From Eutypella sp. D-1 (Eukaryota; Ascomycota; Sordariomycetes; Xylariales; Diatrypaceae), in the NCBI GenBank assembly GCA_023313575.1, contig JAJTTP010000029.1, forward strand, positions 248,001 to 312,000: a DNA stretch of 64,000 nucleotides, in the 5' to 3' direction. Positions 1 through 64,000 of this stretch are shown piece after piece. The position numbers were made by a program, and so were the translations under genes. Under the pieces are notes generated by a model, which searched no databases, was not told the origin of the DNA, and was given only the letters and a program-made list of their open reading frames with translations. The stretch's first letter is position 1. Each line of letters starts with the position of its first letter.

Positions 1-1606
1 AAACGATAAAATATTTGCTTTTAAGCTAAAAACAGATAATAAAATTATAACGCTCGGTAAGCTATTTAAAGCTTTTAACCTTAAAAAACTAAACGTTTTA
101 TTTAAAAAAAATACCTTTCGACCCGAAATATATAACGCCGTTAAATACCGAGGTATAACGATATTTAAATTAAAAATGGTTCGTAAAATAAAAAGTAAAA
201 ACATTTTATTACTATATAAAAAATTACGGTTAATCGTTTAAAATTACGGAAATCCTAATAAAATTTTTATTATAACTTACGTACTTATTATTTAATAAGT
301 TAATTAACGTTTTATCTTAATAATCGCTTTTATTTTACGACTTAAAAAAATAAAAATTATAATATAAAATATTATTATGGCTTATATTTAATTTAAAACG
401 CCGATATAACGCATTATTTTCGTATAATTATTTATTAAATTAAAAAAAGAATACCCCGAAAAAACGTTCTTACGTGTTATTAAATTATTATACGGCTTTA
501 TAAAATTAAACATTTATTAATTTAAAACCTATTTAAAATATTATTAACGGGAATTATATATAAAACTATTAACATTTAACCCTTATTTATTAATATTAAA
601 CTTAAAACTATTCGGGATTATAAGATTTTAAACGGATAATACGTTTAATATCGGCATTATAAATTTTTTAACATTAAAAGATAAGGCATTTACTAAGGCA
701 AAAATAAAAGCATAACCTTAAAAGGTATTCGAAAATAAATTAATTAAAAACTTTAATAACTTTTAAATCGTTATTAATAAATATAAGGTATTTATTATAT
801 AAAAAGGATAAGCCGAAAAGTTAAAACCTTTCGATTTAAAAATAACCTTTTAAAAACTAATAAAAAAATATATCGAATAATAAACACAAGAAGTATATAT
901 TTTTTTTATTTATTAACCTAAAGCTGTTTTTAATTATTTTACGGTAATATAATATATTAAGCCTGGCCTTAAAAAGGTTAAAACATTAAATGTTAAAATT
1001 AAATAATAAATAAATAATAAAAATCGCGGATTTATATTCGTTAAATTAAACCTTAAGGACCTGAAATTATACGTTTTTATTAATAGCTTATTTGCTAATA
1101 ATAAAAATATAAGCTTATAAATCGGTTATATTATTATTTTAAGTAATAAGAAATTATAAGATAATAATAAACTTAATATTAAAAGTAATATTATTTATTA
1201 ATTATTTACTAAATATAAACGTATTATTTATAACGTCCTTATTAATAAGATTTATAACATAATTTAAAGGTTTAATATAAATTATATTATTTATTACACG
1301 TTAAATATTATCCTAACCCGATTATTACTCCTTTACGCTTTATTAATTTTATATATTAATTTTTTCTTTTTATATTAATGTTTAATATAAATAAATAATA
1401 TTAATAAAAAAAAATTAATAATCGATTTAATAACTTTACGGCAGTTTTATAAAAATAAGGAAATTAACGATATCCGATAAATTTATAATGCTTATAACCC
1501 TGCCGATACCATAACGAAAACCACCTTTAATAAGGTTATAAAAACGTTTATCGAAAATAACCAAATTATTTTAAAACTAAAAAAGTAAGTAAAACGGGAG
1601 TAATAT

Positions 1607-1899
1607 TATTAACGTTTATTATTTAATTATTTAATTATTTATTTACTTTTTATAACATTTTATAATTAATAAGTTACGAAAAGAAAATAAAATAAATATT
1701 AATTATTAATAATTACTGGTATAAACTTATATATTAGTAAAAAAGTACCTATGTACCTATCTCCCGTTTATATAAGGATACGGGCTTCGCCCGTATCCCT
1801 CTCAAATAAATAGATAGACCTTAAACCAGAATATAACACCAGTTTCACCACCTTTCATTCTGTTATTATCTCTTTCCTTTACGTACGTACCTACCAACA
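1607..1899 (+). repeat. Putative 3' LTR of the copia element
   Basis: This segment follows the pol frame after a purine-rich stretch at about 1594-1606, a possible polypurine tract. It ends in CCAACA at 1894-1899. The expected start TGTTG now reads TATTA, as RIP would produce, so the ends would form a TGTTG/CAACA terminal inverted repeat. A TATA-like box (TATATAAGG, 1769-1777) lies inside, as expected for an LTR promoter. Length is about 293 bp. The 5' boundary is inferred; the 3' boundary is supported by the ketosynthase frame resuming at 1900. Confidence 0.6.
1776..1798. repeat. Perfect hairpin just downstream of the LTR TATA box
   Basis: GGATACGGG (1776-1784) and CCCGTATCC (1790-1798) are perfect inverted repeats. 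The intervening CTTCG can add one more C-G pair. It lies in a GC-rich island within the otherwise AT-rich LTR, near the expected transcription start, so it would fall in the 5' end of an LTR transcript. Confidence 0.7.
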
Positions 1900-4800
1900 C
1901 ATTGGTATGAGTAATCTCCATCTTATCAATGGAACCGGTCATAGTTACCCATTCGACCAAAGAGGCACGGGCTACGGCCGTGGGGAGGGGTTCGTGGTCT
2001 TAGTGCTAAAACGACTCGATAAAGCCCTTGTCGACCGTGATCCCATCCGTGCCGTGATATGTAGCACTGCCGTCAATCAGAACGGCAATAGTACAAGGGG
2101 AATCATGCATCCTAATAGAAAAGCTCAGGTTGAATTAATCAGGACGGCATACGAACGTGCAGATCTAAACCCGCAAGACGTAACTTATATCGAAGCGCAT
2201 GGGACCGGCACTGTCGCTGGCGACCACGAAGAACTTGGTGCTATCGCCGAATCATTTTCCAGTCCCGGCCGCCCTCGTTCCTTGCCACTTTACGTTGGAT
2301 CGAATAAGGGCTGTATCGGCCATACCGAAAGTACGAGTGGCTTGGCTAGTATCGTCAAAGCCGTACTGATACTGGATCGACAAGTGGTTCCGCCCGTAGC
2401 TGGATATAAAGAGCCCAAGACGGGCCTTCCACTGGAATGCATACACATACCAGTAAAGCCAACCCCATTGCCGCAGCTAGAGCATATTACGCCACGGGTA
2501 TCAATTAATAGTTTTGGTTTCGGTGGAACTAGTAAGATCCTGCTGTACCGTAAACTGTATCCACACGTATGCTAATCATCATATCTTCTCAGATGCTCAT
2601 GCTATCGTGGAACGGGGTATACGGAGGCCACATGAAGCGATAGGGGGTTCTTGTGACGCCTCACCTAGGCTGTTCATACTCTCTGCAAATAGCCGGCGAT
2701 CTCTCATCACCTTACTTGTCGCTTATCGCGAATGGCTCGAGAACAACCCAGGGGCTGACTTAACTAGCCTTTCGTACACACTATGTTGCCGACGGACTAA
2801 GTTACCCTGGCGCTTCAGTTGTGTTGCACGTGACCTTAAAACTTTGAAGGAAAGTATACACACCCATCTCGATACATACAAGCCGACGTCCATCAGTACC
2901 TCCAACATTCTCAAGATTTTTGTTTTCGCCGGCCAGGGCACCCAATGGCTCGGCATGGGCCGCGAACTCCTCACGGAATGCCCTTCTTCAGTCTTCCGCG
3001 ACAACATTCAAGTCTCACGTGATATACTATTCAAACTAGGTGCTACTTGGGACCTCGAAGAGGAGTTGCTTTGTGAAGATGTTGAGCACAGTCTTCTCAA
3101 TACAGCAGAGCTAGCCCAGCCCGCGATAACGGCGTTGCAGATCGCGCTGGTATCGCTACTCGCAGCTCAAGGTGTTTCTCCAGACGTTGTAGTAGGCCAT
3201 TCAAGTGGAGAAATTGCTGCAGCGTTCGCAGCTGGATACTTGACGCACTCTACGGCCTTGGACATTGCCTATTATCGTGGGTTCTTAGGAGCCATTTCCA
3301 GGTCACGAAGTACTACGAGAGGCAGTATGATGTCGGTTGGCTTGGGGGAAGCAAAAGTGGTACCCTACCTGAACGCTTTGACCCGTGGGTATGCCACAAT
3401 AGCTTGTGTTAACAGCCCCAAGTCCGTTACGATATCTGGTGACGTCGATGCCATCGATGAATTGGCTTCGCACCTCGAGTCTACAAGTATATTCTTCCGT
3501 CGGCTGCCTATAGACACGGCCTACCACTCAGATCATATGCGTCTAGTAGCCGAGGACTACGAAAACCGTATTAGAGATCTTGAAGTCGCGTCATGTCACA
3601 GATATGTCACCTTTGTATCCTCCGTCTCAGGTCAGATGAAATCATCTGGTTTCGATGCTACATACTGGGTCACTAATTTAGTATCGCCCGTGCGTTTCTA
3701 TGACGCCGTCAAGACTATTGGAAACCAGTATCTCTCCAAGGGTTCCAGTACACTCCCACTGTTTATTGAGATTGGGCCACACCCATCACTGGCTGGAGCT
3801 GTCCGGCAGTCGCTCGAGACGATGCCAACGCCCAAAATCGAGTATACTTCGGTCTTGCAGCGGAAGGTGGGGGCTATGTCGAGCGCTTTAGCATTGGCTG
3901 GCAACTTGTACGAGCGCGGTGTCAATGTGGACTTTGCAGCCGTATTGGACCTATCCCCTAGGCTTGATGGGGCATCTGTCTTGCCGAACCTCCCCACGTA
4001 TACGTGGGACCACTCAGTCAAGCATTGGTATGAATCACGAATCAGTCGCGATTACCGTCTACGCCGTGCACCATATCATGATCTACTCGGGATACGGATA
4101 GATTCGACTTCCATCGAGCCACGTTGGCGCCACATTGTTGATCTGACCGCCCTGCCTTGGTTAGCTGACCACATTGTGGATGGCCTCGTGGTATTTCCGG
4201 GATCTGGATACCTATGTATGGCTTTCGAGGCTATTTTACAGCTTAGCCAAGATTCGAATCTAACATTGGAGACTATTTCTGTTCGTGATGTGGCGTTCCT
4301 GCGAGCCTTCGTCGTTCCACACCCTCCCGAGCGCACAGAGATGCAACTCAGTTTCAAACCGAGCGGAGCGGGAAAATTGCATTTTCATTTCTCCATTGCC
4401 ATATATACTGATGGCAAGTGGTATGAGCACTGCAATGGGACTATCAAAGGAGTTCCTTCTGATGGATATAAAAATGCCGGGCTAGCAACTACGCCATGTA
4501 CAGACCACGCGCCATCTATTCTTCTCAGCGGTAAAAGCTTCATAGAGGAGGAAGAGCTCTACTCCCAACTCGAAGCGTCAGGTAATAAATATGGCCCATT
4601 ATTCAGGGGCTGTAAGTCCCTTCAACTCATGCCGAACATGATGGGTGCTACAGGTGAAGTCGAGATACCGAATATTACCAAAGTCATGCCAGCAGGCCAC
4701 CAGGAACGACACCTTATACACCCCTCGACTCTCGACATAATCTTTCATACGAGCTTGTTGCCTGTGAAACAGTCATTGGGTATGGGTTCTGTTGTTCCAG

Positions 4801-7800
4801 TCCATATGGACGAGCTCTTGATATCTGGGCCAGTGGCGATGCCTCGAGATGCGGGTGCCCGGATGAACGTGATGGCGTTACCGACATCTAGCCACTTCCA
4901 TAAAAGAACTGCTTACGTCAACCTTCATGTGGAAGCGGGCACTACCCCAGTACTCTCAGTTACTGGGATGGAAATGCGAAGCATCTCATCTACTTCAGAC
5001 CGGCCCAATACTGCCGCGAAGCCTAAGAATATCTGCTATACCCTGGATTGGAAGGCGGATCTTGACTTCATTCGCTCGGAGGACTTATCACGTCCATGCC
5101 TTACTAAGCTCATCGATCACATCTGTTTCAAATATGCAGACATATCCATTATGGAATTTAAGGGCGATCATGAGGATCTCTCCCCAACCATCCTCCCCAT
5201 GATTGATGCGCAAGGCGGTAAGGTGTCTTCTTATACTTGCATTGACCTGAGGCGGGAGATTGGGAATCATCAAACCACATACCAGGAACCGATTGATACT
5301 CGAGTGAAACTCAAGACTCTGAACGCGAATGCGGGTCATGCCGATGAGGACTTCCAACAGCAGTCATCCACTGTCGTGTTAATAATGGCAATAGAGGATC
5401 TTAAACACGCATGCGCTGTGGTTGAGTTAAATGGGATTGTGTTGATCTTGCTCAAAGGTCATGATGGTTCGCCAAAGGATGTACTCGGCATCATTGATCG
5501 AGAAGTTTCAGATACGCTGGACATTCAACTGGAATTCTTTGACGCCGATCGGGACAGACTTGTCATCGCTTTACGACGAAAAAGTATCAGTGAAGTCAGG
5601 TTACTCCCCAAGACCATCCGCATCTTGACTCATTCGCCGATTTATTCGACTCCATCATGGGTGACGGCACTGGCGACTAGGCTCGGTGATTGCGTAGACA
5701 GCGTCACACTCGACCAGATATCTCCTGATCACGTCAATGATGCGCATCGCGATGTCTGCTTCCTAGTAGTCGAAGACTGTCCAGATCCGATCTTGTCTGA
5801 CGAGAATTGCTTTAGCGCCGTCAAAAAACTATTACAATGTCCGGCCCGGATTCTCTGGCTGTGCCCCGACAATCCTCCCCAGATGTACCAAATCTCCGGT
5901 TTCTCTCGCACTGCTCACGCTGAGAATACTAAGCTGCGGCTCATCACAGCTCACGCAGCAGTCGAGATACTTGAAGAAGATGAGACTCGGAACCTTCGTC
6001 TCACTAACTTCTTAGTCAATTGTCTTGGCTGCTTGGCTGCCGGGAGCGACGAGCTGCAGCCCGAGCGTGAGTATCTCATTCGCGGCGATGGTACTGTTCT
6101 TGTACCCCGCTTACAACACAGCGAAACACTTGATAAGATTGTGGCTGTCGACAAACCACAACAGTCCGAGGAGCTGCATATGTGCCGCTTTGTGGATGCT
6201 TCACGAACTCTTAAAGTTTCATCCGATAGTGCTGTTAGCAGTATTGATACCCCTGTCGCCTTCGTCGAAGATCCGGTTGCGGACACATCCGGCCTCCCCG
6301 AAGATGAAATAGAAGTGGAGACCAGAGCTGTTGGATTGACGGATGCCCACCGGACTACATCTTTATGTGAATATGCAGGAATTGTCACTCGTGTCGGATC
6401 AAGTGAAGGCAAGTTTAGTCCAGGAGACCGTGTCGTTGGCATAGGGACGCGTGTGGGTTCCAGCCGCCCACATATCTCCCTGCGTCAAGCTCTCCACTTG
6501 CCGGTGAACATACCATTCACTCACGGTGCAGAACTGCTCTTCAGCGTGTTGGCAGCTTGCTATGCACTGAAAAGACTGAGACATCTAATCTCGTCAGAAC
6601 ACGTGCTTATTCACGGCGCTTTGACCCCAGTCGGACGTGCAGTTGTCGCCGTGGCACGAACCATTGGCGCACGCATCACTGTTCTGGCTTCGGATGCTGT
6701 TGAGTCCCATGACCTGATGTACCAGCTGAACATAACGGCGGACCAAATCCTCGACGCTAGGATTTCACTGAAGCGACGAATACAATGGAGTAACATGCAT
6801 AGGGCCGGATTCGATGTCATTGTTCAAGCAACCGAGAAAAGCATACCATCGGGAGTGCTTGGCCAACTAAACAAATTTGGAAGCCTCATTTTCATCCAGA
6901 CTCCTTCTCGTTTCACCGAAAGACCAAAGGCGCTGCACAATGCTACAATACACGCGTTTAATATTATAGACGTGCTGCGCTCTGATCCAAACCATATTAC
7001 AGAACTTATGATCGAAGCTTCACTTTCCTTCAAGAGCCTACCAACGGATGGTCTCGTTTTCGCTGTTCGTGATGTGGCTGAGGTATCTGAGGCCGTGCGA
7101 CTCCTGGATACTGGCACACATAACAGGATCGTCCTAAGTGCTGAGAAGGACTCGATGGCGCCCTGCATCCTGCCAGTCTGCACGGCTCAAAATGGGTGGC
7201 AGAGGAGTGATGTGTCATATGTTATAGCTGGTGGTCTTGGTGATCTCGGCAGGCGAATTTTGGTGCTCATGGCCCGCCGGGGGGCCCAGCACTTGGTGAC
7301 TATTTCACGACGGGTCGTTAGAGATGACGATCATGAAGACTTGCAGATGCAGCTACACATGATTTGCCCCGGGTGCCGCCTTTATTGCTTGAGTGGAGAC
7401 ATCACGTCGGGCGAAGACATGGAAAAGGCTGCCACATCCCTTGCTAGGATGGGCGTTCCACCCGTTGGCGGGATCATACAATCTGCTGTTATTCTTCAGG
7501 TAAGAATAATTCCGGCTTAAGTACTACCCCTCTGTGGATTATACAGAAACAGCATCAGATGCCCATCGATACTAACAGATATAGGACCGGACGCTTGATG
7601 CAATGACCCACGATGAATACCTCGTCGCGAGCCGGATTAAAGTTGATGGTACACTCACACTACAGAGGACATTCGCATCCCCTCATCTAGTTTTTATTAT
7701 GACCCTCTCATCGGCCTCGACCATCGTTGGAACAAGCGGCCAAGGAAATTATAATGCTGGAAACACGGTTCAAGATGCCTTGCCACACACTCACATCGAT

Positions 7801-10377
7801 GCCCCCTACAACTTCATGTCTCTGAATATTGGGTGGATTGAAGACGCTCTCGCCACCGCAGATGATAAATCGCGACAGCGTGGTCTAAGTCGGGCTGGTC
7901 TTCGAAGTATTCACCCCGAAGAATTGTCGCGGTATCTCGACCATGCCCTCGGCACGGCATTGAGCAGAGTGCGTAGCCCACAGACGGTCATTGGCTTCGA
8001 TTCGACCTCCCTCTCCCACGCTTCTGATTACAGCAATAATGGAAACATCCACTCTGCCATGTTCCGACACGTTTATCAGGCGGGCGTGGCCAGATCGACT
8101 CCATCGGCCCCAGATGCACTCTCGTTCAAAGAAATAGCGTCAAGCGGCGACCGCGAAGCACTGGTCGGTCTAATCGCGAATTCTATTACGCGTAAACTCA
8201 CGCAGCTGATATCTGACGACGCTGTGCATGTCCACGAGGAAAATCGTTCAATCCTCGAGTTGGGACTCGACTCACTTGTTGCTATAGAGTTACGCAACTG
8301 GATTAGCCAGGAGTTCTACGCCCCCATGCAGTCGTCCGAGATCATCCTAGAGCAGACAATCCGAGCGCTGGCGGAGAAAGTCGCCTCCCGCTCACAGTCT
8401 AGCATAGCGGCGCTGGATGAACAACGACGTAAGGATGAGATCCCTAAAGGTGCTTCCGATCAGGAGGCCACGCTCTCGGAGGAACTAGATTATGACACTC
8501 CAACTACTAGTCTGGCGACCGATCTACCGCTGGCTTCGCTGCCCACGCTCAACCATACCATCCGGTTATTCCAGGATTCTCGAATTGCTGTTGACACGGA
8601 GACAGATCAAACCTCTCTCGTTGATGCAGTCTCTAGCTTTATGGACGGTGGAGGTCCAGCATTACAACAACAGCTGGAAATGGCAGCACCCGAGCTCATC
8701 GCTGAAAACTACGAACGGCTGATATATCTCGAGCGGCGTGAGCCTCTTCAAGATTACAGCACGTTTTCGATCGTCCACCCCTTCGATGCGCCAACGCATA
8801 CCCAAGCAATGCGAGCTGCACTCGTAACAATAGCAGGACTAACATTTATACATGACTTGGCTACTAACCGACCTCGTGGTATCGACGTTAGGAGTGAAGC
8901 TTTGGATTGGATGTTCTACACAGTACGACAGCCTGGTATAGGCGTGGATCGCGTGGCTCGGTTTACTGCTAACGAGACTGTCGCTGTCCTACGCCGAGGG
9001 CACGTGTTCCAGTTGATGCTTGGGGATGTATCAGGACCTCTGAGCGTACTGGCTATGCATAAAGCTTACTCTGCCATTATTGACGCTTCGGAGGGATCGA
9101 GGGAACCAGTGTGTGCGCTGACCGCAGACGAGCGCAGCTCATGGGCCTCAGTAAGTTTCCCCATGCATCACTTACATATCCACCTAGCATTTCAAAGACT
9201 AATCAATGGCCCGGCGTTGAAAATGTAGCTTCGCAGTGACCTTGAGCGCGACCCGGTGAATTCTATCGTCTTGTCGGCAATAGAAGAGGCAGCCTTCGTA
9301 GTGTGCCTGGACGACGAATCACCTAGCACAGCTGGAGAGCGGCATACGCAATTCCTTCACAACGGCGTCGGCCGTCCATTTTCCAACCGTTGGTTGGACA
9401 AGCCCGTCCAATTCGTGGTAACTGCGAATAGTTTATCTGCCGGTATCCACGAACACACCAAGCTCGATGGACTAGACGTGGGACCCTTGCACCGACATAT
9501 CGTAAAAACACTAATGTCGTCATACCAACAACACGATGGGGAGGTCTCAAGGTTGCCACCTGACGGTGAAGCCGTTCAAACTTCTCCTTACCCCATCCGA
9601 GAACTTGTTTGGACACCAGGAACAGCAGCGGAGAAGCACATCAGGCACCTGCAGACAGCTTTTGCCTCGCCCACATTTCCCTACCGAGCCCTGGGCTATG
9701 AGCACGTCAAATGCATTGGACTGAGTCGCGCATCTCTTCGCGGGCGCGGCGCCAGCCCCAACTCCATCGCCCACCTAACTGCTGTCCTGGCAGTCTTCTT
9801 AGTGGATGGTTTCGTGCGGCCGGCGTGGGAGGTGGTGTCACTTGGGCACTTCGCCTGGGGCCGCATCGATTGGGTTCAGACCGTGTCACCGGCTATGCGA
9901 GAGTTTGTTGAGGCCGCAGCTTGTATTAACATGGATGAAGATGATGAACCCAGTCGATCCCGCCTCCGTCTCTTACTCCATGCGGCGGCCCGCTCCTACT
10001 CGAGAACAGTATCCACCGCTATGCAAGGATCCGGCTACGTCAGCCATCTATATTCGCTACGAGCTTTAGCTGAGGAATCCAAAACTGGAGACCTGCCGGC
10101 CCTCTTCCAGACAAAGGCTTGGGATGCAACCCGCCGGGGTGGTGCTGGCCAAGATCTAAAGATTGGTTTCATGCCGTCTGGAGAGGAAGAAGGAAATGGC
10201 AACGCGCTGTATCGTGAGGGAGGTTTCTTGATGACCGGCGACCGGGGGGTTTATATCCACTGTGACGTTTCGGAGGAGAAGGCCGATTTTTACGTCTCGG
10301 CCCGGACGCAGTATGCAGCGGATGTATATTTGGCCCTACAGAAGGCATCCAGCATGGTCTCACGTCTTCTCAGGTGA
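1900..10377 (+). CDS. Highly reducing polyketide synthase with C-terminal carnitine acyltransferase domain, 5' end interrupted
   Basis: Exons: 1900-2531, 2593-7499, 7585-9150 and 9229-10377, giving 2750 residues in one frame. Order: C-terminal part of KS (EAHGTGT and NKGCIGH histidines present; the catalytic cysteine would lie upstream and is absent); AT (AGQGTQW near 2925, GHSSGE near 3198); DH from about 4078 (catalytic His in LADHIVDG, later HPSTLD); a linker at about 5030-6250 where a methyltransferase should be but with no SAM-binding motif; ER at about 6270-7160, whose usual GGVGQ nucleotide motif reads LTPVGR; KR from about 7200 (GGLGDLG, active-site Ser, Tyr and Asn near 7709-7762); ACP with GLDSL at about 8265; and from about 8540 a choline/carnitine acyltransferase-like domain with EHTKLDG (9451-9471). 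The reading frame starts directly at the LTR end, so the gene appears split by the retrotransposon. An alternative last intron (10374-10437) would end it at 10465 with eight more residues. Confidence 0.9.
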
Positions 10378-11500
10378 GACTGCTATTTGTCAAGGCTAAG
10401 AACTCCGACTAGATTCAACTCTTCTTCCTAATTGTAGGCGGATCCAATGTGTCGTATTGGATTAATTTGACTTGGCTTGATGTGATGGAGCTCTTCTATC
10501 CTGTCACCAGTGCTAACATCCATTTTTGCCTTGCACCGAGTTGTATTGCCTGCTCATTTATGACTGTGGCCGGCGTAAGTCGTGCACCTACCTATCGTCG
10601 CGCCTAAAACAAGCCGCCCTCCAGCGTAGGCGCGAATGAGAATAAGGCTTCACTGTATCAATACGCCGTTACTAGCGCTACCTCCACCAAAGCCACTATA
10701 AAAAATGTCTATTTAGTGGTTCTTTCAGTGACCTATCTCCCGATCGACCTCTGAAAGAGTAAAGCTTTAGAAGACATATAAAATAATATCAGGTGTAGCG
10801 TTCTACACTGTGGAATGACAAGCCAAGATTGCTGTTTAAGTATTTTAGCCGCCACCTACGGACTGTTTATGATTGCTTGAAGTCTAACCGGACTTGCTTT
10901 TCTTCTGAGCCACAAATCCAATTCAAAAGAGTCTTCTACGCACCTCAGTCATCACGTCCCAGTTGTAATCTTCGTAATCTGCTGTCATCTTGTCTCCCCC
11001 CAACCTGTTTTCAATGTGCAAAGCGCCACTTGGCCATACACTCCACGAGTCCTCCCACGACATCGCTAAGCAGGGAGGGGTGGCATATGCGTCAAGATTG
11101 AATAGTGTATAAAAGGGTATTAGGACTATGAACGTTCCACGGCGCCATAAAGGTACATTCGTCCTACATAGAATAACATGCGGTATTCTAGGTAACGATC
11201 CCTGGATACCACTTTTGCCCTTGCAGTCTTGCCACGAGCGCTACAATACTGCGCCCAAACATGCTCCCAGAGCCCTTGTTTTCCTAACTTGCATTCATTG
11301 TTCTTTTTCGTCTAGCCCTCGCACTCGTGTAATAATTTCTTCGTCAATAGTACCAGCAGCATATTAATTCCGCTTTTAGGGGCCGCGAGGGACGACCTCA
11401 TGGCTAAGCGCGACATAAAATACTACATGATCAAATGCTGCCTATCACTCGATGTTCAGTTCCGGCTGAAGTGGACTTCAACCACAATATAAATCGGAAG
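10378..11500. other. Intergenic, PKS to GH28 (convergent)
   Basis: This is the spacer between two convergent genes and should contain both 3' UTRs. Only short open frames without recognisable protein features are present. No tRNA, transposon frame or convincing repeat was seen. Confidence 0.6.
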
Positions 11501-13196
11501 TTATGGCTTGCACTCCCCAGTGCTACTACCACCCTCGCAGGCCTTTCCAGTGCATTCAAAGCCACGTACATCAAGGGCATTGCCACAGAGGTATTCCTTA
11601 ACGGGCGCGCTGGCGTTATCCGCCTTTTTAAGATCGACGTCGAAGAGGCCGATGTTAGTGCAGGGTTTGACGGCGCTGCACTGCAGACTGGCGACGTTGG
11701 GGGACCTGGAGGTGCCCGTTAGTCCCGTTAATGTCACGTCGCGCACTTCGAACCCAGAGTTCGTGCAGTTTCCGTCGCCCGGCGCTCCCTGGAACCGCGT
11801 GCACTGAGAGATGGTGAAAGCGCCGCCCCGCAGGCCATCCGCGTAAAGATTCTCAATAGTCACGTCGCTAATATCTACCAAGTTGGACAGGGCATCGTTA
11901 GCTCAGTTCCGATGATCTTTACATAGGCTTTGCAGAGCCAACTCACAGCCTTCACCACCACCGCCGCCGTTAGGTGGATACCCGTTCCGGTCGCCCGTCC
12001 ACGTCTTGACGTATACCTAGCACTGATCATCAGCCTGAGAGGCTATAAATGGACCCAGGGGTGTGGAGTGGCAAGAACTTACAGCATGAAGCGTGTTTTC
12101 GAAAGTGATATTCTCGATCCTGATCCTCTCAATCGTCTCGAAAGCCCCGTAGTACTGGCCGATGCTTCCAAAGGCGATTCCAAGACCGTCATACAGCCTG
12201 CAGTTCGTGAATGTGATATCCGTACTGTCGGCCTTCAGTGAGAGACTGTCGTCGCCGTTATAAACCGTCCAGTTATTAAACGTGATGTGCGACGACCGGA
12301 TTGTGTCAGCACCGTCGGTATTCGCTACGGAGATTCAGCGAAATATAACGGACATGCCTTCTTGCAAGGTAATAAAGAGGTATATACTCACAGCTAGAAT
12401 ATACGTTGCCGGTGTTGTTCACAAGGATGCTGTCTAGCTCGACATAATGGGAGTAAATGAGGGACATGGTCCTGTCGAGGCATCTATTAGGTTGTTATCA
12501 CCCTCTAAAATGCGAGATAAGGTGTATGCGTACCACATCTGGCTCCTCAGGAAGGTGAGCTCCTTGACAACCGAGTTCGTCAGCCCGTTGAAAGTCAAGG
12601 CGTGCGGGCGGCCGGGGTAGTTGGACGTATTTGGTTGCTGGCGGATCCACCCATACCAGTAATCACCATTGCCGTCGAAAGTACCCGTCCCGTGGCCATT
12701 GATGCGTACGTTGTCGCCCCCGAGCGAGAACGCTGTTGACTGGTTCTGGTAACCCACGTCGACCGAGCTCTCCAGCCAGTACTCGATGTCCGTGCTCCAC
12801 TGGATTTCGAAGATCAATTGGTTAATAACATAGCGCACGCCCTCGTTGCGTGTATTCGTAGCGGGTGGAGAAGGGGAAGTAAGGTAAGGTGAAAGAGGAG
12901 GGAGGGGGTAACGCGAGAATTCATACTAGGAGGGTTCCATAGATGTCAATCTCGACGTCGTCAAGCCCCGTCACGTTCATCACTGAATTGATGTAGTACG
13001 TCGTGTCCACGAAAATAATCCGGCTGTTAGTCTTGCACTCCTCGAACGCCTGTAGTATCGCTGGGGTGTCGTCGGTCGTATTCGTGCCGCTTGCCTTGAC
13101 TATACATTCCTTACGGCCGTCATTACCCTCCGCCTGCGCCACGGCCATGGAGTGCTGGATCGCGCATAGCGCAGCTGACAATGTGTGGAAGCGCAT
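11501..13196 (-). CDS. Secreted glycoside hydrolase family 28 (pectinase)
   Basis: Six exons on the minus strand: 13196-12927, 12799-12534, 12471-12392, 12324-12083, 12016-11947 and 11874-11501. They sum to 434 codons (433 aa), typical for GH28. The N-terminus (residues 1 to about 22, ending AVAQA) looks like a signal peptide, so the enzyme is probably secreted. Parallel beta-helix GH28 motifs appear in order: NTDG, GDDS with the catalytic aspartates, a GLGIAFGSIG block where many endo-enzymes have GHG, and YVKTWTG. Cysteine pairs near the C-terminus fit an extracellular protein. The substitution in the GHG block suggests an exo-acting or rhamnogalacturonan/xylogalacturonan-type enzyme rather than a classic endopolygalacturonase; that is inference. 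It separates the PKS from the rest of the candidate cluster. Confidence 0.88.
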
Positions 13197-14522
13197 GGCC
13201 AGTGTTTGTTGATATACACTACTTATAAACGGCGTTACGATGCTATTCGCAAGAGCCGCGCTGCCGCAGGAGCTTATATGCTACTTATGATATATACTAC
13301 GAGATAAAGAATTCTTGGGGCGAAGGTCCGCCTGCTGTCTTTCAGTGATGACGCCGCGATCCCGGCAATCCTTCGAGGTTAAGAACATTACCATCTATCT
13401 TCGACAAGATGACCACTACATGGCAGATAGGGTAGGTTCTATGACATATGATACCGACATTTTGCTTAACGCCCGACGACGCCGAGATATTGCACGAATC
13501 GGAGGACGCGGGCCTCTTAGATCTAGGAAACCCCATTACTTGAGTGCTTGGCCCCCAACTACCCCAGATCCCTAAGACTCGGTAATGAAATTTGTAGTGC
13601 GGGGATGCTTAGGGGCAGATGGAGCCTTTTTCTTGGCCATGCACGTTATTCGGGGTATTCTTATGGCGAAATTCTGTCTATCCCGACAGGCCACTCTAAG
13701 AAGACAAGATAAGCTTTCTTGTAAATATGTGTATATCGAACGGAATCAGAGTAGGGCAAAATTTGGCTGCCGCCACCGCAGCTATTAGGAACTAGTTGAT
13801 TTTTTGTTAGCACTACGATTATCTTAATTACCCTTACGAGACTACCCAATAAGCAATAGAGGACCTCCCGAAATTGGATGTACTACGAATTGAAGATATT
13901 AGACGTAACCTTTAAATTGTCAATGTAGGCTACTAAACTAGCGGGAGAGCAGTAGTGTTTTACTATTCAGTTGACGAACCAGCCTGTGGGTGTGTGTGTT
14001 TTTTTTGTTTTTTCTTTTGGGGGGGGGGGGGGGGGAGGACATATAAACAGGAAGCGCTTCCCTCCTGTTAGTTCTCGTCGAATTATTGATTCCCATTCCA
14101 GTATGATTAAGGAACCGTCCTGGTATTTGCGACATGGACGAGAATAATTCCAAGGAACAAGAGTTTATCTAATTATCAGTGTAATTACATCATAATTATA
14201 TTCCACCATGTGATTAGGTACAACGTCGCTTCTTGTAATTAGCCGCACTTCCAAAGATATGGCACATTCTTCATTTTTTATCGTGGACATCTTTGACTCT
14301 AAGAAACTCAGGATAGAAGGGAAAGTCGGAACTTTTAGTGAAAGAAGGTGTCCAAAAGTGTGTGAAGTCAAGGAACACTGCAATAATAAAGGTCTAAAAC
14401 ATCCGGGTAACCACAAAGTTCAATGTCAAGGAAATTGGGAGGACCTTCGAACAATGGTCATTCCACTTCATGAATTGCCAATAGACCAACACTGAAATAC
14501 AACTTTCCTGCAACTGAAGGAA
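13197..14522. other. Intergenic, GH28 promoter side, with homopolymer tract
   Basis: The upstream region of the GH28 gene on the right meets the 3' end of the membrane protein gene. It contains alternating TG, a T-rich run and a pure G17 run (14019-14035). No gene was recognised; small open frames at 13315-13575 and 14259-14495 lack family features. Confidence 0.5.
14019..14035. repeat. Poly-G (17) homopolymer
   Basis: Seventeen consecutive G follow a TG repeat and a T-rich stretch. It is the longest G run in the window and is prone to replication slippage and to sequencing or assembly error. Confidence 0.95.
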
Positions 14523-15566
14523 TTAACCGGCCCACCTGTCAGGATGGAAAGCCATGAGATCGTACCACTGTATGACGGCACCCATCAGAAACGTCCAAGA
14601 ACCGACAAAACTGGCAATTGTCACAGTGATCATATCCCCCATGAAGAGGGAAAAGCCAATCAGTGCAAAATTAAAAGAGCCTACAGAGCTCCAGAATGCC
14701 GCTTGCCAGGCAGCCGAACCTAGCTTGGGCTTGTACCAACGATCTTGAAGCCAGAAGAGAAGACTCAGATTAGACAAAAAGAACAATGTTCCTCCAACAG
14801 CCAGCGGGGTAAACAGGTAGAGTTGTGCAGCCATCAGATCGTCTGGGGAGAAGACGCCAGGCCACCCGCCTACGACACTAATGGAAAGAATACACCCGCC
14901 GACGAATTGAATCATGGACGACTGGAAGGGGACACTTCGGGAGGCTGTCTTGAAATCCGCCAGCGAGGGGATCCATGACCAGGAACTGCTACCGAGCAAA
15001 GCTGGCTTGTATATCTTGGTGGTGCCGTCGTCCGCATTGAGTGTGACAGGCTCAAAGGTGCCTTTATCCGCATTCCATCCCGCCGCTAGAGTTAGGGTAC
15101 CACCAGTGACGAAAAAGAGTGCACCGAATAGGTTCGTGAGGGGTACTGCCAATTCCATCTCGTAGGGGAATATTGTCTCCGGAAGAAAGACCAAGAGCAG
15201 CGAGAAGAATGAGTTGATCGTGAACGAAATAGACCCGATCACAAACAGCATAGCGATGACCCAGTTGGCGTCGCGATAAGGCCAGATAGTGAACATGCGC
15301 CTGATCTGATCTCCCACGGTAGGCGGCGGGTCTTGCGCTTGTTCTACTTCGAAGGTGGAATCGTTGCTGCTTTCCGCCTCCTTGATTTCTTGACAATACG
15401 AACTGTAACTGGCCCAGTCGACTGGCACAAATGTCCTTCTTTTCCGGGCAGCCTCGACATCGACCGCGATAGTGTGTCGTCCTGTGCTCCGTAGGTACCC
15501 AGGCGGAGGGCCGAGCGGGCTATCTAGTCCGTAGAAAGAAGCTCTTAATGCCGCAGAAGAATTCAT
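14523..15566 (-). CDS. Six-transmembrane fungal integral membrane protein
   Basis: Single-exon frame of 347 residues. A soluble N-terminus of about 95 residues is followed by about six hydrophobic segments: residues near 100-127, 138-165, 218-238, 250-275, 290-310 and 313-337. The last segment ends in a short tail with WYDLM and HPDRW. It resembles the uncharacterised fungal integral membrane proteins often found beside secondary-metabolism genes, but I cannot name a function. It is transcribed divergently from the MFS exporter across a 1.2-kb shared upstream region, which suggests possible co-regulation. Annotate as a membrane protein of unknown role. Confidence 0.75.
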   Translation of the reverse strand: MNSSAALRASFYGLDSPLGPPPGYLRSTGRHTIAVDVEAARKRRTFVPVDWASYSSYCQEIKEAESSNDSTFEVEQAQDPPPTVGDQIRRMFTIWPYRDANWVIAMLFVIGSISFTINSFFSLLLVFLPETIFPYEMELAVPLTNLFGALFFVTGGTLTLAAGWNADKGTFEPVTLNADDGTTKIYKPALLGSSSWSWIPSLADFKTASRSVPFQSSMIQFVGGCILSISVVGGWPGVFSPDDLMAAQLYLFTPLAVGGTLFFLSNLSLLFWLQDRWYKPKLGSAAWQAAFWSSVGSFNFALIGFSLFMGDMITVTIASFVGSWTFLMGAVIQWYDLMAFHPDRWAG

Positions 15567-16749
15567 CGTGATTAAATTATTTGATATCTAGTAAAATGTT
15601 GAAAGAAAAGATAATGTGAGGGAACTCCTGGTTCTCGGTGTAGGTAGCGGGCCGGCCGCAGATGAATATCGTTCCTAGCGATAGAAAAGGAAAGAAAATG
15701 GTAATTCAGTCTACGAAATGAAGAGAGTGACGACCAGCGCGGAGAGGCGAAGACTGAAGTGAAGGGATGAAATTCGAACTTACTTATCTTGTACCATGAT
15801 ATTTAAGTTGTGTCTCTGACTTGCCCCTTTGCAAGTGTACAGGGAGACGCGCAAGATAACCTATGCATGATCGCCAAATGATCGCTGGTGGCTTTGATAT
15901 CGGGAACGGTATTGTTTCTAATCGCTTCTACAACAATTAAGATCTACTATCCCAACATTTAACATCGTGTATCAGGACGCAAAGCGAGCGGGCGGTAGAT
16001 GGAAACTACACTACATAACAAGCCTTGCCTTGAAACGGTGTTGCCTCCCTAAACCGGGGAAATAATAGGAGTTGCTGTGTAGCACGTGAAGAATCTCTTA
16101 GTTACTTACTGAAGTATCTATCCGGGTTCAAGCTATCCGGCCGAATTACCAATGTGACAGCACCACATAAACGCCTAATCAGTTAGACCCCATAGTTATA
16201 AGCTTTTTTGAAGGCGTCAGCTACGGCTGGACCCGTTTCAAACTTGCTTCTTGGCATCCTATTTGGGTAAAGCAAACATGTATAGAAGGGCGCTATAAAA
16301 CGCTATGTATAATGCCCCACTTGGATCGAGGAGATTTTAAATGCTTACCTAGTGCCTAGGTATGTTTTGAATATGTTGCTTGACTACCTCTTTCAGCATC
16401 GTCATCAGTCACATAGAACCCGGCACAGTATACCGAGAAAGATGTAACCAATTGCACATTTTATTCACCGACTATTAAATATTCCACGTGCGTGAGTCAT
16501 AGAGCGAAGTAAAATCGGCGAGCGGAGAAGATGGACTTTTATTGCTCCGACCGCTTTATGGCTTCTTTCTTAGATCCAGGAGGCCGCTATATAGTTTTCG
16601 CTATGTCCTGCTTCTTTCACCGGCTGTCCGCATATGAGATTTACCGTCTCAGAGTTACCCTTCCGTTTGGGAGCCATTCAACGTCCCAGAGCTGATCTTT
16701 TGTTTCCGGTTTGCTTTGCAATTCATTAACAACAAACTGAACCATTCCG
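15567..16749. promoter_or_regulatory. Divergent upstream region, membrane protein / MFS exporter
   Basis: This 1.2-kb spacer lies between two divergent genes and must hold both promoters. No coding frame of note was found. I could not pick out a convincing regulator site by eye. Confidence 0.5.
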
Positions 16750-18544
16750 ATGGGTAGCGACAAAGAATCATCAGGCCCCTCTGCCACGGGCCAGTACGAT
16801 GATACGAACCCCTTACCACCGCTACTCAGTGATGATAGCTCTGCTGTCGATATCGAGAAGCTAGGAAGGCACCGACCGGATACCTTCAGCAACGGATGGG
16901 TTGAGATTGGGTTCTGCATTTCCGTCCTTGGGTCAATGATGCTTGCTGAGTTTCTCGTCAGCGGTTTTAATGGTGCGTGACTCCTAAAAGCTACGTATCA
17001 CATCTAGGAAACAAGCTTGCTCCTTAGCTTTGCTCAAAAGTCTACGTGAAGCCCTTTAAAGCTCCCTGGGTGCCCTTCTAATTATTGTAATACTTATGAC
17101 AATACCTATAGGCAGCGGCTAACTCTGCGAGGAATATAGTCTTACTCCCAGTTCTCATCGAAGCCACAGGCATCGACCCGAACCAGAAGATTTGGCCGAC
17201 TTCCGTTTTCTCCCTTGTGACCGGATCACTTTTACTTCCCTTTGGGCGTATCGTTGACATATATGGGCCCTTTCCTGTATATCTGGGTGGTATCTCGTGG
17301 TTGATGATATGGTCGCTTATCGGCGGCTTCAGTCGGACTTTGCCCATGATATTGGCCACGAGGGCCCTACAAGGTGTCGGCGCCGCAGCCTTTCTGCCTG
17401 CAGGGACGACATTGCTGGGTACCACCTATCGCCCTGGCCCACGGAAGAACATCGTCTTCAGCTTGTATGGAGGCTGTGCGCCACTAGGATTCTATTCAGG
17501 AATCCTAATTGCTGGACTCTGTGGGCAGTTTCTTTACTGGGGCTGGTTTTTCTGGATTGCGTCTATCATGCTGTTTACATTGTGCCTGCTCACATTTTTC
17601 TGCGTACCACGCGAGTACAAGAGAGGAAATATTTTGACCTCGATGGACTGGTTAGGTTGTCTAACCATCGTATCCAGCCTCAGCTTGATCACGTACGCTG
17701 TGACCGACTCATCTCACGTTGATGGCGAGTGGGCTTCACCCAAGATTATAGTCACGTTTGTACTGGGCATTGTCACCCTGGCTGTTTTCATTTATGTCGA
17801 AGGGTGGGTTGCAGAGACTCCTCTCCTACCATTGAGTCTATTTTCCATTAAGTACACAGGACCACTGTTCCTGGCCCTCTTCTTCGGATACGGCAGCTTT
17901 GGAATCTTCCTCTTCTACGCCAGTTTCTAGTAAGTCAAATGTCCCTCTGCGCTATAAAGACACGTAGAGGTTGGCTAACAAGTACCACTAGCATCGAAAC
18001 GATTCTCAATGTATCTCCGCTACTCGCTGCGGTCTGGTTTACTCCAATGGCGGTTGGCGGAATGCTAATCGCCGTTGTTGGAGGAGCAACCCTTCATAAG
18101 CTGCCAGGCACTATACTCCTTCTATTGTCTGGGTCGGGCTTTGTGGTCTGCTCTCTGTTATTCGCGCTCATACCTGACAATCCCAACTATTGGGCCTGGG
18201 TTTTCCCGGCAATGGTATGCACAACCATAGGCATCGACATTAGTTACAATGTCAGCGGAATATTCATCACTACCAGCGTACCCAAAGATCAACAAGGGCT
18301 GGCAGGAGCATGTATCAATGGCCTGGTGTTCTTCGGCATCAGCTTTTTCCTTGGTTGGGCGGATTTTGCGGTCGCTAGCAGATCACACAGCAATGCAGGT
18401 GAGAGCTATAAGACCGCTTTTTGGCTCGCCGTCGGATGTGGGGGGGTAGTGATTCTACTCGTGTTAGGTTTTATTAGGATAGGCCGAGCGAAAAGTGACC
18501 TTACAGCAGAAGAGAAGGCCCGCAGTCGGAAAGCCGACCAATAG
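16750..18544 (+). CDS. MFS drug/metabolite exporter (DHA type)
   Basis: Three exons: 16750-16972, 17116-17929 and 17992-18544, giving 530 codons (529 aa). The acidic, soluble N-terminus leads into TM1 (LAEFLVSGFN). The second exon carries the WPTSVFSL segment and the GRIVDIYG loop between TM2 and TM3, matching the MFS signature (G-x3-D-x-G type), and then RALQGVGAA, the motif C/TM4-like region. The last exon supplies the second helix bundle and ends in a charged tail. The sequence resembles drug:H+ antiporters that export fungal metabolites or toxins. Its place between a PKS, two regulators and tailoring enzymes suggests export of the cluster product; the substrate is inferred only from context. 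Confidence 0.88.
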
Positions 18545-19065
18545 ATTAGAGGAGGTCAAAAGAATCTACCGAGGTCACTGTCACACTGACTTGGCTTAAA
18601 GATACGGGTTCCGTTATAGCTGAAGTGACTTCCATCATCCTTGTTTTACTGCGATGCTTTCGACAAATATCCAAAGCAAATAAATGACTTTTACACTATT
18701 AAAGCCAGTCCGAGAATTTATTTCTAAAAAGACCTAACCCCTTTTCCCCTGCAGCAATCGCTAGTATCTTTTGTAATTGGCACTAGGTGGTAGCTTGTTC
18801 ATTTTCTGCCTGGTCGCCAACTCCGCCTAGATCATGCTAGTACTACCTTATCGCGTCATCTACCATCAATTTCAACCACTCACAAATCCGATTAATCCCC
18901 TAGGAGAGCGGATCGGTCAAGAATGAGTAATATCAGCAGGGATAGCCCTTTATGAGATGTCCGTGTCAAGGGACCACTATTTATTAGTCGCGTCCCCCAC
19001 TACCAGGAATTACATTTCGCAAAACACCTTTACCAGACTCCATCACCCACGAGAAGGACGAGAGC
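18545..19065 (+). promoter_or_regulatory. Intergenic, MFS 3' end and TF promoter
   Basis: This 521-bp tandem spacer contains the 3' UTR of the exporter and the upstream region of the next transcription factor. No gene or clear motif was seen. Confidence 0.5.
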
Positions 19066-20654
19066 ATGTCAGCACCGACACAACCCCCGACTCAGTCCGA
19101 TGCGTTTTCAAAATGCTGGACCTGCCGCAGAAGACGTGTCACATGTGATGGCTCACAGCCAACTTGCTTCAAATGCCAAAAAACCGGCCGCCACTGTCTT
19201 GGGTATGGCCAGAATAAACCACTAGTCTGGGTTGGGCTAGCAAGTAGGGGGAAAATGGCCGGCCGAGACTTCAAGGATCAATCGACATCATCGTCTATGA
19301 TTACACAACTCGCCGCCAAGACCATGTCAGACCCTGCTTTTCAAGATCTGGGTCCCCGATCTAAACAATACCTCTTCTACTGTATGGCCCATTTTCTTGA
19401 TCACGTTGCCCAACAAAGTCTCTGACGGTTATGTTAGACATTCATCGCTGCTGCACTGAGTGTACTTTATATGGCGACGACTCCCAGAACCGTTTCAAAC
19501 AGTTTTTAGCCTTGATGCCAAGCAGTCCCGCCATAACTCACAGTCTTATTGCCATTTCTGCCTCCCATCAGGCGCATTCAATGGCTCCTATTCCTAAGGC
19601 TGTGTTGCCACCTGCGACAGAAGGGCAACCCCATCTTACCTATGCAGGTGGCGATAACTTAAGTTGCAGTGATCTAGCCTTGACCCGGACCTCAGATGCC
19701 TTAGCTCACTCAACGTTGAGTGTGGGGTCGCTGAGAGCAGCTCTGGGATGTTCCGACCGCTCGGATGCTCTGGTTGCTACGATTTTCTTGTTAGTATGGC
19801 TCGACCTGGTGGATGACGGAAGGACGGCTTGGAAGCAGCATTTAGATGGCCTCAAAGTCTTGCTTTCCCTACGCAGGCATCCAACAAGAATAAAGTCCAA
19901 TTCACATTTTCAAAGATGGTTTGAAGAAACCTTTGCAGTGTAAGTAGCCAGGAAGTCTTTCCCGATTTCGTCCCTTCTGACAAGTTATAGGTTATCACTA
20001 TTTGGCTCGACTTTTGATCCTAGCTTATTACAACTACTCGACATCTTCCCGCACTCTCAACTAGGCGAGGTATTTAGCAAAGCAGAGACACACAGTTGGT
20101 CAGGCTGTCCATCCGATCTACTCGGGATCTTATACACTTTCATTTATTCATCGCATGGCGGTGCACTCCCGTCGGTCCAAGATGTTTCCGAGCTATTTGC
20201 TCGTTTGCAAGACTTTGACTGCATGTCCTGGTCGGCCAAGTCACCAGAACCCTCCTCGTTACATGCAAGGCGATCACTAGCTGAAGCCTGGAAAGGGGCA
20301 ATCGAGATTTACGGTCGTCAAGTACTTGGTGCACAATATCCGGACTTCTATAGAGTTCCTGGCAAATTGGTCGAAACCACACTTAACAACATAGCGCAAA
20401 TCCCTCATGATGATACGCATTTCAAAGGAACAGTCTGGCCAACCTTTGTCGCTGGTGCGGAGGCTGAGACCCCTCAGCAACGTCAAGCCACGAGAAGTCT
20501 CTTTGGAAGTTTAATCGGTTTCTTGCATTTGTCCACCCTCCATGTGGCATTCTCTCAACTGGAAAGAATATGGGCTCGTCCTTCGACATACCCGCCTGAT
20601 GGGTCTTGGGTCAAAGACATTTGGGAACGTCAAGAAGGACTTCTGTTGGTTTAA
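19066..20654 (+). CDS. Zn2Cys6 transcription factor (first)
   Basis: Three exons: 19066-19381, 19438-19939 and 19991-20654, giving 494 codons (493 aa). The zinc cluster is at residues about 17-43, with spacing C-x2-C-x6-C-x6-C-x2-C-x6-C (CWTCRRRRVTC, then CFKCQKTGRHC). Downstream is the helical fungal-specific regulatory region (LMPSSPAITHSL and following) typical of DUF3468-type regulators. The apparent stop at 19423 is removed by intron 1 (56 bp, branch CTGAC, acceptor TTAG), which restores the expected middle region, so the gene is intact. The start ATG is the first one upstream of the zinc cluster in frame. It is a plausible local regulator of the PKS neighbourhood; targets are unknown. 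Confidence 0.87.
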
Positions 20655-21454
20655 GTGTCTTGGTCAGGGCGCCACAGCACTACACTGCAAGCACGAATAG
20701 CCCTTAGGGGGTGGATGGCCACGATATAGAAACGCGTAGCGGACGCGTATATGCGCTCGGATCACCTTGCAGATACGGGGACGGGTGGGTCCGCCCCCGT
20801 CTCGCCTCGCGCACCCTTACGCAACAGCTAGGTATATCCGAACACTGTACGCCACACTTCGTGCATTCATATAAGCTAGCGCCTTGAACCAGTACCAAGG
20901 CTACCGAGCCTTCAGCACTGCCGGGGCTGCTGGGGTTGAATGGTATTCTGGACCACTAAGCCTTCCCATCTAAGTGACATTATCGTCCATAGCTGAGTTG
21001 TAACAGCTACAAACTATGTCGTCCCAACTGTTGCTCGCTTTCCTTTGATTTCGGTGCAACCGTATAGGGTCCGATTTCAGGTTGACTTTTACTTCAAGTC
21101 CAACGCCGTCTTCGTCAACAAACGTTCCTATACAAAGCTACAATTTACCACCCTTGACTTCACGTGCTCAGATGCATTGCCTGTGACATAAATCAGTAAG
21201 AGTCACGCCAAAAAAGGCCTAGTCTACTACATCTATGGTTAAAAGGTACACTTTCTGCGGATGATGAAAAAGGAAAGCCGGAAGAACTAACAAGTAAGCC
21301 CAATTACGGACACAAAAACACCGAGCCAAGCGACGAGTATCTTAAGTGGCTTCGCCTTATTGATAAGTTGTGGTATCTCCCCACCATGCGGGGCCGTTGT
21401 TTCCAAAGGACTATGCAATTCATCAGCCACCGAAACAATGCAATTCACGTGTTT
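20655..21454. other. Intergenic between convergent transcription factor genes
   Basis: This 800-bp spacer between two convergent regulators is expected to hold both 3' UTRs. Nothing else was recognised. Confidence 0.5.
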
Positions 21455-24400
21455 TCATACATTTCGCTGGTCAGGGAAGGTCCCAAGTATATCCTGCGGG
21501 ATCATTGAATCCCAAAAGTCGTGCAACTGCAGCAAATCAGTGTCGGTCTTCGGTAGTCGAGGTACTGGACTCACAATATCATCAGTCGACTCAAAAGTTG
21601 CGAATGATGGTGATCTCCCGGAAGATACCGATTCGAGATTGTTTGGTTGGCTTTTAGGAGTACCGAAGTGATTTTGGTTCGGTGGCAAATTTGAGATATC
21701 TATGATGTGAGGTCCGATAGTTCTCACAGTTTGATGATCTTGGCCCGCCCGCTCAATGAGTCTAGTGCGCCAACCAAGTAGCTCTACATCTTCGCCGTCC
21801 TCTTTATCTTCCCCTATTCTTTGCCGGTCTGTGTCTGTGTCTCGTGGCAAGCCGTCCCTTTTTCCAGTAGAGGTCGCCGAAATCTTAGAAAATGCTCGGG
21901 CACGTAGCTTTATGAGCCATTGCAGGTTACGTTGATACCGGGGAGTACCGCGACCCATGTGGATTAAAGAGGTGAATAAACGGATAGCACTATCAATCTG
22001 CTCAAGAACAAAAGGGGCCATAGCGTTGGCTGGATCACGCAACACCAGCGTTCCTAAGCACAGAGCCGAACCAAATACGTGGAACTAGGGAATTCGTGAG
22101 CTTCCCCATCTCAAGATAGTAATGGGTTTAATCTCACCCAAAAGTTCCATTGCCTGGTGCTGACGACAGGAAAGCGAGCATGTATATCGGCGACGATGGT
22201 AATCATGATCTATTGATATCAGATCACTGTAAAAAGAACACTGGAGACTTGGCTTACTGCGCAACGTTCGATCACCGTTAAGTATGAGGGCGCATATACA
22301 GAAGCGACGCGATCGTCAATATTTTCGTAGAGTGCTTTTGCATAATATGGCCGATGAAGGTTGATGATCGTCTCAGAGATATTAAGCGCAAGATTCATTT
22401 GCTAATTGGCGTCAGCTGAGATAGTCCAGATTGACGCTACATATAAGACTGACTTGGAATGACACCGTCATCGACCTCCGGGACGGTTCTGGAGATGCTT
22501 CAATGGCAGCTTCGGGCTGAGAGTACTGAGAGGGCATCGCCAGTAGTGCTGCTCGACTTCGAAGGTAAAACGGAAGGGTGCGTTCGAACTCGCAGCTAGA
22601 CCGTTTCAGCTTATAGATAGAATTTCTTATGCGGGCACATACAGCTTGACGTGCAAATCGGTGACAGTGGAGTACTCCGGTTTCTGCACCTTCATAGCCA
22701 TGTTAAGACACCTGATAGTCAATTAGCCACGAGAAGACATCCACTCCTGAATCCATGATAGAAATACATACTCGGATGAAAGCTGAGATAGCTCAAACCG
22801 GAGTATAGAATAGCTCTTCACGCCACCAACGTTTAACGGCTCCGTGGGAAACGCGGTGTCACAATGCTCGGGGTTGATAGCAGAACTGTACCATATCAGC
22901 TCAGTTACACGTAATTGTGTAGGTGGATCTTACGGCCTCGAGAAGCAATGCGCCTGGAATATGTCGGCGGCATTGCACTCCCAGAATACCTTGCGTCTCT
23001 CTTCAACAACATCCTGTGGTAGATTCCATCGAGTACCATCCCGATGCATACCCATCTGTGTTCTTTATCAGCAAAAGCTCGAACGCCAAGACTTGAACCT
23101 ACCGCTTGTATCAAACGCATAATTAATCCCCATAGAGGGTAGGCATTATCACCGCGCCGACCTTTGTCTAGTTGCCTAATCACACGTCAGAAACGCAAGG
23201 GAGGTCCAGATCATATTACGTACAGGTGCAGATGCGCCATTAAATGCTAAACTTTTATTAGCGACTTTGCAGAACCGGCGACCTCAGAACTTACAAGAGT
23301 TTGCAATCCAGCGACCGTGTTATTCGATAGGAAGTCGCCTTTGACTAACGCCCGTTCGGAAAGATGTAACAGCTCTTCAGCAGATGAATCGTTGTCGGCC
23401 GTCTCAATATTGAACATGGTGCCTTGAGCCATGATAATGAAAACGAGTGCAATCTCCTGAGGATCAACGGGAGACAAGGAACCCGCTTCCAACAGCGTAT
23501 AAATATGATTGAACGTCTTTTGAAATGAAGTCTTGGGCGCAACATCGTGACTGAACACCTTTGTTAGCCGTTTCTCTGATTATTTGCCCATCTCACTCAC
23601 TGCCACGCGCAATAGCGATAATAGGACTCAACTAGTGTCCACGCCTCATCTCTGGGTGGTAGGCATGAGAGGAGGTCGCGAGTACTGATACGAGCTGGCG
23701 CGGCGTTGAAGGGAAAGGCGATAGGAGATATGTCGGGAATAGGGCGACCATGCTCAGACAGAAGCGAGATTCGGGTATTTTCCGGGGAAGGAGCGCGAGT
23801 AGCTATTGGGGTAGTCGACACATCTTGCGTTTCCGACTAGCTGGTTTTTAGCTGGGTTGGCGTTAGTCAAGCAAGACAACTTACATCTTTCAGCCATTCA
23901 CTTCCCGCCGTCGGGCCTAAGTACTTGGATCGGCCTCCTTTAGAGAGCATCAATGTGCCATGAGAACCATTCTGCTCGCCATGGTCAATGTGTTGCAATG
24001 CAGTGCTACTAGAACCACCGTCTCTGCTCGGAATGCCATTCAAAGGCCCAGCATTGCCAGGAGTCAATGATGGTGGACTCTGCGAGATAGCGCCCTGAAC
24101 AATGCATGGACCGAGGGAACGAGAGAGAAGGGAGAACTGGCCGGACTGGTCCTGGTTCCTGGTGTCTTGAGCGACCGGGGTACGGTTTTGGTCCTGCGAC
24201 GACCTTTGCGCCGTTGTTGATGTCCTAGATTGAAGCTGAGGTTGTGATGGATGGGGGTGATGTGACTGTTGGTCCTGATACAGTTCTTGATGACCGAAGC
24301 CTAAGGATGGAGCTGAGATGGACTGTCCTTGTTCTACTGGGGTTTGCGGTTGTTGAGCTTGCGCTGCATTCTGCCGTTGTGCAAGACGCGCAACGGACTC

Positions 24401-24824
24401 TCGGCTAGAGATACAGTCAGTTCCTGTGTGTGCCAGCCTATCATAGAGGAGAACGAACCGAGATGATGTTCCTCTGGCCGGAGCTCCATTGCAGAACTCG
24501 GCCCGGTGTCGGCGGACGCAGTGCGAACATGGCACTGCAATATCTTTCCAGCTTGTGAACGACTACTGTATGGTATACTACTACTAACCTCGCCGATCGC
24601 ACTTCATCTTGAGTCTGCGACATTCTGAGCATCGGACATCAGCGCGCTATGACCATGACCCTAGACGTTTCAGAGATCGGGTTACCTTCACAACTGAAGC
24701 ACGGCCTCTGTTTTCGCGGCTTCTTGCCGGCTTTTCGTGCATCGTCGGGGCCTCCACCCCAACGCGTGTCATTCACGGGTGCGTCGGACGCGGCCGATTG
24801 GTCCGGTTGTAGTTCGTTCGTCAT
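21455..24824 (-). CDS. Zn2Cys6 transcription factor (second), 14 exons
   Basis: Exons (minus): 24824-24686, 24624-24589, 24534-23885, 23836-23601, 23550-23295, 23246-23224, 23175-23103, 23055-22934, 22885-22772, 22711-22643, 22595-22454, 22401-22258, 22209-22138 and 22084-21455. The sum is exactly 902 codons (901 aa). The zinc cluster spans exons 1-3: SCEEC, RRLKMKC, then CSHC and a last Cys, spacing C-x2-C-x6-C-x5-C-x2-C-x8-C. A Gln/Ser/Pro-rich region follows (about residues 100-260). The fungal-specific TF domain comes next, with PLWGLIMRLIQA, GMHRDGTRWNLP and FWECNAADIFQAH, and later LHRPYYAKALYEN. Thirteen introns in 3.4 kb and a 23-nt exon are striking, yet every junction keeps frame, so it appears functional. 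It is divergent from the flavin monooxygenase across only 389 bp. Confidence 0.88.
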
Positions 24825-25213
24825 CTCCGCGCGTATGATTGGGTTCAGTGGGTTGCATCGTCCGTGAACATAGATAACAAGGAGGTGTGTACCCGGATAT
24901 GGAATGCGCAAGACCAGGAAGGGCAGCATCGGGTTTGAGAAGTAATAGGACTTCGCCCGATCATGTGACGCGCTTAGAGGTTGGTAGTGCGGCAGTATTT
25001 CTCCACCGTGGCGGACCTCGGCAGCACCCAGCTCGTGAGCTACTAAGTTATCCCCGGCCCATCAATAAGCGTCTAATTGACTAAGTGGCGACACATCAAA
25101 TCGTCGGACGTAATCAGACGTGTTGTCTTAGTATGTAAAGCAGCAGAGCTGCATGGAGACTCAATGGACGGGAACAGCAGGAGACAACATTCAGCGTCTT
25201 TACATCTGCAGAA
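24825..25213. promoter_or_regulatory. Divergent promoter, TF2 / flavin monooxygenase
   Basis: A short 389-bp bidirectional upstream region is shared by the second regulator and the monooxygenase. This arrangement is common for a regulator and its target gene. No binding site could be assigned by eye. Confidence 0.55.
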
Positions 25214-27248
25214 ATGGCCCCCATGAGCGTTCACGAATTTGCCGCTGACAGTGATGTCGGCGTCGCCGACCTCAAGGCCAAAGTCCTCGTCAACAATGTC
25301 GAGCTGGAGGCTAGCCCTAAGCCTCCTGTCGCAGACGACTTTATGTACGACTTCAAGTACAACCACGGTCTTCCCACTACCGACGTTCTAGGAATCGAGA
25401 TTCCTACGGATTGTGATGCGCAGAAGGAAGCCGAGAAGGTTGTGGCGCGCCTCTCGGGGGTCATGAGAGCTGGAGATGCTCAAGCGTTCGCCGATCTGTT
25501 TCTTGAATATGGTGAATATCCCCTTTACACAAGATTGTAATGGTCTAACTGACTCGGTATGCAGGTGTTTGGCGCGATAAGCTGTCCTTCACCTGGGACT
25601 ACCGGACATTCAACTTCAAACCAGCAATCCTAAAGGCCGCTGGCGACCTTTTCCCAAAGGCCCAGGCTACCAACTTCAAGTTCCTCAGACCTACCCCCAA
25701 AGTTGTCTGTCATTATCCCAACTTTTCCCTGTTGCAATTCGTCGTGTCGTTCGAAACCGACGTCGTTGATGCTTCAGCGGTAATCAACGCGGTTCTCACC
25801 AAGGAGGGCTGGAAGATGTACACCATGCATACCGTTGCCGAGAAACTTAAGCAGTTCCCCGAGCTCCCCTCTGCTGACGGGCATATGACCGGACCCATCA
25901 GCTGGGAGGCGCAAAGGGCGAAGGACATTGATGCCGCCGACCCTGAAGTTCTAATCGTTGGTGGTGGTCAAAAGTGGGTATTTCTAATTTCCAACCCCGC
26001 TGATAGGTGTTGACATTTAGTAGTGGTCTCGCGATGGCCGCCCGGCTAAAGGCGCTCGGTATGGACAGTCTCATCATAGATCAGAGCGCCGAAGTTGGTG
26101 ATGTCTGGAAGAAGCGCTATGAATATCTGTCCCTTCATTTCCCCCATTGGGCTGATGACCTACCCTACTTCCCCTATCCCAAGCATTGGCCTACCTATAC
26201 TCCATCTCAGAAGCAAGGTATATATATGGAGTGGTACGCCTCGGCCCTTGAGCTCAACGTCTGGTGCAAATCGTCGGTCGTCAACGCCGAGCAAGACGAC
26301 CATGGTAACTGGGTTGTGGAGATTAACAAGGAGGGCAAGGAGACCCGAAAACTACATCCCAAGCAGATAATCATGGCCACCTCTCTCTGTGGTGCCCCTA
26401 TGACCCCTGCCATTCCTGGCATGGCCGACTACAAGGGCGGTGTCATCCGCCACTCGACTACACATGACAGTTCCCGCGATTTCGTCGGAAAGAAGGTCTG
26501 CGTCGTGGGTGCTTCATCCTCTGCATTCGACACTGCTTACGACTGCTCGCGCCGGGGCATCGATGTCACCCTTCTCCAACGATCTCCAACCTATATTATG
26601 TCTCTCACTCATTCCGTGCCCCGAATTATTGGCAACTACGCGCCTAATGCCGACGGCGACCGCCCGAATCTCGAGGAGCAGGACCGTCTCTTCTTTGCCA
26701 ACCCAATCGGACCTGGTGAGGAACTCGGCAGGCGTAGCGCCAAGGTCCTTGAGGACCTTGACCGGCCTCTGCTCGATGCGCTCCATGCCCGTGGTCTCAG
26801 AACATGGCGAGGCCAGCGTAGTACTGGTAGCGGGACGTTGGGTCAGACCCGCAACGGTGGCTTCTATTATGACGCCGGTGCTTGCGAGCACATCATTAAT
26901 GGCAAGATCAAAGTAGAGCCGGGTTACATTGAAAGGTTTACAGAGGATAAGGTGGTCCTGGATGGCGGCCGCGAGCGTCAATACGACCTGATCGTCTTCG
27001 CCACCGGCTTCTCCAACCCCATTGACTCGGTTCGAGCTACGCTTGGCGATAGAATCGCTAGTAAGTGTGGTCCGATTTGGGGAATTGACGAGGAAGGCGA
27101 GTTCAAGACGGTTTACAGGGAGAGCGGAGTGCCCAATCTATGGATTATGGCTGGCTACCTTCCGATGACCCGCTTCCATTCAAAGCTACTTGCTATGCGA
27201 TTGAAGGCTCTGAAAGAAGGCATATCCCTACCCCCTTACAAGCAGTAG
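25214..27248 (+). CDS. Flavin-containing monooxygenase with NTF2-like N-terminal region
   Basis: Three exons: 25214-25511, 25565-25973 and 26021-27248, giving 645 codons (644 aa). Residues about 75-195 (KVVARLSGVMRAGD to the WKMYTMHTV strand) resemble an NTF2/SnoaL-like fold. The catalytic part begins at about residue 230 with the FAD-binding GGGQNSG, whose codons are split by intron 2. It continues with the GDVWKKRYEYLSLHFP block, an NADPH-binding VVGASSSAFD and the C-terminal FATGF motif. This is the group that includes class B flavin monooxygenases and YUCCA-like enzymes. It probably oxygenates a small molecule in the cytosol with NADPH and O2; hydroxylation versus Baeyer-Villiger activity cannot be told from sequence. 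As a divergent neighbour of a regulator it is a good tailoring-enzyme candidate. Confidence 0.9.
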
Positions 27249-27962
27249 ATATCCTATGTAGTATTTTCGTGGTTCATGATGGTATTGACAAGCTTTGGTG
27301 AGCATACTTCACACGGAGAATCCACCTTATTTTGCTTGCTACCAAGTACCATACAATTGTGGACCCGACAGAGCAAGTTCTCATACAGTTGTCTTTCTGG
27401 CCTAGGTAACTAGAGAGTGTAATTGGTATATTACTTGCTAGATGGCGAAAGGATTCATTGATCTATATCTTATGGTTTTCTGCACATAATACGATTGGTC
27501 CCGGTATCAGAGGACTTCCCGCTTATTTTCCGATATTCAATGCATACGGGCTGGTCTCAGACGACTATATCAAATATAAGCATTGTCTCTACATATAAAT
27601 ACATTATCGAGGCTAAGAAGTATCCTGATCGACCATCATATCCCGTAGTATATGTGCTGAAGGGGCCGCGGTTATAGACGAGACACGAACCTCCCTCATC
27701 CCGTCATTGCCAGGGCTCAACCAGAGACAACACACCGTTTCAAATTATACTTTCTCCATTACTTCATTTAATCCCATTGACTTGAATTATTGTCACAGTG
27801 CGTTACGTTGACCCCAGGTACCAAGTGGTTCTATTGTGGCATGATGAAGTGAAGCACGAGGGTCTATCTAATACGTGCCAGTGCACTGCGACCCATGCAT
27901 CTATCACATGACAACTATGGAAATATTTCAAGGGACGTGACTTCGCATGTCTTCAGCTTGGC
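27249..27962. other. Intergenic between convergent FMO and AKR genes
   Basis: A 714-bp spacer at two 3' ends. No gene or repeat was recognised. Confidence 0.5.
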
Positions 27963-29206
27963 TTATTTTGATCCAACGGGACCATACCAGTCATCAAACC
28001 CGAGGTCGAACCCCCACAGAGGGGTGTTGATCCGCTGCGCCTTGCCCTTAGCAGCCAGACCGTCAAGAACAGCCAAGTCCTCCTTGGAGAGTGAGATAAC
28101 TTCCTTGTTACTGGAAATGCGTTTCTCGGTAACGGATTTCGGTATTACGACAACACCCTTGTTTACATGGTAGCTGATCAGGATCGTGGCGGCCGAAACA
28201 CCATTCTTTTCGGCAATCTTCTTTATCTCGTCGTCGGACATGATTGGAGCCCCTAGTTAAGTCAGCAAATCTGGTCGAACCGACGCTAACCTAAGCTTAC
28301 CGGTGGAACCAAGAGGCGAATATGCTTCGAGCAAAATGCCGAGCTTTTCGCAGTGCGCTTTGAGCTCGTGCTGAGGGAGGAAGGGGTGTAGCTCGACTTG
28401 ATTTACGGCAGGCACTATCGTCCACGTTTTCCGAAGTTGCTCTAAGTAGGGAATTGACCAGTTGGCAAGTCCAATCGCCTTGACCTTACCCGACTTGTAG
28501 ACCTCTTCCATCTGTCGCCACGTCTCACCCTGATCCCATGATCGGTCAACGGAGCGGGTGCCGTCGGAGTTAAGCGGAAGTAGCTCGCTCGTCTCGTTCT
28601 ATTCACGAATTAGCGGCGTAGAGCTCAAGGAGCATCAAAGGGCTTACTGGAACGAGTCGAACCGGCCAGTGAATAAGCTAATGGTAATAGTCAGTCCCAG
28701 CTGTGCAAGATGATATACCTCAGCGGCTTACATAAAGGTCGAGGTAGTCCGTTCCCAGGGCATCAAGGGTCTTTTGCAGACCCTCCTTCACGTCGGGCTG
28801 GTGGGTATTCCATAGCTTGCTCGTGATAAAAATCTCTTCACGGGGAATGCCACTGTCTTTAATTCCCTGGCCAACTTCATTCTCGTTACCTAGAAATATT
28901 GTCAGCCTAGCTGTCAATCTATCGGCGCCAGTTCAACTTACCGTAGATGCTACGCATGGTTAGCGAGAACTAGTGTAAGGAGCATGAGAAACTTACAGGG
29001 CGGCATCAATATGACGATAACCATCCTTGAGGGCATAAGCCACGGATTTTCGAACCTCGCCGGGCTCAGATTTCCACGTTCCTGTTTATAATGTTGGTGT
29101 TAGGAGCGGACACAGAGCATGATAGGCATGGGCATGGGCACTAACCGAGACCGATGGCGGGAATCTGAGCGCCAGTGTTGAGCGTGAAGTGAGTGGGAGG
29201 AGCCAT
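27963..29206 (-). CDS. Aldo/keto reductase
   Basis: Seven exons (minus): 29206-29146, 29081-28997, 28949-28942, 28889-28732, 28677-28648, 28598-28301 and 28252-27963. The sum is 310 codons (309 aa), the standard AKR size. All four catalytic residues are present: Asp (HIDAA), Tyr (IYGNE), Lys (ITSKLW) and His (LIHWP). The (beta/alpha)8 signatures [13 protein letters not shown] and VIPKSV follow. Exon 3 is only 8 nt and carries the catalytic Tyr codon. The enzyme would reduce aldehydes or ketones with NADPH in the cytosol; similar fungal AKRs act in xylose or glycerol metabolism and in polyketide tailoring. Its place beside the monooxygenase makes a tailoring role possible, but a primary-metabolism role is equally compatible. 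Confidence 0.9.
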
Positions 29207-30261
29207 TGTGCTTGCTTAACAGTATCGTCCCTTGAAGCGCTTGAGCGAAGGCAAAAGAGTTAAAGCAAATGCCAGGCTCTTTAAAAAGTACCTAGTTGAT
29301 CCTCGGGGTGGTTCCCGTCGTTCTAGACGTAATTAGGGTGGTTACATGTATAGGGGGAAAACGATCGATCGGGATACCGAGGAAAATGCCCATGGAAGTA
29401 TGGAGCCCTCCACCGGACATATTTCCTCGGGATTATGTGACGATCGGTCGAGATGTACGGGGAGCCAGAGCCGGTCGAGTTTCTCCCCACAATTCGTGGA
29501 GTGCCTGAAGTTAGCGTACGGCTATCTGCTTATCCCCGATTTCCACTCCACGTTTACCCCTGAACGCCAAGCCGAGCCAAGTCAGCATGTACTGTTTACG
29601 CGACTATTAACAAAATAATGCATCAACTATGTACTGTGCTACTGTTGTACGTGGACCACAATCGTTGCCGTTGTTACTATCACTACCTTGGTTGTAGCCA
29701 CTGTTGCTGCCTGTGTTGCTACTAATACTATTGCTTCTGTTGGTCCTAACTATTACCACTGCTATTATCAATATCTCCTATCTTTTCTATCAGACCGTAA
29801 AAATTGATTATTAAAGAACGAGAATGATGGTTAGCCTCGACAGTATTACTAATAACAGTACTAATTAATAATAGGAACGGTAGGTAGTTATTTGCGTCGT
29901 GCTTTTATTTCCTTTGGGTCTAATATGCATTATTCATATAATGTTACTGGGGTGGAAGAGATTATCACATGGATAATCTAACAGCCGGATCCGAAAGTTG
30001 TACATTCCTTAAATGTATAAATCTCTTTATAATTATTACGAATTATTTTCAAGATGGCCCGGCAAGCGCCTAGCCGCTTCTTTTCGTCGTCAACACGATC
30101 GAAAATATTTCCGATGTACAAATACAAGACGGACAATAGCAACATGTAATACGAACCGCAAATTTCGAGTTAATCCAAACGAATCTAGTAGACACAGAAT
30201 ATATCTTTCCATACTTTGCATAGTAAGAACTTTCTCCTCTTAGCCCATTCAACAAAACATC
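29207..30261. other. Divergent spacer AKR / lactonase with degenerate triplet tract
   Basis: This 1-kb spacer holds both promoters. Around 29660-29770 is an imperfect trinucleotide-rich tract (GTT/GCT/ACT-type on +, AAC/AGC/AGT on -) without a credible gene. The part from 29780 to 30240 is AT-rich. Confidence 0.5.
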
Positions 30262-31578
30262 ATGAAACACCAAATCCTCGTGTCAGGAGAGCGAGCCAAC
30301 TTCACTACTCTTGAATTTGACTCTGATCAAAAACGGTTGAGTGTTCTAGCCAACTATGGAGCGCCTTATAATGCTTCATGGGTTGAACGTTCATCGTCTC
30401 AAGGAAGCATTGATCGTCTCATTGGGTTGTCAGAGGGTATCGAGTCGGGTCTCCTATATACCTTTGAGATTGACCACACACAGAAGACTTGTAAAATAAC
30501 AAGTCAACAGTCAACATTGGGGGCGCCTGGTCATTGTAAGTAGGCGCTTTCTATCTTCTACCGTTATTGGTCCCGTTATTGATGTTACTGGGTTAGTCAC
30601 TGCATTACAAGATAATTCCGCCCTAGCGCTCGGTACAGTGAGTCACACTTTATTAATAAACGCTCTGCCCTTGCCGCTCACTATCAGTAGTATCTAGGTG
30701 GCTCTGTAGCCCTATATCCCATCTCTATCAGCGATACAGACGAATTCCTCCTTGCTGATGCTCCCCGAACGGAAGTTTTCCCCAAATTCCCCTACGAGTC
30801 GGTTGGGCATGGCCCAAATATAGGCAGACAGCGACAATGTCACGTACATCAGATTCTCGAGGACAAGAAAGGTTTTATATATGCTCCAGACCTGGGAGCA
30901 GATCGCGTCTGGATCTTTCAGCGTAACAAAATGGATTTGGAATTACGTGGCTGGCTCCAGTGTCCTCCCGGAACTGGCGCTCGACATGCCGTGCTGACAC
31001 CCGATGGTATGATTTTCTTAACCCATAGAGAATCAAGCTTACAAGTCGCAGAGTCAATAATGTATGTCATCGGAGAGCTCTCGCACACGGTACTGGCCTT
31101 CAATTTGTCGACTAGTCCTGCTGAAGCTATCATGCCTATCGATGGTTTCGCCCCCAATATTATCCCATCAACTGTTCATCCTGATCATCAGTTCATGATG
31201 GATTCCTCCGAGATTTGCCTCCACCCCAGCATCCCGAATGTCTTATATGTCAGTAACAGGTGGGAAAGACACATTGCCCAGCGCGAGCCTCATCTCAAGA
31301 ACGTCCCCGAGGAGCTGCCGCCAGGTGACAGTGTAGCCATCATTCTGCTCTCAGATGACGGCAGGAAGGTGGAAAGAATAAAACATGTGCGGACCAATGT
31401 TGATGTCATCCGCGGCATGCGGCTCAGCGTCGATGGTAGGTTTGTCGTGGTGCTTGGCCAGGAGGCTGGTGGTATTGAGATTTACGAGATCAGCGGAAAG
31501 AGAGGCGAGAATTGGACGCTTGTGGTTGGCTTAAATGAGAACTTAGAGAGTGGGATAAAGCATGCCGTCTGGTTATAG
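30262..31578 (+). CDS. Lactonase-type seven-bladed beta-propeller protein
   Basis: Exons 30262-30535, 30597-30637 and 30691-31578 give 401 codons (400 aa). Features of the 6-phosphogluconolactonase / carboxy-muconate cyclase propeller family are visible. These are an early LEFD strand, the ALGTYLGGSVALYPI block made by joining exons 2 and 3, CHVHQI followed by a DLGADRVWIF blade, ARHAVLTPDG, and repeated late blades such as VLYVSNRWE and RGMRLSVDGRFVVVLGQ. No signal peptide is seen, so it is probably intracellular. It may hydrolyse or form a lactone or open an aromatic-derived ring; the substrate is not predictable. Such genes occur both in sugar-acid catabolism and in metabolite clusters. 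Confidence 0.85.
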
Positions 31579-32477
31579 AACGGGCTGCAGTATCGCCGCG
31601 ACAAGTATGGCACCAAGCTACGGAACTGGGGTAAAACAAGATGGCCAGCCTTTAAGATGATAACATTCCAATTCCATTTTGTAGTAGTGACCTTTTGTCA
31701 CTGTGTCATTACATACAGGGGTAAAGCTCGATAATGATAGTTAGTTTTCGGGTCGATACATAACACCACACCGAGGCGGATATAGATAGTCCAATTAGTT
31801 AGAGATGCATAGTGGTTGTAATATAGTCGAATTTTCCCCGGTGATAATGGCCGGGAAATAATAAACCATGAATATATCCTCACAAAGTGAGGTTGATGTT
31901 AAGGGACATACCTTGCCGCTGATTTCATGTAGACCCGAGAATTTCTCAACGTTACGTCTTACCACTATACTCCACTACTCCAATGAAGTAATATGACTCT
32001 AGGAGGTTCAACTTACCGATTATGCATGGTAGTGTGAATTGAACCACGCGCGATCTGAATCATCCATAAATTAAAGGTTGTAAGTAAATTATGTCCGATG
32101 GTCAGGGATCTATACGTAGCTCGGCAGTTCCCGCCACCTCTACTTCACATTACACTTCCAGTAGCTTCGGTGAAACTTACTAGTTAGAATAGTCTAACGT
32201 CAGAGACAATCCAACTTAATTTTCATTAACACCAATAAGTTATCTACTGGTTCAGCTTGTCCGAGGTTATCCAGAGCGTTGGGCTAATACCCCATGGGGA
32301 CTCCACAATGTCTAGGGTCAATATCCCCTCAGAATGTATGGGGTGTGGAAAGCTTAAAAGGGAACTCCCTTCCACAGCCTTGGAACTTTACCACATGGTT
32401 CATCTGGTCTTTTCTTTGCGACAATCATAGCCTCATTATCTAGTAGAACATTGTTTCCAGCAAAGGACTAAGCCAAC
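31579..32477 (+). promoter_or_regulatory. Intergenic upstream of the sugar transporter
   Basis: This 0.9-kb tandem spacer holds the 3' UTR of the lactonase gene and the promoter of the transporter. A CT/TC-rich stretch just before the ATG is ordinary for fungal leaders. Nothing further was recognised. Confidence 0.45.
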
Positions 32478-34360
32478 ATGGCAAGCATTGATCGCAATGA
32501 TGAGGTCCAGCCTTCAAGTATTCTTGAGGGTGGAAAGGATCACATTAGCGAGGAGAAGCAAGTCTCCAACATGTTTGCCAATGCCGCTGCAGCAACTGGT
32601 CAGTATGATTATTCATCGTCGTCTCGAATGCTTTTGCTGAGGTTCAATCAGACAAGGAGCATGGCATGAGCTTGCTTCAAGGTATAAAACTTTACCCCAA
32701 GGCCATTTTCTGGGCTGCCGTCATCTCTCTAGGATGCGCCATGGAAGGCTACGGCATTGCCCTGATTGGGAACTTTTACGCCTTTGCGCCCTTCAACCGC
32801 AAATACGGCGAACTTCAGCCAGACGGAAGTTACCAGGTACCCGCCAGTTGGCAGTCTGGTATTTCCAACGGTGCGCAGTGTGGTCAGATTATTGGTCTAT
32901 TGCGTACGTGCTACCCGTCTACATTGCCTTGGTTCGACTGCTAATCATTTCCAAGTTACTGGCTACGGTGTTGAGCGATTTGGCTACCGACCCTTCATCC
33001 TCACTATCTTATTCTACCAGAGTGCTATAACCACTATCTTCTTCTGTGCTCCTAGTGTGAAGATTCTGCTTGTGGCTGAGTGTCTGGCGGGTATCGCTTT
33101 TGGTGTCTTTATGTCAGGTAAGTAGGCCGTTTCATATCGATTTCGGGAACAGCAAATTTAACGTTTACAGTTGCCATCTCTTACGCGAGTGAAGTTTGCC
33201 CTGTAGCTCTTCGAGGTTACCTCACCACATGGGGCAATTCGTGTTGGGGCATTGGTCAGCTTCTGGCTATCGCTGTCATTAAAAGCATGTTCGGTCGGGA
33301 TGACCAGTGGGCGTATCGCATCCCTTACGGCCTTCAGGTTTGTTGTTCTCTGTCGATTCCTAGTTCGAACTTGGTCTAACTGACAATCCTCAAGTGGATG
33401 TGGTTCCCTCCTCTTATTCTTGGCATCACTTTCGCCCCCGAGTCTCCCTGGTGGCTAGTTCGTAAAGGACGGTATGAGGATGCCAAAAAAAGTCTACTTC
33501 GGCTTACTTCACCTAAGAGAGACCCCACTTTCGACGCCAGCGAAACTGTCGACATGATCAGGCACACAAACGAGCTAGAGAAAGACTTAACTGAGGGTGC
33601 TAGCTATTTGGACTGCTTCAAGGGGACTAACTTACGACGAACCGAGATTGTCTGCATGCTTTTTGTGTCACAGAACCTGGCTGGTAACACCTTCTCCAAC
33701 TACTCGACTTACTTCTTTGAGCAGGCTGGTTTGACTGGCGAGGCTCCCTATAACTTTGCCCTCGGCCAGTACGGCCTTAACACCATTGGTGCCTTCGTCA
33801 CTTGGGCTTTCATGGCTTGGGGTGTGGGTCGTCGGACACTGTTTCTGTATGGCCTTACCGGCCTGTTCTTCACCCTACTTACGATCGGTTTCATGGGTCT
33901 CGTACCCGAGTCCCAAAATCAGGCCGCCTCGCTGGCCACAGGAGCTCTCATGCTTGTCTGGGCCGCGTTCTACCAGTTCTCCGTCGGCACGGTTTCTTTT
34001 TCACTCGTCGCCGAGATGTCTACCCGTCGCCTTCAGGTCAAGACTGTCGCATTGTCTCGCGTTGCCTACAATGTGGCTGCTATCGTTGTCAACGTCCTCA
34101 CCCCTCACATGATCAACCCCACTGCCTGGAATTGGGGCAACTACGCCGGTTTCTTCTGGGCTGGGACCACTTTCCTTATGCTGATTTACCATTTCTTCAG
34201 GCTTCCCGAGCCTTCTGGACGCTCGTTTGCCGAGATGGATCTTCTTTTTGAGCGTCGCACTCCGGCAAGGAAGTTCAGGACGGCCAATATCAACGCCTTT
34301 GACACCGCTCTCCGACATCAGATCGCTGAAGATAAGCCCTCAGTTGCTCATCTCGACTGA
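32478..34360 (+). CDS. MFS sugar transporter (alpha-glucoside/maltose permease-like)
   Basis: Exons 32478-32598, 32652-32903, 32956-33117, 33171-33337 and 33395-34360 give 556 codons (555 aa), typical for a 12-TM sugar permease. TM1 begins near residue 60 (AIFWAAVISLGCAMEGYG) and is followed by the extracellular loop (AFAPFNRKYGE), VERFGYRPF between TM2 and TM3, and SYASEVCPVALRGYL, the PESPR/PxxxRG-type sugar transporter motif. PESPWWLVRKGR and the central loop come next, and then helices 7-12. The overall resemblance is to fungal MAL-type proton symporters rather than hexose facilitators. It would import an oligosaccharide or related sugar across the plasma membrane. With the Gfo/Idh/MocA gene 1.8 kb downstream it may belong to a small catabolic group. 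Confidence 0.88.
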
Positions 34361-36137
34361 GAGAGTTCATGAGGCGTCCGTAAAGGCTTGTGTTGTTACG
34401 AGGCGAAGGGCTGCAACGTGTGGACTCTTTAGGGGTTGAAAGATTTTGCGTAAATGGGCACTTTGAGCATTATTCAATGGCTAGGATGAAACTCGCGATA
34501 GGTTTCACCATGTGTCTGGAGGAACAAGACGTTCTGGACTTACAATATCCCAAGGGTCAAGTTCTACGGGTTCGAACGCCAGTGTAGATACGTAAATCAT
34601 TCGTTTTCATTCTGCCGGAGGACACGCAAAGGCAATTGAAGTAGATACAAGATGTAGTTGGTGGAGAGACGTCTGCCACGGTCGGGGAAACATAGGTGGA
34701 TAAGGAACTTAATGATGAGATAGTCAAGCAGTCTGCTATACCAGTCTGATAAACTGCGTCCCCTCGACTTATATGTCTGTATGGAGTTCCTTCTTGTCTA
34801 AATAACTTATCTGGGGGATTCCTAGAAGGTAGATTACGAGGCTTTCGTACCAGCTATCGTACCATAAATTATGTCCAGTCACCGCGGTCGTCTCCGGTGG
34901 TACGATCCGTGATGACTTCCAGTGGTAAGATCTCAGGGAGTCTAAGGCCACATACGCGGCCTGGGTAAACCCGATAGTCCCACTGTTACGGTAGCATCAA
35001 CCCCTTTCTCACTCCGCCAGAGCGGTGTAATTGCGCATGTCGCTCGACCAAAGTAGAGAGTCAATACACCGTGAGTACGAACATGAATAAGCGCTCGGAT
35101 TGTACACACATTCAGACGGAAAGAGATCTACGGTGTGGCTACATATTTACTGGTTAAACGTACAGGGGAGTACAGGCCGCGACATATGTAAGTTGAATAC
35201 AACTCAGCAGAATTCTCAGCTGAAGCGCAAATGAAGGTAACTGGCTTTTAAAACGGCACTAGAAGACACGAGCCATCGTCACATAGACATATCATCTACT
35301 GGAAACCAAGCACCTATTCAGGCGACGGACAAACACTACGATCATTCGTGTAATCCGTCAAGCATGGCGATTAGACGAGACCGATACAGTTCAGGCGGGA
35401 TCCCTACCTACACAGGAAATGAGAGACTAGCGAGAAATTGCCAATCTTTCTACAGGACAGAGCGCAGAGCAGCCACAAAGGTAGTCGGATTCAAGGTGAG
35501 GCTAGACACTCGGCGGGGAGGTGGGGAGACTATAATAGTAGAAGCATATCAAGGTAGACCTTGCACATCATTTGTAGAGAGCGAACCTCTTAACGCATAC
35601 CACCACTCCGCGTACGATGACGGGGGTAAAAGAAGCAAGCAAAGCGGAGAACGGAGATATTTGGTCAAGCCCCACGTACCGTAACTAAAGCCGGGGTTCA
35701 TACATGACAACCTCGGAACCCCACAAACCGGACATAACTAATTTAGCGTCTAGGTCGGAGATACTTACTGGGGAACAATCGGACATAAACAACATCCACA
35801 TGGTCACAGTCCGAAGAAAATCCCTATTTCGCATGCACGAGCTCCGGTGCTGCCTCGGATAACAGTCCTTGCAGGCCAGCCGACCAAAATGCCCGTCCGG
35901 TCTAGGAGTGAAGAATGTTTCAAGACGCCCGGCCCTGGAATCGGACTCAGGGGCCGGGGTTGGGATGCCCACCAATTCGTCGAGTAACGTGCTTGATATA
36001 AACCCGGAGATGAGGCGATGGAAGTTATAGAGCCTTAATTCCACCGCCTCTTACCTCATACGATACTATCACCTCTTACATCACTCGTGGTTATACGAGC
36101 AGAATAGTCTAAATATCACCATTGCCTCACAGACGAG
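34361..36137. other. Intergenic, 1.8 kb
   Basis: Spacer between the sugar transporter and the dehydrogenase. Open frames at 34390-34587 and 35364-35684 have no recognisable domain and no splice continuity. No RNA gene or transposon frame was seen. Confidence 0.5.
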
Positions 36138-37449
36138 ATGGCCACCCAACCACGTCTCAAGCTCGCCCTGATCGGCCTCGGCCGCCTGGGCGCCATCCGC
36201 GCCTCCATTATTGCTACCCAGCAGCCTCGCATCGAGTTCGTAGCTGCTTGCGACACTAAGCCTGGCGCTGACGAATGGGCGAAGGCCAGCCTGCCAGCTT
36301 CCGTCAAGTTTTATGCGGACCCCGATGATTGCTTGAGGAACAGCGGTGCCGAGGCCGTTCTCATTTCCACTGCAACTGCCACCCACGCGCCCTTGATCAT
36401 CTTGGGTCTTGAACTGGGCCTCGTGAGTCTGACGACTAGCGACTTGACGGCGAGGAGCGCTTGAAGCTAACGGCTACCAGCATGTCATGTGTGAGAAGCC
36501 CATTTCAGTGGATATTATTATCACTGAGCAGGTGCTGGCAAAGGCTGCATCCAAGCCTAATCAAAAGCTCTTGGTTCCTTTCTGTCGGCGGTGTGAGTGT
36601 CATATACCTCTATGCTTGGACATATCGGTCTGACTTGTGACAGATGACGACTCTTACACTTCTGCTAAGCAGCTGGTTGAGAATGGGTCTCTCGGTGAGA
36701 TCCACGCGGTTGAGACCACGTGCCTCGACCAGCAAGACCCTACTGGTAAGTCGATATTCAAGCTTTCTCCGTTCACTATAACCCGAATAATCGATTCTTG
36801 ATAGGCTTTTTCGTCACCTTCTCCGCACAGTCCGGAGGTGTTTTCCTGGACATGGGTGTCCACGATGTCAGTTTCTTCTTAGCTCCCATGAGGTGTCTCC
36901 CCGCTGACACCCCACCAGATTGACATTGGGCGATACTTCCTGGATGTGAAGTCGGGCCTCGCCAACCCAAAGAAGCAGGTCAACAGAGTCATTGCCATGG
37001 GCCAGCAGGCCGTCTACGGCGACCTGGCGAAGTATGGCGACTGTGATAACGGATGGGGTCTGGTCGAGTTTGCCAACGGGAAGATCCTCACCACACACCT
37101 GGGCCGCACACTCACCAACGGCTTCGAGGGCATGACGCGTGTGTGCGGTACCAAGGCTCATTCGGTCATCAATGGAAACTCGACTATAAATCGCGTCGAG
37201 ATCCGGGACCAACACGGAGTGCGTACGGCCACCACTCCCGATGCGTTCGCCCTCTACGACAAGTCGTTCCGGAACGACCTTGCCGAATTTGCGGCCGCCG
37301 TTTTAGATAACAAGTCCCTTACTTGCACTCCAGAAGACGCATATGAGGCAGCCAAGATTGCCACTGCTCTGCAGCAATCTTTCCGGACAGGTCTGCCTGT
37401 CTACTTTGACGACAATGGGTTGCCTATCTTGAACCCCACAAATGCGTAA
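36138..37449 (+). CDS. Gfo/Idh/MocA-family dehydrogenase (inositol dehydrogenase-like)
   Basis: Exons 36138-36422, 36481-36592, 36644-36745, 36805-36866 and 36919-37449 give 364 codons (363 aa), the usual length. The N-terminal Rossmann fold starts at once with LALIGLGRLG (GxGxxG) and has AACDTKPG after strand 2. The family motif EKP follows (CEKPISV, catalytic Lys). The C-terminal alpha/beta domain contains GGVFLDMGVHDIDIGRYF with the conserved Asp-x3-His-Asp arrangement of myo-inositol 2-dehydrogenase-like enzymes. It is expected to oxidise a polyol or sugar with NAD(P) in the cytosol. The exact substrate is unknown; the nearby sugar permease supports a catabolic role. Confidence 0.9.
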
Positions 37450-38257
37450 CCTGTAAAGAAGAATTGGAAATAAGAAAATGGCAGGTGCAGAATTGCATGC
37501 CAAAGGCTGTTACTACCTAAGACGATACGTTTAAATAGACTCACGAAAATAAGGGAGGTTTACAGTAACCATAGTTCAAGTATAGTACACTAGAATAGGG
37601 GCCGAATCTTAGCCACTCCTGGAGACGGACAAGTGGGTGGACCATATCCCCTGGCACCATCTTTATGGAGGGGATGAACTGTACCTGAGGTCATTGTTTA
37701 CATGGGCCTCGCTAATGTCGCACACGTCAATGCGTTTTCAAGCCTTGGGTTAAGTTCTGATGAGGAAAGCAGGGTAGGGTACCCAGGAGGCACTTGGTGC
37801 TAATTACTAGATTAGATCAGATAAGATAAGATAATAAGAAGGTGAACTAGTCCGTAAGTACCTAGGTAACCTTACTCAAGTACCAAGTAACTACCTGGAA
37901 CTCTAGGTACCGAAAGTACTTCCAAGGTTGCTGTAAGCAGTAAGCGCATTCGACATTCCACAATCATCAACAGCTTGTACAGCCTACAGCCGGCCCCCTT
38001 CCCAACTTTCTCTACATTTCTCCATTCAACATCGATATCGATCCATGTCCACGACCACAACCGCAACAACGTAGTTTTTTTCTTCTTTCTACACCGCACT
38101 GTACGGCATTATAACACCACATCTCCGACTATAACAAAGCGCGGAAAACCCCAACCTAGTGCTGGGGAAAAGAGAGGGTAGTCTTAGGAGAAAGAGCATA
38201 AGGGAATAGAGGGGAAAGAAACGAAGAAAAGAGAGAAACATAGAGAGAGAGATAATC
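37450..38257 (+). promoter_or_regulatory. Intergenic upstream of MED9 with TACCTAGGTA palindrome
   Basis: This 0.8-kb tandem spacer includes a run of GATAA-like units (about 37815-37838) and the 10-bp palindrome TACCTAGGTA (37859-37868), flanked by several related CTAGGTACC pieces. The last 150 bp are pyrimidine- then purine-rich, like a fungal leader. Confidence 0.5.
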
Positions 38258-38887
38258 ATGGCGTCCCAACCAACCGCTACAAACATCGACAACAACACGC
38301 TCGCGACGACGCTACCGGGACTAAACCCGAGCACGCTAGACACGATAACAGAGCTCGCGCACCTGCTCTCGCGGCTGCGCACCCCGCCCGCCGGCGGCGC
38401 CCCCAGCACAACCACCGCAGCGCCAACCCCAACCCCAGCAGCAACAGCCCCAGCAACAGCAGCCCCAACAGCAGCAGCAGCACCAACACCCTCCAAACCC
38501 ACGCCCACGCCCGGCGATGCCCCCACCACCAACAACAGCGAACTCTCCCTCAAAGACGTGCCCGCGGCCGCCGACGCGCTCAAACACCGCTTCCAGCGCG
38601 CGCGCGCCCAGATCCGGTCGGGCCTCCCGGATCTCGGGCGCGGCATCGCGGAGCAGGAGGCCGAGCGCGCGGAGCTGGAACGCAAGATCGCTAGGCAGCG
38701 CGAGGTCCTGGCCCGGCTACGGGATGTCGGGGTTAGGTTTGCGAGGCAGCGCGGCGAGGAGGACGACCAGGATCTCGAGGTTACTTCTGCTGCTGCTGCG
38801 GCGAGGGAGCGGGGTGGTGAGGGGAAGGGCGAGGGCGATGGCGAGGGAGATGCGGATCCGGATAGGATGGTAGTTGGTGGGGTGTGA
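38258..38887 (+). CDS. MED9: Mediator complex subunit 9
   Basis: Single-exon protein of 209 residues. The N-terminal helix (LDTITELAHLLSRLR, about 27-41) leads into a long Pro/Thr/Ala low-complexity linker (about 43-93). The conserved C-terminal Med9 (CSE2) helical region follows: ELSLKDVPAAADALKHR, then LPDLGRGIAEQEAE and LERKIARQREVLARLRDVG, about residues 94-158. It ends in an acidic, glycine-rich tail. Med9 sits in the Mediator middle module and links activators to RNA polymerase II. The linker and high local GC explain several spurious overlapping frames. Identification rests on the spacing of the helices and is likely but not certain. Confidence 0.8.
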   Translation: MASQPTATNIDNNTLATTLPGLNPSTLDTITELAHLLSRLRTPPAGGAPSTTTAAPTPTPAATAPATAAPTAAAAPTPSKPTPTPGDAPTTNNSELSLKDVPAAADALKHRFQRARAQIRSGLPDLGRGIAEQEAERAELERKIARQREVLARLRDVGVRFARQRGEEDDQDLEVTSAAAAARERGGEGKGEGDGEGDADPDRMVVGGV

Positions 38888-39714
38888 TCTAGGTAGGGAA
38901 GGGAGGGAGGAGCGGGGCGAGAGCGAGCACCAGGGCAGGGCAGCGCAAGGCAGGGCAAATTGTCGTCGCTTTATGTATACTCGGCCAGACCTAATTTGCC
39001 GGCCGGCGACGAGAGGATACATAGACGGAGGGCGAGACAGGGCGGGGCGGGCTAGAAATGCCGCCTTTTCTTTTTCTCCTTTCAGCGGCCGCACACGGGC
39101 AAAAGGCAGCACGGCGTTCTGGAGTCTCATGAGTTCCGAGATGCTTTTCTACATATTTCCACTGCAACGGAAACTCAGCGTTAATCATCAGCCCACCTGA
39201 AGTGGTTTTTCGTTTTGGGGTTTTAAATCCTCTTTCCTAAGTGCATGTATCACCTACGCTGGTCAAAGGTACTAGCTTGTGAGCCTACGGCGAGCTACAT
39301 GCAGAAAATAGGAGAAGAGAAAGCTGCTGCAGCTGAGCTGTCTCAATTGGTGATAAGACATACTAGAATACAACTAGGTGCTACTACCCTGCTCCCACGA
39401 CAATGATATTTTATATTTTCCATGCTGCGGTCGGGAGGACAGACAGAGAAGCTTGACAACCAGTCCAGACATGCGTTCATGCACCTCGCGCTTCGTAAAA
39501 AAAGGAAATCCTAATTTATGGTGTCCAATCTTTTTTCTTCTTCCCCTTTCTTATAGGCCAAGAGTACAAAGCTATTACCAGCTATCTAACAGACTCCGCA
39601 ACTCCAAATTCTGGAAACCCCTGGGTGAAAAAGGTATTTTGCTCGTTCGATGCCAATGCTGGTTTCGTTCCCTCACTCTCTCTGTCTCCGATATTTCTTA
39701 CGGGCACCTACGTC
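38888..39714. other. Intergenic between convergent MED9 and TBCC genes
   Basis: Two 3' ends face each other across 0.8 kb. No gene was recognised. Confidence 0.5.
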
Positions 39715-41030
39715 TTAAGCGGCGATTCCGAGCTTGTGTAATTTATCCTCTACACTGTAGTCGGGGCCGATGGCATCCGTCCACTCGGCCTCCGAGAGGC
39801 GCTTTTCTTCGGGCAGGATGGCCCAGTTGGGAGATGGCTCGCTCTTGAGCCACTTGAAGTCGTCGACCTGGTCCCACTGGTTCGTCTCAGCCCGCTGTTC
39901 CTCAGCCAACTAACAAGCGGGCACATCGTCCTGTCAGTTTCTTTTTTCCTTTGCCCGACGCAGCGCAGAATTCAAATTTAAAAGGAGGGGGTGGGTGGAT
40001 GAAAACTTACCAAGGAGTCCGGGATTGGCGCGAACCGCACGCCCTGACAGTCCTCGATAATAGGGTGGCTCGAGCAGAACAGGTAGAAGTCGACGTTGTG
40101 GCATTCGTGGATGCGGACCTGGCGCGCGGAGACGACCACGATGGAGTCCCGGAGATCCGTCAAGTGCGCCGCGCCGTTCACGCGGCCCACGACGATCAGG
40201 CTGTGGCGGACGTTCTTGATCGCTAGGCCCGTGCGAGGCCCGTCGTCCCTCATGATGATCACGGAGCGGTCCACTTCCGTGATGTCGCTCGAGGGGGTCG
40301 CGCGCGATGCGCTGGTGGGCAGACTGTTGTTGTCCTTCGAGGGCGGCTGTGCCTCCTGTAAGACGGAACTCGCCGAGCTAGGCTGATCTGTGCCTGTGCT
40401 CGTGGTGGTGTATGATGTGGAGGGGGTCGATGGCGCGTAAGGTCGCGGGTCTGCCGCCGTGGTAGACGACAGTGCTGGTGTCGTCCGGCGCTTGAATTGG
40501 AACCGGGGCTTCGGCTCCAACTTACTCATCGCCTCGTTCAGCTTCTCTGTCAGACCTTTAACCGCCTAGTCCCAACGTCAACACGCTGATATCCGCTACA
40601 AAACTGCCTCGGCGTAGGTAATCAAGTCAATGCTAGATTGGGATTGTTGCAGACACCTACCTTAGCATAGGCTCGCTGGTCGTATGCGGGTATGTACTCT
40701 CCAGCGTCTATGACTTCCTTGTTCAGGCGGGAGATGCTGGCCAATATCTGGTCGATACAGTCCTTTCGCTCTCCGTTGACGGGTGACACGGTGGTCATAT
40801 CATCGATTTGTTCTTGGATAACTGAAGGGGAGGGTCGGTGAGCACGTGCTCCTTTTCCCCTGTTGTCTACGGATGTAATTTAAAATAAATAAAAAAGACT
40901 TACGGGTGACATCTGCTTGAAAATGGCGGAAGAACCGCTCTGTACGATCTGACATATCGAGAGTTCCGGGACTTATCGCAAACGGGATAAAATCTTCGAC
41001 CTTTGGTATTTCCATGTTGAGGGTTGCCAT
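39715..41030 (-). CDS. Tubulin-binding cofactor C
   Basis: Exons (minus) 41030-40904, 40821-40661, 40565-40011 and 39909-39715 give 346 codons (345 aa). The N-terminal part (about 1-110) is helical and fits the spectrin-like TBCC region: ERFFRHFQADV, then DQILASISRLNKEV. A Ser/Thr/Pro linker follows. From about residue 190 the right-handed beta-helix C-CAP/cofactor C domain is clear: SVIIMRDDGPRTGLAIKNV, SLIVVGRVNGAAHLTDL, DSIVVVSARQVRIHECHNVDFYL, ending with PIIEDCQGVRFAP. The conserved catalytic Arg of the QVRIHEC loop is present. Cofactor C activates GTP hydrolysis in the tubulin folding supercomplex with cofactors D and E. It is divergent from the LETM1-like gene across 2.2 kb. Confidence 0.88.
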
Positions 41031-43230
41031 CTTTGAAGAAGAAGAGAAAACAAACAGGTAATAGGTGAGGAGGGTATTGGATAGCTAGCTACTTTTCAAA
41101 AGGGTTGATATACCTATACTTCTTGACTTGGAGTGAATGATCTAAGACTATTTCAACTATGAGGTAGGTATGTCAGTCAGTCATATGGTATCAGTTGAGT
41201 ATCTAGGTATTGTTACAACATCAAGTCAACCTAGACTGATGAAGCCAGATAAATTGGTAAGGATGGAGTGTATAGTAGGCGGCGGTGCAGATGGTATAGC
41301 GTCTAAGAGCCGGTAGGGAAAAAGAAGGAAACATTACCTCTTAATATACTTCAACAGTTACCGTAGGTGGCTAACTTGATAGCTATACACTGCATGCCGG
41401 GTCTCGATCGCGTACGTGGAGGAAGAGCTTGGTAGGGATGTCTGTCTGACCATACAAGGGTAGGGCAGTGACGATCATAACGATTTTAGGAGGGTAGTGA
41501 GTGGCAGGGGGGAAGTGAGTACATATGAATTTAACCCGTCAATGCCTGCAAGATGTCGTCGTTTTGCTTTAGATTCCTCGTGGCCATAAGCAGCTCTAAA
41601 GGTTATAAATGCATGTAGCTGTTGAACGTACTGCGGGGCACTTGACAGCCCGCTGCCTGGGATCCATCCTGAGCACATGCTAATATGATGTCGCGGGGTG
41701 AAGGTAGTGCGTATATACCTAGGTACTTAGTAGGGGGGACAGGGGTATTTACTTCCTTATCTATTGGTTCATTCCGTTTACATTCCTTCCTAACCAATCC
41801 AGTGTTACCGATAGGATCCCTGGTGGAGCAGCATCTCGATCGATCGTATAACTACACTAACCCGCATTCAGAATAGTCCCCGCAATCTACAGTAGGGTTC
41901 CCGAATATCCCCTGTCCATCCGTCATGAGAGACCCTAATTCTCCGAAAGTAGAAATTGTGACGTAGGGGCTTGCAGAGGGGTTAGTTGGCAGATTGGTTA
42001 GGTCCCGTCTGCCCGTCTAGTTGAACTGCATCTTACTTAGGTACGGCAAACATGACTCCTTCAGATCCTCTAGTCCCTTTACTTCGTGATAAAGACACAG
42101 GTTTTATAAGGTCTCCTGTTTCATTGGCCCGAACGCTGGAGTCACTTGCTAACTTGGATGTTTTCTCTACCTGTTATAATCGATATTCAGTTTATCGAGC
42201 GCACATCATATCTACGTGTATGCTCAGGGACATAAAATCAACTTGATTTGACTTGTGATGAGCTTTGAATTAGCAAAGCTTTAGGGATTTCAACGTTACC
42301 GGCCAACCGACGTCCAATGCCATCTCGATTCTATGTGGCATCGCCACCCATGATGGTCCTTGGTCAGAGACGATATTCCACGACTTGTTTAGAAGACTCA
42401 ACCCGTGACTACACATACTGTGCCATCTAGCCATCGTCTTCAAAATCGACTAACACGGAGAAAGTTCTATGTCCGAATATGTTTGTTCCGAGACACTTCT
42501 GTGCCTAACCGTTTCTGCAAGACGTGTAAGACTTACATGAAGTAATAGCTGCTAACCCGGTACGGCATTTGGGAATCTCCCTGTCATCCTGTCAAGGTCA
42601 CACCCGATATATAAAGATCAGCGGCATGTTTCAGAGGCTATGGAGTGTTGCTTGAGCTCCTACGCTGAGTCATCTTGACTTCGACTTGGAATTCGACGAT
42701 ATACCGTGCCGATAAACATCGTACCATCGTTGCTTATAACTCTCGAATAATCCGCTTCAGATCAGGCAAGCATAGATAATATCCCATCAAACCATGTTGC
42801 AGTTATTACATTAAGAAGTAGGATGAGTATATGGTGGTGAGTGCATAGGAACTCTCGTGGACAATACCCAAATACATGTGAATCATCTAGGTACCTAGGC
42901 ACTTATGCAAATCTACGAGGCAATTGGTGAATTGCCCAGATGGTGGTTCAGCTAATTGACCAATTAGAAGCTGATTATATAATAGAAGCAAGAGGTACGG
43001 TACGGGAGTACAGAAGACAGCCCTGACGTAATTGGACGAATGCGATAACGATAGCGACAACCAAAATGGTAAATAAAAAAAGCTGCCAAGATACCAAGAT
43101 TTCCAGACTACAAGTTGCTTCCCCATATGTTCCGAAACGAACTTCAAAAGCTGGCCTTTGACAACACAAAGAGCCTATTCCCTAATTTCCCCTTTTTATC
43201 ATCTCCCGTCACGGGGACCGTTATAGGGTC
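41031..43230. promoter_or_regulatory. 2.2-kb divergent spacer TBCC / LETM1-like
   Basis: The spacer contains promoters for two housekeeping genes. It has one perfect TACCTAGGTA palindrome (41716-41725) and a related CTAGGTACCTAGG element near 42887-42899. Short open frames lack recognisable domains. Confidence 0.5.
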
Positions 43231-44487
43231 GTGATGCATTTTAGCCCAGGCGCGGGTTTGCGCATATCACGTGCGCATCCTACTTTGGTTTTCACCAGAT
43301 CATCACCAATTTGCGCCGTGCAACTTCCCACCACCACTGCCGCCAGTCTCCCAGACACTGTACGCCGCCGTCAGCTGAGCACCTTCTCGACAACTTCGGG
43401 GCCTCAGCCACGAACTCGAGCTCATGGCGGGAGTTTAGCGTCGTCGAATCCTCAAAACTCACGCAGGCGATCCCTATCGAGCACACGAGCAAGACATCAA
43501 AACCCGCAGCCGAAAGGTGAGCCGCGCGGCGGTCCACCCCCTTTCTCCGCGCCTTACGACCCAAAATCACCGCCTTCCTCCGTTCTCAAGCCGCGGACCG
43601 AACCGATCTCCCTCGCCTCGACGCTGAACCCGCCCGCATCGACGCGGCCGCCTCCCCTGGAGCTGCCCACGAAGGGGCCCGACACGTCACAGTTCAGCCA
43701 CCTCTTTGCGCTGGGGAAGGCGTACACGCGGTTTTACAAGGAGGGTCTGAAAGCCATCTTCACGAACCGGCGACTGGTGCGCTCCATGACGATCGTGGGC
43801 CCACCGCCGGACCCGACGGCGTCCCCGGGGATGACGATGACGAGGGCAGAAATCCTGCTCCGCGCGCGCTCGCGCCACGACCTGTCACGCCTGCCCATCT
43901 TCGCCGTGATCCTCCTCCTCTGCGGCGAGCTCACCCCTTTCATTGTCCTCGCCTTCCCCCACCTCACTCCGCTCACCTGTCGCATCCCGGGGCAGGTCGA
44001 GGCGCTGCGCCGCGCGGCTGCCGACAGGCGCGCCGCCAGCTTCCGCGCGCTAGCGCACCGGCGCCAGGCCTCCCTTCCGCCTGCCGCACCAGGCCAGGAG
44101 GGTAAGTCGGGAGGCACGGAGGAAACGGCGGCCGCCGCGGCTGGCCACGTGGCGCGCAGTCTGGGACTGACGAGTGTGTGGTGGGACCGGGTCGGGGTGG
44201 AAGGGGGCGGCCCCTTCGCCCGCGGCGCCGCCGACCGCGCGGTAGCGGCCCTTGCGCGCGACGACGCCATGATTCGCGCTGGCGGCGGCGTCGCGGCCAT
44301 TGAGGACCCCGAGGTTGTGCTTGCCTGTGATGACCGTGGCGTTGACGTCCGCGGCAAGGACGTCACCGTGCTGCGCCGCCGCCTCGAGGAATGGGTCGCT
44401 GAGTCCGGCAGGGCCCCTGCTGGCGACGAGGAGGCGCAGAGGGCTAGGGTTAGAGCCCTCCTGTTGAGGCCTGAGATGAGTGTGTAG
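43231..44487 (+). CDS. LETM1-like ribosome-binding domain mitochondrial protein
   Basis: Single-exon protein of 418 residues. The N-terminal 120 residues are rich in Arg/Ser/Pro with almost no acidic residues, as in a mitochondrial presequence plus linker. The conserved core starts near residue 155: LFALGKAYTRFYKEGLKAIF and TNRRLVRSM, then RARSRHDLSRLP. A single transmembrane segment follows (FAVILLLCGELTPFIVLAF), then PHLTPLTCRIPGQ, a typical LETM1 layout. The C-terminal half is Ala/Arg-rich helical with a RARVRALLL end. Fungal relatives sit in the mitochondrial inner membrane and affect ion exchange or ribosome association. This is a divergent LETM1-RBD member, not necessarily the Mdm38 orthologue. 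An alternative start at Met2 cannot be excluded. Confidence 0.75.
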   Translation: MMHFSPGAGLRISRAHPTLVFTRSSPICAVQLPTTTAASLPDTVRRRQLSTFSTTSGPQPRTRAHGGSLASSNPQNSRRRSLSSTRARHQNPQPKGEPRGGPPPFSAPYDPKSPPSSVLKPRTEPISLASTLNPPASTRPPPLELPTKGPDTSQFSHLFALGKAYTRFYKEGLKAIFTNRRLVRSMTIVGPPPDPTASPGMTMTRAEILLRARSRHDLSRLPIFAVILLLCGELTPFIVLAFPHLTPLTCRIPGQVEALRRAAADRRAASFRALAHRRQASLPPAAPGQEGKSGGTEETAAAAAGHVARSLGLTSVWWDRVGVEGGGPFARGAADRAVAALARDDAMIRAGGGVAAIEDPEVVLACDDRGVDVRGKDVTVLRRRLEEWVAESGRAPAGDEEAQRARVRALLLRPEMSV

Positions 44488-46773
44488 AGGGTGAAATCTC
44501 ACTGGCATGCTAGATCGAGGTACCGTAGGACTGTTTGGAAGCGGTATGTGCTGGCGGCGTGTACAAATGTACAAATATTTTGAGCATATCCCCTCAACAA
44601 GCGTGAAGGGGCCGGAGACGGAGTTAGGCGTTCGGTTATATATATCTGTGTGGCTGTCTTTGTGCTTGCATGTATAGGCTGTTGCACGCCAAAAGCATGG
44701 ATAGCGTGTTGTCTCATCATCATAGTCGTCTCGGGCTCATGTATAGTACAAACACGGTACAGGAAACGGGACACGAAAAAGAGCGAGGTCTGTCTTCTTG
44801 TCAACAACCACACTCACCAATTGTTATATTATTATACACTAGCCCAACTCAATCCGAAGCTCGAGATTCAGCTCGCTACTTGCAGTTTTAGAAAGTAGTT
44901 TCGTCGGGCTCTGGGAAGGAGAATGAGCCGCGCACAACCTTCCTACTGGCTTACGGTGCTCTTACGATGATTGCATGAATTTCATCTCCCGGATCGTATA
45001 ATTCTTGCTACCAAGCCTCAATATTCCATCAGTGCTTTCTTTTCTTCCCTTGTCTTCCTATTTCCATCATCGTCTCAGCGGCGGACAGGAACATCCCAGC
45101 CTACTATCGAGCATGGGTAGATGCCACCAATTTCTCGTACAAAACAGCTGTGTCTCTGCCGCAAGGAGTCATCCTAGCGACGCCTACAAAGACCGTAAAG
45201 ACAGTGCGGTTCCAACAGTCTTCCCCTCATGACCTGGCACAGAGATGGAAAGACTTCGAGGCTTCAGACATGCGAAGCCCATGGGCAAAGTCGTCCAAAC
45301 AGTTCATCCAGATGGACGCCAGAGACAGCAAAGATCGTCAACGACAGATACGGACTAACCTCCAATTAACGGCAGGGAAGGGGCTTCCTGGTTCTGTCCG
45401 GACTCCGATTGCGCAACTCGAGTCTTCAGAAACAACAGCACCTGGTTGGTTCCTTTCCGTCTTCTTCCCAGGCAGACTTCCATCTCGCTTGGTGGCTCTC
45501 TCATGGGAGATGCCGGGTGGGGCTGGGATTACTAAGCATACCTACTAGAGCGGTCATCTGGACCAACACCGCTAGTTTAGTTTTCTACTCTTCAACAACC
45601 TCCATCTAGATACCTAGGTAACCAACTACTTTTGCTCCCACCATCTTATCTATGGGTAGAGGAGATCGTAATAATCAGGCATACGTCCATCTTATCCCAT
45701 CTCTTCCAAATCGGGGTAATCGCCCCTCATCCCGGTTATTCGATTTCCCACTGCCTGCGCCGCTGCAGCTTTGAGGATTGAAGAAGCTGAAGGTCTGTAG
45801 ACTACGGGCTAAGTGCCTAGTTCCACCTCTGCTCGCAGTACGGCCGCATTCGCCATTCTACTGTCTGCGGTTTGCAAAATCCGCTCCAGACGAGCAGGCA
45901 GTTCATCTAGCATATTACCAAATAGAAAGTTGGTGAGGTCCGGCAGCTTGTTTCTATCTATAAAAAGGCGCTCCTCGCCCCGGATTCGAGGCCTAGACCA
46001 TAACGGACATGCTGTGGAGAAGGAACCCCCTATCATATTATGAGTAATGATACACCCATCACTAGGCAAATGGAAGGGACTACTTAGTTATCGTTCATTC
46101 ACTTGTTCCTTCCAGGGCTCCTCTTCAGCCTGGAGATGGTCATCAAACATACCATCATTTACGATGAGCCCATAAAGCCTGGTCTTGCCGTCTGAGACCT
46201 CGCGGCAACGTGGATCTCGAGTGGTTCGGGATAGTAGGATGTCGAATGCCGTCATGGTGCGGGAGGCCGGTGAGGGTCCTAGCCCGGTTTTTGTCCGAAG
46301 CTTCTACCGCCGTGAACCAAAATGTAGTAGACCTATGCGGCTTCCTCGGAATATTGAAACTAGCCGTAGACTTGCAGTTTAGAAAGTCCTTGGTAGAGAC
46401 AAACATAGTGAAGATAGGCCTTCATAAGGCAAAGGCGGCATGGCATGGCAGGCCCAACGCAAGTATCACATGCTCCACAAGGGATCATCGTCACGTTACG
46501 CTAATCAACGTCATGAGAAGTGATGGCAGGATACGATAACTCAATTCGCATTGCAATGCTACATTAAAGCAAATAGTGAATATGAACAACCCTGTGCCCT
46601 AAGCCCCCCAAAGCGTGGTATCTTTTGTGCATGGCCCATGATAATCAATCCCGTGTTAAAATCGCCTCATCCCCCCATACGCCCCCTTTCTACCCGCCCC
46701 GATGTGGACCTTGGAAACTCTGGCTATACCGCCAAGAGATAGGACGAACATCGGCCCAGGCCGGAGTCTCCCA
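44488..46773. other. Convergent spacer with weak, unidentified open frames
   Basis: 2.3 kb between the LETM1-like and Nab3-like 3' ends. It contains a + strand frame near 45150-45548 (listed separately), a TACCTAGGTA palindrome at 45611-45620, and minus-strand frames at 45809-46069 and 46155-46406. I could join the latter neither to each other nor to any known family. Confidence 0.45.
45150..45548 (+). pseudogene. Unidentified open frame, possibly a remnant or exon
   Basis: The frame is open from about 44985 to 45548, but no ATG lies near its start; position 45150 is GTG. The predicted peptide has a hydrophilic, protein-like composition (PTKTVKTVRFQQSS, DLAQRWKDFEASDMRSPW). There is no domain I recognise and no downstream continuation. 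It could be an exon of a small gene with an upstream start exon, a decayed gene or chance. Confidence 0.25.
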
Positions 46774-49191
46774 TCACCGGTATCTCGAAAGCTGTTCCAT
46801 GATATTCTGGACGTGGGAGTTAGGGTCACCTGGACCTGGGCCTAGGCCTGGACCGGGAGTCGGCGGATGTGCGCCGGGGCCGCCGCGCTGGTAGTCCGGG
46901 CGGGAGCCGGGCCCGTAGCCTGGCATGAGGGCGTTGACATCCATATGGGGCGGCACCATACCGTGCGCGGGGGCGTGCTGCTGAGGCCCGTGGAGGTTCC
47001 CCAGGATCTGATGGAGGGTGCTGTTGTCCACAGGCCCGCCGGCGGCGCCGGAGTACGGCTGGTGGCTTGGTGGGTACTGCGGCGGGAGGTACGGGGCCTG
47101 CGCGGAGGGCGGGGGGTACGCCTGCGGTGTGGGTGGGTAGGCCGGATACGCGCCGCCGTACGCAGCGGCGCCATTATATGCGGCGTGGCCGCCACCGCCA
47201 CCCCCGCCGTATGGGGAGGGCGGGGGCACCATGGCGCTCTTGGCGCGCATGACGAGCTGGGAGGCGATGGAAGGGTCGAGATCCTGGTACTGGTCGAAGC
47301 GCACGCTGTTCCTACCGGCGGAGCGGTCAAAGACCTGGAGGGGGATCCTGGCGAGCTGCTGCGCGCGGTAGTCGAGCTCCGCCACTGCGTGCACGCCCTC
47401 GACGACCTGCCGCTGGATGACCGCATCCCGGGGGAAGCGGGGGTTGAGGAACATGACCTCGACCCGCAGGCCGGCGGTGACGAACGCCCTCTCGACCCAG
47501 GAGATGAATTCCCTAGACACCTCCTCTCGCAGGACGAACTGCACGTCGGGGACGCTGGCTCCGTAGCGTCGCGGGATGTCGAGCTCGGCCTCGGTCACAG
47601 GGGCCCGGTAAGGGTCGGGGCTTCTCTGTCTGTATCCGTCGAAGTCTCGCCCCCCGTGACGGGAGGGAGATCGGGACCGCCCGCGACGGCTGTCGCGGTG
47701 GCTATGATCACTGCCATACGAGTTACGATGACGCTGGCCATCACGTCTCGGCGAGGATTGATGACCGGGGCGATAGTCATCTCTCCTACCCCGGCTGCCA
47801 TCATATCGGTCGGCTTCTCTCCTCTCACGTTTATTTCTGCGGTGCTTATCTCCGTCCCCGTTCCTGTCTTTCTTCTGTGGGTGAGAGAACTCGAGATGCA
47901 CCCTGCGCCCCTTGATCTCGATTCCTTGCAGGTTGTCCATGGCAGCCTGACCATCGGCAGAAGTGTGATACTGCACGAACCCGTACGCTTGTTTCAGGGA
48001 GATCTGTGCCAGGGCACCATAAGGCGCAAAGATGTCGAAGACTTCCTTCTTAGAGACTCTTTCGCTGGACAGGTTTCCAATGAAGATCCTCGAACCCTCA
48101 GGAAAGCGGTCCCATCTAGCCTCTGATACGAATTTACGCTCATCTCGCAAAAACGACTCCCACTGTTGTGATGGCACATGAGCTAGTGGTTGACTGCTTG
48201 GTGCTGGTAGGTGGGCTGGTGCCCAATGTGACAAGGACGGCGTGTTTTTAGCGGACGGTAGAGCACCAGGGGCACCCACAGAGGATGTTATGTTCTCGGC
48301 TGACGCAACAGGGGCTTGCTGGTGTGATGGGCCTGGTTTCGGTGGCAGAGGGACGGAGCGCGCGCCAGGAGAAGCTGCAGTCTCTGGCGGAAGGGTAGTC
48401 TGGCCCGTGTCGTCAGCTGCACGAGCTGTGATGGTATCCACCAGAGCTTGTATATCAATATCATTGGCATTGTTAGCAGAGGAACCACCAGTGTCAGATT
48501 CTGTAGGTTCATGAATGGCTATTTTAATATTGCTTTCGCGAGCAGATGTTTCAGTCTCATCAGAGCTTGGATTCACACCTGGCTCTTGATGGCTACTGTC
48601 AACTCTGATTTGAGAATCTTGAGAATTTCGACTTGAAAGTGGCAACGTATGCGGGGCCAGACCAAGATTGTTCGAAGTTGCATGAGGCAAGGGACTAGGA
48701 CTCTTGGAAGAATTATGGGAAATAGCTGCATCTCCAGAGTGGTTGGGTTTGGTTGCGTTGATACTGTCTATAGATCCATTGGTCTGAGGCGTACTGCGCT
48801 GCACGCCAGTAGGCTCTTTCGCGGCAGAGTTGAGTTCCCATGTATCTTTGTCAAATTTAACTCTTTCTGCATCTCTTCGCGCCTCGTCGTCATTGCCACT
48901 GTTGTCGATGCCCGGATGACTCTGGTCCAATCGTCGGTCTATGATGCCTCCGTACCTGCTGTCAATCGGCACCTGGACATGGCTTGCAGGCATAGACTGC
49001 CCAGCGTAGTATGCAGACGTTGGACCGGGTTGGTCTCTGGCCTGAGATATTTGAGGTTGAGACATCGTGGATAGAGTGTCGGCTTGGTCCTGGAGCGCAG
49101 GCACTATGACAGGCGAAGAGGGATGGACTGGTGCCGGAGAAACGGGCGTCAAATCGGCAGAAGCCCAGAGGGTAGGGGATCTGTCCGTCAT
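46774..49191 (-). CDS. Nab3-type RNA-binding protein (RRM)
   Basis: Single-exon protein of 805 residues. Residues 1-330 are low-complexity and hydrophilic (Ser/Thr/Gln/Pro, acidic patches). The RRM spans about 362-440, with RNP2 IFIGNL and RNP1-like AYGFVQY, and ends with HLEFSHPQ. An Arg/Asp/Ser-rich stretch follows (about 445-530). After it comes a folded segment from SVPDVQFVLREEVS to RAKSAMVPPP (about 555-665) that resembles the anticodon-binding-like domain found after the RRM in Nab3/NCOA5-type proteins. The tail is Pro/Gln/Tyr-rich. Nab3 acts with Nrd1 and Sen1 in early termination of noncoding transcripts in yeast. Whether the full complex exists in this fungus is not shown here. Confidence 0.82.
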   Translation of the reverse strand: MTDRSPTLWASADLTPVSPAPVHPSSPVIVPALQDQADTLSTMSQPQISQARDQPGPTSAYYAGQSMPASHVQVPIDSRYGGIIDRRLDQSHPGIDNSGNDDEARRDAERVKFDKDTWELNSAAKEPTGVQRSTPQTNGSIDSINATKPNHSGDAAISHNSSKSPSPLPHATSNNLGLAPHTLPLSSRNSQDSQIRVDSSHQEPGVNPSSDETETSARESNIKIAIHEPTESDTGGSSANNANDIDIQALVDTITARAADDTGQTTLPPETAASPGARSVPLPPKPGPSHQQAPVASAENITSSVGAPGALPSAKNTPSLSHWAPAHLPAPSSQPLAHVPSQQWESFLRDERKFVSEARWDRFPEGSRIFIGNLSSERVSKKEVFDIFAPYGALAQISLKQAYGFVQYHTSADGQAAMDNLQGIEIKGRRVHLEFSHPQKKDRNGDGDKHRRNKRERREADRYDGSRGRRDDYRPGHQSSPRRDGQRHRNSYGSDHSHRDSRRGRSRSPSRHGGRDFDGYRQRSPDPYRAPVTEAELDIPRRYGASVPDVQFVLREEVSREFISWVERAFVTAGLRVEVMFLNPRFPRDAVIQRQVVEGVHAVAELDYRAQQLARIPLQVFDRSAGRNSVRFDQYQDLDPSIASQLVMRAKSAMVPPPSPYGGGGGGGHAAYNGAAAYGGAYPAYPPTPQAYPPPSAQAPYLPPQYPPSHQPYSGAAGGPVDNSTLHQILGNLHGPQQHAPAHGMVPPHMDVNALMPGYGPGSRPDYQRGGPGAHPPTPGPGLGPGPGDPNSHVQNIMEQLSRYR

Positions 49192-51906
49192 TGAAACAGG
49201 TAGCCCCTAAGTTCAATGAAAGAAGGAGCCCAAGGTATCAGTATTCTATCTGGCGAGAACTGGGGGAGTTGGCAGTGCCAAGCAGCTGGACGATGGATAC
49301 GAGGCTCTCTATGAGACCCAGAGACTCCGATCCTACGTAATGAGCCTTCTCATTAACGCTAGAGTCGCTGCAGTTGGATTCGGGACGCAAGAGTGTGTGA
49401 TACGGCTATGCGGTGTGTCGTTCCTCTGAGATGAGTACAAGATCGTATAGCGCTGAACAATTGAACTTCAGGTCGCAGTCGCAGTATCCAGGCCATGTGG
49501 TGAACGAGGCCAGCAGCGGTTACTAATACACCTGGAACAGCGATCGATTGCAGATGCCGAGGTTGAATATGTATAGGGCTCTTGAGTCAAGGGATGCCGC
49601 TCAGGTATGCTTCGAAGATCTTTCAAAGTTGACTGCAGACCACGGACCTGTATCGAGCGTCTCAGATCACAGTAGGACTATCGATATGGGGCCAGTTCAA
49701 GGTGGAGATATGATCATATATCTAGACCTTCTGTATAAATCCGATGGCTCAGTGTAATGTTCCTGCTCACCCCTGAAGTTTAAAATGGGGCCTACAAGGC
49801 CTGTGGCTTGGTAGCGAGGCTTCGAGGTGGAAACGAATATCCCGGGGAGCTCAACTCCTGCACAGAAGGAAGATTGATATAACAGGCTCGTAGTTGAGAT
49901 TGGTAGATCAAAAATAATTAATCAATACTCAGATAGGGAGGGTGATTGCTGGAACGGCGTGCCACTGTCGATACAGGAGGGTTGGCCGAGGCAGAGAAAT
50001 TGGCCTCAAAAAATGGGTTGCGGGAAGCGCCCAAGAACCAAGGATGCAGATTCAGTTCTAGTGCCAGAATATCATTAGTATACTCATAGCAAAACTTGGA
50101 GACAAGTCCTTTTATGAGTATGCGTATCATGTAGAGCGTCTCGTTGGAATAGAGAACTGGAAATGGTCAGGGAGGCAATATGCAACAGCTTCAGACGCTA
50201 CGAGATGGCAGGCCGGGTGAGTATCTCAACAGAAAAACTGCAAAAGGACGCTGGAAATGGTGTAGGTCTTGTGAAGGGAAAGTGAAAAGTTTCTTACGGC
50301 GCCTGTTGGTAAAGCCGAAGTCTTAGACTGGCCACCACCGAGCTTACCTAGTACTTTGGTGCCGGTTCGAGATGCTGGATATGCAGGTGTAGTAGTAGAG
50401 TAACTAGACGATCAATTGACGAAACAAAACGAAATCCAGTTCTTAAAAAAGTGAGGGAAAGTTTCTGGAATAGGGACGGTAATATCATTTAGCCATCTTG
50501 TGTCGTCTCTGTCAAACGAGCATGTGGAGGTTGACGCAGTAGCCCGCGTAGGAGATTGTATGCGCAGGCAAGAGGATGGGCAATCCTTCGGATTTGTCAA
50601 GCACCGTGATTTGCAGTCTTTTAGTCTAGTGGTGGTGACAGAGGACAATAAAGGGCAATGAGGAGCTCATATGTCGAGAGTAGGAATGAGCCTGGCAAAC
50701 ATATCATCAAGAACCAAAGTCGGAACCTATATGCTAGTGTCATGAATCGAGAGGACTTGGCGATTCCCGGTTGTTCCTTGGACGAAGGTGTCAGGAATGG
50801 TCTGGAATGCGGAAGGAGACTCCTAGAACGAAATGTCTTGGACGACAATTCCGCAGAGTACTGCTGCTGTGGCTGCAGGAAGCCAAAGCTTGTCCAAGTG
50901 CGAAGAGGACAAATAGGAGGACAGAGAAGGATGAAAGGATGGGAATTGGGTTGACGGCGCCGGTGTCAGCTGCACTTCGGGTTTGGCTGCAAAAGACGCG
51001 CGCCGGGTGGGCTGGGTTATGGCGGATGAACAGAGATCACGTTTATGGCAGATATAGTCAGGAGCCGAGTCTTCCACAAAGTTGATGTCGTATTCTAGGT
51101 AACTGAATAACACGATTCCCCTTCCTGTGTAGATGGAAATCTACAGCTCAGTCTGGGTACAGGGATGTTTCTATGGGGGTGATAGCGTGCTGTAATAGCA
51201 GGCAGAGCTTTTCCGAGAACTAGAGCTCTAGATGAGACGTTGCCAGATGAATTGAAGCAAGTAACGTACTCTAAATCTAGGCGCTTTCTATGAAGGAAAG
51301 TGGGAAAGAAGGGACCAAACGAAGAATTGAGAGGTTAAGGTGGTGAATGTTGTAGTAAAGGAAGAGGTGGAAGATAAGGCTGAGCAACGGTTTTCCTGCC
51401 GATGTCATTAATTGATTCCAACCATGGAAGGGTACCATTACCGGCGGTTAGCATGTATAAAGTACCTCTGCATCCCACCTTCCAGCCCCTCACTCTAACC
51501 CCGCCCAACCAATTACTAGCACAAGAACGTATTGTGAATTGTGGCTAATCACATCAGTGGCTGATGGTCTGCGATCCAGCCACAGAACCACATCTACCTT
51601 AAGTTGGATCTGCTTCAATTCAGAATTAGCATATCGAGGACCCCTTACAATGAATGTCTCATACCTTAGGTCTTGATTTTCACTATCAACACCGACGTGT
51701 TAAGAACGCGACTAGCATAAAAGGATATCTCCAAGATGATTTAAACATTGCTTCTGAAACCTGACCTATAAAAGCACGGGTGAGTCGTGACGGTCCGGAA
51801 TCTAAAGGCATGCTGCAAAACGACTGCGCAATGCCGCTGTTTTCCGGGCAAGCAACAAAGATCACCTACCAACACCGCTACATAGTGCATAGGGTGTCTT
51901 GAAAAC
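49192..51906. promoter_or_regulatory. 2.7-kb divergent spacer Nab3-like / release factor
   Basis: The spacer holds two divergent promoters and probably a long 5' leader for the RNA-binding protein. Small open frames (for example 49548-49757 and 50658-50954) have no recognisable features. No RNA gene was found by eye. Confidence 0.45.
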
Positions 51907-52614
51907 ATGATTATGCTTCGAGCTTTTCCTGGTTTTCAGTCGCCGCTTGGGATAGCCACCCCCCTGACGGGCGTGCTGGCTCGCATACGAGGTTTCAACA
52001 CCAAAGCCTACGATGCAGATTTTGACCCGGAGGAGCTTGCGGAGGCCAGGAAGTGGCGGGCCGCTTTTACTGAGGAGTCTTTACCTAAGGGCCAGACGAC
52101 TTACTCGCGGTCGAGCGGACCAGGAGGTCAGCATGTCAACAAGTCAGTGACAAACTCATCCATCGATTAAGTAGATTCAAGCATTGACTTGGTTTCCAGG
52201 ACCGAGAGCAAGGCGACCACCTTCTGGGCCGTAAGCGAGTTGTCACAGGGGCTCCCGAGCCTGCTGCGGCCCGGACTAAGGACCTCGAAGTACTACGCCA
52301 GGAGGAACGACTCGATCACGGTGCAGGCGCAGACGCAGCGCAGCCGGTCCGCGAACGAGGACGAGAACCGGCGGAAGCTGGTGGAGGAGATCTTGAAGAT
52401 TTACCAGGAGCGGGTTCCCGGAGTGACCAGCCAAGAGAAGGCAAAGAAATACGAGGCGTTGTGAGTAATGTCGCCTACTGATTCCTTAGGGATGGATGAT
52501 GATCGGATATATCTGACACGGAATAGAGAGAAGTCGGCCCGCGCAGAGAGGCTGAAGTCGAAGAAGTTCCAGAGCTCCAAAAAGGCATCTCGTAAGGGGA
52601 AGGGGTTCGATTGA
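51907..52614 (+). CDS. Mitochondrial class I release factor-like protein (ICT1/Pth4 type)
   Basis: Exons 51907-52142, 52200-52460 and 52527-52614 give 195 codons (194 aa). The short size and a GGQ motif (SSGPGGQHVNK, about residues 70-80) without codon-recognition domains place it in the ICT1/YaeJ group. These hydrolyse peptidyl-tRNA on stalled mitochondrial ribosomes. The N-terminus (RAFPGFQ to RIRGFNT) looks like a mitochondrial presequence. The C-terminus is strongly basic (RLKSKKFQSSKKASRKGKG), as in ribosome-bound members. Intron 1 splits the Lys codon right after the GGQHVN motif. A second Met three codons downstream (51913) is an alternative start. Confidence 0.88.
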
Positions 52615-54020
52615 GACTAAGGCTTACATGCTAAAAAGATGCTTGAAAACTGAGTCTGCAACAGCCAGTTGTAGAGGTATCCAGCCTTCAAGCATTTCAG
52701 TCACATAACTGACATTGACCTCAAAATGAGCTACGTAGTGCCTACATAAGTAAGGAACATGTCACAATGAGAAGCTAATTAACTAATGGGCATTATCTGG
52801 ATGTCTGGTTGCTCTGGGTAGATACCAATGCCTGGGCCTGACTGATTCCAATACAATATCAAAATGTGCATTGGTAGTATACGCATAACGATGCATATTG
52901 ATAACGTATTTATAACGTATATATGATTGAAGGAAATATTTGCTTATATCATGTATGTTTCAGACCCTTTCGACCCCAAGCATTTCCAAGCATTTGGCCG
53001 CTTATAGGTCGCTGAGTTGCGCGGTGGGACCGCTGCAACGCCGAAACCCCCACACACGATAACCGCCGCTCGGGCCGCGCCTTGAACAAAAGAAATGCGA
53101 GATGATTGGCCTATTTGCGATGTATTCCCCTCCTCTCTCCAAACAGTTCGGCCAGTGAAGAAAAGAAAACCTCGGAAAAGGAGCGGGGCAAATAGCAAGG
53201 TATCGATAACGTTAGAACTTGGCCAGCTCCAGGGCTTGGGCAGTTTTAGATCCACTACAGACAGTCCTAGCAAGTCTAGGATAAGTTTGTGGTTTGTGAG
53301 ACATCCTAAGACATTCCCATGGATCTCAGATAAGCCTAACTTGCTAATCAACCCAACCTGGATTGCCTGATTGTTCAAGTTGCCAAATTGCCTGATCCCA
53401 TCTTACAGACACCACTTGCAAGCCTATCAACCTATGAATCTGTAGCTTTAGTCCCACCCGGGCATCTCCAGGGCTTTCTCAAATCTCCCCTGCCAATCCA
53501 AGCCAATCCAAGCCAATCTGCCAACCTGCCTCCGTCTTTAGTTAGGTCTCAAATATCATGCGGCTGACAGCACCACCACCCCACGCATGAAAGAAAGCGA
53601 AAGTTGCTCAACCAATATCAAGACAGACAGAGATACATCCATAATCTGACTGTCTAGTCCATATTAGAACTTCATTCTTTTTTCCTTTTTTTCCTTCTTT
53701 TTTCTTTTCTCCCCCTTCCTTTTCACCCCATCACGACATAAATCGGTCTATCTTTTAGCAGCGAAACCCCGCACCGCAAGCACGCACGTAAACACGCACC
53801 GTACGACTACGACAGCAACACAAGGCTGATACCTAGGCAGTTTTGAAAATTGTTTGTCTCCGATATTTCAGCTTCTGGCATGAGACCTGGGTAGCCATCG
53901 ATGTCATCAATGTGTCTCTGTTGTTAGACAACTAAGCCGAACAATCAATACTCACTCAATAATAAAGTACGGCCTAGGCCTAGTACATACATATATATAG
54001 ATATATATCTATCTATCATC
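52615..54020 (+). promoter_or_regulatory. Upstream region of the CaM kinase gene with pyrimidine tract
   Basis: 1.4 kb of spacer. A long CT-rich tract at about 53670-53730 is typical of fungal promoters and transcription start regions. A short TATA/ATAT repeat lies just before the ATG (53990-54018). The minus-strand frame at 52944-53378 is not convincing as a gene. Confidence 0.5.
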
Positions 54021-55478
54021 ATGGCCGCCACCGCCAACGCGAATGCGAACGCCCCAAGCAACGGCTCTCCCGGCCGCCCAAGCCCCCAGATTCAGCCATG
54101 CCGATATAAAGTCGGTAAGACGTTAGGAGCAGGATCTTACTCGGTAGTAAAAGAATGCGTACATATCGACACCGAGCGTTATTATGCCGCCAAGGTCATA
54201 AATAAGAGGTTGATGGCCGGAAGGGAGCACATGGTTCGTCTGTTTTTCTTCTCCTTCTCCTCTCGGGTCATCATGGGCCCCCTCGCTTTCTAAGCTAAAC
54301 GATGCCCAAACTAACTATTCCGATATACAAAGGTCCGTAATGAGATCGCTGTCCTCAAGAAGGTCTCTATGGGACACCAAAATATCCTCACCCTCGTTGA
54401 CTACTTCGAGACTATGAACAACCTTTACTTAGTCACCGATCTCGCCCTTGGTGGTGAGCTCTTCGACCGCATCTGTCGTAAGGGTTCCTACTATGAGTCT
54501 GACGCTGCCGATCTCATCCGCTCCACCCTGTCTGCCGTCGCCTATCTACACGATCACGGCATTGTCCACCGCGACCTCAAGCCCGAGAACTTATTATTCC
54601 GCACCCCCGAGGACAACGCCGACCTACTGATCGCCGACTTCGGCTTATCCCGCATCATGGACGAGGAGCAGTTCCACGTGCTGACCACCACGTGCGGCAC
54701 CCCGGGTTACATGGCCCCCGAGATATTCAAGAAGACCGGCCACGGCAAGCCGGTCGACATCTGGGCCATGGGCGTCATTACCTACTTCTTGCTGTGCGGG
54801 TACACCCCCTTCGACCGCGACACCGACTTCGAGGAGATGCAAGCCATCCTGAACGCCGACTACAACTTCCTGCCCGCGGATTACTGGCGCGGCGTCAGCG
54901 ACCACGCCAAGGACTTCATCCGCCGCTGCCTGACCGTCGACCCGAATCGGCGCATGACTGCCCATGAGGCCCTGTCGCACGGCTTCGTCGCTCCCTGGAA
55001 TCTGGCCGGCGCCGCCGCCAGCGACGACCCCGTCGAGGCCGCGGCGCAGGCCCAGGCCGCCCGCGAGCAGCAGCAGCAGACGAACCTGCTGCCCACCGTC
55101 AAGAAGAACTTCAACGCCCGCAAGACCCTGCACGCGGCCATCGACACCGTGCGCGCCATCAACAAGCTGCGCGAGGCCCAGCACCAGGCCCAGCTCATGG
55201 ACGGCCAGCGGTCCCACGAGCCGGGACGCGGTGCCCCGCCCCACCACGGCGGGAACAACAAGGACAGCGGCGTCGGTCTCGACAAGAGCTCCAACTCCGA
55301 CTCCGGCTACGCCTCCGACAAAAACCGCGGCGACGGCGACGTCGTCATGGGAGGCACCAGCGGCGCAGCTGGCGGCAGCGGCGGCAGTGTGCCTCCCAGC
55401 CTACGACCCGGCGCTGCTGTTAACCGTGTTGTCGAGACCTCGAAAGGGCTCTGGCAGGCCAGCCAGCCGCGGCGATGA
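54021..55478 (+). CDS. Ca2+/calmodulin-dependent protein kinase
   Basis: Exons 54021-54233 and 54333-55478 give 453 codons (452 aa). The kinase domain runs from about residue 28 to 312. It has GAGSYSVVKE (Gly loop), the catalytic Lys in YYAAKVINK, HRDLKPENLL, DFGLSR, an activation loop with TTTCGTPGYMAPE, and DIWAMGVITYFLLCGYTPF. After it comes a basic amphipathic stretch, KKNFNARKTLHAAIDTVRA, fitting the autoinhibitory/calmodulin-binding segment of CaMKI-type enzymes. The tail is Gly/Ser-rich and probably disordered. In fungi such kinases respond to Ca2+ in growth, stress and conidiation. The activation-loop threonine is present, so control by an upstream CaMK kinase is possible. Confidence 0.93.
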
Positions 55479-56233
55479 ACGGGGGAGGGAGATATGCTCT
55501 CGAGGCATATGGTAGGGCACGTATTGGGCTCCAAACCACTGGCGCCGACCTGCACATCGCTTCCTTGAACGGAGGGGACGTGGACAAGAGACGCACGGCG
55601 CATCTCGTGCCGCCAACCTATGCTTGTCCGTCTCTTTTTTTTCCCGCCTGCCTTGCGGTGTGACTTGTCGCCGAGGCAGCTGATGTCGGGCCCGGCGCGA
55701 ACGCAAACTTGATCGGGGCCCTCTTCAGGACCTGGCTTTTTACATATACCTACGATACCAAGGTTACATACGCAGAGGCATATTTAGCATTATACATACG
55801 CCCTCCCTCCTCCCCTAAGGTGGGATCTACCTAGTTCATAAGAATACCCCGTGGGAATCACCTGGAGCGAGTGCGGGGAGGGAGGTGAGAGGAGGGGATT
55901 GGGGGCAATCTGGCATGGGCACGGGGAATTGGGGGCGGTGGGAAAGGTTTTATGGAACGAGACAGAAATGGCCAGCGGAAGATCTGATCTCATATACCAA
56001 AGCGACGATCCGATCTCTCTTTCTCTCTCTCATCAAGTTCTTGTTAGCTAGCTAGCACTTGGCAAGCACGCGCGCACGCACGCACACAGTTCGAGTTCTC
56101 ATACGGTCAACCAGTGGGGGGGTGCACGGGGGACCCCAAGGCACGAGGCGCGACGCGGACAAGATCATAACTAAGCGGGTTTGGGGTATTTTCTTCTCTG
56201 GTGACATTTCACGCACCTCGCGCTTCCCCCCAT

Positions 56234-56255
56234 TACGTGACGTCACGTCACGTCA
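56234..56255. promoter_or_regulatory. CRE-like TGACGTCA cluster
   Basis: A perfect 8-bp TGACGTCA palindrome (56238-56245) is immediately followed by two further CACGTCA repeats. TGACGTCA is the classical ATF/CREB bZIP site, bound in fungi by AtfA-type factors. It lies within the long spacer between the CaM kinase and AUR1, so its target, if any, is unclear. Confidence 0.45.
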
Positions 56256-58565
56256 ACAATCCGGACACGGACGGACGAGCGAACGAACGAGGAAAGGGAA
56301 AGGGTCTGTAGGAAAGAGGGAGAGAAGAGGTTTGTATGTAGGGAAAGAGTGTAGGGTGGCACGGGGAGGAACGAGCGCGCACAGAAGCGGAGATTTGTCT
56401 TTGGATTTATTTATCTACATGCATAGCAACGATACGATATGATACCTATTTATTCAGCCAGTCGCATATTTACATTATACATTTCATATATATTAGAGAT
56501 CGGGAAGGTGAAAGCAGCGGCGGCGGCGGCAGCGGCACATGAAGCATCCATCCACCCATCCGGATACCCTCTCTTCGTTTCTGGAGACGGACAACTCGGG
56601 CATGGCTAACTACGTCCTCTACGTCATACGGGCTATATACTACTACGACGACAAACGACGATGAACGCGACGTTGCGAGGCACAGCCACACCGCGCAGCG
56701 CCATGGAACTACGGAACGAGAATACATAGTATGCCCTGCTACGTATGGCCTTGGCTCGCTTGGTTGGGGGCGAGCGGCTTAGTCCGTGCCCTGCGGCTAC
56801 TATGCTAACTATATCATGACTGTCCACCGTATTGCATGTGTATACAAGCACACACACACGCCCGAATACGCGTATTCATGTGACCCGGCTGGTTGCCGAG
56901 TGACTCAGTGGAGCCAGTGGGTTGTACGGAGAAGTGGCTGAGCGAAGCGAAGGATTGGAATGGATAACATTTGGATGGTATCAGCTCAATCAAGTCCGCT
57001 GCGAGTTCCGGGTTGGCGGTAAGGGCAACAGCAAAAACTAGGTTTAAAAATAACTACTATTGCTGCTCCGTACTACTCCTAAGATCGCAGTTCACAAGCT
57101 CAGGCCCAGGTTCCCGTCTTGTTGCTATGATGAATCCATTGTTGGCGGCGGCTCCATTCTCTTGGTATACCCGCCAACCTACCTACATACCTTTGGTGCC
57201 TATGTAGCATAACTACCTGGTATTTTATTTTTTTTCTCCTCACTGCTTATCTATAGTATACTCACCATTACTGCTCTCGGCCTGGACTAAAAGGTAAGAC
57301 CTAGAAGACACTTGATAGCAACCCCGAATAGTATGTATCCCCATATATATGATCGACATCTTTCCTTCCATCCACACCCCCCTCTCCACTTCGTTCCCTC
57401 ACCTAAGTGGTTGGAAGGAACTTGCTTAGTAGTAATGTATGTGCAGCTAGCTAGCAGCCCTCCTGATCTGACGCTGGGCTGGGTAGGAGGGGGGGGACGG
57501 GTAGAGCTGAGCTGAGCTTAGCTGAGACGAGACTAGACGAGACAAAGACGAGAACGAGGAAAAAGACTGATTGCGGTATTTCTTCGCGCGCGCGACCGTT
57601 GGGGCCCCCGTTCGGAACCGGGGAACGGTGACGGAGTACGGAGTTAGGAAGTCCGCGACGATAGACCTTAGCGGAGCAGTCTTTCCTCCCCACCTACCGA
57701 GGCTGCTGATAGATAGAAGGGAGAGGAATGCCGCCATTACTTGAAGTAACTAAATGAAAGGTGATTCATAATTTCATTAGTTCGTAACATGTGGCGTTTT
57801 GGAAAACCCACCCGCATCTGTCCGCAAGCAGGCTGGCAAGCAGGTAAGCAAGGTTCAGTTTGCAAGAAGTTGTGCGTTATGTAGCCATTCCCAATTCCCC
57901 AATCCCCATTTCCATGAATCATCGGAAGTGCGGCCTGTTATTAGTTTTCTTGGTCGATCGCCCATCATAATTACTATGAATTATTTTCATTATTCCAAGT
58001 TAGCTTGCTTGAAACTTTTAGTGGTTACTACACTTTAGATAACCGCTAGTTACATAACTACGATGGGCCGGGCAGCTAGTCGTGCTGTCGGGACCCGTCT
58101 CTAGACCGATCTGGCTTGTGGATATTTCCCATAGTCCACCGAAGATCTTTTTTTCTTTCCCTTTCTCAGTTGGGAAGGGGAAAAGTTTTGGCGGCGAGGT
58201 CCGGAGCCTTGTTGGTAACGGAGTAACGAAAGATAAAAACCGAAAGAGAAGGAAAATTCGAGTGACGGACTACCCGACTTAATCCGAACCGATCTAGGTA
58301 ATCTCTGCTAGTTGCTTGGTTTTCTATTTTATTAATTTTTTTGGCGAGATTTGTTGCTAGTTGATAAACAAGCGAGAAGAAAAAGTGACTCTCCTATCTA
58401 GATATTCCTCCCTCTTGTTCTTCGTGCAGCCTGCTCGGGTTCGGTGGTGCTGTACTCCCATATTGTATGTGCCCTACGATCTGCCTTGCCGTGCTGTGCT
58501 GTTCGATGCGAGCTGCACTGCCGATCTCTCCTCCTTATCATAAACTCAGGATGCCAGGGTGCCGT

Positions 58566-58621
58566 TATGTATACATAGCCTGCGTTACATAGTTTGGTAA
58601 ATATCTTGAACTATGTAACGC
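58566..58621. repeat. Palindrome and adjacent 13-bp inverted repeat
   Basis: TATGTATACATA (58566-58577) is a perfect 12-bp palindrome. Five bases on, GCGTTACATAGTT (58582-58594) pairs perfectly with AACTATGTAACGC (58609-58621) around a 14-nt loop. Both share the TATGTA/TACATA core. Function is unknown. Confidence 0.8.
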
Positions 58622-61516
58622 CGGGATTGGTCAGCATCGCGATGTGAGCCAGCAATGGGTTTTCCAATATTCCCTAATACAGTTGACAGTCAAACAGTAC
58701 CCGCACCGGCGTAGTAACACTAGAGCAGGGCCAGTCCCTGGTTATAAACCATGTACCTGTCTCGATTCCCACAGGGTATATCTCGCATTGCTCGGATAGC
58801 GCACTCGTAACTTCGCATCCCGAACTCAAATCTGGGGTACAAAGTACAAGCGTGCATAAAAAGCGCCGTGCACATCCCCGAGCATAACTTTTCGGCCTCC
58901 TCCTAGTCCCCGAGAAACTCCCTTTTTTTTTTGGGGTCGCCCGCTGGCTGCCAGAGGGAGTAGGAGGATCTACACTAGCTGGCAACGCGCGAATAGCTTC
59001 GCTCGACAAATCTCAGGGTCCTGGCCCGAAATCGTGGTAAGATTTACCGTTTGAGACAGTAGCAAGTGTTGCATGTAAAACCCGGTTGGAAACTGACCGG
59101 TTATCGACGAGCAGCGCTCTGAATTAGATGTCAGATGCATGCATATCTTGGCCGTTATCCATCGATCGTTTAGAGCCCAGATGGGGGCCGAGCGAAAAAA
59201 AGAGGAAGGAAAAAAAATTACAGATTATGAGAAGATTACCCTATGCGGAAATCACATGTCTTCCAGTCATATACTTAACTAGACTTACCTAATGAGTCTT
59301 GGATCGTGGACTCATACTGTGGTATATCGAAGTTCTAGTCAGTTCTTATAGCCAGATTCCATTTAGTGTCGCGTGCCATCAGCGATTAGTTATCGTTCAA
59401 GCCCAATCATCCACCCCGAGTAGATTCGCCAAGACCATACTAAGCCTGACACCGTCTAACTATCGCCCTGTGAGCCACTCTGTAGACAATGTCCGAAGTA
59501 TCCGAGCGTCCCTTCGTCCAATCACATGGACAACCCAGCCACTCTGAGCCTGAGCGAGGCCAGTCAGGTGCAGTGCTCTCTCTCCAGGAAAGCCAGACGG
59601 TCGGGTTGCCGTCTCACATCACCATGTGTCTAGTGCGGCTGCTCAGCCGGATCCGCAGGAGCAGATGAAGGCCGTAGACTCGCACATAGTTCGGGCGGAG
59701 GAGCGCTGAAGGACGCCGAAGGAAGGGAGATGAGTGTATTTATGTCCATACACATCTAATCAAAAGCTCCTTGGAAGTCATATTATGGGTTGCTTCAGGA
59801 ATGGATGGGCGACGGCAACCGCTTAGCCGGAACTACCGGAATAAGGAATTTAATGGGGCCAAGGGCGGCAGGGGTGCAAGGGAGGAACAAGGGGGGGTGC
59901 GCCTTCATAAACGATAAACTAATCGTGTTATTGGTATGGTTTCTCCAAGCCCCTGTAGGATTTTATGCAGAGCCAACAAACAGCAAAACATCACGCGATG
60001 CGGGCCACTGCGACCTCTTGTCTCTCTCTCGCCCGCTCTCCTACCCAAAACATGCAGAAGTTAGATGGTTATTCCCCCGTCACATGCGGGATGCAGCAGT
60101 AAGCAGAAGCGGCAACCCCAGCGATGTTCACCCTACCCACAGCCGCCCACTACCGCTGCGCTGTCTGTCAAGTGATCCAGTAGTTGAGGAGGAGAGAGAG
60201 TGAAGAAGAGGGGTCAGAGGGGTTCAGAGACTCATCGGCGAGAGATCAATAAAATGATCTCGATGCGGACAAACTAGCCATGCATCCCCATATGTGGACG
60301 CAGTGGTAGTTAATCAACTAATCACGACAATCATCAGGGATTCATGCCCCTGTTGTACAACCAGACAGCGCCAGACAAAGCCAGACAACGATGAGATGTG
60401 GGATCTGACTAAGACTGGGTCGAATCCCGCCCCGGCGACATAAAGCATCCAATCGAAAATTACAAATACCAGTGTCCCATTTTAATGGGAAACGCCCTTT
60501 TTTATGAAAAAAATTCCTCGCTGACATATGTATTCCGCACCCCAACATACTCTGTGCGTACCTCGGAAACATAACGAACCCGAGGGCGAGAAGGCCTGTA
60601 ACCTAGTCGTTTGGCATATTTCGCTAGTGATTACATAGTCTGCCATGACCATGGATGACGGAGAAAAAAAAACAGAGTTTATCTAATGTCCACTATACCC
60701 GTCATGGCCTTAAGGCTACACCCGCTAGCGTGAAGTTATTCGCAGGACCGGCCCTCAATCTAAACTTTGTCATCTCATGTGCATAGGCGCCGGCACTACT
60801 AACCATCAGTAAGGGAAGGCCTGACAAGCCCACTTATAAATCCACTTTTAGTGTCTTTTTTCCTTCTGCGCCGTTCAGGGTCAGCCCTCTCTCGCTGTTC
60901 CGCAACAGCCGGGTTAGGCTGTGGTTCTAGCGGTGTCCCATTAGTAGTATAGCCATTGTGTCATAGAACATCTGTCCAACGCAACCACAAAACCATGCTT
61001 AATTTCCCTAGGGGAGTAGGTCGAGCAGGGGGGGCGTGGGAAGGGAACCGGTCGGTTGCTGGGGGCCCTGGAGGGGCCCGTGTGTGGCGTGAGTGGTTGG
61101 CTTGGGTGGGCGTGTGAGTCCCAGGTTGGTCCCGAGGCCGAGCCCAGAGTGAATAAAAGGCTTTTTACCGCCCGGCCTATCCGTACCAGACGAAGTCTCG
61201 GGCTTGCCTCACCGACCGATGCGCTTTTTAGATATGAAGTAATGATACGCCTCCCTTTCCCGGTATGCCGTAGCATGTTGCAATTACATCTTGATGAACC
61301 GCGAACCTTAATTACTATCCGGCCGTGACGACAAGGAAAGAGACAGAAAAAAATAGGGAAAATCGGACAAAAAGAGACCGGATTTGCTGTTGCGGAATCG
61401 ACAGTTTGTGAGACGGGAGCTGGTTTGATTTGAGAGAGAAGAGGCAGCAGAGAGGGCCGACGCCGCTGATTCAGGATAGGGCTCAAGGCTCTTTCCGATT
61501 CTACACCTCGGACGAC

Positions 61517-63020
61517 ATGCAGGCATCCCATCATGTGCTCAGCCTTGTAGCACTGAAGCTCTACCTTGCGAAGCACCTGCCGATCGACTTCACGAAGAAG
61601 TTTAATTTTCTCGTACGGGATAAGCCCGATGGCCCCAGCTACATTAAGCTCGACGCGGGGCGGGAACTCAGCCAGAAGCTCTCGCCGCTGGTCACGGAGG
61701 ACGATGTCACAGCAATCCAATCGTCATTTTCGGTGACGGACGGCCTCCGGCAACTGCGGACGCGGAAATGGAGCCTGTCCGATATCCAATACGTCTTCCT
61801 GGCGGCCATGACGATCGGCTCGCTGTGGATCATCGAGCCCGCCGCCCCCTTCCTCAAAACGCTCGCCTTCCTTGGTTTCGTGCTGCTGCTCTCGACGCCC
61901 GCAACGAATCAGTTCTTTCTTCCCTCCTGGCCAATATGGACTTACCTGTTATTTTTCTTTTCCAGTCGGTATGTGACTTTCTGTGATCCCCTGGCACCTT
62001 GCAGCCCTACGACGGGTGTGTCTGCTGTCATTCGCCGCTTAAAATGGGCCGTAAAAAGATGGACGAGATGCTAACTGTCTTCGTAGATTCGTCCCATATG
62101 ACGTCCGGCCACTCGTATCCGTGAAGGTCCTACCAGCGCTCGAGGACATCATGTACGGTGCCGATCTTTCGAACATATTATCCGAGTACACGAATCCCGT
62201 GCTAGACCTCTTCGCGTGGTTCCCCTACGGCATCGGGCACTTCGGGCTGCCTGCGGTCTGTTCGGCGGTGATATTCTGGTTCGGGGCACCAGGGACAGTG
62301 CGCGTGTTCGCGGGCGCGTTCGGCTACATGAACATGATCGGCGTGGCGACGCAGCTGGTCTTCCCGTGCACGCCTCCGTGGTATGAGAAGCTGCATGGGT
62401 TGGAGCCGGCCGAGTACGGCATGCAGGGGTCGCCTGCGGGTCTGGCGCGCATTGACGCCCTCTTCGGCGTCGACCTCTACACGACAAGCTTCACGACGGC
62501 GCCTGTCCCCTTCGGCGCCTTCCCGAGCCTGCACGCTGGCGCTGCCGTTCTCGAGGCCCTCTTTATCGGCACCGTCTTCCCCCGCCTACGCGGCTTCTGC
62601 GCCTTCTACGTCGCCTGGCTCTGCTGGGCCACGATGTACCTGAACCACCACTACGCCGTCGACCTCGTCGGCGGCGCCATTCTCGCCACCACCATCTACC
62701 TCATCGCGCGCGCCCGCTGGCTGCCGCGTCAGCAGCACGACAAGGCCAACCGCTGGGAGTACACGTTCGTAGAGCGCGGCCACGTCATCTCCTTGAGCAC
62801 CGGAAAGCGGGTCGATGACGAGGAGATGGAGATCGGCCTGCGGAGGCGCGATAGCGATAACTGGTCGGACCGATCCTCAGCGTCTTACCGATCATACCGG
62901 ACCTCGTCCTCGTCCGCATCCTCCAGCGCCACCACCCTCTGCGTCACCAGCCCTGTCACCACCCCCGACGAGAACCACTGGATAACACGAGAATCAGCTT
63001 TTGCAAAGCGCAGCTCATAG
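61517..63020 (+). CDS. AUR1: Inositol phosphorylceramide synthase (AUR1 type)
   Basis: Exons 61517-61968 and 62087-63020 give 462 codons (461 aa). After an N-terminal soluble part of about 85 residues come membrane segments (YVFLAAMTIGSLWII, LAFLGFVLLLST, IWTYLLFFF). The conserved block RPLVSVKVLPALEDIMYG follows, and then the rest of the six-TM core. The PAP2-like catalytic triad is visible: His in FGAFPSLHAG, and His and Asp in MYLNHHYAVDLVGG. The tail RWEYTFVERGHVISLS and the Ser-rich end match fungal Aur1 proteins. The enzyme transfers phosphoinositol to ceramide in the Golgi and is the target of aureobasidin A. The first in-frame ATG after an upstream stop is at 61517; the N-terminus is longer than in yeast, so a start farther in is possible. 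Confidence 0.93.
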
Positions 63021-64000
63021 CCACTTAGCAGTAATATAACGTTAACCAACCACCCACGGCATTTTATCCCGAGCATCATTTCAAAACCACCGACCTACTT
63101 AACCTTAAATCCTACCTGCTTTTACCCGAGGTACCTTAGCACCACGAACCGGCGAATCGGCGAATCGGCGAATCGGCGCAGATTTCATGAATGCATAGAA
63201 ATGCTTTAGACGACAAATCAGGAGATGACGAAGAGTACGTAATGGGGAGGCTGGAGGAACGGGGGGAAAGGAAGGGGATGATTGATACCACATTTAGCAG
63301 CGGTTGTTGGAATATTGGATGAAGCGATTTTGCATATCCCATAAATACATACCCCTGGCCATGGAACAAAGGGGGGATTGGAGGACTTCGCATCACCCTC
63401 GCAACCCCCCTTCACCTTATCTAATTCGAGATCGAGAAGATGTAACATGGCGCATCATGATATCGACTCAGCTACGACACGAATAACTATTTAGTAATTC
63501 ATCTCAAATCAAAGTATCCCATGGACCTTTCTGCTAGTGATGTGTAATGCCTGCAATATTTAAAAACCTCTTATGACGATGAGAAAGGGAACTGTTCAGC
63601 CTTACGAGTTTAAGACAGCCGTTCTTCGGCAGTTGAATGCACGCCAAGTTGGCTCAACCCGGACACTAACTCGGACTCGGACTAAGAGACAGCCTTGCGG
63701 CGTGTGATCGTGTGTGTAAGGTGTTACCCGTAGAGAGGCGTCGGGATCTAGGCGTAACGCTTCGAGAAGGGGCTTTTTCTTCCGGTATACGAGTATTGCG
63801 TTATATTTGGGCTACACCCCTTTGGCCCTACGTTCCGGTCCGATTATATATCTGTTTCACGGCTCCATCTAAGGAGAACATCTCTACTTTGCGCGCTGCT
63901 TTTGCGAGATTCGGCCATAACAAGGTGTAGACTATAACGTTGGAAAGGTAAAAGCATAAAGTTCGTGGTCAATCAGTGTTGCACAGCTTGGCACCCATCG
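63021..64000. other. 3' flank, no gene recognised
   Basis: This is the 3' UTR of AUR1 and further spacer. It contains a short tandem repeat (63150-63178). The frame at 63712-63930 is open but has no recognisable feature. Confidence 0.5.
63150..63178. repeat. Short tandem repeat, CGGCGAAT unit
   Basis: Three full copies of the 8-bp unit CGGCGAAT are followed by a partial CGGCG. It lies about 130 bp after the AUR1 stop, so probably within its 3' UTR. Confidence 0.9.

What the first reader, a model, noticed from the sequence alone, without database searches (positions are those of the whole stretch)
1600..1930. Copia retrotransposon inserted inside the ketosynthase of a PKS gene
The LTR end (CAACA at 1895-1899) abuts sequence that at once reads as ketosynthase (C ATT GGT ATG AGT, then SNLHL). 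The conserved upstream KS half with its active-site Cys is not in the window. This predicts a split gene whose first KS part lies left of the element, with a 5-bp target duplication of CATTG (1900-1904).
Basis: partly seen in the sequence, partly recalled or inferred. Interest (0 to 1): 0.8.

Follow-up and report, generated by a model that had tools for sequence, protein, structure and literature searches.

The report
Gene halves lost between recombining retrotransposons
A fungal polyketide-synthase gene really does begin at the end of a retrotransposon, but it does not look like a simply split gene: nested retrotransposons seem to have recombined and deleted the front of this gene together with the front of its neighbour.

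Summary
The junction is real: LTR terminus CCAACA (window 1894-1899) abuts an in-frame ketosynthase (KS) remnant. The simple "insertion that split the gene" reading fails its own test. Reading leftward (window = C22:248001-312000), the 5' LTR lies at C22:240215; before it stands AATTA, not CATTG, then the back part of a divergent fungal-rhodopsin gene, not the KS front. Searches of the assembly found no orphan KS front. The nearest PKS paralogue (C45) has its KS front and a decayed rhodopsin relative (reciprocal hit) in the same divergent position, so both flanks are probably old neighbours that lost their 5' ends together. The 9,685-bp block is chimeric at two levels. Outer element A has mismatched target duplications, unlike LTRs and a 3.3-kb internal gap; nested Gypsy element D has a type-1 5' LTR, a type-2 3' end and mismatched duplications. 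Controls elsewhere: 8 of 9 A pairs and 4 of 4 fully read D copies have duplications that match (one A pair at 4 of 5). Best explanation: A inserted in each gene, D in each A, and D x D recombination deleted everything between. A known process, well documented here; assembly misjoin is the main rival.

The parts
1..1696 (+). 3' internal part of outer LTR element A (copy A2), heavily RIP-mutated; continues left of the window to C22:247863, where it meets element D
   Evidence: transversion-only (RY) match, best windows 1.0, to positions 4504-6603 of the C4 copy L049; GC 0.18 and CRI 0.98
1697..1899 (+). 3' LTR of A2, terminus CCAACA; its outer part is little RIP-mutated
   Evidence: 0 transversions in 202 sites against each LTR of the C4 copy, 5 against the 5' LTR of its own block
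1900..1904 (+). CATTG, the 5 bp beside the A2 terminus (would-be target duplication); the far side has AATTA
1900..2531 (+). KS remnant: last 44 positions of ketoacyl-synt plus the C-terminal KS domain; active-site Cys region missing, both His motifs present by reading (motifs recalled)
2532..2592 (+). inferred intron (GT...AG) linking the two frames of the KS end
   Evidence: reading; overlap of ORFs 1814-2575 and 2481-7520
2593..7499 (+). AT, DH and first half of KR of the highly reducing PKS, open frame
7500..7584 (+). inferred intron
   Evidence: reading
7585..10377 (+). KR end, ACP and carnitine O-acyltransferase domain; the in-frame TAG at 9226-9228 lies at the end of an inferred 78-bp intron 9151-9228; the true C-terminus may lie beyond another intron

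Best explanation
The joint at window 1899/1900 is the right edge of a deletion made by ectopic homologous recombination between nested LTR retrotransposons. Inferred order: (1) two copies of LTR element A inserted in the same orientation into two neighbouring, divergently transcribed genes, A1 in the rhodopsin-like gene (target AATTA) and A2 in the ketosynthase of the PKS gene (target CATTG). (2) A Gypsy element D inserted into each A: D1 (LTR type 1) about 1.06 kb into A1, D2 (LTR type 2) about 4.3 kb into A2. (3) D1 and D2 recombined within their shared internal tract (about 5 kb). This removed the rest of D1 and A1, the 5' part of the rhodopsin gene, the shared promoter region, the PKS start with the KS active-site half, and the front of A2 and D2. 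The remaining block (C22:240215-249899) is A1-front / D-chimera / A2-back, RIP-mutated throughout. The remaining PKS lacks promoter, start and KS active-site Cys and is inferred to be a null allele, although its other exons are still open. Shown in the assembly: both flanks, the chimeric structure, the unmatched duplications, no KS front found. Inferred: the order of events, and that the deletion happened within one locus.
For: (a) Far flank is a Fung_rhodopsin C-terminal part on the minus strand, not KS. (b) The C45 paralogue has its KS front and a rhodopsin relative in the same divergent position; the two rhodopsin pieces find each other (6 places, C45 third after self and C14; 2 places, self and C22). 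(c) Target duplications of A: of 9 other LTR pairs read, 7 exact, 1 at 4 of 5, 1 mismatch (C18); C22 has AATTA/CATTG. (d) The A LTRs in C22 differ by 5 transversions in 202 sites and by a 5-bp indel; the within-copy pairs of C4, C5 and C34 differ by 0, 0 and 1 and share the indel state. The A front is nearest to C5 (1.5% transversions; C34 5.2%, C4 11.5%), the A back to C4 (2.0%; C5 3.4%, C34 3.6%). (e) L049 positions about 1250-4520 of A are not found in the block, where D sits instead. (f) D: 21 of 21 separating sites in L038 1185-1384 are type 1; 130 of 132 in L038 6785-7784 are type 2; between, 1385-6384, 6 and 5. Of 6 other D copies tried, 5 show one LTR type at both ends, 4 of 4 with both flanks read have exact duplications, 1 (C12) was uninterpretable; C22 D has ATTTA/AATAA. 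(g) No KS front: the C45 exon 1 finds no non-self place above 49% identity among 34 rows (best-scoring 44%), where about 70% was expected from the KS back; the next 60 residues none above 64% among 32 rows.
Against: Raw reads were not available, so an assembly misjoin through D cannot be excluded. The C45 rhodopsin piece is only 34-35% identical and carries stops; a C14 copy scores higher (39.2 against 31.9 bits, 28% identity). AATTA/CATTG agree at 3 of 5 positions, as do ATTTA/AATAA. One control pair, C18, also mismatches. By transversions the C22 5' LTR is hardly nearer to C5 (4 of 207) than to C4 (5 of 202); the subtype claim rests on the indel and the internal sequence, against three other copies only. 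The crossover cannot be placed: D types 1 and 2 hardly differ by transversions between L038 1385 and 6384. The 5' half of the rhodopsin gene was not sought separately.
Confidence: 0.83

Rival explanations
1. Simple insertion: one element inserted into KS and split the gene.
For: LTR terminus abuts KS in frame.
Against: Far flank is a different gene and AATTA; LTRs unlike; D chimeric.
Confidence: 0.02
2. Assembly artefact: the assembler joined two D copies and dropped the stretch between them, or joined two loci.
For: The joint lies in an abundant repeat: 43 matches, self included, from 40 scored of 211 candidates. A misjoin would give the same chimerism.
Against: 8 of 9 other A pairs and 4 of 4 fully read D copies have duplications that match at both ends, one A pair at 4 of 5, so 6-7 kb repeats are generally resolved. 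The C45 order suggests the flanks belong together. A dropped stretch could turn up in another contig, and the KS front was not found.
Confidence: 0.1
3. Translocation: the two flanks come from different loci, joined by recombination between A/D copies on different chromosomes.
For: The same chimeric signature would be expected (inference; the signature itself is).
Against: Reciprocal rhodopsin hit beside the nearest PKS paralogue. The reciprocal product should carry the KS front, which was not found. The search for CATTG beside an A 5' LTR start gave 6 places, each with one mismatch, none CATTG; the search for an A 3' LTR end followed by AATTA gave 0. Both patterns would miss strongly mutated LTRs.
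Confidence: 0.04
4. Single A insertion with later gene conversion of LTRs and an independent flanking deletion that happened to end at the LTR.
For: Gene conversion is named as one cause of disparate LTRs (PMC10787394, passage seen).
Against: Needs conversion in both A and D, a deletion ending exactly at the A 5' terminus, and a separate cause for the internal gap in A.
Confidence: 0.01

Closest known systems
crapaud LTR retrotransposons of Podospora (PMC10787394; abstract and passages seen)
   Same: LTR subfamilies that differ in the 5' half of the LTR; 7 of 150 full copies with disparate 5' and 3' ends, ascribed there to gene conversion or ectopic recombination; RIP
   Different: Here a disparate copy is tied to unmatched target duplications and to two truncated flanking genes, which favours recombination over conversion. 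Kinship of D with crapaud was not tested.
TE-mediated ectopic recombination in Cochliobolus heterostrophus (PMC4112212; passages seen)
   Same: Signs of recombination among Gypsy copies, RIP, PKS genes near elements
   Different: There inferred with recombination-detection programs over element alignments; here one joint is read with its flanks.
Fungal reducing PKS with C-terminal carnitine acyltransferase domain (named homologues with PF00755 in Xylaria, Apiospora and Diatrype)
   Same: AT, DH, KR, ACP and carnitine acyltransferase domains
   Different: KS front absent

Membership tests
Intact LTR retrotransposon insertion | Matching 5-bp target duplication | tested here: not met
   AATTA/CATTG
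Intact LTR retrotransposon insertion | Both LTRs of one origin | tested here: not met
   5 transversions and a 5-bp indel; D types 1 and 2
Recombinant joint between two LTR element copies | Ends from different subtypes and different target sites | tested here: met
   in the assembly, reads not seen
Recombinant joint between two LTR element copies | Loss of the host DNA between the two sites | tested here: inconclusive
   KS front not found in the assembly and not at the joint; the rhodopsin front is not at the joint but was not sought genome-wide
Copia (element A) | RVT_2 and integrase-before-RT order | tested here: inconclusive
   No Pfam hit in RIP-mutated frames; one search finds 2 RVT_2 places, neither in an A copy read here
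Gypsy (element D) | RVT_1, then RNase H, then integrase region | tested here: met
   C45 copy L086, X at stops: RVT_1, RT_RNaseH, Tf2-1-like SH3 in this order; the integrase zinc-binding match is weak (E 0.079)
Highly reducing PKS | Complete KS with active-site Cys | tested here: not met
   Only ketoacyl-synt positions 209-252 remain
Highly reducing PKS | AT, DH, KR, ACP | tested here: met

The most novel reading that the evidence does not exclude
D1 and D2 recombined after they had already been diverged by RIP (other long D matches are now 83-89% identical to the C22 copy over the 2-kb probe). RIP divergence would then not have protected this locus from ectopic recombination.
Probability: 0.2. 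Interest if true: 0.55.

Novelty: new member of a known kind. Interest (0 to 1): 0.42.

Why it matters
It replaces an apparent gene-splitting insertion by a probable two-gene deletion, and shows that a RIP-insensitive (transversion-only) comparison can recover a recombination joint in sequence that RIP has made hard to align. It also shows how a polyketide pathway could be lost in one step through nested repeats. An annotation that reads the locus as 'PKS interrupted by a transposon' would be wrong.

Tried and rejected
Looked for a KS front inside the AT-rich block and in the 30 kb to the left by tblastn: nothing convincing (best E in these loci 0.12, from an out-of-frame query). Looked for an orphan KS front genome-wide with the Pfam family and with two pieces of the C45 paralogue: each of the 34 rows has a KS-back hit within about 2 kb on the same contig, checked by eye. 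Rejected an internal LTR of A in the block: one strong hit only, the 5' LTR. First took the right-hand type-1 LTR in the block as D's own 3' LTR; it is a solo LTR inside D with a matching ATATT duplication, and D's 3' LTR is type 2. Rejected the TAG at 9226 as a nonsense mutation (inferred intron). Synteny with C45 beyond rhodopsin and PKS: none found at E 1e-3 within the 18 kb of C45 read. The closest outside homologue P0001 (80% over 64% of the query) begins just before the AT part, at the place of the inferred intron, so it says nothing on KS. Other A pairs about 13 kb apart (C11, C4 left, C56, C1 left) were not examined. Literature: five searches; one search returned no paper.

Full report
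The window is C22:248001-312000 of an unnamed 48.5-Mb, 72-contig assembly. The nearest named PKS homologues include Xylaria, Hypoxylon and Rosellinia, fungi that I recall as Sordariomycetes; the species itself is not known to me.

Junction. At 1894-1899 an LTR ends in CCAACA and at 1900 KS sequence begins in frame. Pfam sees positions 209-252 of ketoacyl-synt, nearly all of Ketoacyl-synt_C, then AT, DH, KR, ACP and a carnitine acyltransferase domain across three further open stretches. The introns are inferred by reading. The active-site Cys segment, visible in the C45 paralogue (motif recalled), lies upstream of the junction and is missing.

Far side. The AT-rich block runs to C22:240215, where an LTR starts TGTTGG. 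The 5 bp before it are AATTA. The flank is the C-terminal part of a fungal rhodopsin gene on the minus strand (profile positions 163-237 of 237), so both flanking genes point away from the block and both lack their 5' part. KS is not there: neither the KS profile nor the C45 KS front matches the 30 kb to the left. In the whole assembly the C45 exon 1 finds no place other than itself above 49% identity among 34 rows, the best-scoring one at 44%. The next 60 residues find none other above 64% among 32 rows. Each row has a KS back of its own nearby. The surviving KS back is 70% identical to C45.

Yardstick locus. In C45 the KS front of the PKS starts at about 1341066, and about 2.5 kb upstream on the other strand lies a stretch that matches the C22 rhodopsin remnant. 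It is not the top non-self hit there: a C14 place scores higher (39.2 against 31.9 bits). Searched back, the C45 stretch finds only itself and C22. It contains three TAG codons, so it is a decayed or intron-broken copy. By this yardstick roughly 3 kb of host DNA is missing at C22; that figure is an extrapolation from the residue alignment.

The outer element A. Transversion-only comparison with the C4 copy shows A sequence at both ends of the block, with about 3.3 kb of A missing between; the C34 copy gives the same picture. The C5 copy also matches parts of D's LTRs, because it carries a D-type LTR of its own. The 9,685-bp block is longer than the three whole copies read (6,382, 6,312 and 7,412 bp). 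Nine other LTR pairs gave 7 exact duplications, 1 with 4 of 5, and 1 mismatch, C18; these were pairs I could form from the listed hits, not a random sample. In C22 the two LTRs differ by 5 transversions and a 5-bp indel. Within C4, C5 and C34 the LTR pairs differ by 0, 0 and 1 transversions and share the indel state. The front internal piece is closest to C5, the back piece to C4; the 5' LTR by transversions alone is about as far from C5 (4 of 207) as from C4 (5 of 202).

The nested element D. It spans C22:241184-247862 (L038 1184-7862) and is Gypsy-like by RVT_1, RNase H and Tf2-1-like domains in the C45 copy. Its LTRs come in types that differ in the 5' half. Its 5' LTR is type 1 and its 3' end type 2: 21 of 21 and 130 of 132 separating transversion sites in L038 1185-1384 and 6785-7784. 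Between 1385 and 6384 the two types differ at 11 sites only (6 type 1, 5 type 2), so the crossover lies there or near but cannot be placed. In L038 6385-6584 the counts are 2 and 4, next to the solo LTR. Six other D copies were tried: C5, C13, C45, C71 and C10 have one type at both ends (types assigned by reading and by the matches); C5, C45, C71 and C10 have exact 5-bp duplications; C13's far flank was not read; C12 was not interpretable. C22 D has ATTTA and AATAA. A solo type-1 LTR inside D (L038 6534-6948) keeps its ATATT duplication, so duplications can survive in RIP-mutated sequence here.

Reading. Mismatched sites and mismatched subtypes at both the A and the D level, an A gap at D, and two genes that have each lost the end facing the block, fit one event: recombination between D copies nested in two A copies. 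Gene conversion would have to strike twice and would not explain the flanks. A balanced translocation should leave the KS front elsewhere. A misjoin in assembly remains possible and is the main reason for the confidence given.

RIP. The parts of the block have GC 0.16-0.33 and CRI 0.72-1.03; the PKS side has GC 0.50-0.52 and the left flank 0.46, all with negative CRI, so RIP stops at the LTR edges. Whether the recombination preceded RIP cannot be told from this copy alone.

Literature. Disparate ends in 7 of 150 crapaud copies were ascribed to gene conversion or ectopic recombination (PMC10787394, abstract and passages). TE-driven ectopic recombination in a fungus with RIP is reported in PMC4112212 (passages) and discussed as a cause of deletions near metabolite clusters in PMC5576322 (passages). 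REANNOTATE (PMC2672092, passages) notes that intra-element LTRs that do not cluster reveal inter-element recombination. The process is known.

Noticed in passing
G000 C18:372717-385825: A-type LTR pair about 13.1 kb apart whose flanking 5-mers do not match (TAATC/GATCT); possibly a second joint of the same kind, or two separate elements.
   Followed up: no
G000 C12:3610921-3614272: An A-type LTR pair only 3.35 kb apart with an exact TTTCT duplication: an internally deleted or short derivative.
   Followed up: no
C22:246534-246948 (L038 6534-6948): Solo type-1 D-family LTR inside D with a matching ATATT duplication.
   Followed up: yes
G000 C45:1338310-1338609: Rhodopsin-like relative beside the PKS paralogue carries three TAG codons in its matching frame: decayed, or broken by introns.
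   Followed up: partly
window 17112-31575: Downstream genes: MFS transporter, fungal transcription-factor domain (two frames), flavin monooxygenase, lactonase; an MFS transporter also lies left of the rhodopsin remnant. Looks like a metabolite cluster.
   Followed up: no
window 1770-1899: The outer part of the 3' LTR facing the PKS is much less RIP-mutated than the rest of the block; the outer end of the 3' LTR is likewise mild in C4, C34 and C5 (read from the alignment).
   Followed up: partly
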